39,129 nt of DNA from the IMG/VR virus record IMGVR_UViG_3300031629_000018, positions 1-39,129 of that record; one strand, given 5' to 3'. The notes below the pieces were generated by a model that had not been told where the DNA came from, did no database searches, and saw only the letters and a list, made by a program, of their open reading frames with translations. This document shows positions 1-39,129 of this stretch, piece after piece. Position 1 is the first letter of the stretch; every line of letters starts with the position of its first letter. Source of the DNA: a virus. A program made the translations under genes and the position numbers.

Positions 1-127
1 GCTCGCCCCGTATGCGTACGTTTCAGCGAGGGCCATGAGTGAGGGTGTGGGGATCTGCGAGAATTTCTGGGCCTTCGATCCTTTCTGTCCGCCGGTCAGG
101 GATGTGGTGCGGGTTTCTTTCGAGGCT
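1..127. repeat. Terminal direct repeat, left copy, part A
   Basis: These bases are identical to 38581-38707. Together with 205-315 they show that the contig ends overlap, so the genome is circular or circularly permuted. Confidence 0.95.
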
Positions 128-222
128 ACCCGTGAGCCGTCGATGGTGTTGGGTGCACCAAGCAGCATGTTTGATGAGGCGGGCATCAGGCTGTTTGGTG
201 TCTGGTCGGATCGGTCATTCAT
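1..222 (-). CDS. dATP/dGTP pyrophosphohydrolase-like protein, short allele, cut by the left edge
   Basis: This is the 5' part of the gene that appears in full at 38359-39036; it reads leftward off the window. The ATG at 222-220 overlaps the TGA of the primase gene (ATGA). The last 127 bases are identical to 38581-38707, which encode the start of the conserved GGQKGSKAQKF region. Between the shared start (MNDRSD) and that region this copy is 78 codons shorter than the other and diverges in sequence (MLLGAPNTIDG against MLLGVPIIVDD), but the frame is kept. It is best read as a second natural allele caught at the contig end; an assembly artefact is the alternative. Confidence 0.75.
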   Translation of the reverse strand, partial: MNDRSDQTPNSLMPASSNMLLGAPNTIDGSRVASKETRTTSLTGGQKGSKAQKFSQIPTPSLMALAETYAYGAS

Positions 223-315
223 TGTCGGCTCCTCTGGGCGTAAGCCCGTTCAATCTTAGTTCTAACATTAGCATACGGATACGTGGCCTTGTTGGCTGTC
301 TGCTCTTCCCACACT
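205..315. repeat. Terminal direct repeat, left copy, part B
   Basis: These bases are identical to 39019-39129, the last 111 bases of the window. The offset of part B (38814) exceeds that of part A (38580) by 234 bases, so the right-hand copy has 78 extra codons between the two parts. Confidence 0.95.
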
Positions 316-1136
316 TCACGGCCAACCTCGTGCGCCTCGTCGATTTCCAATCCCATACCGGCCATGTGCCGTGCGAGAGTGTGGAACACGAGGTCTCGTT
401 CACCTTCTTCGATGTCGGTGTGACCTTTGAACACGCCAACGATGTGAGCGTTGTAGTCGCTGGCCCCACCGTCCCGCCCCGGTTCCCCGTCCGTGCGTGG
501 GGTCCGAGGCTGCGGGGTGGGAGGTTTCCACATTGCGGCCAGTCGATGCAAGGAGGAGACGGGGGTTCGGAGGCGGAGTGCTTGGGGGAGCCAGTCCTCT
601 ATGGCGAGAGGCGTACGATCTGTGTCCCACATCGTCTGCCTCTCCGGTTCAGCTGTCCCTGGGTACGGGAGACGAACACAATTGCCATAGCCGCCATCTT
701 CGAGCAGTTCCTGTTTCGGGTTCAGTTCGATGGCTTCAATGTCTGCCATCTCGTGGACCCACAGTCCTGCCCGCCGTGCGATGGTGCCGCTCATCCAGTC
801 GTCAGCGAACACCCAGACGTGGAAGCCTTTCGATTTGGAGGTCTCAACCCATGCTTGGATGCCGTAGTATTCCCACGCTTTAGCGTAGTTCCATGCCAGT
901 AGTTCGGCTTCGCTCGTGTCGAAGTCGCTACAGATCCATTTGCATCGGTTCCCGTCCCTCAAGGGGTAGATGCCTATGCCTCCGCCGTTCAGGTGGGAGG
1001 TGATGAAGTTGAGTGGGACGTCGGGCCGGAGGAGGTTCGGGTCGTCGAGTTTCTCCAACCGTGGGGGGTCGTCCACAAACACTGCGTCTTCTCTCCCTTC
1101 GAACAGTTCGTGGAAGTAGGCGCTCAGGTCAGTCAT
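219..1136 (-). CDS. Archaeo-eukaryotic-type primase (primase-polymerase superfamily)
   Basis: The 305-residue product carries the hallmarks of the AEP primase fold. ICSDFD at residues 68-73 supplies two metal-binding aspartates (D71, D73), and the SKSKGFHVWVF motif at 100-110 is the S-x-G-x-H-x-W nucleotide-binding signature seen in TOTE-type and related primases. In that family the protein makes primers and in some members also extends DNA. The last 100 residues are helical and probably a primase C-terminal helper domain. The gene sits two genes downstream of the DnaB-type helicase and overlaps both neighbours by ATGA, so it belongs to the replication operon. Family assignment is from motifs; whether it primes only or also polymerises cannot be told from sequence. 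Confidence 0.8.
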   Translation of the reverse strand: MTDLSAYFHELFEGREDAVFVDDPPRLEKLDDPNLLRPDVPLNFITSHLNGGGIGIYPLRDGNRCKWICSDFDTSEAELLAWNYAKAWEYYGIQAWVETSKSKGFHVWVFADDWMSGTIARRAGLWVHEMADIEAIELNPKQELLEDGGYGNCVRLPYPGTAEPERQTMWDTDRTPLAIEDWLPQALRLRTPVSSLHRLAAMWKPPTPQPRTPRTDGEPGRDGGASDYNAHIVGVFKGHTDIEEGERDLVFHTLARHMAGMGLEIDEAHEVGREVWEEQTANKATYPYANVRTKIERAYAQRSRQ

Positions 1137-1456
1137 CCTTCTTCGTCCTCGAACAGGTCTGCTGGCGAAAGCGAAGGCTTCTCAAGGAGCAGCATCGCTT
1201 CAGCCATCTCGCCACGACGCACCGTGTCACCGAGCCCGATGCCTGCGAAGAACTTGGAGATCTTGTCGGCGTCCGACTGGTCTGTAGGCCAGCCCCCTTC
1301 CACTATGAAAGTTTCCATGTCCATCCCCATGCCGTAGGCTTCTTCCAGCGTCAACTCGATGCGTTCGTCGGTGACGTAGCCTGCTTCTTCTCGGAGGTCT
1401 TCGCAGGTACAGTACATGTCGAGGTGCCAGCAGACATGGCACCGCTCAGATGACAT
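1133..1456 (-). CDS. Small zinc-binding protein between helicase and primase
   Basis: The product has 107 residues. Four cysteines near the N-terminus (C6, C9, C16, C18) form a compact zinc-knuckle-like cluster, followed by an acidic helical region. The start at 1456 is chosen because its ATG overlaps the helicase stop as TAATG, while the stop overlaps the primase start as ATGA. That placement makes a role as a helicase-primase accessory or DNA-binding factor plausible, but the family is not recognised. Confidence 0.7.
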   Translation of the reverse strand: MSSERCHVCWHLDMYCTCEDLREEAGYVTDERIELTLEEAYGMGMDMETFIVEGGWPTDQSDADKISKFFAGIGLGDTVRRGEMAEAMLLLEKPSLSPADLFEDEEG

Positions 1457-2415
1457 TACCGGTATCCGTCGATGTGATCCAGATTCCTCATCCCTGTCAT
1501 CAGCATGTCTCCCGGCTTGATCGAGCGGATCAGGCCGCTTGCCTTCTCGATGGCGTATTGGACCTCGTGGCCTGACCATTTCCCCTCCAAGTATTCGTAT
1601 GTTTGTTTGTTCTTGATGAGGCCGACACGGATGGTCGGCTGATGTTCTTCTTGGTGTTTCTCTTTCATCGTGATCTTCGGGTCTGACGGCTGAGGCCGAC
1701 GGACTGTCATGATCGTCATGGCTTGCTGTTCGCCGCCGTAGGACAGCGATGAGGCTGACAGTTGCCCGCCTTGGGAAGCGGACCTGTTCGCTTGGTGGAG
1801 GAACAGCCACGGGATGCGGGTGTCTCGGGTCAGGTCTTTGGCGGTGTTGGCTGCTTTCATCATTGACCCACCAAAATCTTCACCCCTTCCACCTGATGCG
1901 AGGTAGCCCATGTAGTCGTAGGCGCACAGTTGGATCTTCCGTTGCCAGAACTGTTCGGCTTCCTGAATGTAAGTCATCATGTCGTACTTGCTTCGCTTCT
2001 CGTCGTCTATTGCGAGGGTAGGGAAGTGTTCTTTCATGACATCCTTTTTCCAGGCTGCCGGTTTACCGATGATCTCGGTCAAGGGTGTGGAGGTGACGAG
2101 CGAGATGAGTTTGAACATGACTTGCTCGGCATCTTCGTCTGGGCTGAATAGCAGGACTGCCTTGTCTCGGTTCTCCCATAGTAATCTCAGGAGGAGCTGG
2201 GTTTTGCCGTTGTGTTGGTAGCCAGCTAGGAGGTGGAGGCCGGACCTGAGGCCCCCGCCCAACGCCTTGTCTAGCTCGGGTAAGCCGAAAGGGATGGGCG
2301 GGGATTGATCAGGGTCGTTGATGAGAGATTCGGTTGGACGGAAGATCCAGCCTCGCCTCTCCCGAAGCTGCGCTTCTCGCAGCTCCAGTGTTTCGGGTGT
2401 GATGGGTTCAGTCAC
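1456..2415 (-). CDS. DnaB-type replicative helicase (RecA-fold domain only)
   Basis: The 319-residue product is a RecA-fold ATPase. Walker A is GYQHNGKTQ at 65-73, Walker B is LCAYDYMG at 163-170, and WLFLHQANR at 203-211 corresponds to the DnaB motif that usually reads LSQLNR. It lacks the N-terminal primase-interacting domain of full DnaB (about 450 residues), as many phage helicases do. It should unwind the replication fork as a ring hexamer. It overlaps the upstream small gene by ATGA and the downstream zinc protein by TAATG, and is followed by the primase, so helicase, zinc protein and primase form one translational unit. Confidence 0.85.
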   Translation of the reverse strand: MTEPITPETLELREAQLRERRGWIFRPTESLINDPDQSPPIPFGLPELDKALGGGLRSGLHLLAGYQHNGKTQLLLRLLWENRDKAVLLFSPDEDAEQVMFKLISLVTSTPLTEIIGKPAAWKKDVMKEHFPTLAIDDEKRSKYDMMTYIQEAEQFWQRKIQLCAYDYMGYLASGGRGEDFGGSMMKAANTAKDLTRDTRIPWLFLHQANRSASQGGQLSASSLSYGGEQQAMTIMTVRRPQPSDPKITMKEKHQEEHQPTIRVGLIKNKQTYEYLEGKWSGHEVQYAIEKASGLIRSIKPGDMLMTGMRNLDHIDGYR

Positions 2416-2780
2416 TCGTTCTCAACGACCTTCAATGTTGGCTTCTTAGGTTTCGTTTTACTCACTGCCACAGTGTATTCCTGTGGCTCGCTAGCCGACC
2501 ACGTTGGTGACGTGGCGGCTGATCTGCCGAGCTTGCTGGACAGGTGGTGGCATTCGTATATGGCGTCTTCGGTGAACCGGTTCCATAGTGTGGTGTTGGT
2601 TGCCGAGTGGGGGTTGATCGCTGTTAAAGCTGTGATCATGAGTTCGGCGATGGCTTCGCCGGATGGGATGGTGGCGGGGGCCATCCGTGCCTCGGAGTAG
2701 GTGAACGATTTCCCGTCACTGTCAGCTATTGCCGATCCGAGGTCTGTGTAGACTCGTGATCCGACGATGACAGGGTTCAT
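2412..2780 (-). CDS. Protein of unknown function in the replication operon
   Basis: The product has 122 residues. The start at 2780 is chosen because the ATG overlaps the upstream stop (ATGA); a longer reading would run far into the upstream gene. A helical middle section is followed by a lysine-rich tail (KTKPKKPTLK). The stop overlaps the helicase start. I do not recognise the family; its position directly before the helicase suggests a loader or single-strand-binding role, which is inference. Confidence 0.65.
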   Translation of the reverse strand: MNPVIVGSRVYTDLGSAIADSDGKSFTYSEARMAPATIPSGEAIAELMITALTAINPHSATNTTLWNRFTEDAIYECHHLSSKLGRSAATSPTWSASEPQEYTVAVSKTKPKKPTLKVVENE

Positions 2781-3595
2781 CAGATGACCACGCCGAACAG
2801 TTCGCAGAACTGGTCTGGGCATGTGTTCAACCAGAGGGCCTTGGCGGCCTTCTTCTCTTCTGGTGTGGCGTCTTGTGCAGACTTCACTTTGAAGTCTGGG
2901 CTGTTGGGGTTGGTCTTCCCTTCACGGTTGTCCCAGAACGACTGGATTCTACCGGCACTCACTTCGGCTGCGAGTTGGGTCCAGTAGGGGAGTTCGGCTG
3001 GGGCGGGGGTCTTCGAGCGGAACACCGCTGGCCGTGCGGACGGTCCGTCTGCTGCCGGTGCGAAACCGGGGTTGCCTGCGGCTGGTAGTCCGGGGGATGG
3101 GGTTGGCATGGTGGCGGGTAGTGATGACACGACTCGGGCTTCACCGAATACTTCCATGATGATCGCTTCGTTCCCTGGTGTTTCCTTGAACGGGAGGTCG
3201 AGTTGAGAGAGGACCGCTACTTTGACCAGTTTCATCTCGGCTTCGTAGACTGCGATGGCTTGTTCAAGGGTGCAGTGTTCTGGGAGTTCTGCTTCCATTG
3301 TCGCTGCCACGGTTGAAGGCTCGTATTGCTGGGCCTGGATGGTGCGAGAGAATGTGATGGTGAGTTTGCGTCGGGTCGGGATGACTGTCGGGGTCGTTGG
3401 GGTAGGTGTTGCTTCTGGCATGGAATTGAATGTCTCCTGGTTGGGGTCGATGTAAACTTCGGGTGGTGCGTAGTTGTCTGTCATTGTCATGGTGGGCTGG
3501 TTTCCTTTGGTTATGAGAGATTGGGCTTCGGTTGGGGTTAATGGTCCGGTCGCTACTTCTTGCGACCAGAAATCGTCGTGGTCTTGCTGGTCCAT
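2780..3595 (-). CDS. Low-complexity protein with conserved C-terminal part, replication operon
   Basis: The 271-residue product has a Pro/Thr-rich N-terminal quarter, a compact middle segment (about 75-150) and a Pro/Ala-rich linker. A basic C-terminal part of about 70 residues ends in CPDQFCELFGVVI. An internal ATG at 3490 (MTMTDNY) has a better ribosome site (AAAGGAAA) and may be the true start, giving 236 residues. The modular layout with disordered linkers resembles phage single-strand-binding or replication adaptor proteins, but no diagnostic motif is visible. Confidence 0.6.
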   Translation of the reverse strand: MDQQDHDDFWSQEVATGPLTPTEAQSLITKGNQPTMTMTDNYAPPEVYIDPNQETFNSMPEATPTPTTPTVIPTRRKLTITFSRTIQAQQYEPSTVAATMEAELPEHCTLEQAIAVYEAEMKLVKVAVLSQLDLPFKETPGNEAIIMEVFGEARVVSSLPATMPTPSPGLPAAGNPGFAPAADGPSARPAVFRSKTPAPAELPYWTQLAAEVSAGRIQSFWDNREGKTNPNSPDFKVKSAQDATPEEKKAAKALWLNTCPDQFCELFGVVI

Positions 3596-3597
3596 TG

Positions 3598-3789
3598 TTA
3601 CCATTCCGAGTCGGGGTAGTGGGGGTGTGCCGGGCATGTGTCGGTGGTGAGTAGGTGCTTGGTGTCGGTTGGCAGGTTGGCGAGTTCGTCGGGGTCGCCG
3701 CTCGCTCTCCATCGCATCACTTGTTCTAGTCCGACTTCTGCGATGGTGCGCTGGCCGCATATTGTGCAGGTGACTGCTACGGTCCACAC
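3598..3789 (-). CDS. Small CxxC/CxxH zinc-finger protein
   Basis: The product has 63 residues with C8-x2-C11 near the N-terminus and C52-x2-H55 plus H57 near the C-terminus, a typical split zinc finger. The start is a GTG at 3789. A 14-codon reading frame at 3833-3789, preceded by a good GAAGGA site, ends in TAG overlapping this GTG (TAGTG), so translation may be delivered by coupling. The role is unknown. Confidence 0.5.
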   Translation of the reverse strand: MWTVAVTCTICGQRTIAEVGLEQVMRWRASGDPDELANLPTDTKHLLTTDTCPAHPHYPDSEW

Positions 3790-3883
3790 TAGAACAGTGT
3801 CCCGGTGTGGGCGGTGCCGGATGGCCTGTTCATCGTTGGTCCTTCTCGTCTGTCTTGTCTGTGCGTGACGTTCGTCTCGCAGG

Positions 3884-4372
3884 TTAGCCTGTGAAGCTCG
3901 GGACAGCCACGGTTGGTGTTACAGCGCACACGAGACCGCCTGCGCTGTTCATTGCTACCACTTCGCCAGCCTTGCACGAAATCGTTGCCGCTGGTACCGG
4001 CTGCGGGCGTGTCCCGACAAGCAAACAATGCGTGTCCACGTATGCACGGGGTGTGACTGGGTTGGCGATCAAACCATTGTAGGTGGGTGAGAACCGGCCT
4101 AGTGCGTCGGCGCTCAGCGGGTTGGTGCCGTTGCCCGACGGGCACACCCAGTCTGTGATCAGTTCGAAGCATGACGCTGTGCCGACTCGGTCCACGATGA
4201 TGCTGCATGTTGCTGGTGTGACGGCGTGGTCGAAGATGTGCTGGCTGCCGTCTACTGACAGTGCTACTGGCTCTTCGTTGAGAGGTGTGACTGCTTGCGC
4301 TTCTGCTGCACCTCCGAACATGAGTGATGCTGTGAGTGCGATGATGGTGGCTAGTGCCGTGTGTCGTTTCAT
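3884..4372 (-). CDS. Secreted cysteine-rich protein
   Basis: The 162-residue product has a clear signal peptide: MKRH, a hydrophobic stretch to about residue 20, then an AAEAQA cleavage site. The mature part has six cysteines, compatible with disulfides outside the cytoplasm, and no further membrane segment. The start at 4372 follows GAAGGA; an in-frame ATG at 4447 would put 25 polar residues before the signal and is less likely. It is odd to find an exported protein inside a replication operon. A role at the host surface, such as superinfection exclusion, is a guess. No family is recognised. Confidence 0.65.
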   Translation of the reverse strand: MKRHTALATIIALTASLMFGGAAEAQAVTPLNEEPVALSVDGSQHIFDHAVTPATCSIIVDRVGTASCFELITDWVCPSGNGTNPLSADALGRFSPTYNGLIANPVTPRAYVDTHCLLVGTRPQPVPAATISCKAGEVVAMNSAGGLVCAVTPTVAVPSFTG

Positions 4373-4488
4373 GTGTGTCCTTCGGTTGGTTTGTTCAGGG
4401 TGGTGGTTTCGGGTTGCAGCGGTGGCTGCTGTTGCTGGTTTCTTCATTTTGGCCCCTTTGGGGTTGGTTGGTTTGCTCGGGTTCGTTG

Positions 4489-5445
4489 TCACAACAGTAC
4501 CCCTGTCTCGCTCATCCTGTCGAGGTCTGCGCCGTGGACTTCCCGCTCGACCCCGTCGTCGAGGAGTCTGGTCAGGTTGACGGATTCGTTCGGGTAGATA
4601 GGGTTGACTGCGCCCATGCATTTGCCTTGAGCGTTCTGTGAGCACCACCGTTCCGAGCAGTGCCAGTCGGTGGGGCGGAGAGGCCAGGGTTTCTCTGTCC
4701 CCATCTCGTTGACCATGCGGACGATCGTCAACGCTTCTTGGATCATCATGTCCCATTGGCCTTCGGTCCGGTGCAGCCGTTCGATCTGTGCGCCTTTGCC
4801 GTCTCGTGGCACGAATGCCAGGTTGAATGGCACGTTGACCGCATGCTTCTGGTGGATGGCCCATGTGTAGACGGTTGATTGGATGTCGTAGCGTTGGCGT
4901 CGCCACGCTTCTCGTGGCGACGCTGTCTTCCAGTCCCAGATTTGTTCTCCGTCGAAGAAGTCGATGTGTCCTCGCATCGCTGTGCGTCGTGCCCCTACTG
5001 ATTGCCGGTCGATCTCGACGCTGAATGGTGCTTCGATTTCCCATGCGGTGGTGTTGGCGGTGGACAGTCGGCCCCGGATTTCGTTGAACCATTGGATGGA
5101 GCAGGCCGTCAACATTTCGATGCCTTTGTCCAAGTCTTTCACCAAGTGGGGGTGTTGGTGGAGTGTGGGCCATAGGTCTGTGAGGATCTTGGTTTGCTCG
5201 TTGAGGAATTCGACTACTTTACTTTCACCTGCGTAGTCGCCGCTCACTTTCCGATGCCAAAGGTTCGCTTCGATGAAGTGGTGGACGCATGTCCCTATTT
5301 GTGCGCTGGTCGAGGACGGGTTGAAGTATTCTCCAACGTAGTCTAGGCGAAGTTTCTCTGGGCATGAACGGAACGTTCCGAGGTCTGACTGGTGGACGTA
5401 GGTGGTCTGCCATGCGGTGCCGTCTGTGGCTGTGAGAGTTTTCAT
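4489..5445 (-). CDS. Cas4/RecB-like PD-(D/E)XK nuclease with iron-sulfur cysteines
   Basis: The 318-residue product fits the Cas4/AddB-like nuclease fold. GTCVHHFIE at 51-59 is the conserved histidine motif, GHIDFFDG at 159-166 supplies the metal-binding aspartate, DWKT at 171-174 is the catalytic D-x-K, and the Q189/Y193 helix follows. C28 with C263, C268 and C276 is the usual 4Fe-4S ligand pattern. Such phage enzymes degrade or process DNA ends for recombination or replication. No cas1 or cas2 is present, so this is not CRISPR adaptation. The ATG at 5445 overlaps the HNH gene stop (ATGA). Confidence 0.85.
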   Translation of the reverse strand: MKTLTATDGTAWQTTYVHQSDLGTFRSCPEKLRLDYVGEYFNPSSTSAQIGTCVHHFIEANLWHRKVSGDYAGESKVVEFLNEQTKILTDLWPTLHQHPHLVKDLDKGIEMLTACSIQWFNEIRGRLSTANTTAWEIEAPFSVEIDRQSVGARRTAMRGHIDFFDGEQIWDWKTASPREAWRRQRYDIQSTVYTWAIHQKHAVNVPFNLAFVPRDGKGAQIERLHRTEGQWDMMIQEALTIVRMVNEMGTEKPWPLRPTDWHCSERWCSQNAQGKCMGAVNPIYPNESVNLTRLLDDGVEREVHGADLDRMSETGVLL

Positions 5446-5939
5446 GTTTCCTCGTTGAGGTAGGCCCAGCGTGTGCCTCTGATGATGTTGCCGATCTGCA
5501 CTTGATGGACGCCGTAGATGGAACCGAGCAGTCTCTGCGAAGAGCGGTCGGGGTGGTGCATCGGCAGGTGGGCTTGCGCTGCCGCTGTGCTGCGGATCTC
5601 AAGGACCTGCTCCTCGGTCAGCTTGGAGCCTTGATGGTTCTCCCCGTGGTTGTTGGTCCCGTCGGCCTTCTTGTCTGCCATGTTCTCCTTGTTGTTACCC
5701 CATCGCAGGTGGAGAGGGTTGTAGCACGACGGAGTGTGGCACGAGTGGAGGGCGAAGTTCCGCTCCTCGGTCGGGGCACCGTGGGCTGCCCAGCAGGCTA
5801 CCCGGTGGACTCTCACCTTCCCGCCGCCGGACTTGGCGGTACCGTAGCCGTTATGGGTGACGGGTCCGTGCCACAGGAGGCAGGCACGACTGCCGCCGTG
5901 GTTCTCGATAGCTGCGTGGAGTTCTTCGATTCTGGTCAT
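5442..5939 (-). CDS. HNH endonuclease with C-terminal helix-turn-helix
   Basis: The 165-residue product contains an HNH_3-type domain: VHR at 44-46 and HSCHTPSCYNPLHL at 65-78, followed by GNNKENM typical of this family. The last 55 residues (KLTEEQVLEIRS to NIIRGTRWAYL) form the helix-turn-helix seen at the end of free-standing homing endonucleases. It is the first gene of the leftward operon; the start at 5939 follows AAAGAAGAA. It may be a homing endonuclease or a nuclease recruited for DNA processing. Confidence 0.85.
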   Translation of the reverse strand: MTRIEELHAAIENHGGSRACLLWHGPVTHNGYGTAKSGGGKVRVHRVACWAAHGAPTEERNFALHSCHTPSCYNPLHLRWGNNKENMADKKADGTNNHGENHQGSKLTEEQVLEIRSTAAAQAHLPMHHPDRSSQRLLGSIYGVHQVQIGNIIRGTRWAYLNEET

Positions 5940-5965
5940 GGGTTCTTCTTTCAGGTTGGGATCAA

Positions 5966-5995
5966 ACCCTACCATGAGAAAAGCGCAGAGGTCAA
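5966..5995 (-). promoter_or_regulatory. Possible promoter of the leftward replication operon
   Basis: On the minus strand TTGACC (5995-5990) is followed after 18 bases by TAGGGT (5971-5966), giving a start near 5960 and a 20-base leader to the HNH gene. The -10 is weak; an alternative -35 TTGTCA lies near 6035. Confidence 0.3.
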
Positions 5996-6059
5996 ATCGG
6001 ATTAGTTTGAAATTAGATTTGCTTCTCGCTTGACAACGCTAGTAGAATTTTTGGATACA

Positions 6060-6146
6060 CCATAGGGAGCGGCAGCGACACCAGGGTAGGGCGAGCAGCA
6101 GCGAGCAGTAAGCCTAGGCCCAGTAGCGGCGGGAGCCGCCCTATGG
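6060..6146. other. Long inverted repeat in the divergent control region
   Basis: CCATAGGG (6060-6067) plus CGGC (6070-6073) pairs with GCCG (6135-6138) plus CCCTATGG (6139-6146), a 12-bp stem with a 2-base bulge around a 61-base loop. The loop contains the palindrome GCCTAGGC. It could be an RNA leader or a protein-binding site between the two divergent operons. Confidence 0.5.
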
Positions 6147-6155
6147 TACAAGGAG

Positions 6156-6202
6156 TCATGCTCGTACTCATGGTATCCAATCTCATGCTCGTACTCATGG
6201 TA
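6156..6202. repeat. Two 20-bp direct repeats upstream of the lysis promoter
   Basis: The sequence TCATGCTCGTACTCATGGTA occurs at 6156-6175 and again at 6183-6202, 27 bases apart. The second copy ends 6 bases before the -35 box, a position typical of activator or repressor operators. An overlapping frame would encode a short hydrophobic peptide but is not convincing as a gene. Confidence 0.7.
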
Positions 6203-6208
6203 GTCCTG

Positions 6209-6237
6209 TTGCCAATGGTGGTGAAGTCTGATAAAAT
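6209..6237 (+). promoter_or_regulatory. Sigma70-type promoter of the lysis cassette
   Basis: TTGCCA (6209-6214), a 17-base spacer and TAAAAT (6232-6237) preceded by TG at 6229-6230 form an extended -10 promoter. Transcription would start near 6244, giving a leader of about 90 bases before the holin. Confidence 0.65.
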
Positions 6238-6335
6238 AGATGCGTGCCCATTTCTGACTGCCATTGGTGCGAGGTGTTCGATCTCGAATATGCTCAGCCA
6301 CTCTGCCCATCCCATGTCCCACACAAAGGAAATTC

Positions 6336-6569
6336 ATGACAGCTCTTCTGCCAGACCTACGCAACATCCGCAACGAGGTCGTTTTCGTTCTCACGCTCGC
6401 AGGGACAGTGATCAGTGAACTGATTGTTATCCTAGGCGACGCAGATTTCTCTTCGACAGCGTCCCTCACTGCCCTGATCCCTCTGCTCGTGGGACTGGTG
6501 GCCCGCACGAAGGTCTACGGGCCTGACGTGGCCGAGTTGTTAGGGGAACCTGCCAGTGAAATTTCGTAA
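6336..6569 (+). CDS. Putative holin, two membrane segments
   Basis: The 77-residue product has two hydrophobic segments (about residues 13-32 and 44-59) separated by a short acidic turn, with charged ends. This matches class II phage holins, which permeabilise the inner membrane to release endolysin. The start at 6336 follows AAAGGAAA by 4 bases. It overlaps the endolysin gene by 14 bases, the usual holin-endolysin arrangement. No specific holin family is recognised. Confidence 0.7.
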   Translation: MTALLPDLRNIRNEVVFVLTLAGTVISELIVILGDADFSSTASLTALIPLLVGLVARTKVYGPDVAELLGEPASEIS

Positions 6570-7158
6570 GGCGACACGGGATGTCCGGCTGGCTCAAAGC
6601 TTTCTTATCAAGATCGGGGTCCGGCTCCAAGCGGACGGGGTCAACGGGTACCTCACACGGCGTGCAGTCCGGATGTTTCAACACTCGTTCAGTCTGGGAA
6701 CCTACGCTGATGCGCCTCTCGTGGTCGATGGCGACCCGGGCTCTTCCACCCTTGTCGCCATGCGGTTGTGTGAGAAAGCCGGGTTCAAGGTGAGCGAGAA
6801 TTTCGGCTACCGGGAGTTCAAGACTTGGGGGATGCAGACACCGACATTGCAGAATCATGTGATCCGGTTGGACCGTGACCTCGTGACGGCATGCCAGAAG
6901 CTGCGTGAAACAGTCGGGCCTGTCGTCATCCTTTCCGCATACCGTGACCCCAGTCACAACCGGCGGATCGGTGGGGCGAGTCGTAGCCAACACCTGCTAG
7001 GTAAGGCGATCGACATGGACCGGGCCAAGATGGGTCGTGTCGATGAGGCTACCGCTCGTGCGGCAGGCTTCAACGGCATAGGCATGCGGTCCAAGGCCGA
7101 CCCGGCAGTCATCCACATGGACGTGCGTGACACGGCCACCCGCTGGTACTACGCATGA
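6556..7158 (+). CDS. Endolysin: peptidoglycan-binding domain plus M15-type peptidase
   Basis: The 200-residue product has an N-terminal peptidoglycan-binding-like helical domain (about 8-75, with LQADGVNGYLTRRAVRMFQ) and a C-terminal M15_3 metallopeptidase. SENFGYREF opens the domain, LSAYRDPSHNRRIGG follows, and zinc ligands H146 and D153 (SQHLLGKAID) and H187 (IHMDVR) are all present. Such enzymes cut D-Ala-containing peptide bonds in the host wall. No export signal is visible, so release depends on the holin. Confidence 0.9.
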   Translation: MKFRKATRDVRLAQSFLIKIGVRLQADGVNGYLTRRAVRMFQHSFSLGTYADAPLVVDGDPGSSTLVAMRLCEKAGFKVSENFGYREFKTWGMQTPTLQNHVIRLDRDLVTACQKLRETVGPVVILSAYRDPSHNRRIGGASRSQHLLGKAIDMDRAKMGRVDEATARAAGFNGIGMRSKADPAVIHMDVRDTATRWYYA

Positions 7159-7168
7159 TGCGTCCGGC

Positions 7169-7552
7169 ATGAGCGACCCGATCGCCCCTCTCCTCCAACA
7201 GATTGGGGCGATCGCAAGTTCTATCGCCATCATCCTCGGATTGTTGGCCCCAGTTCTCATCTGGATGAAACGTCGAGGCAAGAAACGTCTCGTGAACTGG
7301 GCACGGGTAGCGCTAACCCACCGCAACGGTGATGCAGGACTGCATCAGGTGTTGACTGTCGTCGAGAACGACATTGTCGCAGTGAAACTTCACGCCAGTA
7401 TTGACTCGCTCTCGGAACGGTTAGACGTGTCCGAGATGAAGTTGACGGAACGGCAGGACCTGAACGACCTGCGCACTGAACGAATGCAAGATAGCCTTGA
7501 CCAGCTAACTTCCGCCCTGATTCAGAGCGGGATCGAACGGGAGAACCGATAA
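7169..7552 (+). CDS. Membrane-anchored coiled-coil protein, lysis accessory
   Basis: The 127-residue product has a single hydrophobic segment (about 12-33) followed by a basic stop-transfer cluster (KRRGKKR). A heptad-like region at about 75-125 is probably a coiled coil. The start at 7169 is chosen because it opens directly on the membrane segment. It could be a second holin, an antiholin or a spanin-like protein; its place right after the endolysin supports a lysis role. The stop overlaps the next ATG (TAATG). Confidence 0.65.
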   Translation: MSDPIAPLLQQIGAIASSIAIILGLLAPVLIWMKRRGKKRLVNWARVALTHRNGDAGLHQVLTVVENDIVAVKLHASIDSLSERLDVSEMKLTERQDLNDLRTERMQDSLDQLTSALIQSGIERENR

Positions 7553-8328
7553 TGAAAACTTTGTACTTGGACCTTGAGACCGCTCCAAATTTAGGATATT
7601 GCTGGGGGAAGTACGAGCAGAATGTCATGTCGTACGCTGACCCTGGGCGAGAGAAGTATTGCCTCTGTTTCTCGTACAAGTGGGGGCATGAAGACGAGAC
7701 GCATGTTGTGTCCCAGATCGACTTCCCTACGGCATTCAAGAAAGACAAGCAGGATGACAGTCGTGTACTCAAAGCGCTCTGGCAACTTTTAGACGACGCA
7801 GAAATCGTGATAGGGCACAATCTTAGGGCCTTCGATTTGAAGAGTGCCAACATGTTCTTTATTAAACAGAACTGGACTGCTCCCAGCCCGTACCAGACTG
7901 TCGACACCCTGATCCTCGCTCGGTCCAACTTCAAATTCAATTCAAACAGTTTAAAGGACCTTGCCATAACCTTGGGATTGCCGATTCAGAAGGGGAACGC
8001 TGGCGGATTTGCCACATGGCTCGGCTGCATGGACGGGGACAAGGATGCCTGGGCAGACATGATCAAGTACGCAAAGATTGATACGGAACTGCTGCCTCTC
8101 CTGTACGAACGGCTCCGCCCGTTCTGCAAAGGACTCCCGTCTGTCAACTTCATCGACAACGACGGCTGCCCTGTCTGCGGTGAAGGCGAGAACGGTCTCG
8201 TGAAGCGGGGCTTCCGTTACACGAAGGTGAACCGGTTCCAAGTCTGGCAATGCTTGGATTGCATGTGTTACTCGTCGTCTCGCATGGGCGACTTGACCGT
8301 GGACGACAAGCCTGTACGGGTGAGCTGA
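7552..8328 (+). CDS. DEDD-type (RNase H-like) exonuclease with C-terminal zinc ribbon
   Basis: The 258-residue product opens with YLDLET, giving the first acidic pair D7/E9. IGHNLRAFD at 87-95 is the second motif and YAKIDTELLPLL at 173-184 the third (D177), the pattern of 3'-5' exonucleases of the DnaQ/RNase_H_2 group. A four-cysteine zinc ribbon (C206, C209, C234, C237) ends the protein. It is likely a nucleic-acid exonuclease, and could proofread or degrade host DNA. It sits in the lysis block, an unusual place, and converges on the accessory array with a 14-base gap. Confidence 0.8.
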   Translation: MKTLYLDLETAPNLGYCWGKYEQNVMSYADPGREKYCLCFSYKWGHEDETHVVSQIDFPTAFKKDKQDDSRVLKALWQLLDDAEIVIGHNLRAFDLKSANMFFIKQNWTAPSPYQTVDTLILARSNFKFNSNSLKDLAITLGLPIQKGNAGGFATWLGCMDGDKDAWADMIKYAKIDTELLPLLYERLRPFCKGLPSVNFIDNDGCPVCGEGENGLVKRGFRYTKVNRFQVWQCLDCMCYSSSRMGDLTVDDKPVRVS

Positions 8329-8342
8329 ACCGGGGCCGCCAC

Positions 8343-8639
8343 CTATTCGGTGTCGCCTTGGACCCGCCGCTTCAAGTCACGGCCACGGTCATCGACGAGG
8401 ACCAACAGGTCGGCCTTCCGTGCCATGTCCACCTCGGCCTCGTCGCACGGGGCGCAGACCGTCGAAAGGTTGTACGTGGACAGGTACGTGCCGCACCCCC
8501 GTATACACACGTCGTTGTATCGTGCGCCGGTGAGTTTCTGCTCGTCGTCCAGAGGTGAGATGCGATGCGAGGCGGTGTCGGTCACATCCTCAATGAACTT
8601 GTTCAGATAGCTTTCACGGTACCGGTTGTGGTTTGTCAT
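8343..8639 (-). CDS. Small zinc-ribbon protein, paralogue A
   Basis: The 98-residue product has a four-cysteine ribbon (C45, C49, C62, C65) preceded by RISPLDDEQKL. The same arrangement occurs in the 71-residue protein at 8882-9097 (RISSLPDDQKL, then C29, C32, C45, C48), so the two are paralogues. The start follows AAGGAAG. It is the last gene of the leftward accessory array. Function unknown; zinc ribbons of this size often bind nucleic acid or host proteins. Confidence 0.7.
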   Translation of the reverse strand: MTNHNRYRESYLNKFIEDVTDTASHRISPLDDEQKLTGARYNDVCIRGCGTYLSTYNLSTVCAPCDEAEVDMARKADLLVLVDDRGRDLKRRVQGDTE

Positions 8640-8881
8640 GTTGACTTCCTTCTTGTCGGTTTAATGGTGGCAAACCTTCGGAGTCTGCCACCCTGAGCGC
8701 TTGGCCTGACCGTTGCCATCAGGGCTGGGCATTGTTGCCCATACGGTCCGGTTGGTCGCTCATTTGTGCGCTGCACGGGAATCGAACCCGTGTGGTGTGC
8801 CCTCCGCTCAGCGCTGCATGCCTAATGTCCCGTCTAAGGCCCCTAGGAGCCGTTCTAACGGGCTTTAGCCCGATTTGTGGG
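8640..8881 (-). other. Intercistronic region with GGGCT/AGCCC hairpin and tRNA-like minihelix
   Basis: This 242-base spacer between two zinc-ribbon genes holds a short hairpin (CGGGCT-AA-AGCCCG, about 8860-8873) just after the upstream stop and the tRNA-like element at 8768-8814. A 14-codon frame after the element is too short to call. I see no longer gene. Confidence 0.5.
8768..8814 (-). ncRNA. tRNA-like minihelix 1 (T-arm plus acceptor-like stem)
   Basis: On the minus strand a perfect T-arm (ACGGG, loop TTCGATT, CCCGT, plus one extra C-G pair) lies at 8792-8774. It is followed directly by CAGCGC, which pairs with GCGCTG at 8814-8809 to form a 6-bp acceptor-like stem. The D-arm and anticodon arm of a real tRNA are replaced by a 16-base linker. 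Two more elements of this design occur at 11315 and 11559, all followed by GCGCAC. Confidence 0.55.
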
Positions 8882-9097
8882 CTACCGCCACCGTGCTTTC
8901 TCTGCCGCATGAGCGAGGCTGAGTTCGATGCGGTTCTTGCCGGATCTTTCCTCGCAAGGCGAGCACACCATGCCGATCGTGTCCCCGGCCAGATACGCCC
9001 CGCATTCGTCGCACGGAACTTTGCCTTTCCGTAGCTTCTGGTCGTCAGGCAGGGAGGAGATGCGTTTGATGTAGGCAAGTCTAGGGTTGTACGTCAT
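8882..9097 (-). CDS. Small zinc-ribbon protein, paralogue B
   Basis: The 71-residue product has C29-x2-C32 and C45-x2-C48 and clear similarity to the 98-residue protein at 8343-8639 (shared RISxLxDxQKL, then CxxCGxYL and VCxPCxE). The start at 9097 follows GAGGAA and its ATG overlaps the upstream stop (ATGA). The C-terminal 20 residues are basic and helical. A duplication within the array followed by divergence is likely. Confidence 0.7.
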   Translation of the reverse strand: MTYNPRLAYIKRISSLPDDQKLRKGKVPCDECGAYLAGDTIGMVCSPCEERSGKNRIELSLAHAAEKARWR

Positions 9098-9303
9098 GAT
9101 TCCTCTTTCGGGAACGGGTGGTGGGCGGGGCAAGCATGGAACCAGTCAACGCTTTTCCTGCCGGAGACGGAGGCCCAGCCCGCCGCCCTCACCTGAACCT
9201 CGTCAGAGAAATGGTACTGCCCCAGTTCCGTGGCGTTCAAACCGTGGACGACATCGCACCTTCCCACGTCACAGTGGAGCGTTTCAGGTCGTCGGATAGT
9301 CAT
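9094..9303 (-). CDS. Small protein of unknown function, cysteine-containing
   Basis: The 69-residue product has C11 and C16 near the N-terminus and CPAHH near the C-terminus, so a zinc site is possible. ATGA overlaps at both ends tie it to its neighbours and support the start at 9303. No family recognised. Confidence 0.6.
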   Translation of the reverse strand: MTIRRPETLHCDVGRCDVVHGLNATELGQYHFSDEVQVRAAGWASVSGRKSVDWFHACPAHHPFPKEES

Positions 9304-9848
9304 TGCTCTTCCTTCGGTAGCGAGTTCGCCATCCCCACCCCACGAATGAGGGAGCCGATAGCAGTGAATGAGAGAGTGGAGCCACGGAAAGTGAGCTGGA
9401 TGATAGCCGGTTTACCTTTGCCCGTCTTAATCTTGCCTAAAGTGGCGGCGTGAGGGGCGAAGAACCCGAAATGGTTGGTTTCTTCGGGCGGGGTGAGGTT
9501 GTAGCAGAACTGGACGTAGCCTCCCCCTTCCGGTATCGGTGCAACCTGGTAGAGGGAAACCGCCCCTTCCCATTTGACCGCAACACTACCTTCTCGTTTC
9601 GTTACCTGCGAATCGGGGGAGGCGGCGAGTTGTTTGCAGAACCCTGCCCCGTCAAGGATCAGGTACGGCTCGGAAGAGAACAGGAGCGGGTTGTAGTCAG
9701 ACATCACTGCCATCATCTTCCCATCGCACGCCATGAGTTCGTTTTCCCCATCGCTCCACGAGCGGACCTGGATTTGGGACCAGCGAGGGTCCGCCCCCTT
9801 CTTAGTGTCAAGGAAATGGGACAGGTTCTTTATTTCATGCTTATTCAT
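9300..9848 (-). CDS. Protein of unknown function, possibly sliding-clamp-like
   Basis: The product has 182 residues with mixed beta-rich sequence. MACDGKMMAVM (about 39-49) and the C-terminal SLIRGVGMANSL loosely recall the DNA-polymerase beta clamp, where an ATDG-type turn and a C-terminal strand recur. This resemblance is weak and the length is half that of a full clamp. The start follows AGGAAG; ATGA overlaps join it to both neighbours. It is the largest gene of the accessory array. Confidence 0.6.
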   Translation of the reverse strand: MNKHEIKNLSHFLDTKKGADPRWSQIQVRSWSDGENELMACDGKMMAVMSDYNPLLFSSEPYLILDGAGFCKQLAASPDSQVTKREGSVAVKWEGAVSLYQVAPIPEGGGYVQFCYNLTPPEETNHFGFFAPHAATLGKIKTGKGKPAIIQLTFRGSTLSFTAIGSLIRGVGMANSLPKEEQ

Positions 9849-10018
9849 TGCTTCCTTCTTTCTTGTTGGTTGAGTTTGTCTGCCAACGCTTCAGCGGCGG
9901 CGTAAGTCTTACGTAACGACCCGGGTACCACGGTCGAGGGGGGAGGGAACTTCCCGACCGCCCAGGGGTAGGTGGGCCGGTCGTAGTCGGCGTGGGGGAT
10001 GGGGGCGAAGACTATCAT
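9845..10018 (-). CDS. Small protein of unknown function
   Basis: The 57-residue product has a proline-rich middle and a C-terminal amphipathic helix (KTYAAAEALADKLNQQE). The start at 10018 overlaps the upstream stop as TGATG; the stop overlaps the next ATG. The tight coupling is the main support. Confidence 0.55.
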   Translation of the reverse strand: MIVFAPIPHADYDRPTYPWAVGKFPPPSTVVPGSLRKTYAAAEALADKLNQQERRKQ

Positions 10019-10362
10019 CACCGCTCCCACATCCGCCTGTCGTTGATTAGCGGCCAAATCCACTCGTCCCCCTTCACATTGTCAGCCCACGCAGGGCGGG
10101 AGGCATGCCGGAGTCCCGTGGGATCTGGATGCAAGCTCCGAGGGGTCGTGTGGAACTCCCCGAGACCCAAAGCGTCCGTCCAGTCGGACGCTACCTGAAG
10201 CAGGAGGTGAGTGGACACCCCCCTCCCCCATGTCACCCAGCACGGTGCAGTAGGGGCGAGAGGGTTGTCTGCCACGTACTGGGCGTAGTTCGGCCCGTTG
10301 AGGTACGTGACAGTCCCCCTGATCCACTCGTCGAGTTCGTCACTCACTTCACGCAAGCTCAT
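10018..10362 (-). CDS. Protein of unknown function
   Basis: The 114-residue product is tryptophan-rich (eight Trp), soluble and of mixed charge. Its ATG at 10362 overlaps the upstream stop (ATGA) and its stop overlaps the next start (TGATG). No recognised domain. Confidence 0.6.
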   Translation of the reverse strand: MSLREVSDELDEWIRGTVTYLNGPNYAQYVADNPLAPTAPCWVTWGRGVSTHLLLQVASDWTDALGLGEFHTTPRSLHPDPTGLRHASRPAWADNVKGDEWIWPLINDRRMWER

Positions 10363-10604
10363 CGCCCGTCACCGACCCAAATCTCGGCAGAAGGAGAAGA
10401 CTGGTTCATGCCCAGTTCGTTCTCGATGGCACGGACGGCCGATGCGAGGGCGGCGACCAAAGCCGCAGCCCCGACCTGGGTGAAGATAGTGATGTCTGTT
10501 CCTTCGAATTCGAGTTGAAGGTGCGAGCCGAACCCCCCTTCCCCCACCTTCACACGGATAGGGCCGGTATGGACGTGGTAGCAAAGTGAACTGGTGTTAC
10601 TCAT
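10359..10604 (-). CDS. Small protein of unknown function
   Basis: The 81-residue product has beta-rich residues 8-45 and then an alanine-rich helix (AAALVAALASAVRAIENEL). The start at 10604 follows AGGAAA. The amphipathic helix could mediate oligomerisation. No family recognised. Confidence 0.6.
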   Translation of the reverse strand: MSNTSSLCYHVHTGPIRVKVGEGGFGSHLQLEFEGTDITIFTQVGAAALVAALASAVRAIENELGMNQSSPSAEIWVGDGR

Positions 10605-10631
10605 GATTGTTTCCTTCTCTCTGATTGTGGA

Positions 10632-10808
10632 TTAATTAACGATAGCACAGTTTGGGACATAGCCGACAAATTCGACATCATCACAGCTCACGTCTCCCAC
10701 GAACCGCCAAATGGCGGCGCAATTCGTGCAAATGAACGTGTGGGAGTCGGGTTCAGGGATGGTTGGGCGGTCACAATCTTCACAGATGACGCCGATAGTG
10801 ATACTCAT
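10632..10808 (-). CDS. 58-residue zinc-ribbon micro-protein
   Basis: The product has C9-x2-C12 and C27-x2-C30, a complete minimal zinc ribbon. The start at 10808 follows AGGAGAGG and overlaps the stop of the 39-codon gene upstream (ATGA); the stop is TAA. The CxxC pairs and overlap chain make this a credible gene in spite of its size. Confidence 0.7.
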   Translation of the reverse strand: MSITIGVICEDCDRPTIPEPDSHTFICTNCAAIWRFVGDVSCDDVEFVGYVPNCAIVN

Positions 10809-10924
10809 TGCCCTCTCCTTGTCGTATAATCCTCGCCGGGCGGCGATAGATATTGCTCGATTAGGAATAAGAGTTCTTCAATATGAGTGAGCTGGTTCTC
10901 TACAGCCCGTTCCACCGTCCCCAT
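10805..10924 (-). CDS. 39-residue micro-protein in an overlapping chain
   Basis: The product has an amphipathic N-terminal helix (residues 3-26, leucine/glutamate-rich) and a basic tail. The start overlaps the upstream stop as TAATG and the stop overlaps the next start as ATGA. Support is positional; function unknown. Confidence 0.5.
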   Translation of the reverse strand: MGTVERAVENQLTHIEELLFLIEQYLSPPGEDYTTRRGQ

Positions 10925-11025
10925 TAGGCCAGTGTCCCGTCTAGCCAGCGCAGTAGCTCTAAGGTGAGCCACAGGCCACCTATGGCGATGACGAAGCCCA
11001 CTGCCCCTTCTGCTGCTTCCCTCAT
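10924..11025 (-). CDS. 33-residue single-pass membrane micro-protein
   Basis: The product begins MREAAEG and then has one hydrophobic segment of about 20 residues (AVGFVIAIGGLWLTLELL) and a short charged end. Overlaps are ATGA with the upstream gene and TAATG with the downstream gene. A membrane micro-protein of identical length occurs in the other leftward operon at 37471-37572. Confidence 0.55.
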   Translation of the reverse strand: MREAAEGAVGFVIAIGGLWLTLELLRWLDGTLA

Positions 11026-11279
11026 TGTTCGCTCCGTTCCCATGCCGTCCAGTGGATACTCTCGGCTTGAGCCGAGGTCATACTGACACCGGTATCGGCC
11101 AGATAGTCCGTGATCCAGAGTGAAGGGGAATCCGCCCGGCCACTGTTTATTGCTTCCACCAGTTCCCTAGTCACCATTGCGATGGTCTTAGGGGTCGCTG
11201 GCTCACCACCCGTAAGCGCATGACGGCGGTCCGATTCGTAGGCCGCTTCCATCATTTCAATATCTGCATCATTGATCAT
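11022..11279 (-). CDS. Small protein of unknown function
   Basis: The 85-residue product is acidic and helical. Its start at 11279 is preceded by a purine-rich leader (GAGAGAGAAGAGAGAG) and, 36 bases upstream, by tRNA-like element 2. It opens the chain of four overlapping genes that ends at 10632. Confidence 0.6.
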   Translation of the reverse strand: MINDADIEMMEAAYESDRRHALTGGEPATPKTIAMVTRELVEAINSGRADSPSLWITDYLADTGVSMTSAQAESIHWTAWERSEQ

Positions 11280-11314
11280 TGCTCTCTCTTCTCTCTCTAG
11301 TTGTAGTTGTTAGT

Positions 11315-11354
11315 GCGCTGGCGAGACTCGAACCCGCCCGTATGCCATTAGCGC
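11315..11354 (-). ncRNA. tRNA-like minihelix 2
   Basis: On the minus strand GGCGGG-TTCGAGT-CTCGCC (11338-11320) forms a 6-bp T-arm with a 7-base consensus loop and one G-U pair. AGCGC follows directly and pairs with GCGCT at 11354-11350. The linker that replaces the D- and anticodon arms is 11 bases. It lies between the stop of a 55-codon gene and the leader of the next gene. Confidence 0.55.
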
Positions 11355-11361
11355 CTGTCTG

Positions 11362-11529
11362 TCAATCCTTGAGCCGCAGAACCGCCCACCCCTCTATATC
11401 TGTTTCGCCGTCGCTCACCACGTCCCCCACCCCCCATCCCCGGTACAGGTACGCTTCCGCTCGTTCTACTTCCCGTTCCAGGTCCGCTGATCGCACCAGA
11501 ATTTCGATGATGGCGTTGTGTGTGGGCAT
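11362..11529 (-). CDS. 55-residue protein of unknown function
   Basis: The product has an amphipathic helix (LVRSADLEREVERAEAYLY) followed by a beta-like end (GWAVLRLKD). The start at 11529 follows AAAGGAA by 8 bases. The gene is flanked on both sides by tRNA-like elements: its stop at 11364-11362 is 8 bases from element 2 and its leader begins where element 3 ends. Confidence 0.6.
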   Translation of the reverse strand: MPTHNAIIEILVRSADLEREVERAEAYLYRGWGVGDVVSDGETDIEGWAVLRLKD

Positions 11530-11558
11530 GGTTGTGTTCCTTTGGTTGTGTGGTTAGT

Positions 11559-11598
11559 GCGCTCTCAGGAGTCGAACCTGAGCGTGGACCGTCGGCGC
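11559..11598 (-). ncRNA. tRNA-like minihelix 3
   Basis: On the minus strand CTCAGG-TTCGACT-CCTGAG (11582-11564) is a perfect 6-bp T-arm. AGCGCAC follows, and GCGC at 11598-11595 can pair with its GCGC. The 12-base linker holds no anticodon arm. The 3' flank (GCGCACTAAC) is the same as at element 2. Confidence 0.5.
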
Positions 11599-11612
11599 TG
11601 GGCCTCGCCGGG

Positions 11613-11849
11613 CTAGTAGTTGCCTTCTATGTGCATTTCGGAGTGGTACCCGTCGCTCTTGACTGTGAACGCTATCCATTCTAAGTCTGTACCGTTCCAG
11701 GCTGGCACTGAGTCCAGTATTGCGGCCTTGGTGACTCTGACAGTTGTCTCTGTACCCATGACGGTTACGTAGATGTGGCCGTCGAATGATCGGACCGCTG
11801 AGCGCAGGCTCTTGGTTGTGTGGGTGGAGTGGGTTGTGGTGTTGCTCAT
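11613..11849 (-). CDS. Small protein of unknown function
   Basis: The 78-residue product has a Thr/Ser/His-rich N-terminus followed by an alternating, beta-rich sequence. The ATG at 11849 overlaps the upstream stop (ATGA) and has GGAG 5 bases before it. Function unknown. Confidence 0.6.
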   Translation of the reverse strand: MSNTTTHSTHTTKSLRSAVRSFDGHIYVTVMGTETTVRVTKAAILDSVPAWNGTDLEWIAFTVKSDGYHSEMHIEGNY

Positions 11850-12004
11850 GAGAACTCCAACCCCAGCTCCGTGGCACATCGGGTACATGTCGGTATCGGA
11901 TCAAGGATCGGGTGAGCGACGACACCGTCGGCGGCTTCATCGCACAGTGCGAACCACTCGCACACTGCCCCAGAGTTAGAATTCGTCATTTCGTGTTTCT
12001 TCAT
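11846..12004 (-). CDS. 52-residue zinc-binding micro-protein
   Basis: The product has C15 and C21, then an HPI segment at 31-33, then C40-x2-C43, a layout common in tiny actinophage zinc proteins. The start at 12004 follows GGAAAGAG and shares its whole leader (GGAAAGAGTACGCA) with the gene at 13345-13626. Confidence 0.65.
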   Translation of the reverse strand: MKKHEMTNSNSGAVCEWFALCDEAADGVVAHPILDPIPTCTRCATELGLEFS

Positions 12005-12027
12005 TGCGTACTCTTTCCGTAGTTGAT

Positions 12028-12085
12028 AGGTCTAATAAGGTCAGCGACCGAGGCCGCTAACCCGATAGAGCCACCACTAGCGGCC
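12028..12085 (-). ncRNA. Structured intercistronic RNA, copy 1
   Basis: GGCCGCTA (12052-12059) pairs perfectly with TAGCGGCC (12078-12085), enclosing the stop codon of the upstream gene within the stem. AGGTC (12028-12032) can pair with the GACC at 12046-12049. The element is homologous to 12399-12454, and differences keep pairing possible. Confidence 0.55.
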
Positions 12086-12373
12086 GGATAGACTGTCAAT
12101 CAGATATATCTCACGCTGCAACGCCATTAGCGACAGCATCGCCTCTTGCTTACTGGCTCCGAGGTAGGTGGCACTTCCCACCCTAGCGTTGATAGTGCGG
12201 CCGTGAGTGGCGAATAGACGCCACCCTATGCCGTTCGTGGCGTTCCCCTCTTGGAATTCGAAACGATCCCCCGCCCGTAATCCCCAGACTTCCATCACTG
12301 CGGGCGATCCAAAGGCCATTTCTTCTAGGTCCTGAACTTTGGCCCGAAGTTCCTTGATTGTGTACGGTTCCAT
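12077..12373 (-). CDS. Protein of unknown function
   Basis: The 98-residue product starts MEPYTIKEL at 12373. A helical N-terminal part is followed by a beta-rich core (WRLFATHGRTINARVG) and a C-terminal helix. The last codons and TAG are part of the hairpin of the structured spacer. No family recognised. Confidence 0.6.
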   Translation of the reverse strand: MEPYTIKELRAKVQDLEEMAFGSPAVMEVWGLRAGDRFEFQEGNATNGIGWRLFATHGRTINARVGSATYLGASKQEAMLSLMALQREIYLIDSLSGR

Positions 12374-12398
12374 TGTGTTTCTCTCTCTTATAGTTGAT

Positions 12399-12454
12399 AG
12401 GTCTGTCAGAACCAACGACCTAAGCCGCTGGCTCTATAGAGCCACCACTAGCGG
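12399..12454 (-). ncRNA. Structured intercistronic RNA, copy 2
   Basis: A GGCTC-TATA-GAGCC hairpin (12430-12443) lies inside an outer stem CCGCT/AGCGG (12425-12429 with 12450-12454), and AGGTC (12399-12403) can pair with GACCT (12417-12421). It aligns over about 70 bases with copy 1, including the preceding TAG stop context. Confidence 0.55.
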
Positions 12455-12654
12455 GCGGGTAGCGTCGCGATTCGGGCCAGTAAAGCCGCCAAGTCGTTAG
12501 CCGTGAACGTGCGGACCACGTCGTCAGTGATCGGCGTGGAATAATCGATGAATGACTGACCTTTCCTGTCGTAGGAAAGGATCGCTACCTCTTGCCCGGT
12601 GCTACCATCGGGAATGATGCTCGCCCCGTGGCCGTTGTCGAATTTGATTCGCAT
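12448..12654 (-). CDS. Small protein of unknown function
   Basis: The 68-residue product has an N-terminal beta-hairpin-like half and a helical C-terminus (ANDLAALLARIATL). The start at 12654 follows a purine leader (GAAAGAGGGAA). Its last codons and TAG lie in the structured spacer. Confidence 0.55.
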   Translation of the reverse strand: MRIKFDNGHGASIIPDGSTGQEVAILSYDRKGQSFIDYSTPITDDVVRTFTANDLAALLARIATLPAR

Positions 12655-12694
12655 TGTGTTTCCCTCTTTCTATTGTTGGTAAATACTGCCAGAA

Positions 12695-12720
12695 CCATCG
12701 CCCCGAAGTGGCGGCAATGG
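12695..12720 (-). ncRNA. Intercistronic hairpin
   Basis: CCATTGCC and GGCGATGG on the minus strand pair over 8 bp (one G-U) around a 10-base loop. There is no following T-run, so it is more likely a processing or stability hairpin than a terminator. Confidence 0.5.
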
Positions 12721-12731
12721 CCTAGGCACTA

Positions 12732-13019
12732 TCAGCCGAACAGGTCGCCCAGCTCGTCGCCATCCTCAATCGCCCAAGGTTCCCCGTCCCACCACGTAAC
12801 GAACCCAGTCGATTCGATAGCCTCGCCCAGCCAAGAAGAATACTCGGGCTCCACTCCCATCTGTTCCGTATCGAACCATGACCCAGACCAGACGATGCTT
12901 TCCGTGAATTCCTTGCGAACCGTGCAATACGCCCCAGGACGGGCGATCCGCAAGAAGTCCAAAGCGTCCGACACTTGCGTGTCATGGCTAAACTGATTGC
13001 CGCTCACTGTAAATGTCAT
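12732..13019 (-). CDS. Acidic protein of unknown function
   Basis: The 95-residue product is strongly acidic and Trp-rich in its C-terminal half (FVTWWDGEPWAIEDGDELGDLFG). The start at 13019 follows GAGGAA. Small acidic phage proteins of this kind are often DNA mimics or inhibitors of host enzymes, but nothing specific identifies this one. Confidence 0.6.
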   Translation of the reverse strand: MTFTVSGNQFSHDTQVSDALDFLRIARPGAYCTVRKEFTESIVWSGSWFDTEQMGVEPEYSSWLGEAIESTGFVTWWDGEPWAIEDGDELGDLFG

Positions 13020-13058
13020 AACTATTCCTCTTTCCATTGTTGTGTCTATCGTTCCAGC

Positions 13059-13106
13059 CCAACTCGCAAGCCGTGACGCTTGCGAGCTGGCCTAGCCTGA
13101 CAGGCT
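13059..13106 (-). ncRNA. Strong intercistronic hairpin pair
   Basis: CCAACTCGCAAGC (13059-13071) pairs with GCTTGCGAGCTGG (13078-13090), a 13-bp stem with a 6-base loop and one G-U on the transcript. A second short palindrome, AGCCTG-A-CAGGCT, follows at 13094-13106. No T-run follows on the transcribed strand. Confidence 0.6.
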
Positions 13107-13126
13107 TAGCCTCTAACACTACCCCT

Positions 13127-13348
13127 TCACACAACCTCCCCCGAAGTGGTGCCGGGTGGCCAGAATAGGATCGGCTCGGGGAGTTCGTCCGGCAAATCAT
13201 ATATGAAGATCTCCATCGCTCTAACCGCATCCGCCTGCGAGGCGTACATCGTCCGGTGGGCGTGGTAGCGGACACTATCGCCACTAACCATCTCGCATCC
13301 CTCAACGCTGATATCCGTATACTTCATTGTGTCCTCTGGGGTGCTCAT
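13127..13348 (-). CDS. Small protein of unknown function
   Basis: The 73-residue product is acidic with a central helix (YASQADAVRAMEIFIYDL). The ATG at 13348 overlaps the upstream stop (ATGA), which decides the start. Function unknown. Confidence 0.55.
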   Translation of the reverse strand: MSTPEDTMKYTDISVEGCEMVSGDSVRYHAHRTMYASQADAVRAMEIFIYDLPDELPEPILFWPPGTTSGEVV

Positions 13349-13626
13349 TGTTTCCAATTCCAAACCGGCTCGCCATCCTTAGCGCTGATAACAAACTGCA
13401 CAATCTCCTGGACCAGACATTCACGTTCGAAGTCCGGGTCACCCGACCAAGTCCGGAGCTGGGCGGGAACCTCGAAGCTCGAAGCTATAAGGTCCTCTAC
13501 CTCTTCATAGATGGCCCAAACTTGGAGGTTCTGATCGACCTTGTACCACTCGCCCCTGTACTTGAAAGCACGGTCAACCACCTCGGGGGAGACTCGGATA
13601 TCGCTTTCCGTCATTCCATTGCTCAC
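13345..13626 (-). CDS. Protein of unknown function, first gene of the accessory array
   Basis: The 93-residue product is acidic and of mixed structure. The GTG at 13626 is preferred over the ATG at 13614 because its leader, GGAAAGAGTACGCA, is the same as the leader of the gene starting with ATG at 12004. It is the promoter-proximal gene of the leftward array; I could not find a convincing promoter for it. Confidence 0.6.
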   Translation of the reverse strand: MSNGMTESDIRVSPEVVDRAFKYRGEWYKVDQNLQVWAIYEEVEDLIASSFEVPAQLRTWSGDPDFERECLVQEIVQFVISAKDGEPVWNWKQ

Positions 13627-13663
13627 TGCGTACTCTTTCCGTTGTTGGTAAACACCTAGCCAA

Positions 13664-13681
13664 ACTCACCACAAGGTGAGT
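13664..13681 (-). ncRNA. Hairpin in the leader of the accessory array
   Basis: ACTCACC-ACAA-GGTGAGT is a perfect 7-bp hairpin in the leader, 38 bases before the GTG start. It shares the adjoining TTGTTGGTAAA motif with the spacer at 12661-12731. Confidence 0.5.
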
Positions 13682-14147
13682 CCAGCAAGCTATCAAGCAA
13701 CCGTGGCGGAATCGATCACAGCGGCCTTTGTGGCCTTTCTGCACTAGTCCGTTCTGCACCCTCACGGGCTACCAGGCGGTATGTGGCCATGGACTAGCTA
13801 CCTTGCAACCGATTCCGTCGGCAACAACCACCATACTGACGAGTTCGAAACAGAACGCAAGAGCAAACAGACACGATGAGCCAAACGGCCCATAAGAAAG
13901 ATGTAGAAGGGTACCCCATGCCTAACCGTGCGCCCATTGACTGGCCCAGCTCCGCCCCCAGACTACTAGGTAGCCCGATAGTATGGCATCATACAATATG
14001 GCACCGGATCGAACACATGTACCCCGTACCCCCGACCTCTCCCAGAAATTCCAGGTACCTAGGGGTAGGGCGGTCGGGCTGATGGAGGTTGACGGGCGGG
14101 GTATACTCCACGAGCCTATGGCGCACATTGGCTAGCTACCAGTGGAG
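13682..14147. other. Non-coding divergent control region, left part
   Basis: No credible gene is seen. There are inverted repeats (CCCGACC near 14030 with GGTCGGG near 14074, and matching GGAATCG/CGATTCC segments near 13710 and 13810). TATACT at 14102-14107 has only 7 bases to a TTGACG, so it is not a normal promoter. Confidence 0.4.
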
Positions 14148-14342
14148 CTACGCAGTAGCGACACTGTCTATGGTAATGCAATAATTACGAGCAGTCTCGT
14201 TAGAGACTCCTAGGGGGTTCATGTTATAGTCTATAACTTTCTCATATGGGTATTTGATTGCTCGTTTAAGACGAGCATTTCTTATTGTTTCATTGGGTTT
14301 TAAATTATTTGAAATAATATGCGAGGGAGGTTGGTTTACCAT
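14148..14342 (-). CDS. Doubtful small AT-rich reading frame
   Basis: The frame encodes 64 residues, basic in the middle, with a helix-turn-helix-like end (LGVSNETARNYC). Its base composition is far more AT-rich than the rest of the window, it has no ribosome site, and it coincides with four perfect inverted repeats. It may be a foreign gene remnant or simply an open frame across a replication or regulatory region. Confidence 0.25.
   Translation of the reverse strand: MVNQPPSHIISNNLKPNETIRNARLKRAIKYPYEKVIDYNMNPLGVSNETARNYCITIDSVATA
14193..14318. other. AT-rich cluster of four perfect inverted repeats; candidate origin or operator region
   Basis: The inverted repeats are AGTCTC/GAGACT (14193-14208), GTTATAG/CTATAAC (14223-14237), TGCTCGT/ACGAGCA (14259-14277) and ATTATTT/AAATAAT (14304-14318). 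They lie between the divergent accessory and structural operons in the most AT-rich stretch of the genome. This is typical of replication origins or multi-site operators; which of the two is not decided. Confidence 0.45.
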
Positions 14343-14359
14343 TTTCTAGGTGATAGAAT
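14331..14359 (+). promoter_or_regulatory. Putative promoter of the structural operon
   Basis: TTGGTT (14331-14336), a 17-base spacer and TAGAAT (14354-14359) with TG at 14351-14352 make an extended -10 promoter. Transcription would start near 14366 and pass through two leader hairpins. Confidence 0.5.
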
Positions 14360-14389
14360 TGTGTATTGCTCAAGACATCATCAACAGAG

Positions 14390-14480
14390 AGCGGCTGCGG
14401 CCGCTTTCATTGAGACAGTGTGGATGGGGCTCCACGGCAGTGGGGCCCGGAGCTTGGGGTGATTCACAGGCCCCTGCCGT
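14390..14480 (+). other. Structured leader of the structural operon
   Basis: AGCGGC-TGCG-GCCGCT (14390-14405) is a 6-bp hairpin followed by TTCATT. ACGGCAG plus GGGCC (14434-14447) pairs with GGCCC plus CTGCCGT (14469-14480), a 12-bp stem with a 2-base bulge. They may act in attenuation or antitermination. Confidence 0.45.
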
Positions 14481-14588
14481 ACCTGGTTTCTGGGTGCTCG
14501 TTGCTTTGTGTTGGGAGAGGGTGGTATTGTGGTAGGTGAGCGCCGTATGCTCGGCTACCTCTCCCCTCTCCTTAAGGTTGTGTGTGTG

Positions 14589-14804
14589 ATGGATTTTGAG
14601 TCTGTTCTTGAGTCTGCTGTCTTTTTTCGTGATGGCGGTTTGGCTGTCCCTGCGGATGATGTGAAGGAGTTGGTTGATGCGTTAGAGTCTGCGTTGGATC
14701 AGTTGCGTATCCTTGAGGAGGAGATTTCTGATATGCATTGGGGTGGCGATTGGGTTGCGGGTGGTGATTATCTGTCAGAAGCGGGTGTAGCGTTTGACCG
14801 CTGA
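14589..14804 (+). CDS. Small acidic protein of unknown function
   Basis: The 71-residue product is acidic with a central leucine-rich helix (DDVKELVDALESALDQL) that may form a coiled coil. An upstream in-frame ATG at 14547 would add 14 residues; the start at 14589 is a guess because AAGG lies 10 bases before it. No family recognised. Confidence 0.5.
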   Translation: MDFESVLESAVFFRDGGLAVPADDVKELVDALESALDQLRILEEEISDMHWGGDWVAGGDYLSEAGVAFDR

Positions 14805-14808
14805 CCTG

Positions 14809-14817
14809 TGCTATACT
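14809..14817 (+). promoter_or_regulatory. Extended -10 promoter
   Basis: TGcTATACT is an extended -10 element at the end of the preceding gene. The only -35-like sequence (TTGACC) is too close (12 bases). Transcription would start near 14824, directly before the terminator-like hairpin. Confidence 0.45.
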
Positions 14818-14825
14818 TAACACGG

Positions 14826-14884
14826 TCACCGGCTCTGCTCTCAGCCTCTCCCTTCACGAGGGTGGGGCTGGTGATTTTTCTTTC
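14826..14884 (+). terminator. Rho-independent terminator or attenuator
   Basis: AGCCTCTCCCT (14843-14853) pairs with AGGGTGGGGCT (14859-14869) over 10 of 11 positions. TCACC (14826-14830) pairs with GGTGA (14870-14874), and TTTTTCTTT follows. Confidence 0.65.
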
Positions 14885-14898
14885 GACTTGGGCGGGTT

Positions 14899-15357
14899 AT
14901 GAATTTCGAAATGCTTCCTAATGATTCTGAGCCTGCGGCTTCTTCTATCACCGATTTTCAGCGGATGCTGGTCGAGTGGGATTGTTTGCCTCGCGAGTTG
15001 CGGGAGGAGCGTCAGAAGACGCTGAACGGGTTCTCTAGGGCTCACGGGTTCACGCCTGAGCGGGCTATGAGGGAGATGGAGAAGGACTCGTACAAGCTTG
15101 CTCGCCGCCAGTTCTCGGTCGAGGTGGGGGAGTTGAACCATAAGGTCCGGGCGATCCTGGATGTGGCTTACGAGCAGGCGTTGGCTGGCAATAAGGACGC
15201 ACGGCGTGACTGGTTGGGGCATTATGCTGCTGAGGTTAAGCCTGTGGTGGCTTCTTCGCCTGTGACGGCTGATCCTCTCCCTGAGACCCCTTCCTCGCCT
15301 GAGGAGATGAGTGACGAGCAGCTCGCACACCAGTTGGCTGAGTGGAGTAACGAATGA
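14899..15357 (+). CDS. Helical protein, candidate small terminase subunit
   Basis: The 152-residue product is helical. Residues 18-110 could hold a DNA-binding N-terminal part and an oligomerisation helix, and the end is an acidic, proline-rich tail. The size, charge and place at the head of the structural operon fit a small terminase subunit, but the large subunit lies 4 kb downstream and no diagnostic motif is seen. The start at 14899 lacks a strong ribosome site. Confidence 0.5.
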   Translation: MNFEMLPNDSEPAASSITDFQRMLVEWDCLPRELREERQKTLNGFSRAHGFTPERAMREMEKDSYKLARRQFSVEVGELNHKVRAILDVAYEQALAGNKDARRDWLGHYAAEVKPVVASSPVTADPLPETPSSPEEMSDEQLAHQLAEWSNE

Positions 15358-17183
15358 GTGACCTTAAAGGCACGTACGAGTATAATGGTTCTGACGTTTT
15401 CACGGGCGACACGATCAGTTGGGTGTTGAATCTTCGTAACGAGTCTTCTACTCTCACCCATACTGTGTTGGTGGAGTTGTTGGAACCGGCGGTCTTGTAT
15501 GGGGAGGTGTTCACTACTAGCGCTTTCACTTATTCTGGGTCTGCGGGGGCGAATGCTTCACGGCACGATCTTACGCCTGGCGATTCGTTGTCTGTGTCGT
15601 TGTCTGTGGTCGCTACTGATGTGGACGAGTTGGCGGTCACGTCTATTGCCCGCATTTCTGAGGCGCAGTCTGTTCTTCAGTTGAGGGCGTCCCCTTCGGC
15701 TTCTGTCACTCCTGATGACGAATTTTTTCATATTTCTCCTGATGGTCCGGTGTTGATCAATCATCATCATCAGGATCGGATGGTTACGACAGATTTCCCT
15801 GCACGGGTGAAGGCGTGGCAGCAGGGGACTGGGGATGATTGGTCTCGTGCCCAGATGGACGATCAGATCCTTTCGGGCATTTCTTTCCCCAGTTATCTGC
15901 GTGCGTTGGCTATCAGCGGTATCATGGGCGAAACCTTCACGACAGCCGAAAAGTCGTCCCTTGCCTCCATCCCTGCTTCTCTGGTCGACCTGCAAGCAGA
16001 GGTTGATGCCACTGAGATCGTAGCTAACGCTGCCGCTACAGCAACGGCTTTGGCCGCTGAGATCAGTACTACGGGTGGGGAGATCACTGCTCTTGACGGT
16101 CGTGTGACTGCGACTGAGACTGTAGCGAATGCTGCCACTACGACGGTTTACAACCTGGGAGGCGACGTTGCTGCCAACTGGGCTCGGTTAAACGGCATTG
16201 ACACCGTGCAGGCGACACAGAACACGGATATTGGCACAAACACTGCGAAGCTCGCCGGGATCGAGGCGGGAGCCGATGTCACTGATTCGGTAAATGTCGA
16301 GGCTGCTGTGGCTGGGGCTGGGACTAACAGCTTGGCTATCGGCCCGTCGTCTTCTGCTGGCGGTGGTAAGTCCTCAGCGGTCGGTCATGCGTCTTCTGCT
16401 GGCGGCGAGCAGTCCTCGGCGTTCGGTTATTCGTCTTCTGCTAGCGGCCTGAAGTCCTCAGCGTTCGGGATCGGGGCGTCTGCTACTAGCTCTTCTGCGT
16501 CGGCGTACGGGCGTAGTGCGTCTGCTGCCGGTGAGTCGGCCACGGCGGTCGGTTATGCGACTTCTGCTGACGGGGATTACAGCGTAAGTGTTGGTCGGCA
16601 TGCTTCTGCTTCTGGTGTGGAGGCTATTGCTGTGGGACGCACTTCTGGCGCTTCGGGTTCGCAGTCTGTGTCGATAGGGCACGATAGTGACGCTACAGCG
16701 GCTGGTGCCGTCGCTGTGGGGTACCAGTCGCAGGCTACTGGTTCGCTCTCTTTCGCTGCGGGGCAACAGGCGACTGCCTCAGCGTCTGGTGCCGTAGCGG
16801 TGGGCTATTTATCGCTGGCGGACGGCGGCCAGGGCGTAGCGGTTGGCCAATACGCTGATTCCGGCGGAAGTCAGAGCGTCGCTATCGGGCGCGATAGCGA
16901 TTCGGCTGGCGTGCAGTCGGCAGCGGTGGGCTACAACTCGTCGGCTGCCGCTACCTATTCGGTTTCGCTGGGCGCTGTAACTACCGCCACCGTGTCTGGT
17001 GCCACAGCACTCGGGGCGTTGGCGGATGCTACCGCACAAAATGCGACGGCGTTGGGTTACGACATTACGGCAAACATAATCAACACGGTTTCAATGAACA
17101 ATCTGGAAGTGCAGGGTGCCGCCATCACATGGGGTGCTCTGACGCTATCTGTTGACGGCTCCGGCTTCGTGAAAGCAACATGA
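15354..17183 (+). CDS. Tail fibre or spike with YadA-head-type repeats
   Basis: The 609-residue product has three parts. Residues 1-120 form a beta domain resembling DUF11-type repeats (GDTISWVLNLRNES). Residues 205-310 are Ala/Thr-rich and probably a trimeric coiled coil. Residues 320-590 carry about 18 copies of a 14-16-residue repeat of the form S-x-A-x-G/A-x-x-S-x-A-x-G, the trimeric beta-roll of YadA/Hia adhesin heads (Hep_Hag). Such proteins bind surfaces, so this is the likely receptor-binding fibre. Its start overlaps the previous stop (ATGA). Confidence 0.75.
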   Translation: MSDLKGTYEYNGSDVFTGDTISWVLNLRNESSTLTHTVLVELLEPAVLYGEVFTTSAFTYSGSAGANASRHDLTPGDSLSVSLSVVATDVDELAVTSIARISEAQSVLQLRASPSASVTPDDEFFHISPDGPVLINHHHQDRMVTTDFPARVKAWQQGTGDDWSRAQMDDQILSGISFPSYLRALAISGIMGETFTTAEKSSLASIPASLVDLQAEVDATEIVANAAATATALAAEISTTGGEITALDGRVTATETVANAATTTVYNLGGDVAANWARLNGIDTVQATQNTDIGTNTAKLAGIEAGADVTDSVNVEAAVAGAGTNSLAIGPSSSAGGGKSSAVGHASSAGGEQSSAFGYSSSASGLKSSAFGIGASATSSSASAYGRSASAAGESATAVGYATSADGDYSVSVGRHASASGVEAIAVGRTSGASGSQSVSIGHDSDATAAGAVAVGYQSQATGSLSFAAGQQATASASGAVAVGYLSLADGGQGVAVGQYADSGGSQSVAIGRDSDSAGVQSAAVGYNSSAAATYSVSLGAVTTATVSGATALGALADATAQNATALGYDITANIINTVSMNNLEVQGAAITWGALTLSVDGSGFVKAT

Positions 17184-17214
17184 TGATTCACCCATATTTC
17201 GAAAAGGAAAACGT

Positions 17215-17679
17215 ATGACCTCGATCGGCAAGCTAGTCCCAGAAGTTGACGAGGATGGGGAGGAAGTCCCTGCTGGCGGTGACGGTGGCCCGCCTACCGT
17301 TCGGCTGCTCGAAGCGATCGACGGCATTAAGCCGAACCAGTTGGAAGGTGAACAGAAGAAGTTCGCTCGCAGATTGAAACGTGCAGCCAAGGCACTGGTT
17401 GAGATGCGTGGTGACGTGGAACGGGCTGCTCCCGAATGGGCTGCGGGCACATGGCTGGCCGCTACCGCTGGTGCCCGTGAGAACGGCGACGTTCGCATGG
17501 TTGCTGTCGTGACGATGGTTCACGGAAACGAGATCATCGGCTGGCAGACCCGTGGCCCTGACGAGGACGGTGCAGTCGATTTCGACCCGATCCGCCGTGG
17601 CAATGCGAGTGCGTGGGGTCTGGCATCCGATGTCGATCCTGTGATAGTCGATGCCGCTACAGCGCAGGGCTTGGCATGA
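17215..17679 (+). CDS. Protein of unknown function near the fibre genes
   Basis: The 154-residue product has an acidic Gly/Pro-rich N-terminus, a basic helical middle (KKFARRLKRAAKALVEMRGD) and a beta-rich end. The start follows AAGGAAAA. Position between two fibre genes suggests a fibre chaperone or connector; this is not supported by motif. Confidence 0.55.
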   Translation: MTSIGKLVPEVDEDGEEVPAGGDGGPPTVRLLEAIDGIKPNQLEGEQKKFARRLKRAAKALVEMRGDVERAAPEWAAGTWLAATAGARENGDVRMVAVVTMVHGNEIIGWQTRGPDEDGAVDFDPIRRGNASAWGLASDVDPVIVDAATAQGLA

Positions 17680-17864
17680 CCGACACTCAGTACGTCAACG
17701 AGAGTGGGGCCCGTGCCGAGATTCTCGCTGCTTACGACGTACTGAAGGACGTACTGTTAACGCCTGTACAGGGGCATGCTCTCGTTGAGATTGTAAATTT
17801 AGCGGCAGCCGTCGCTGCCGATTCGGACAGTCAGCTCGCACCGTCCGATCCTGATGGAGTTTGA
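17676..17864 (+). CDS. Small helical protein
   Basis: The 62-residue product has two predicted helices (ARAEILAAYDVLKDVLL and HALVEIVNLAAAVAA). The ATG overlaps the previous stop (ATGA), which sets the start. Confidence 0.55.
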   Translation: MTDTQYVNESGARAEILAAYDVLKDVLLTPVQGHALVEIVNLAAAVAADSDSQLAPSDPDGV

Positions 17865-17903
17865 ACTGATGCCCGAGAGAGATCTACGAAAGGGAAACCT
17901 GTC

Positions 17904-18284
17904 ATGGATATGAGAGCAGCTAAGAACGTCGAGCGGGCAGTGTTTGTGGCCGCTTTCGCTGAACGACCGAAACCTGCATTGCGGGCAGTGGACGTAGACG
18001 AGGACGATTCGCCTGCGGGCCGGGACGTGGCCGTCTACACTCGTTCGAACAGGGGCGGTGAACTGGTCGGTGTGATCGGCTGGCAGGAACTGGTGTCGGT
18101 TATGGCCGAAGCGAACGGAAATGATTTCCTTGAAGGCGGGTCAACAGACGACAGCGACGGCGGATACGGCGTGTTTGATACTGTGGGCGGCGGCGTCGAC
18201 CGGGGTGCTGTGCGGTTACAGGCACGACGTGGGCGGCTCGTAGATCAGCTTGCTGCGGTTGACGAGAAACTGGCGAACCGCTGA
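17904..18284 (+). CDS. Protein of unknown function
   Basis: The 126-residue product has a helical start, an acidic Gly/Ser/Asp-rich linker (about 80-100) and a C-terminal basic helix (QARRGRLVDQLAAVDEKLA). The start follows AAAGGGAAA. The stop overlaps the next ATG (TGATG). Confidence 0.55.
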   Translation: MDMRAAKNVERAVFVAAFAERPKPALRAVDVDEDDSPAGRDVAVYTRSNRGGELVGVIGWQELVSVMAEANGNDFLEGGSTDDSDGGYGVFDTVGGGVDRGAVRLQARRGRLVDQLAAVDEKLANR

Positions 18285-18424
18285 TGGATGTCGGCGATCT
18301 TTGGGCACTGGTGAAGGACGAGGTTGCCTCGCCGATAGTTGGATTTGTGCTGGTGTCTTTGGTCACCCGTGTCGAAGAGTTAGAGGCGGCGGCAGTTGAC
18401 GCCTCCTCGGTCACGCAGCCTTAA
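18284..18424 (+). CDS. 46-residue membrane-like micro-protein
   Basis: The product has a hydrophobic middle (ASPIVGFVLVSLVTRV) between charged ends and may sit in a membrane or pack as a helix. The TGATG overlap with the upstream gene and the 2-base gap to the next gene support it. Confidence 0.5.
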   Translation: MDVGDLWALVKDEVASPIVGFVLVSLVTRVEELEAAAVDASSVTQP

Positions 18425-18426
18425 CC

Positions 18427-19170
18427 ATGCCCCTCCAGCCGCAGACTCACCAAAACAGGCAGGTTTTACTTAACAGGCCGACGAATGAGATCCTCGGCAT
18501 TGATAGGGGCAACGTCATCTCCGGTGGGACAAACAACTCTATCATCGGTGGGGTAGGGTCGACGATAACTATCCACCCGTCGATAGGGCTTTACCCCGAC
18601 AGTTCTTCCATAGTTGCAGCCTCGTATAGCACTATCTACGGGTCAAGTAATTCGACTGTTGTCGGAGGGTACAACAATCATGTTTGGGCTCCTGCGGCCA
18701 GCAACGGGTCCCACTCTGTGATCTTGGGCGGTAACAACAACGTCATCAGTGCGACGGATGTGGGGTTCAACTCGATCGTCGGGGGGCAGGGTAACACTGT
18801 CACGGGCTTGACGGCATGGTCGGCTATCGTCGGCGGGTACGCTAACAGGATTGATGTTGAATCTTCTCAGACGGTCATTGCCGGTGGGAAGAACCATATA
18901 GCTCAGACGGCTTCGGGTGCGAGTTTCTTCGGCGGGGGTTGGACTAACACGATGACCAACGCTGAACGGTGCGCCATCATAGCGGGAAAAGACAACATCA
19001 TCCTGAACATGGACGACGCAGTCATGATCGGTTGTACCGGGAGGACTGCCACGGCAGCCCAGACAACCCATGTCGACAAGCTCGCCATAATGAACATCCC
19101 GACTTCGGCCGCAGGGCTGGCCGCAGGCACTGTGTGGCGTAGCGGAACGGCACTCAACATAGTCTTATGA
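18427..19170 (+). CDS. Second beta-roll fibre or spike protein
   Basis: The 247-residue product is built from repeats containing [ST]-x-I-x-G-G-x-x-N-x-[IV] (IIGGVGSTI, VVGGYNNHV, ILGGNNNVI, IVGGQGNTV, IVGGYANRI, IAGGKNHI), a head-like beta-roll or solenoid related to but distinct from the repeats at 15354. The C-terminal 55 residues look like a trimerisation cap. It is probably a second adhesin or part of the same fibre. The stop overlaps the terminase start (ATGA). Confidence 0.7.
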   Translation: MPLQPQTHQNRQVLLNRPTNEILGIDRGNVISGGTNNSIIGGVGSTITIHPSIGLYPDSSSIVAASYSTIYGSSNSTVVGGYNNHVWAPAASNGSHSVILGGNNNVISATDVGFNSIVGGQGNTVTGLTAWSAIVGGYANRIDVESSQTVIAGGKNHIAQTASGASFFGGGWTNTMTNAERCAIIAGKDNIILNMDDAVMIGCTGRTATAAQTTHVDKLAIMNIPTSAAGLAAGTVWRSGTALNIVL

Positions 19171-20780
19171 CCACACGGGAAGGAGTCGAGCAGGAACTGG
19201 AATGGCGTAGATGCAAGGCCAACCCGATCTATTTTATGGAACGGTACTGGCATATCTCCATCCCTGGGGGGTCTCCGTTGTTCGAACTTCGCTCCCCTCA
19301 GTTGGAAGCGTTGGGGGTGTGGGAGGGGGGAGATAACACTATTTCGTTGAAAGCCCGCCAGATCGGCTGGTCTACGTTGGCTGCCGCTTACGCCTTCTGG
19401 AAAGCATTTTTTCATTCGGATGAGACTGTCGTCATGCTTTCCCGTACCGAAAATTTTGCTAAGAAGCTCCTCCAGATGAGCAAGTATGGTTTCAATCGTC
19501 TCCCTGAGTGGATGCAAGACCGTGGGCCTGACTGTGAGAAACAGAACCTTCTGGAACTGAACTTCGTGAACGGCTCGTCGATCGAGTCGATGGCTTCCAG
19601 AGAGAACGCTGCCCGTGGTATCACGGCTTCTCTCATCATCGCAGACGAGTGGGCGTTCTTCAACGACCCTGCCGAAGCGTGGACAGCCATCTACCCTGCC
19701 ACTGAGGTGGGCGGGCAGATCATCGGGATCTCTACCGCTAACGGTTTCGGCAACTGGTTCCACAGGTTCTATGAGTCGGCTAAGGCGGGGACTAACAACT
19801 TTGTTGCCATGTTTTTTGCTTGGGATTCTGTCCCTGGCAGGGACGGCGAGTGGTATAAGAAACGCACCAAGGATATGGAACCTTGGCAGTTGTCGCAAGA
19901 ATATCCGACGACAGATGAGGAAGCTTTCATCGCTTCCGGTAACCCTGTCTACGACACTGACATGCTGAAGCAACGCATCGAAGTGTTGAAACCTGAGTTC
20001 GAGGGTCGACTGGCGATAGATCAGGAAGGCGGGTTCCAACTGATCCAATCGGATGCGCCGAACCTGCGGACGTGGGAACGGCCACAGGCGGACATGAGCT
20101 ACGCTATCGGTGCCGACATTGCGGCAGGTGGCCCGCAGGGCGACTACAGCACGGCGTGCGTGATCAAGGTGAACACTGGCAGGGTTGTGGCGATGTTTAA
20201 GGACCGGGTTGTCCCTGAAGATTTCGCTGAGCTGTTGGACAGTCTCGGCAGGTTCTACAACAAGGCTTTGCTCGCCCCTGAACGCAACACTCATGGCCTT
20301 GTGGTGGTACGCCGCCTCATGTACGAGTTGAACTATCCGAACCTGTATCTCCATACGAGAGACAACATCAACCAGTCGACTACACGCAACGCAGGCTGGC
20401 ATACGAACGGGACTTCTAAACCTGTGATGGTTGACGAACTCGGTGCGGCTCTACGCCGAGGCGAAGTGATCTTGCATGATGACGAAACGCTGATCGAGTT
20501 GATGGCGTACTCTCGGAAGATCACGAGCAACGGGCACGAAACGTATGAGGGGAAACCTCACGACGATTTGGTGATCGCTTTGGCTATCGCCAACATGATG
20601 CGGCCACATGTCCATGTGGTGAAGAAGAAGATGGACGAGGAGGGGGACGGGTTGACTATGGAGTTCTTCGAAACTTTAGCGATCCGTGCCAGAGCCCATA
20701 AGAAGAACAGTTCATCGAAGCCTTATACCGCTGGCTATAAGCCGCCCAAAGTGAACCCGGGGTTCATCGTCCATGCCTAA
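19167..20780 (+). CDS. terL: Terminase large subunit
   Basis: The 537-residue product has an ATPase domain with the phage Walker A variant KARQIGWST (62-70) and Walker B LIIADE (156-161). The RNase H-like nuclease domain has likely metal ligands D317 (IGADIAAG), E372 (APERN) and D467 (HDDLVIALA). It cuts and packages phage DNA into the prohead through the portal encoded downstream. No inversion or break is visible. Confidence 0.93.
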   Translation: MTTREGVEQELEWRRCKANPIYFMERYWHISIPGGSPLFELRSPQLEALGVWEGGDNTISLKARQIGWSTLAAAYAFWKAFFHSDETVVMLSRTENFAKKLLQMSKYGFNRLPEWMQDRGPDCEKQNLLELNFVNGSSIESMASRENAARGITASLIIADEWAFFNDPAEAWTAIYPATEVGGQIIGISTANGFGNWFHRFYESAKAGTNNFVAMFFAWDSVPGRDGEWYKKRTKDMEPWQLSQEYPTTDEEAFIASGNPVYDTDMLKQRIEVLKPEFEGRLAIDQEGGFQLIQSDAPNLRTWERPQADMSYAIGADIAAGGPQGDYSTACVIKVNTGRVVAMFKDRVVPEDFAELLDSLGRFYNKALLAPERNTHGLVVVRRLMYELNYPNLYLHTRDNINQSTTRNAGWHTNGTSKPVMVDELGAALRRGEVILHDDETLIELMAYSRKITSNGHETYEGKPHDDLVIALAIANMMRPHVHVVKKKMDEEGDGLTMEFFETLAIRARAHKKNSSSKPYTAGYKPPKVNPGFIVHA

Positions 20781-21036
20781 CCTTATTTGCGCCGAATGCG
20801 GTGTCGTCGAGAGCCAGGATGGTCGTGACGTCTGTTTCGGCTGCAAGATCGGTTCTCTAACTTTCGGGTCCGTGAAAATGGAGTCCTCTACAGAACACGA
20901 GATCGTTTCCGCCAACAAGGGGCGAGACATTGTGCGTGCTGAACCTATGGCTGATCGGCGTGAAAGCGCTCAGGAGCCAGTATTGACCATTTCGGAAGAC
21001 ACTAAGAGAATGATTCACGCCACTCATGGACGTTAA
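20773..21036 (+). CDS. Small zinc-ribbon protein between terminase and portal
   Basis: The 87-residue product has C6-x2-C9 and C21-x2-C24 at the N-terminus and a polar, charged tail. It overlaps the terminase end by 8 bases and the portal start by 11 bases. It may assist packaging; the family is not recognised. Confidence 0.65.
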   Translation: MPNLICAECGVVESQDGRDVCFGCKIGSLTFGSVKMESSTEHEIVSANKGRDIVRAEPMADRRESAQEPVLTISEDTKRMIHATHGR

Positions 21037-23122
21037 CACTCCCACCCCATCGGTCTCGTCAGGCAAAGTGCCTATCGGGAGGCAGCAGAAGCTCGCAGAT
21101 TATCGGGCCGAGATCGGCGCAGCTAAAGAAGTCATGGAGGAGGGTGACGGCTATCACGAGAATTGGCGACGTTTCGTCGGCATGTATGAACGGAACCTCA
21201 ACACTTCGAACGATCCGGCTGTGGACAGTATCGATGTCCCTATCGGTTTCGCTAACGTCAACATCCTTCGTTCGGCGTTGACGGTGAACCATCCGAAGTT
21301 CACGGTGAACCCTCGCAACAAGGCATCCTACATGCCTGCCACGTTGTCTGAGGAGATCATCAATTACGAATGGTACCACAACGACCATCAGGACGAAGTC
21401 CGTATGGCTGTTGACGATTTCCTTATCACCGGTAACGGTTGGATGAAGGTCGGTTACCATCTGGAAACGAGTGGGCGTCGCAGCGAAGTGACGGCGTTGT
21501 CTCAGCAATCTGAGGGCGGCATAGATTACGGTGCGTTCGCTAAAGGTTTCAGTGACGACTTCGACGGGGTTGTCGACCGGGCACAGTTGACTCTGAACTC
21601 TCGACCGGCTATGGGCGGTTCCCTCCCACCCCGGTCCGAGATGGCACGGCAGTTGCGTGAAGTCGGGGCGGTGATCCTGAAAGATGAGTGTGTGGTTGAA
21701 CGGGTCAGCGTGTTCGACATGCTGGTAGACCCTACAGCTACGTCGATGCGGAACGCCCAGTGGGTGGCTCAGCGTGTGCCTGTCAGGTCCGATGTCGCTT
21801 CCGATAACAAGGGGTGGCCTGCACGGGTCCGTGGGCAGCTCTCTCCGGGTCAGAAGTCTTTGGCTGAAGATCCTGACACAGGGATCGACGATGACGGTTC
21901 ACCTAATTCGAGCATCATTAACGGCCGCCCCGGTGGCGAGAAGATCGAATGGGTTATCGTTTGGGAATTCTATGATCTGCAAGATGGCACCATGTGCATC
22001 TTCGATGACGATCTGGCTGACGATTTTTTGGTGAAACCGCAGCCGATGCCTTTCGCTTTCGGTCACCCGTTCGTCCACATCGGCAACTATTCGGTGCCTG
22101 ACAAGTTCTACCACATCGGGGAGCTGGAACGCATCGAAACTCTCCAGATGGAAATCAACAAAACCCATTCGGCGTTGGTGAATGACCGTAAAGGTTTCCA
22201 ACGGAAATGGATGGTCGCTGAAGATTTCTTGAACGATGAAGGCCCGAACAGTCTGGCATCGGTCCTCCGCTCGGAGGAAGACAACCTTATCGCTTCGATC
22301 CCTTCGCTGAAGCAGGGGCAGCGCATGGACGACATCATCGCCCGTGTCCCTTCCCCTCAGCTCGACCCCGCCTTGTACAGTGTGGGGTCTGTGTTGCAGA
22401 ACCTCATGAACGAGGTCAGTGGCATCTCGGAGTATCAGCGTGGTTCCGGCTCAGGCGGCGGCACAGCCACTGAAGCTGCGATCATCAACGATGGCACTCT
22501 TGCTCGGATGAAAGAGAAGCAGGGCAAGGTTGAGAAGTTTATGCGTGACACGGCACGCCGTGTTGTCCAGTTGAAGCAGCAGTACCAGAAATCTGAGAAG
22601 GCTTTGCGGATCTCTCTGGGCGACAACCCTCAGGCTGTGCAGAAGTTGAACGATGCCGGTATCGACTTGGAAGCGGCCACTGGTGTGGCTAACCCTTCGG
22701 AGTTGTTCACGACCTACACGGCTGAGGATATCGGAGGCGAGTACGATCTGGTCGTTGAGGCGGGTTCGTCTACAGCGTTCAACGAGTCGCAGCGTCGACG
22801 CTCTATCCAGGAGATGCTGGCGACTATCGGCCCGTTCCTCCAGTTAGGCAAGATTGATGTGGATGCGTTGTTGACGTACGTACTCCAGTTCGGTTTCGGC
22901 ATACCTAACGCTATGGATTTCTTGAAGAAGGAAGAACCTGCTCAGCAGCAGCCTGGTGGGACGCCTTATGGTGGCCCCGGTGGCGGCCCTCCTCCTCAGC
23001 AGGGGCCTCCTGCGGGTGGGGCTGGGGTGGCTTCGGTCGCTGGCGGCATTCTCCCTCCTTCGGGCGGGGTGCCGGAATCGGCTTCCGCTCCGCCTCAGAA
23101 CTTACCGACCGTTAGCTATTGA
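21026..23122 (+). CDS. Portal protein
   Basis: The 698-residue product has the length and layout of podovirus portals: a helical N-terminal wing (about 20-150, with ENWRRFVGMYERN), a central stem region, the long helical GTATEAAIINDG segment typical of portals, and a Gln/Pro/Gly-rich disordered C-terminus (about 640-698). Its place after the terminase and before the scaffold supports the call. It forms the dodecameric DNA entry ring. Confidence 0.85.
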   Translation: MDVNTPTPSVSSGKVPIGRQQKLADYRAEIGAAKEVMEEGDGYHENWRRFVGMYERNLNTSNDPAVDSIDVPIGFANVNILRSALTVNHPKFTVNPRNKASYMPATLSEEIINYEWYHNDHQDEVRMAVDDFLITGNGWMKVGYHLETSGRRSEVTALSQQSEGGIDYGAFAKGFSDDFDGVVDRAQLTLNSRPAMGGSLPPRSEMARQLREVGAVILKDECVVERVSVFDMLVDPTATSMRNAQWVAQRVPVRSDVASDNKGWPARVRGQLSPGQKSLAEDPDTGIDDDGSPNSSIINGRPGGEKIEWVIVWEFYDLQDGTMCIFDDDLADDFLVKPQPMPFAFGHPFVHIGNYSVPDKFYHIGELERIETLQMEINKTHSALVNDRKGFQRKWMVAEDFLNDEGPNSLASVLRSEEDNLIASIPSLKQGQRMDDIIARVPSPQLDPALYSVGSVLQNLMNEVSGISEYQRGSGSGGGTATEAAIINDGTLARMKEKQGKVEKFMRDTARRVVQLKQQYQKSEKALRISLGDNPQAVQKLNDAGIDLEAATGVANPSELFTTYTAEDIGGEYDLVVEAGSSTAFNESQRRRSIQEMLATIGPFLQLGKIDVDALLTYVLQFGFGIPNAMDFLKKEEPAQQQPGGTPYGGPGGGPPPQQGPPAGGAGVASVAGGILPPSGGVPESASAPPQNLPTVSY

Positions 23123-23132
23123 CAGTCGGTAG

Positions 23133-23162
23133 TGCTATAATGTATACGGGGAGAAATGCTCC
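23133..23162 (+). promoter_or_regulatory. Promoter and leader hairpin before the scaffold and capsid genes
   Basis: TGcTATAAT (23133-23141) is a perfect extended -10; TTGACA lies 11 bases upstream, too close to act as a normal -35. The leader contains the hairpin GGGAG-AAATG-CTCCC (23148-23162). It would raise scaffold and capsid transcription. Confidence 0.55.
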
Positions 23163-23195
23163 CTACTTCGATTTACCCAAAGGACGTGGACCCCT

Positions 23196-23939
23196 GTGAA
23201 CTCAGGATTAGCTACAGCCGAAGGCTCGAACCCTTCCGAAATTAACATGGACCAGATGGTCTCCGTCAAAGTTGACGGTGTAACTTCACAGATCACGATT
23301 CGTGACGCAGTGAATGGTTACGCCACCAAACAGAAGATGACTGAGGCCACTACCCGAGCAAGCGAACTCCAGAAGCAGGTGGATGCCTTTGACACGTTCA
23401 AAGCGCAGCTACAGCGAGACCCTCAGGGGACTATCACTGGACTAGCTGAGCGCTTCAATGTTACCTCCCCCGGAGCCTCTGACGAGGATTACTCCGATGA
23501 CAGTGTCGATCCGGCACTGGCGGAAGTCAGAAATCAATTGGCTGAACAGCAACGCAAATTCGATGCTCTTCAATCCCAACTGGCAACCAATGCTCAAACG
23601 CAGGAGATTGAAGCGACTATGGACCGGCTGCAAGCCATCCACGGTGACGCTTTCAAGAAGGAAGACGTTCTCAGTTACGCATTGTCTCGAAACATAGACG
23701 ATGTGGAAACGGCTTTCAAAGCGTGGCGGTTCGACGAAGGACTTTCAAACTCTTCGGCTGACGCCCCGCTCGACGAAGTCGTCCAGGCTTTGGGGCATGT
23801 GTCCCCAGGCGCACCTACAGCAACACCGCCACCATCGAAGGGAACCGTTCAGGCACCGACGTCTGCACGGGAATCCATCGAACGGGCGTATGCGGCTTCC
23901 GGTGTGAATCTGGATGAGTTCCTAGCTTCCGCTTTCTGA
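23196..23939 (+). CDS. Scaffolding protein
   Basis: The 247-residue product is acidic and mostly helical, with coiled-coil stretches at about 45-75 and 105-145. A proline-rich linker precedes a C-terminal helix, as in capsid-binding ends. Its place directly before the major capsid gene is that of a scaffold. The start is a GTG at 23196 after AAAGGA. Confidence 0.75.
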   Translation: MNSGLATAEGSNPSEINMDQMVSVKVDGVTSQITIRDAVNGYATKQKMTEATTRASELQKQVDAFDTFKAQLQRDPQGTITGLAERFNVTSPGASDEDYSDDSVDPALAEVRNQLAEQQRKFDALQSQLATNAQTQEIEATMDRLQAIHGDAFKKEDVLSYALSRNIDDVETAFKAWRFDEGLSNSSADAPLDEVVQALGHVSPGAPTATPPPSKGTVQAPTSARESIERAYAASGVNLDEFLASAF

Positions 23940-23966
23940 CAAGAGCCTCATTATTAGGAGAATTTC

Positions 23967-24926
23967 ATGGCAGTAGGTAACCCTAGTTTCGGAGAGATCG
24001 CTTCAACGACTCTCAACGAGCATGCAGCTTTGCTCGCTAACAACATCTTTGACAATCAGCCGTACATGTACTGGCTGCAACAGGGTCAACGAGTTAAGGA
24101 TTTCAACGGCGGTAACACCATCGTTGAGCCTATCATCCACGGTAAGAACACGACTGTTGCCACATACGCTGGTTACGACACCCTCGCTGTCACAGCTCAG
24201 ACCGGCCTCACCGCCGCAAGCTTTGACGTCAAGCAGGCTTTCGCAACCATCGCTATTGACGGTTTCAGCCAGATGCAGAACGCTGGCCCACAGGAAGTCA
24301 TTGACCTCCTCGAAGCCAAGATGATGCAAACACAGGAATCTATCACAGATTTCTTCGACGAGATGTTGATCAACTCTGACGGCACCGGTAACAGTAGCAA
24401 AGACTGGTTGGGCCTGTTGGCTCTAATCGGTGATGGCACTGTTGGCCCGGCTACCGTCGGCGGCATCGACGCCTCGGACGCATTGAACTCTTGGTGGCGT
24501 TCAAAGCTCAACAACGCAGCGTCGTCTGCCCTCTTGCTTTCGGACATGGCCACTATGGTCAACGATTGCTCGAACGGTACCGACCGGCCGGACCTGATCC
24601 TCACTTCGCAGAAGCAGTACGAAGCATACGAAGCGCTGCTGACCCCTCAGCAAATGTTCCGTGATGAATCGATCGCTAACGCAGGTTTCCGCAACCTTCT
24701 CTACAAGGACATCCCTGTTGTCTATGACGCATACGTCCCTGACGACAAGATGCTGTTCCTCAACTCGAAGTACCTGAAGCTTCGTCCGAACCGGAAGACC
24801 TGGTTCACCACGACCCCGTTTGTCCGTCCTCATAACCAGGATGCCGTTTACGCTCAGGTTTTGATGGGTGGACAGCAAACTGTCAACTCCCGTCGTCGCC
24901 AAGGCATGATCTACGGCATCGCCTAA
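23967..24926 (+). CDS. Major capsid protein
   Basis: The 319-residue product has a typical HK97-fold capsid layout: N-terminal arm, a long helix around 115-135 (EVIDLLEAKMMQTQESITDFFDEM) and the A-domain region with LILTSQKQYEAYEALL and VYDAYVPDDKMLFLNSKYLKL. A strong ribosome site (TAGGAG) precedes the ATG, in keeping with high expression. It is flanked by the scaffold and a small head protein. Confidence 0.85.
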   Translation: MAVGNPSFGEIASTTLNEHAALLANNIFDNQPYMYWLQQGQRVKDFNGGNTIVEPIIHGKNTTVATYAGYDTLAVTAQTGLTAASFDVKQAFATIAIDGFSQMQNAGPQEVIDLLEAKMMQTQESITDFFDEMLINSDGTGNSSKDWLGLLALIGDGTVGPATVGGIDASDALNSWWRSKLNNAASSALLLSDMATMVNDCSNGTDRPDLILTSQKQYEAYEALLTPQQMFRDESIANAGFRNLLYKDIPVVYDAYVPDDKMLFLNSKYLKLRPNRKTWFTTTPFVRPHNQDAVYAQVLMGGQQTVNSRRRQGMIYGIA

Positions 24927-24938
24927 GGAGCCTTACTA

Positions 24939-25337
24939 ATGGCAGTTCTTACCCTTAAGACTGCGGATGCGGCCGGTAACCCATCCACTATTCATGGTCG
25001 ACACGCTGAGCGTATAGGAATGCGTCCAATCAAGGACTACGGCAAATTGTCGTATAGCGCTTTCCTCGTCGACCTGAGTGTGGCATACACTACCGGCGGT
25101 TTCGTAATGAGCCCAGGCGTTCTTGGTTTCTCCAAGATCGTCGACATGCAGGTGTTGGGCGGCAAAGACCCTTACGGTGTTCTTGACGTCGTCCACCCCG
25201 GTGGCATCACCTTTGAACTGGTGACCACCGATCCTACAGCCCCGAAGCTGAAGTTGGAATTGTTTGCCGCTGAGGCGGCGGCAGCTTCAACCCAGGCAGC
25301 GAAATCTGTGTGGATTGTACTCGGAGGAATCCGATGA
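24939..25337 (+). CDS. Small head protein, possible decoration protein
   Basis: The 132-residue product is beta-rich with a C-terminal alanine-rich segment. A GGAG site precedes the ATG. Its place directly after the capsid gene and small size fit a decoration or head-stabilising protein, but it lacks a recognisable motif. Confidence 0.55.
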   Translation: MAVLTLKTADAAGNPSTIHGRHAERIGMRPIKDYGKLSYSAFLVDLSVAYTTGGFVMSPGVLGFSKIVDMQVLGGKDPYGVLDVVHPGGITFELVTTDPTAPKLKLELFAAEAAAASTQAAKSVWIVLGGIR

Positions 25338-25549
25338 AACGGGGGGTCCCTGCGTGGCAGGGGCCTCCAGGATCTATCCCAGCTGAGGGACTCCGACCCG
25401 GTGTGGTCGGGGTTCCCTTGGCAGGGGCAGGCGTTCCTGTCATGGACCCAATTTCAGAAACAGATAGCGGTTGTCGTGGGAAACTGAGCGACGGCGCTAG
25501 ATGCAGGAAGGGCGTTTCTGCCCTCTGCAAGGAACACCAGCACCTTTAA
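25334..25549 (+). CDS. Small proline-rich, cysteine-containing protein
   Basis: The 71-residue product is Gly/Pro/Val-rich up to residue 40 and ends in C47, C57, C65 and H68, possibly a zinc site. The ATG overlaps the previous stop (ATGA). Function unknown. Confidence 0.55.
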   Translation: MKRGVPAWQGPPGSIPAEGLRPGVVGVPLAGAGVPVMDPISETDSGCRGKLSDGARCRKGVSALCKEHQHL

Positions 25550-25558
25550 AGGATTGAG

Positions 25559-26341
25559 ATGACAGTAGTGATTCCGGGTGGTGCGACCACCTACGACAAG
25601 GTACGTGACTGGGCTTTAGCCACAGGAGGATGGGGCAGTCTTTGCCCTGTCCCGAATGAGATCATGGATGCACTCCTGTTGGATTGTCTTCAGACGATCC
25701 ATACCCAAATCTGGGATCATTCGAAGTATCAGACTACCTGGTCGTTCCAGATCGGCGCTGACGACTACTTCGTCGACGCCGGTGGGAGTGTCCCGGCAAT
25801 CACTACTGCCATCTTCAACCCAATGTTTGCTGTAGTCAACAAGATCCAGCGACGCAGAGACCACAAAGAACTTTACCGAGCAGAATCTTTCCCTAAGGTG
25901 CCACGCAACGGGGTGACTGTCACTTCCGAATCGGAACCTGACAAGCTCGAATGGTTCACTTGGGGCGACGAGTTCGTCGTATCCCCACCGTCCACTGCTG
26001 TCGAAAACTTTGATGCGTTCGGTTACCGGATCTTGAACCGTTCGATCTTCACTTACTCCGCCCCGACGACAACGTGGCAGCTCGTGGACTTACCTGACGC
26101 TTACATCGAGTCGTATCAGAAGTGTGTGCTGGGTTTCCTCCTCACTGCGACGAACGACCATGCTGGTGCGGAGCAGTGGCTGCGTGCCGCTAGCGACGAG
26201 ATCGCTGCGTTGAAAAGTTTCAATGGGGGTAGCGTCGTGAACCGGCCCACTTCCGACGGGGATCTCCTCCGCATGGGCGGTACGCCTTGGCGTAAACGTG
26301 AACAGCTCGTAGCGTACATGCCTCAGATCATCGTCATCTGA
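25559..26341 (+). CDS. Head-to-tail adaptor (P22 gp4-like position)
   Basis: The 260-residue product begins with a helical region (DKVRDWALATG), has a beta-rich middle and ends in helices. Its place between the small head genes and the tail hub matches the P22 gp4 adaptor that binds the portal. The TGATG overlap links it to the next gene. Assignment rests mainly on position and size. Confidence 0.6.
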   Translation: MTVVIPGGATTYDKVRDWALATGGWGSLCPVPNEIMDALLLDCLQTIHTQIWDHSKYQTTWSFQIGADDYFVDAGGSVPAITTAIFNPMFAVVNKIQRRRDHKELYRAESFPKVPRNGVTVTSESEPDKLEWFTWGDEFVVSPPSTAVENFDAFGYRILNRSIFTYSAPTTTWQLVDLPDAYIESYQKCVLGFLLTATNDHAGAEQWLRAASDEIAALKSFNGGSVVNRPTSDGDLLRMGGTPWRKREQLVAYMPQIIVI

Positions 26342-28251
26342 TGGGAATCTACAGCTCCACGATCAAGGGGCGGGCGGCACGCCGTCAAACTGAGGCTGTT
26401 GTCCAAGTCGATTTCACTGGAGGGTTGCGTCTCGGTTCCGACGGTTCCACTCTGGAAATAAACGAGGTGAGGCAGGCCGAGAACATCGACTTCATGCCTA
26501 CGGGCGGGTTTCAGCGACGCAAGGCCGTCATGCCTTTGGTCACGTTGACGAGCAAGCTTGACCCGCTGTCTGATGTGGTGGTTCATGAGCGGGACACGGG
26601 CACGGAACTGTGGTTCCATGATGTTGCGGGCGAGGTTCGCCGCATCATCTTGGACGGTGTGGGGGCGGCTACGGCCCACGGGGCGACGTTCCCTGGCACT
26701 GGTGCCGTGGTCGGCACGCAGGTGGGTGACAACCTGTTCATGAAACAGTCGACGGACACGGCGTGGACCAAATGGACGGGCGCTGCCGCTACGGCGCTGC
26801 GCACAGGGTTCCGTGTCGACGACTATCAAGGTTCTCTCCTCCCCAACTTTGGCGAGTTCTGGTTGACCGGTGTGCCTGACGGTGCGGGCATAACGTCTTG
26901 GAATAGCCGTGTGTGGGTTTGGGGTGCGAGTCTCGATTTGGAGAACGGCTCGTACGTCTGGGATGCCGGGCAGACTAGGGCCGTGTGGACGGCTACTGCT
27001 GGCACTACTGTCACGGAGGATCTGTCGTCTGCCTATTTCTCGTTCAGTTACGGCACCCGTGACGAGGAAGGCCCTCAAGACTTTTATAAAGACTGGTCTC
27101 TCCAGTTTGAGGCTGCGGGAGGCCCTTCCGCTATAAGGGCGATGGTCCCTGTGGGGGACCGCATGTATGTGTTCGGTAGCGACTCGATCCATGTGGTCAC
27201 ACCGAACTTCGCTCAGCCTGTGGAACTGTTCTATCAGGTGACAGATTATCGGTCCCGTGTGGGTGCGGTGGGGAAGCGTGCAGCTATCGCTGCTGGTTCT
27301 TCCTGCTGGTTCTTCGACTCAGAACTCGGCCTGATGGAAATCAACACTGAAGGTCAGCTTGTCGGTCACGGCGGGAAACTGGGGAAAGATTTCACAGACT
27401 CGTTGAAGGCGGACCTTTCGGGTGTGGCTATCGGTGTTTGGAAAGGGCGGGTGTGGGTGAGTGTCCCGTCTTCCGGTGGGGATGGAACAAACGATACCAC
27501 CTACGTTTACGATCTGGCAATCCAGACGTGGACCAAGTATTCGTATGGCGTCGACTACTTCGTCCCTTACAGCGGTAACGCTGGTGCGCCTGACGCAGGC
27601 CGGTTAGGCGACCAGTTGATAGGGTTCTGCGGATTGGACGTTGTCCTCCTCGATCATGCCGGTGCAGAACGGCACACGTACGACTATTTCGTCCACAACG
27701 TCTCTTCCCCCATCCCTGCTTCTGTCACGACCGCATGGTTTGATGCCGGTTCGCCGGAGACGGAGAAAGACTGGGTTGGTATGGAACAGATCTGGCGGGC
27801 CATGCCCGGCCAACAGGCCACTGTCACAGCCTACGAGGGATGGAACCAGGCTAACCTCGCAAAGACCTGGGCTAACACTCACACGCTCGCTTCTAAGGCT
27901 AGCTGGGGGTCGGGTGTGGAGCCTATCTGGGCGGGGTCTGCCCCGTTCACTTGGGATGCGTATGCTCATGCTTCGATTTCGGCAGGTGTGTATCCGGCGT
28001 ACACGGAGAACAATGCTTTGGATGCAACTCTGGTTGCGAGCGTGTTCCGTACGGGGTTGGAGCAGTCTGGTTCCGAGTTCGGTGACGAGTTAGCTGCGTT
28101 CGAGAATGAGGCTTTGGCTAATCCTGTGAGGTTCGACAGGGTGTGTTCTTCTCGTTCGTTGAGTGTGAAGTTGGATATGACTACTAATGCGGAATGGTTC
28201 GCTTTCGACAGGCTGACCATGTTCTTCGAACGTCGACCGATAAGGACTTAA
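26341..28251 (+). CDS. Tail stabilisation or hub protein, beta-propeller-like (P22 gp10-like)
   Basis: The 636-residue product has repeated beta-blade-like segments, such as FDSELGLMEIN, KGRVWVSVPSS and TTYVYDLAIQTWTKY. The wording and length match gp10-type tail proteins of podoviruses, which seal and extend the portal channel. The C-terminal 200 residues are probably a beta domain that binds the fibres. It starts at the overlap with the adaptor gene. Confidence 0.7.
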   Translation: MGIYSSTIKGRAARRQTEAVVQVDFTGGLRLGSDGSTLEINEVRQAENIDFMPTGGFQRRKAVMPLVTLTSKLDPLSDVVVHERDTGTELWFHDVAGEVRRIILDGVGAATAHGATFPGTGAVVGTQVGDNLFMKQSTDTAWTKWTGAAATALRTGFRVDDYQGSLLPNFGEFWLTGVPDGAGITSWNSRVWVWGASLDLENGSYVWDAGQTRAVWTATAGTTVTEDLSSAYFSFSYGTRDEEGPQDFYKDWSLQFEAAGGPSAIRAMVPVGDRMYVFGSDSIHVVTPNFAQPVELFYQVTDYRSRVGAVGKRAAIAAGSSCWFFDSELGLMEINTEGQLVGHGGKLGKDFTDSLKADLSGVAIGVWKGRVWVSVPSSGGDGTNDTTYVYDLAIQTWTKYSYGVDYFVPYSGNAGAPDAGRLGDQLIGFCGLDVVLLDHAGAERHTYDYFVHNVSSPIPASVTTAWFDAGSPETEKDWVGMEQIWRAMPGQQATVTAYEGWNQANLAKTWANTHTLASKASWGSGVEPIWAGSAPFTWDAYAHASISAGVYPAYTENNALDATLVASVFRTGLEQSGSEFGDELAAFENEALANPVRFDRVCSSRSLSVKLDMTTNAEWFAFDRLTMFFERRPIRT

Positions 28252-28252
28252 A

Positions 28253-29599
28253 ATGGGACAGCATGATGTTATTGAGGCACGGACCGTACAGTTCGTTGAT
28301 CAGAGCGGGGTCGTTATCGTATGGACTCCTGCCCCCACCATGTCCGATGAAGACTTTTACGAGCGTGCCGCTATAATTTCGGCTAAGGCGGACCCTGGGA
28401 CGGTCATGATCGGCGGGGCAGGAACGATCCCATTCCACCGGGATGATGTGCGTGACAGCACCTCTGGGGATGGCTTCGTAGGTGAGACTCTCCAGTTGTC
28501 TACATCAGATCTTGGTGTTTGGGCTGAGCGTGCTGACAGTGACATCCGGCTTGATCCAGACCGATCCCGCCGGTTCGCTACCGGTTTGAGCGCGCATGTA
28601 GGGTCGAGTAAAGCTGCGGCTGATGCGGCTGCGGCGGCTGCACGGCAGTCGTTTTTCGTTAAAGAGGATCAGCGGATTGACGCCGAATATTTGGATGCGT
28701 CGAGGGCGCAGGGGATAGAGAACCGCCAGGCGGATCAGGACTATTTTCAATCGACTGTCGCAAACGATCTCGAATCGTTGGCACGAAAGAGGGCTTACGA
28801 TTCTGAGACCACCGCGAACTCTCTCCGTGACCTGGCCGGACAGACGGCTTTCGACCTGTCGCAGTTGGACAACAACTTGGCGAAACTAGGGTTGGATTCG
28901 TCCGACTACCGTCGTGACGGGTCGACTGCTGCTGACCCTTACCGTGCGTTGGAAGCCGACCAGACAGGGGCAGGCTCGGGGCAGAGGCGTTACGCTGGGG
29001 CCGTGAGGGATGCGGCCACGGCTTCCGAGGAGGCCAAGATCGCTCTGTCGGAGAGGCAGATAAGCCAGTTGGAGACCGAGACCCAGAGAAGGGCTAGGGA
29101 AAGGGCTGAGCAGCTCGAAGCTGACCGGATTTTCAATGAGCGGGAAACCATAGGACTGATATGGGCCAAGAACGCATACAGCCTCGACGGTGAACGCCTG
29201 TTCGCTGCCGGGTTCAGAGGCGACGCCCTGACGGAACAGTACAACGCCGAGAAGAACACGGTCTACCAAAAATCTATCGGGGCTGGGGAATGGATCGGCG
29301 GGCGGTACGTGAACTACGGCCTGGGTGAAACGGCATCGGGAACGGTCGTCGACCCTGATGACCATGTGAGTGCCGCCGAGGCAGCGGGCGGCGGCGGCGT
29401 CGGCTCCACTCCTATCCTCAGCTTCGACCAAAACGAAACGGACGGGGGCCCTCTCGACAATTCTGCACTGGCTGACTTTTTCTCCAACCAGAACCCCGGC
29501 TTCGGCCCGGCTAGCCAAGCGTTGAGACTACTCAATGAAGGACCCGATATTCCCGCTCCTACCCCATCTGCCCCCCCTGCCTGGGGCAATTTCGGATAA
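28253..29599 (+). CDS. Internal virion protein, helical (ejection type)
   Basis: The 448-residue product has a compact N-terminal part (1-90), then about 200 residues of Ala/Gln/Glu-rich helical sequence with heptad character, and a Gly/Pro-rich end. This is typical of podovirus ejection proteins, which pass into the host with the DNA. AAGGA precedes the ATG. Confidence 0.6.
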   Translation: MGQHDVIEARTVQFVDQSGVVIVWTPAPTMSDEDFYERAAIISAKADPGTVMIGGAGTIPFHRDDVRDSTSGDGFVGETLQLSTSDLGVWAERADSDIRLDPDRSRRFATGLSAHVGSSKAAADAAAAAARQSFFVKEDQRIDAEYLDASRAQGIENRQADQDYFQSTVANDLESLARKRAYDSETTANSLRDLAGQTAFDLSQLDNNLAKLGLDSSDYRRDGSTAADPYRALEADQTGAGSGQRRYAGAVRDAATASEEAKIALSERQISQLETETQRRARERAEQLEADRIFNERETIGLIWAKNAYSLDGERLFAAGFRGDALTEQYNAEKNTVYQKSIGAGEWIGGRYVNYGLGETASGTVVDPDDHVSAAEAAGGGGVGSTPILSFDQNETDGGPLDNSALADFFSNQNPGFGPASQALRLLNEGPDIPAPTPSAPPAWGNFG

Positions 29600-29607
29600 G
29601 GATTGAT

Positions 29608-29991
29608 ATGACTATGCAAGAGTTCGGGAAACCTATATCCCGCCCAGCGCCCAAGATCCCTAAGGCCCGACGTGAGCCGAAGAAACGGCACATGAAAGCG
29701 CCGAAGCTTCCACCCACAGTCGACCAGATCCTACAATCACTCATCGAGGATGTCCCAGTCGGGGGTTCTATTTACGATGCGCTCGTGATAGATCCGTCAG
29801 TCCTGGGTTCCATAAAGACGGTGAAAGCTAAAGCGTTGAAGAACCATGTCACCCCTCCCGAAGGCGAGCAGTTTCATCGCAGTGGGGCTCCGACTGCGGC
29901 CGCCTTGGTCCGCAATCTGGCTGTCGCTAGCGTGATGGAAGATGTGAGTTTGCCTGTGCCTCCGCCGTTCCGTGGCGCAACTTTAGCTTAA
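29608..29991 (+). CDS. Small basic protein, virion region
   Basis: The 127-residue product begins with a Pro/Lys/Arg-rich segment (about 8-37) that may bind DNA, followed by a mixed fold. AAGGATTG precedes the ATG. Function unknown; perhaps an internal virion component. Confidence 0.5.
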   Translation: MTMQEFGKPISRPAPKIPKARREPKKRHMKAPKLPPTVDQILQSLIEDVPVGGSIYDALVIDPSVLGSIKTVKAKALKNHVTPPEGEQFHRSGAPTAAALVRNLAVASVMEDVSLPVPPPFRGATLA

Positions 29992-30001
29992 GGAAAAGAT
30001 T

Positions 30002-30826
30002 ATGGCTGAAATTTTTGAATCACTAACCACCACTCCTGCTGCTCCGCCTAGTGGCGGGAAGTTGGCCGAGGTGAGGGCTAGTGATCTGAGTAAGGTCGCC
30101 TCTCGTGCTTCTGCTCGTCAGCAGAGGATTGTGGATACGCAGTTGTCTCCGCAGGAGACGGATACGATGCCTGTGACGTCTAACAAGTTCGGGAAGCCTG
30201 TGACGGGTCAGGTTCAGGGCACGGCGGGGGTGACGAATCCGGTCTCTAACGCTGCGGCTCAGGGAGCGGCGTCCTCTGGTGCTATCGCAGGGATTCTGGG
30301 TGACGAACTGGAAGCTCCCACGAAGGGGAGTGATATGGTGGGGACTAAGCCTGAGGACACGGAGTATGGTTCTCTCACGCCCACTCAGCGGCACGCTTCG
30401 TTCCAGGATATCGGCATGCAGGTGGAGGATTTTGCTACTGACCCTGAGTCTGGGAAGATGATTAGGACTGAGACTGGTGCGGGCGTGTTGAGTTTCCGCC
30501 CTCCGAAGTCGAACGGGCGGGCTCGGAGCCTGTTCCTGGCGGAGGACAGTGTGCCTGCCCATGCGGCTTTGATTGAGGCTGTGGGCCGTGTCGGCCTGAG
30601 GGCGATGGCGGTGGATGGTGCGGATAGTTACACTACCGAGTGGAGGGTCCACCCTGATGATCGGGCGGCGTTTAGGCGGATGGGTGAGTCGTTGGACGCA
30701 GAGTTCGGTGAAGGTCCGGGGTCTGCCGGGGGGAGCGTTACTTGCCGTTTCGACCATCGGAACAAGGTTAATAAAAAGTTTATGCGGGCACCGTTTGGGT
30801 CTCGTAAGCGTGGAGGCAAACGATAA
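30002..30826 (+). CDS. Protein of unknown function, virion region
   Basis: The 274-residue product has a disordered N-terminal third, a middle Gly/Ala-rich part (about 75-100) and a C-terminal alpha/beta domain (about 165-245) ending in a basic tail (SRKRGGKR). The stop overlaps the next ATG (TAATG). Probably an ejection or internal protein. Confidence 0.5.
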   Translation: MAEIFESLTTTPAAPPSGGKLAEVRASDLSKVASRASARQQRIVDTQLSPQETDTMPVTSNKFGKPVTGQVQGTAGVTNPVSNAAAQGAASSGAIAGILGDELEAPTKGSDMVGTKPEDTEYGSLTPTQRHASFQDIGMQVEDFATDPESGKMIRTETGAGVLSFRPPKSNGRARSLFLAEDSVPAHAALIEAVGRVGLRAMAVDGADSYTTEWRVHPDDRAAFRRMGESLDAEFGEGPGSAGGSVTCRFDHRNKVNKKFMRAPFGSRKRGGKR

Positions 30827-32397
30827 TGGTGACGTATAACACGGGGGATAGGAACGCTGCTGCGTTGAAACGGGAACGGGAACGGGCTGCCCGCTGGAGC
30901 GGAGCTTCGGGGCAACCCTCCCGCCGAGGGCAACCCGCCCGCCGAGGCGAGTCCGGCCAGGCCAAAGTCTGGGGAAGTCCACGTCCTTTGAAAGAACGGG
31001 AAGCGGCGAGAGAACTGGCTGCCCGGGCGGTTAGCATGGGACAGTTGAATCCTGACGCTGTGACGGCGGAAACGGCGATGAAGGCTGCGGCCAGGATACG
31101 GGCTGGTAACAGCTTGGCCCGCCGCAACCTGGACGATTCCGACCTCATGCAGAGTGACGGTCAGGGTGGGACTATCGAGGCGTTCAATGAGGACGGGTCG
31201 AATGCGCCGGTCCCCGCTGGTGTAATGCAATCCCAGCTCGCTTCCCGAGACCCGAACGGTGCGGGGCGTCGGGAACTCTCGGGGTTACCGGAGCAACTCG
31301 CTACCGGCTCCCCTTCGAGTGGGATCGGAGAGGGTGGGGCGGTGACGTCAGAGGATTTGGCGGATCTGCCAGGTTTGACAAACACGAGGTGGGACACGCT
31401 GATCGGTGAGCAGGCTGTTGTTGCGGAGGCGTGGAAATCTGAAGAAGCCCGGATAGCGGAGATCCTTTACAGTTTGGACGCATTGGGGGATACTCTGGGC
31501 AACTTCGCAGAGGACGCTATTGCCGCCAAAAAGTATGGCGGAGAAGAAGGGCAAAGAGTGTTCCATGAAGGGCATCGGGCCCGTCTGCAACGTCGGGGGG
31601 ATCTGATTGAAGAACTCGCAGCGTTTGACCGTGACGGTTCTCAGCCCCGCCGAGAACTTGAAGTAATGTTTGACGAGGCAGGCATCAGCACGAGCGGCAT
31701 GGACGACTGGGGGCCTGAGCAGATCGCTGACACAATCTGGCAGGCTTCGGGCGTGGCTGCGGGAGGGCTACCCCACCCCGATGCAGAGGAGCCAGAGGAA
31801 TGGGAGCCTTTGACAGGTGGGAGCGGGGCCGACTCGGCTGCTGTCAACAACATCTTGAACTTGAACTTGCAGCCGACAGAATCCGGCATCCCGAAAGTGG
31901 CCATTGCCCACCATCCCAATGATGAGCCGTTCTTTGACCCCACTTTTGAGGAGTTTGAGGACATGGAAGATTATCAGAACTTCTTCGGTTCAGCGCTCCG
32001 ATGGACCGCCCTGATCGTCGACCCTAAGTGGGAGAACTTCGAGGACGAGAATAACCCGCCGCCGCAGTCCCTCTGGGACTATGAAAACAGCCAGGTCCGC
32101 AAGAACCCCGACGAAGATGACTGGGAGAAAGCGCGGGCCAAGACTTTGGAGAGGATAGGCGAGCGCATCGAAGAGCTGTCGGGACAGGACTTGTCGACGA
32201 TTCGGAGCCCTGAGTGGCTTGGCAAGTTGTCGGCGGCCGTGTACGATCTGGCGAAGGCCCCGGCGAACCCCCGGTCCGATCCGGACTATCAGACAGCGGT
32301 GGCAGAGATGGAGCGGGCTTGGCAGAACACGTACCCGTTTTCCCTCAGCCAGCATCTGGGTTTGAGCGGGTTGACAGAAGATGAAGAGGTCGGCTGA
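30826..32397 (+). CDS. Internal virion protein
   Basis: The 523-residue product has a very basic, Arg/Gly/Gln-rich repeat at residues 20-45 (SGQPSRRGQPARRGESGQ), a middle linker and an acidic helical C-terminal half. It is followed by TGATG overlap with the giant gene. The pattern suggests DNA contact inside the capsid; no enzymatic motif seen. Confidence 0.55.
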   Translation: MVTYNTGDRNAAALKRERERAARWSGASGQPSRRGQPARRGESGQAKVWGSPRPLKEREAARELAARAVSMGQLNPDAVTAETAMKAAARIRAGNSLARRNLDDSDLMQSDGQGGTIEAFNEDGSNAPVPAGVMQSQLASRDPNGAGRRELSGLPEQLATGSPSSGIGEGGAVTSEDLADLPGLTNTRWDTLIGEQAVVAEAWKSEEARIAEILYSLDALGDTLGNFAEDAIAAKKYGGEEGQRVFHEGHRARLQRRGDLIEELAAFDRDGSQPRRELEVMFDEAGISTSGMDDWGPEQIADTIWQASGVAAGGLPHPDAEEPEEWEPLTGGSGADSAAVNNILNLNLQPTESGIPKVAIAHHPNDEPFFDPTFEEFEDMEDYQNFFGSALRWTALIVDPKWENFEDENNPPPQSLWDYENSQVRKNPDEDDWEKARAKTLERIGERIEELSGQDLSTIRSPEWLGKLSAAVYDLAKAPANPRSDPDYQTAVAEMERAWQNTYPFSLSQHLGLSGLTEDEEVG

Positions 32398-35300
32398 TGA
32401 CAGAGTCTATTTTCGATAGGATGATTCGGAGGGGGGAGACTGGCGGCAGTCGACCGACTGCTCCCAACCCGACTACCTCTAGTCCGACTACCTCTAGTCC
32501 GGGAACTCCGGTCCAGTGGGAACGACCTCCTCGCCCTCCTTCGACTAATGGCGGGCCGGACCGTGACGGTGGCGGGCCCGATTTGTCTGGCCTTAAGGAT
32601 CAACTGGAGGACATGCTCAGGGATGATAGTGGCGCGTCGATGGGTGAAAGGGGTTTGGCGGAGGCTTCTCTTGGGCAGATAGCTGAGGGGAAAACTCCCG
32701 GCTGGGTGCCTAAGGGCAAGCTGAAAGGGAACGGGTTTGGGCTGTTGGACGCCTCAGCTCTCATCCCTCAAGTGATCCAGGCCATGATGCAGAGCACCAA
32801 GGATGATTACGATAGGGCCCATGACGTCGCTCAAGAACGGGAACTGGAAGAGGGAGTCTTCGGACTCCCTGAAGGCGCTACCACTTTCGGGGACCGTGAG
32901 ATGACCCCTGAGGGGGAGGGGTACAAGCGGGACGGATATTCGTTTCTCAATTACGTTAACCTGCCTGAGGGGATTGACGGACTGCTCCCTGAAAGCCAGA
33001 GAGAGCTCGTCGGTACCCACCCTATCCGTGGCAGGGACTTGGCCCCGAGCTTCGGTGGGGACTGGAAGGTTCCGATTGTGGGATGGAATTTCCCTGACTC
33101 CGACTCCATCATCGGCCTGTTTCTTGATTCCTTCGGTGATCCGCTTAACGGGCTAGGCAAGGGCGGTGTAGTCCTCAAAGGTCTTGACCTCGGAGCGGGA
33201 GCGGCAGCGCTCACCCGTGCGGAAGCCCGTCGGGTCTCTATCAAAGTGGCACGCCAGTCGAAGGGCACGAACGCTGAACTGATCGTCCAGAATTGGGGCA
33301 CCCTCGCTCATGATGCGAGGCTGGCAATGAACGACTCGCTGCCGAACATACTTAAAGCCGTCCGTGAAGGCAACGTCAGCCGTGCGGTGAGGGTCGCCCG
33401 TGCAGGTGACGGAGGGTTCACCATAACAGATCTCCGCTCGCTGGGTGTGCAAACGAACCTGACGCACTACGGCAGAGAGATAGCGGGCACCGAGAGCGCA
33501 GTGAACTTCCTGGGACGGTTCGCTCTCGGCATCCGTATGACGAAGGCGGAACGGGAAGCGGCGAGCACAGTCCCCCGTGCCAGCGAGGCTTTAGCACGCA
33601 AGATGGAAGGACTGAAAGCGAGCGCTGTCGAAAAGTTTCGCACCGACATGCTGTCCGGCGGAGTATTGAGAGGGGCTGACGGCAAGAGAGGGACAGCCGC
33701 CCCTCGTTCCGAATGGGAGACTTTCACCACGACACAGTTGAACCGTGAGGCGGGCAACAGGGCTAACGGTGCCTTGATGCAGGAGATGGCTGACGTTGCC
33801 CGTTCGTACATTGACGGGACTTCGCTCGCTCGAAAGGTGGATGCGGTCCCTATAGATCCGTCTCTTAAAGGTAGGGCTTTGGAACGAGCGGAACGGAAAG
33901 CAGCCGATTCCAATATCCCTAGGATAAGCGATGAAGTGATTTCGGCTTTGCGTTCAGGCGATGGCGAACTCAAAGATTCGGTGACCATCACCGGGGTGTA
34001 TGACGCTATCGGCACATACACTGAGAGTGCGGGCATGCTGGTAGCTGACATGACCCCGACTACTATGCGGGGTCTGATGAACGACGAGTCTGTCCCTCTT
34101 GGTACCCGCATGCTGGTCGGGCCTGTGGTCCTTGCGTTGAAGGCGTTTGACCTGGCGGCCATGACGGATACCAAGATTGCTGACGGGGTCGTCTCTCACA
34201 CTGTCGATCAGCTTGTCGGGCCGGGCGGAGTCATCGCCCGTGGGTCAGGCACGATACGGCAGATGTTGAACAATGTTGCTGTCCTTCAAGTTGCTGAATC
34301 CATCCTCACTACTGGCAGGTTGCAGTTGGGAGCGGCCCTGTTCAACGCAGCGGACAACGCAGACGCTGTCATCCGGAGCCTCGGGTTGGACACGGCGGAG
34401 GATTACCTTTTGAAAGCGGGCCACCGAAGCTTCTCTTCCCCTGCGGAGGCGGCTGCTGCCCGTGACGAGGTTTTGGATCTGATAAATTCAACAAAGTCTC
34501 CGGGCGGGTATGTCATCCCGATAGCTTACCAGCAGCAACTGGCCCGAGCCGGGTCAACCAACAATCTGTTGGAGAATTCGGTGGCCGATGCGGTCAGCTT
34601 GGCTCGGACTACGACCGTCATGCGGAGCCACTGGGATGCGCTGGAATTGTTCTTTGACGAGATCCACAGGGTAGGCACTGAACTCCGACCCAAGCCGGGC
34701 GGCAGGGCGTTCACTAACACAAACAAGCAGTATGGTGAGCAGGCTATCAAAGATGCACGCAAGGCCCTCACTCAGGACCCGAGGACTGTGCTTGCGAAGG
34801 TGAGGAAGCTCATCCGTAACGGCTGGCACAACCCTGACATCGTGAATCCCGACAAGACTTTCCCGATGTTCAGCGAATATGACAGGGCATTCCTGGCTGT
34901 GGTCTCTAACAAGTACCCGCGCATGATTGGTGACGAACTCTCAGAGCTGTCTGGCTGGCTCCGAGACGTTGAGAATGCGGCCAGCAGGTTCAAGTCGTTC
35001 GACGAGACCCTCGGCAAAGAAAGCGCTGAGTTCTCTAAAGCGATCGACACTTGGTATCACCAGCACACGTTGACTGTCAGAATGTTTGGCCCTGAGGCCG
35101 TAGACGCATTGAACGGTCAGATCGTTGACGGCGTGTTGAAGCCATTCGAGTCTCTCGCTCACGCACAGATAGTTGCGGACAGGGTCATCGACATCAACGT
35201 CAACGTCCACGGGCTGACTGACCGGTTCGGGGCGAAAGTCCTTTCACCGGAAGCACGCACAGCGTATGGCAACATCGAGGGGGCGCTCCGAGGTAAGGAC

Positions 35301-37076
35301 GAAGCGTTCGACTTCTTGGCCGACGGCGTTGTCGACAACCATTGGGCGGGCGCCATGCTCGACTCCTCAGAATTTTTGAACAGTCTGGGCAGGGCGGATG
35401 CGGGCAATGATTCCCTCCAGTCTGTCATAGATTACCTGTCTAAATACAACCGTGTCTTCAAGTCTCAGGGGACATCAGCTCCAGGTTTCTTTTTCAGAAA
35501 CTTTGGCGGTGCGGCGATAATGAACTACTACAGGGGAAATGTGGTTGTGGGCGGGGAGGGCGGGTATCGCGATTTCGGTGAGGTCTGGGATACCATGCGC
35601 AAGGCTCTCAGAGACGAGAGCCAGCACGGTCTCGCTCCCCGGACGAGCAGGTATTGGGAGGAGATCGGCGGGCGCAAGTCTGCCTATGCGGGCCCTGAAG
35701 ATTTGGGGATAGCTCAGAAGGTGGCGTACTCCGGTCAGATCCAGTCTGGGGGGGCGACTGGCGACCCTCTGGACTTCGCGTTTGAATTGGATGAGGCGAC
35801 CATCAGACATCAGGCTTTCCGCTCTATCGCTCAGTTCACGGACAGGTACGGGGCAAGGAATGAGGCTGCGACGGTTGGGTTGCAGCGGAGGTTGGCGGAA
35901 CAAAACTTCTCTCCACGGCGTGTGGGGGACGGCACGTTCAATCGGACCAGGTATAGCCGGTACGACGTCGACGGGCTGAGCAGTTCCGCTCGTGAGACAA
36001 CCGAGACTTACATGCGTGGGGCGCAGATGTGGTCTGCTATGAAGAAGGACGGTTACGGGCTGAACGCCGCTCTTGAGCGGGTGGCGTCGACCCATTTTGA
36101 CTACTGGGATTTCGCTAACGGAGGGAAGGTCGCTGATATCTTCATGCCGTTCCTTCTGTTCAAGGCCCGCATGACTGCGGCGAGTGTCGACATGGCCACC
36201 CAGACTCCGGGCATGCTCACCCACATCGCCAGGTTGGACAGGGCGATGCAGGAAGACAGGGTAGTCGACCCTGACAGGCCTTACACGATCGGTGCAGGGA
36301 TATGGCGTGGGATGGGGATGGGGCTCGATGTCAGCGACCCTCGTGTGACAGGGCTCTCTCTCCCCAGTTCCGTCTGGAACGTGTACCGTGGCGACGAGAC
36401 CATCGGAGGGTTCACCCGCAAGGAGGTCGTAGCCAGTTTCAACCCTCTGCTCGGGTTTGCTTACGACACGATAACCGGTGGGCGGACCGAGTTCGGGCGG
36501 CTAACACCTGATGGTCTTGAGGAGATGGAACTGATCGAAGGGAAGCCGGGGTTCACGCCCCACCTTCTCCGTGCGGCGGGGGTGGCGGATGGTGCCATTT
36601 CTGTCCTGACCGAAGCTCTCGGCGCAGGCGAACGCCACCCTCTCCTTTCAGCCCTTGAACGGACGGGCCACTTCGGTGTGAGAGGTGGAGAGTTGTGGGG
36701 GACGGACACGGGCATGGCGGTGATAGGCGACATCCTGCCCATACTGGGACAGATGGAGAGGCTGGCACGTCAACTCCCGTGGTTCAAGGGACGGTGGAAC
36801 CCTGACGGCGACATGACCGAAGCGGAGTGGGATCTGAAGGTGCAGCGGCAGGCGTACAACTCGTTGGCGGCGTGGACGGGGTTCCAGTTCGAGTTCTACT
36901 CCCCTGATCAGGAAGCTGGCCTCATCCGCAGCGCCGAGATAAAACTGGAGCTGAGGAACCGTCAAAACCAGGAGGCTTGGACCATGAGGGAAGCGATGAA
37001 TGACGCCGAGTTTCAGGAGGAAGTGATGAAGGCTCACAAGGCGAAGCTGGAGTTGGACGCTGCTCTAGGCGACTGA
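32397..37076 (+). CDS. Giant internal virion/ejection protein
   Basis: The 1559-residue product starts with a disordered Pro/Thr/Ser-rich region and is mostly helical thereafter. Near residues 1230-1265 it has a block (STHFDYWDFANGG, then FMPFLLFKARM) matching the conserved FDY and MPF motif pair of phage large structural or polyvalent-associated proteins. No transglycosylase or protease motif is visible. It ends 2 bases from the convergent stop of the replication operon. Confidence 0.65.
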   Translation: MTESIFDRMIRRGETGGSRPTAPNPTTSSPTTSSPGTPVQWERPPRPPSTNGGPDRDGGGPDLSGLKDQLEDMLRDDSGASMGERGLAEASLGQIAEGKTPGWVPKGKLKGNGFGLLDASALIPQVIQAMMQSTKDDYDRAHDVAQERELEEGVFGLPEGATTFGDREMTPEGEGYKRDGYSFLNYVNLPEGIDGLLPESQRELVGTHPIRGRDLAPSFGGDWKVPIVGWNFPDSDSIIGLFLDSFGDPLNGLGKGGVVLKGLDLGAGAAALTRAEARRVSIKVARQSKGTNAELIVQNWGTLAHDARLAMNDSLPNILKAVREGNVSRAVRVARAGDGGFTITDLRSLGVQTNLTHYGREIAGTESAVNFLGRFALGIRMTKAEREAASTVPRASEALARKMEGLKASAVEKFRTDMLSGGVLRGADGKRGTAAPRSEWETFTTTQLNREAGNRANGALMQEMADVARSYIDGTSLARKVDAVPIDPSLKGRALERAERKAADSNIPRISDEVISALRSGDGELKDSVTITGVYDAIGTYTESAGMLVADMTPTTMRGLMNDESVPLGTRMLVGPVVLALKAFDLAAMTDTKIADGVVSHTVDQLVGPGGVIARGSGTIRQMLNNVAVLQVAESILTTGRLQLGAALFNAADNADAVIRSLGLDTAEDYLLKAGHRSFSSPAEAAAARDEVLDLINSTKSPGGYVIPIAYQQQLARAGSTNNLLENSVADAVSLARTTTVMRSHWDALELFFDEIHRVGTELRPKPGGRAFTNTNKQYGEQAIKDARKALTQDPRTVLAKVRKLIRNGWHNPDIVNPDKTFPMFSEYDRAFLAVVSNKYPRMIGDELSELSGWLRDVENAASRFKSFDETLGKESAEFSKAIDTWYHQHTLTVRMFGPEAVDALNGQIVDGVLKPFESLAHAQIVADRVIDINVNVHGLTDRFGAKVLSPEARTAYGNIEGALRGKDEAFDFLADGVVDNHWAGAMLDSSEFLNSLGRADAGNDSLQSVIDYLSKYNRVFKSQGTSAPGFFFRNFGGAAIMNYYRGNVVVGGEGGYRDFGEVWDTMRKALRDESQHGLAPRTSRYWEEIGGRKSAYAGPEDLGIAQKVAYSGQIQSGGATGDPLDFAFELDEATIRHQAFRSIAQFTDRYGARNEAATVGLQRRLAEQNFSPRRVGDGTFNRTRYSRYDVDGLSSSARETTETYMRGAQMWSAMKKDGYGLNAALERVASTHFDYWDFANGGKVADIFMPFLLFKARMTAASVDMATQTPGMLTHIARLDRAMQEDRVVDPDRPYTIGAGIWRGMGMGLDVSDPRVTGLSLPSSVWNVYRGDETIGGFTRKEVVASFNPLLGFAYDTITGGRTEFGRLTPDGLEEMELIEGKPGFTPHLLRAAGVADGAISVLTEALGAGERHPLLSALERTGHFGVRGGELWGTDTGMAVIGDILPILGQMERLARQLPWFKGRWNPDGDMTEAEWDLKVQRQAYNSLAAWTGFQFEFYSPDQEAGLIRSAEIKLELRNRQNQEAWTMREAMNDAEFQEEVMKAHKAKLELDAALGD
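32469..32498 (+). repeat. Two tandem 15-bp repeats in the N-terminal linker
   Basis: CCGACTACCTCTAGT occurs twice in a row and encodes PTTSS twice. Being a multiple of three, it can expand or contract without loss of frame. Confidence 0.85.
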
Positions 37077-37078
37077 CC

Positions 37079-37474
37079 TCAGATCGGGACGGCACCGATG
37101 TGGCGGATGAAGATCCGGCCTTGGCGTTTCGCTACTTCGAACTCGCCGTACTCCGCCTCGGCCTGAAGGGCTTTCTTCCTCAACCGTTTAGCGGCTTTGC
37201 CTAGTTTCGATTTGACCTGATCTATCGTGACGATCGCTTCAGGACAGATCTCCCGTGGGAGAGCCATCACGTATTCGGCCTGGTTGTCGTACACGCAGAT
37301 CCAGTTGTCTTCGGCGTCCGGGGTGAAGACGTGTTTGGCTCGTGCCAGGTGGAACAAAGGCTTGTACCTGTCCCAGTGGGCCGGGTCTGGTAGTTTCGTG
37401 AACCCAGGGAACTGTTCGAGTGAGTCTTCTAGGCGCTGGTAGAACGCTCGTTGTTCTTGGGTGAGGTATCTCAC
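37079..37474 (-). CDS. Protein of unknown function, last gene of the replication operon
   Basis: The 131-residue product starts at a GTG (37474) whose bases overlap the upstream TGA (GTGA). It has an aromatic-rich N-terminal half and a basic helix near 90-115 (KSKLGKAAKRLRKKALQAEAE). A DNA- or RNA-binding role is possible. It converges on the giant structural gene with a 2-base gap. Confidence 0.6.
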   Translation of the reverse strand: MRYLTQEQRAFYQRLEDSLEQFPGFTKLPDPAHWDRYKPLFHLARAKHVFTPDAEDNWICVYDNQAEYVMALPREICPEAIVTIDQVKSKLGKAAKRLRKKALQAEAEYGEFEVAKRQGRIFIRHIGAVPI

Positions 37475-37572
37475 TTCTCCCCTTCGGTCCACCGTCGAAT
37501 GTAGTGGGCGATGTAGACGACAAGTGCGAGGTACAGGGCGCAGGCGGCCCCTGTCACTGTCCATGTGATCAT
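37471..37572 (-). CDS. 33-residue single-pass membrane micro-protein
   Basis: The product has a hydrophobic segment (TGAACALYLALVVYIAHYI) and a basic/acidic tail (RRWTEGEK). The ATG at 37572 overlaps the resolvase stop (ATGA). It resembles the membrane micro-protein at 10924-11025 in length and layout. Confidence 0.55.
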   Translation of the reverse strand: MITWTVTGAACALYLALVVYIAHYIRRWTEGEK

Positions 37573-37997
37573 GGCTTCAGTCCGATGTTGACTCGGAGTA
37601 TCGCCCCTGGCGGGGATGTGCGGCCTTCGTCTATGCCGCCTTTGGAGAAAAGGACTTGGTACATGTAGTCGGGGTTGTCTTCGACGAGCATGCCGTCGTT
37701 CACCAGCCGGTCTACGAGGGCTTTGACTGCCCCGTACCAGTTGCCGAGGTCGAGGTGGTGGGCTTGGTTGGCGTAGTCGACCCATGTTTCGACGCTGAAC
37801 TCTCCGTCGTGTGGTTCGGCACCTTGGTCGAGGAGTTGGGCTACAACGTCTTCTCCGTAGGTGTCTCGCCATAGTTTGGTGTCGGCGCTGCGTTTGTACC
37901 GGCCTTGTGCTCGTTCTTGGTTGAGGGATCGAGGTTTGTCTGCGACGTCGATGGCCCACATGTGGGGGTAGCTTTTGGCCCCGACCCTCCCTCTCAT
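37569..37997 (-). CDS. RusA-like Holliday junction resolvase
   Basis: The 142-residue product carries the RusA-type core near residues 82-106 (HLDLGNWYGAVKALVDRLV, then DGMLVEDN), matching D-x-x-N, a K and the acidic D-x-L and ED-type positions of that family. Length agrees with RusA (about 120-140). It would cut branched intermediates in replication or packaging. The ATG overlaps the upstream stop. Confidence 0.6.
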   Translation of the reverse strand: MRGRVGAKSYPHMWAIDVADKPRSLNQERAQGRYKRSADTKLWRDTYGEDVVAQLLDQGAEPHDGEFSVETWVDYANQAHHLDLGNWYGAVKALVDRLVNDGMLVEDNPDYMYQVLFSKGGIDEGRTSPPGAILRVNIGLKP

Positions 37998-38359
37998 TGT
38001 AGTGCTGCCATGATTTCGTCGACTAGTTCCATGAGCGTGGTCGATCCTTCGCAGTCGACTTGTTTCCCTGCGAGGGCGTGCATGAGCCCTAGCTCTAGTT
38101 CCTTGTCAGACGCCACAGGAGCCTCTGTGACGCCTTCCAGGGGGGTGGGGGGTGGACTGGCGCACAGGTGGATGATTTCTGTTAGGAGGTCAATGTACAT
38201 TGACTGTTCTATGGGCCCTGATTCGATGGTCCGTTGCCGTATCCCTTGCCATTTCGCTGCCGTGACCCTTTTCATCCCTCCCCACGGGTCGGCGTCTGCG
38301 CCGAAGTCTGGGATATCGTCGATGTTGAGGAGGTCCGCTCCGTTTGCTACCAGGCTCAT
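37994..38359 (-). CDS. Protein of unknown function
   Basis: The 121-residue product has a short N-terminal acidic region, a helical middle (EQSMYIDLLTEIIHLCA), a proline-rich linker and a C-terminal helix. The ATG at 38359 overlaps the upstream stop (TGATG), which fixes the start; a longer frame would cut far into the upstream gene. Confidence 0.55.
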   Translation of the reverse strand: MSLVANGADLLNIDDIPDFGADADPWGGMKRVTAAKWQGIRQRTIESGPIEQSMYIDLLTEIIHLCASPPPTPLEGVTEAPVASDKELELGLMHALAGKQVDCEGSTTLMELVDEIMAALQ

Positions 38360-39036
38360 CAGTCTCGTCCTTTGAATCGGTCGTCGAACAGGTGTTCGAG
38401 TTCGGGGTCTGCTTGCATTTGTAACAGGTTGAGTGCGTGCCACGCTACGTGGGCCATATGGTTCAGACCTGACTCGGGGTCGAAGTCTTCGTTGTCGTTC
38501 CACGCCCATGCGTGTCGTTGCATGGCGTCGTAGCTGAGGGAGTAGTCGTATCCGTTTCGGAAGTTGAACCGGGAGTACTTGCTCGCCCCGTATGCGTACG
38601 TTTCAGCGAGGGCCATGAGTGAGGGTGTGGGGATCTGCGAGAATTTCTGGGCCTTCGATCCTTTCTGTCCGCCGGTCAGGGATGTGGTGCGGGTTTCTTT
38701 CGAGGCTGCCCTCCATTCGGCTTCGCCTAGTTCGAGGTCGTCGTCGACGATGATGGGTACGCCAAGCAGCATGTCTACGCATCCGTCGGGCATCAGGGTG
38801 GACAGTCTTTCGTCGTGGTAGTTGCCGCCTCGTTCTTCTGCGATGGCGGCGAGTGTGGCGGTCGACACGCGCACGCTGTCGTATCGAGATGCGGGTTCGT
38901 CGAAGCTGTCGAAGTTCCTACAAATATCGGCCGTGATGCTCAGGGCCTCGTGCCACCGTTCGGGCCCTCGAAGGTAGGCGTTGCGGGCAGGCCACTCACC
39001 GGGGCTGTCTGGTATCTCGTCGGATCGGTCATTCAT
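38359..39036 (-). CDS. dATP/dGTP pyrophosphohydrolase-like protein (DUF5664/MazZ-type), long allele
   Basis: The 225-residue product's C-terminal 120 residues fit the dATP/dGTP diphosphohydrolase family: GGQKGSKAQKF and PSLMALAETYAYGASKYS, then RHAWAWNDNEDFDPESGL and NHMAHVAWHALNL. The acidic residues in the latter bind metal in this MazG-like fold. The N-terminal 100 residues are extra and are largely missing from the short allele at 1-222. In some phages this family cooperates with PurZ to build 2-aminoadenine DNA; no purZ is present here, so a nucleotide-pool role is more likely. Confidence 0.75.
   Translation of the reverse strand: MNDRSDEIPDSPGEWPARNAYLRGPERWHEALSITADICRNFDSFDEPASRYDSVRVSTATLAAIAEERGGNYHDERLSTLMPDGCVDMLLGVPIIVDDDLELGEAEWRAASKETRTTSLTGGQKGSKAQKFSQIPTPSLMALAETYAYGASKYSRFNFRNGYDYSLSYDAMQRHAWAWNDNEDFDPESGLNHMAHVAWHALNLLQMQADPELEHLFDDRFKGRD
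38581..38707. repeat. Terminal direct repeat, right copy, part A
   Basis: Identical to 1-127. Confidence 0.95.
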
Positions 39037-39129
39037 TGTCGGCTCCTCTGGGCGTAAGCCCGTTCAATCTTAGTTCTAACATTAGCATACGGATACGTGG
39101 CCTTGTTGGCTGTCTGCTCTTCCCACACT
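39019..39129. repeat. Terminal direct repeat, right copy, part B
   Basis: Identical to 205-315. It ends at the contig edge. Confidence 0.95.
39033..39129 (-). CDS. Primase, C-terminal fragment at the right edge
   Basis: This is the repeated end of the primase gene found in full at 219-1136; it lies within the terminal overlap and is not a separate gene. Confidence 0.9.
   Translation of the reverse strand, partial: VWEEQTANKATYPYANVRTKIERAYAQRSRQ

What the first reader, a model, noticed from the sequence alone, without database searches (positions are those of the whole stretch)
8768..11598. Three tRNA-like T-arm/acceptor minihelices between accessory genes
Elements at 8768-8814, 11315-11354 and 11559-11598 each have a consensus-like T-arm (a 6-bp stem and a TTCGAnT loop) followed by AGCGCAC and a short upstream GCGC-type partner. 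They lack any D- or anticodon arm. The T-stems differ in sequence between copies but keep pairing, while the loop and 3' flank are conserved. They lie in leaders or spacers of a leftward operon. They could recruit RNase P, RNase Z or CCA-adding enzyme to process polycistronic RNA, stabilise ends, or mimic tRNA in another way. I know of no described phage element of this form.
Basis: partly seen in the sequence, partly recalled or inferred. Interest (0 to 1): 0.8.

Follow-up and report, generated by a model that had tools for sequence, protein, structure and literature searches.

The report
Mini-tRNA punctuation marks in phage operons
Between the genes of this phage, and of many unrelated phages, lie roughly 42-letter RNA elements that copy just the elbow and tail of a transfer RNA, probably so that the host's tRNA-trimming enzymes cut or protect the phage's long messages gene by gene; no described family of this kind was found.

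Summary
The three elements are real. They lie on the minus strand at 8766-8814, 11313-11354 and 11557-11598. They belong to a large phage RNA family that Rfam does not hold. Architecture: acceptor stem (5-8 bp), a stemless D-loop-like linker (A-Y-G-G), then a T-stem and canonical T-loop; no D-stem and no anticodon arm. A search blind to the linker found 142 distinct copies in 3 Mb against 1 in reversed sequence; 140 of the 142 carry GG near the same linker position. Both stems covary strongly (99% of cells paired, 0/500 shuffles). In a set chosen by motif alone, 67 different acceptor sequences occur. The tRNA C74 position is C in 121/140, yet CCA occurs once. Copies sit just after a stop codon and about 20-50 nt before the next start, on the gene strand. 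In cultured Mycobacterium and Gordonia phages consecutive gene gaps carry them (about ten per genome). Bacterial chromosomes almost lack them. Best explanation: intercistronic mimics of the RNase P minimal substrate that recruit host RNase P, perhaps RNase Z, to cut or protect polycistronic phage mRNA. Structure and placement are shown; cleavage is inferred and untested.

The parts
11557..11598 (-). Minihelix element W3: acceptor 11598-11594/11563-11559, D-loop-like linker GACGGTCCACG 11593-11583, T-stem 11582-11577/11569-11564, T-loop TTCGACT 11576-11570, A73 C74 at 11558-11557
   Evidence: R1 60.5 bits (E 3.4e-11 in the record; W3 was in the training set of R1); 14 nt after the stop of ORF 11613-11888, 27 nt before the next ATG
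11313..11354 (-). Minihelix element W2: acceptor 11354-11350/11319-11315, linker AATGGCATACG 11349-11339, T-stem 11338-11333/11325-11320, T-loop TTCGAGT 11332-11326, A73 C74 at 11314-11313
   Evidence: R1 56.1 bits (E 3.1e-10; in the training set); 7 nt after the TGA of ORF 11362-11529 and 33 nt before the ATG of ORF 11022-11279
8766..8814 (-). Minihelix element W1, divergent: 6-bp acceptor 8814-8809/8773-8768, 16-nt linker with AGCGG, 6-bp T-stem 8792-8787/8779-8774, T-loop TTCGATT 8786-8780, A73 C74 at 8767-8766
   Evidence: Found by R1 although not in its training set (30.1 bits, E 1.4e-4 in the record); best folding z-score of the three
11613..11888 (-). ORF (91 aa, unknown function) upstream of W3
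   Evidence: the ORF listing; no PHROG or Pfam match
11362..11529 (-). Small ORF (55 aa, ATG with AAAGGA upstream) lying between W3 and W2
   Evidence: read; shorter than the 60-aa listing limit
11022..11279 (-). ORF (85 aa) downstream of W2; weak PHROG hit (pyrophosphatase, E 0.001)
8343..8639 (-). ORF (98 aa, unknown function) downstream of W1, the leftward gene nearest the exonuclease gene

Best explanation
The elements are cis-acting RNA punctuation marks. In the polycistronic phage transcript each such spacer folds into the top half of a tRNA: acceptor stem stacked on a T-arm, with a stemless D-loop (A-Y-G18-G19) docked on the T-loop to form the elbow. This is the shape and length that host RNase P measures. 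RNase P, and possibly RNase Z on the 3' side (C74 kept, CCA avoided), would cut at the minihelix. That would separate neighbouring messages, leave the upstream one ending just after its stop codon and give the downstream one a structured, decay-resistant 5' end about 20-50 nt before its start. Shown: the fold, the D-loop-like GG, the stack of 11-13 bp, C74 without CCA, strand and position between genes, spread across unrelated phages. Inferred: the docking itself, that the host tRNA-maturation machinery is the partner, that cutting occurs, and that the benefit is gene-by-gene mRNA stability or expression.
For: Fold: 11 pairs, 99.1% of cells paired, 47 compensatory cells, 0/500 shuffles; a second set mostly from named phages 99.3%, 46 cells, 0/500. 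Among 95 motif hits chosen without regard to acceptor pairing, 74 have an acceptor of 5 bp or more against 9.6 (max 16) after shuffling, with 67 different acceptors. Linker-blind search: 142 hits against 1 in reversed sequence; GG at linker offset 3-4 in nearly all; C74 121/140, CCA 1/140, C75 8/140; stack 11-13 bp in 139/140. Placement: 108/137 begin within -12..19 nt of a same-strand stop (opposite strand 16, random 13) and 87/137 lie 20-49 nt before a start (opposite 15, random 29). In annotated genomes most copies lie 6-13 nt after the stop and 33-51 nt before the next start, and orientation follows gene direction on both strands of Morgana. From papers: E. coli RNase P RNA cuts synthetic acceptor-stem/T-stem/T-loop hairpins efficiently, and the elbow-to-cut distance corresponds to the conserved 12 bp (PMC11143913); any RNA presenting the TSL-acceptor stack should be cut, T-loop or similar needed, D-loop dispensable (PMC4919913).
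Against: No transcript or end data. RNase P is usually helped by a 3' RCCA, and here C75 is avoided. In 32 of 127 cases the longest upstream ORF's stop overlaps the element (12 by one base, TA|G), so a cut at the canonical site would break the stop codon there; part of these may be false ORF calls. A stack of 11 bp in about a third of copies is one short of tRNA. The D-loop GG is conserved more strictly than the published RNase P requirements demand, so another elbow-reading partner is possible.
Confidence: 0.58

Rival explanations
1. Uncut structural insulators: the stable elbow fold between stop codon and ribosome-binding site blocks exonucleases or RNase E/J scanning, or separates terminating from initiating ribosomes, without being cleaved by tRNA enzymes.
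For: Tight spacing to both stop and start; stop codons overlapping G1 in some copies sit better with an uncut element; many mycobacteriophage spacers add a second stem-loop.
Against: A generic hairpin would do; it would not need the T-loop TTCGANT, the D-loop GG, the 11-13 bp stack and C74, all conserved.
Confidence: 0.2
2. Decoys: the minihelices soak up a host factor that reads the tRNA elbow (RNase P, RNase Z, TruB, TrmA, EF-Tu, or a tRNA-targeting defence nuclease), slowing host tRNA maturation or immunity.
For: Elbow mimicry with CCA avoided; up to about a dozen copies per genome.
Against: Placement at nearly fixed distances between genes is not needed for a decoy; copies are spread singly between genes.
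Confidence: 0.1
3. Uncut translation leaders: the tRNA mimic binds the ribosome (E site or L1 stalk) or a factor and sets initiation of the downstream gene.
For: About 20-50 nt upstream of starts; the L1 stalk reads tRNA elbows (PMC4919913).
Against: The distance to the start varies more than the distance to the preceding stop in annotated phages; phages with and without Shine-Dalgarno-like leaders have them.
Confidence: 0.07
4. Decayed tRNA genes or attP tRNA fragments left by integration.
For: T-arm fragments beside tyrosine integrases do occur (Gordonia EMsquaredA, Pollux, RavenCo17); tRNA remnants are common after integration (PMC9897764).
Against: Decay does not preserve pairing in both stems across 67 different acceptors nor a fixed position after stop codons; the attP fragments score only 17 bits with R2.
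Confidence: 0.02

Closest known systems
Plant mitochondrial t-elements (tRNA-like structures at mRNA ends, processed by RNase P and RNase Z)
   Same: tRNA-like folds next to coding genes that could mark mRNA ends
   Different: Organellar and few in number; here phage-borne, many copies per genome, reduced to acceptor, D-loop and T-arm; cutting not shown
Synthetic RNase P model substrates (acceptor-stem/T-stem/T-loop hairpins such as AT1)
   Same: Acceptor stem stacked directly on T-stem and T-loop
   Different: Natural, with a D-loop-like linker, and mostly without the 3' RCCA used in the laboratory
tRNA-like domain of tmRNA
   Same: Acceptor + stemless D-loop + T-arm, no anticodon arm; one element (L233) scores 25 bits against Rfam tmRNA, below its gathering score
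   Different: No mRNA-like domain, no conserved G3-U70, no CCA, many copies between genes
T7 early-region RNase III sites (own knowledge)
   Same: Would be the same logic: processing sites between phage genes yielding separate stable mRNAs
   Different: Different enzyme and fold; RNase III sites are long hairpins, not tRNA mimics
Plant-virus 3' tRNA-like structures
   Same: Viral RNA mimicking the acceptor/T half of tRNA and acting on host tRNA enzymes
   Different: Pseudoknotted, at genome 3' ends, with CCA; RNA viruses of plants

Membership tests
canonical tRNA gene | anticodon arm and D-stem | tested here: not met
   no room between acceptor and T-arm (11 or 16 nt linker in the window); ARAGORN 0 genes
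canonical tRNA gene | T-loop TTCRANT with paired T-stem, acceptor stem 7 bp | tested here: inconclusive
   T-loop and T-stem met; acceptor 5-8 bp with total stack 11-13 against 12 in tRNA
tmRNA | tag-encoding mRNA-like domain and alanine G3-U70 | tested here: not met
   42-49 nt in all; acceptors vary freely with no conserved G-U at the third pair; no tmRNA by ARAGORN or Rfam gathering
any Rfam 15 family | covariance-model match at the gathering score | tested here: not met
   window none; L044 and seven further loci only matches below gathering
RNase P substrate (acceptor/T-arm type) | T-loop elbow and about 12-bp stack to the cut site | tested here: met
   stack 11-13 bp in 139/140, T-loop required by the search and paired with GG at the D-loop position
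RNase P substrate (acceptor/T-arm type) | 3' R73-C74-C75-A76 | tested here: inconclusive
   purine 73 in 100/140, C74 in 121/140, but C75 only 8/140 and CCA 1/140
RNase P substrate (acceptor/T-arm type) | actual cleavage at N-1/N+1 | not testable with these tools
   needs RNA ends or biochemistry
plant mitochondrial t-element | tRNA-like structure adjacent to a protein-coding mRNA | tested here: met
   stop/start spacing statistics
plant mitochondrial t-element | mapped mRNA ends at the structure | not testable with these tools
   no RNA data held
attP tRNA fragment | single copy next to an integrase, 3' part of a tRNA only | tested here: not met
   multiple copies with both acceptor strands, between small accessory genes

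The most novel reading that the evidence does not exclude
Phages of several bacterial phyla share a general system in which polycistronic transcripts are punctuated gene by gene with minimal tRNA mimics (acceptor + D-loop + T-arm) that host tRNA-maturation enzymes cut into separate messages: a prokaryotic counterpart of tRNA punctuation in mitochondria, carried by a previously undescribed RNA family.
Probability: 0.45. Interest if true: 0.93.

Novelty: new variant of a known kind. Interest (0 to 1): 0.85.

Why it matters
It adds a widespread, strongly covarying RNA family to phage genomes, including cultured M. smegmatis, Gordonia and C. glutamicum phages in which these spacers carry no annotation. 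It offers a concrete mechanism for how phages could split long operons with host enzymes, gives RNase P or RNase Z a testable mRNA role in infection, and supplies natural minimal tRNA-elbow RNAs of about 42 nt.

Tried and rejected
Hidden full tRNAs (ARAGORN; linker too short). Known RNA family (Rfam at gathering; permissive on other loci: only sub-gathering hits, e.g. mascRNA 19.6 bits, tmRNA 25 bits). Chance: a reversed-sequence control gives 1 hit against 142. DNA-level site: orientation follows the genes and stems covary, so RNA. attP or decayed tRNA fragments: the Gordonia hits beside integrases look like that, and score low. Lactobacillus J-1, Bacillus Ray17, Microbacterium Gack and Bacillus vB_BcoS-136 hits are partial or lie in tRNA arrays and are not counted. 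Near relatives of the window in named phages: none by megablast or blastn. Core bacterial genes: R2 finds a match in 3 of 157 Mycobacterium and Microbacterium genomes, two of them the seeds. A first refined pattern was off by one base and found only 5 contigs; corrected. One query was malformed and one protein reference wrong. Alignment A7 has one misaligned row (L282), which only lowers its score.
Full report
WHAT IS THERE. The three elements exist and lie on the minus strand: W1 8766-8814, W2 11313-11354, W3 11557-11598. Each folds as an acceptor stem stacked on a T-arm with loop TTCGANT. Single-sequence folding energy is not by itself significant for W2 and W3. No tRNA and no Rfam family is found. 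The window is a 39,129-base virus record with a terminase large subunit (19167-20780), portal (21026-23122), DnaB-like helicase (1456-2415) and DNA-polymerase exonuclease subunit (7552-8328). The elements sit among small leftward accessory ORFs. W3 lies 14 nt after the stop of ORF 11613-11888 and 27 nt before a 55-aa ORF at 11362-11529. W2 lies 7 nt after that ORF's stop and 33 nt before ORF 11022-11279. W1 is looser: 16-nt linker, 126 nt before ORF 8343-8639.

IT IS A FAMILY. Scanning IMG/VR for GGTTCGANTCN{3,8}AGCGCAC returned mostly true tRNAs, but also a set of short elements like these, five of them in one contig, L044. A covariance model from 21 of them (R1; W2 and W3 included, W1 not) found about 75 copies in about 45 contigs, some of them copies of the same phage, and recovered W1.

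THE STRUCTURE IS UNDER SELECTION. On A2, 99.1% of cells pair, 9 of 11 pairs change on both sides, there are 47 compensatory cells, none of 500 shuffles is as high, and sliding the partner by one column drops pairing to about 40%. On a second set, mostly from named phages, the figures are 99.3%, 46 cells, 0/500. A test that does not use acceptor pairing to choose sequences: of 95 nonredundant motif hits, 74 have an acceptor of 5 bp or more against 9.6 expected (max 16) when 3' flanks are exchanged; 67 different acceptors occur. The hits without an acceptor look like true tRNAs as far as inspected.

THE LINKER IS D-LOOP-LIKE, NOT A MERE SPACER. A search that demanded only T-loop, T-stem, acceptor and linker length found 142 distinct copies in 3 Mb and one in reversed sequence. 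140 of 142 have GG at linker offset 2-6, almost always 3-4, preceded by A-Y and followed by T. This is the order of a tRNA D-loop around G18-G19. Caution: many loci were fetched with patterns that contain this linker; but 43 of the 140 lie in loci fetched without a linker-only pattern (12 of the L335-and-later loci came through BLAST queries that include it), and 33 more copies carry linkers that do not fit the fetching patterns. In the tRNA register, position 74 is C in 121/140, position 75 avoids C (8/140), and full CCA appears once (for copies with an 11-bp stack the register was shifted by one base). Stack length is 11, 12 or 13 bp in 139/140. In a set defined only by linker and T-loop, with no shift of register, C is at position 14 after the T-loop in 51/86 and CCA in 0/86.

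PLACEMENT. Of 137 nonredundant elements in 97 contigs, 108 start within -12 to +19 nt of a same-strand stop codon (opposite strand 16; random 13) and 87 end 20-49 nt before a same-strand start (opposite 15; random 29) (ORF-based, refined). GenBank annotation gives the same picture independently: in Mycobacterium phages Fowlmouth and Indlulamithi and Gordonia phage Morgana most copies begin 6-13 nt after the annotated stop and end 33-51 nt before the next annotated start. In Morgana the elements switch strand with the genes. Many consecutive gaps each carry one. Matches per genome with R2 at E <= 0.05, weak partial matches included: Indlulamithi 12, Morgana 11, Fowlmouth 10, Wildcat relative MaryV 4 (2 convincing), PSonyx 3 (2 convincing), a saliva Caudovirus 1, Streptococcus prophages Javan227 and Javan235 1 each. 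The elements are not annotated in those records.

WHO HAS THEM. Phages of Actinobacteria, Streptococcus and, judging by AT-rich leaders without Shine-Dalgarno, probably Bacteroidota (inference). Bacterial genomes rarely do: 3 of 157 Mycobacterium and Microbacterium genomes, two of them the seeds. In the 257-Gb genome collection the strict pattern gave 21 stretches, of which only three score as clear members; L175 has RecT-, exonuclease- and integrase-like neighbours as judged by eye, i.e. probably a prophage.

HOW IT PROBABLY WORKS. The conserved features are those that elbow-reading, length-measuring tRNA enzymes need. E. coli RNase P RNA cuts synthetic acceptor-stem/T-stem/T-loop hairpins efficiently, and the T-loop-to-cut distance corresponds to 12 bp (PMC11143913). 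A review states that any RNA presenting this stack will be recognised and cut, with the T-loop or a similar loop needed and the D-loop dispensable (PMC4919913). RNase P also processes mRNAs, pre-tmRNA and phage RNAs (PMC12710915). I therefore favour processing of polycistronic mRNA, with C74 without CCA leaving room for RNase Z. This step is inference. Against it: no RNA data; CCA avoided; stop codons that share their last base with G1 in some copies, where a canonical cut would destroy the stop. Uncut insulator, decoy and translation leader remain as rivals.

NOVELTY. Rfam 15 has no such family, and nine full-text searches of the open PMC library found no description. Subscription papers and most preprints are not covered, so 'not described' is a limited claim. 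Related known things are plant mitochondrial t-elements, the tRNA-like domain of tmRNA, plant-virus tRNA-like structures, and laboratory RNase P substrates. None is a phage-wide intercistronic minihelix.

Noticed in passing
L180 (MaryV, MN585992) gaps at about 5944-9765: Wildcat-type phages carry larger, two-armed tRNA-like structures with TTCAAAC/TTCGAAC T-loops in many gaps of the right arm (e.g. GCCCATGG ... GGTAC TTCAAAC GTACC CATGGGC AC), perhaps a related punctuation type.
   Followed up: partly
L354, L355, L356 gaps: In Fowlmouth, Indlulamithi and Morgana a second short stem-loop often follows the minihelix before the ribosome-binding site.
   Followed up: no
L351:1823-1864 (PSonyx 50822-50863): One element lies directly upstream of an RtcB-like RNA ligase gene.
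   Followed up: no
window 8719-8763 (minus strand): A possible 14-codon ORF (ATGAGCGACCAACCGGACCGTATGGGCAACAATGCCCAGCCCTGA) starts 2 nt after W1, in the long leader of ORF 8343-8639.
   Followed up: no
L355: Indlulamithi record coordinates near 35320 and 40298: Some copies carry an extra hairpin between D-loop and T-arm, intermediate between the minihelix and a fuller tRNA shape.
   Followed up: no
window 15354-17183: 609-aa protein with YadA-head repeats (Pfam E 6e-23) upstream of the terminase gene.
   Followed up: no
L233:401-441 and L332:813-853: Element resembling the tRNA-like domain of tmRNA (Rfam tmRNA 25 bits for L233), a possible origin for one lineage.
   Followed up: no
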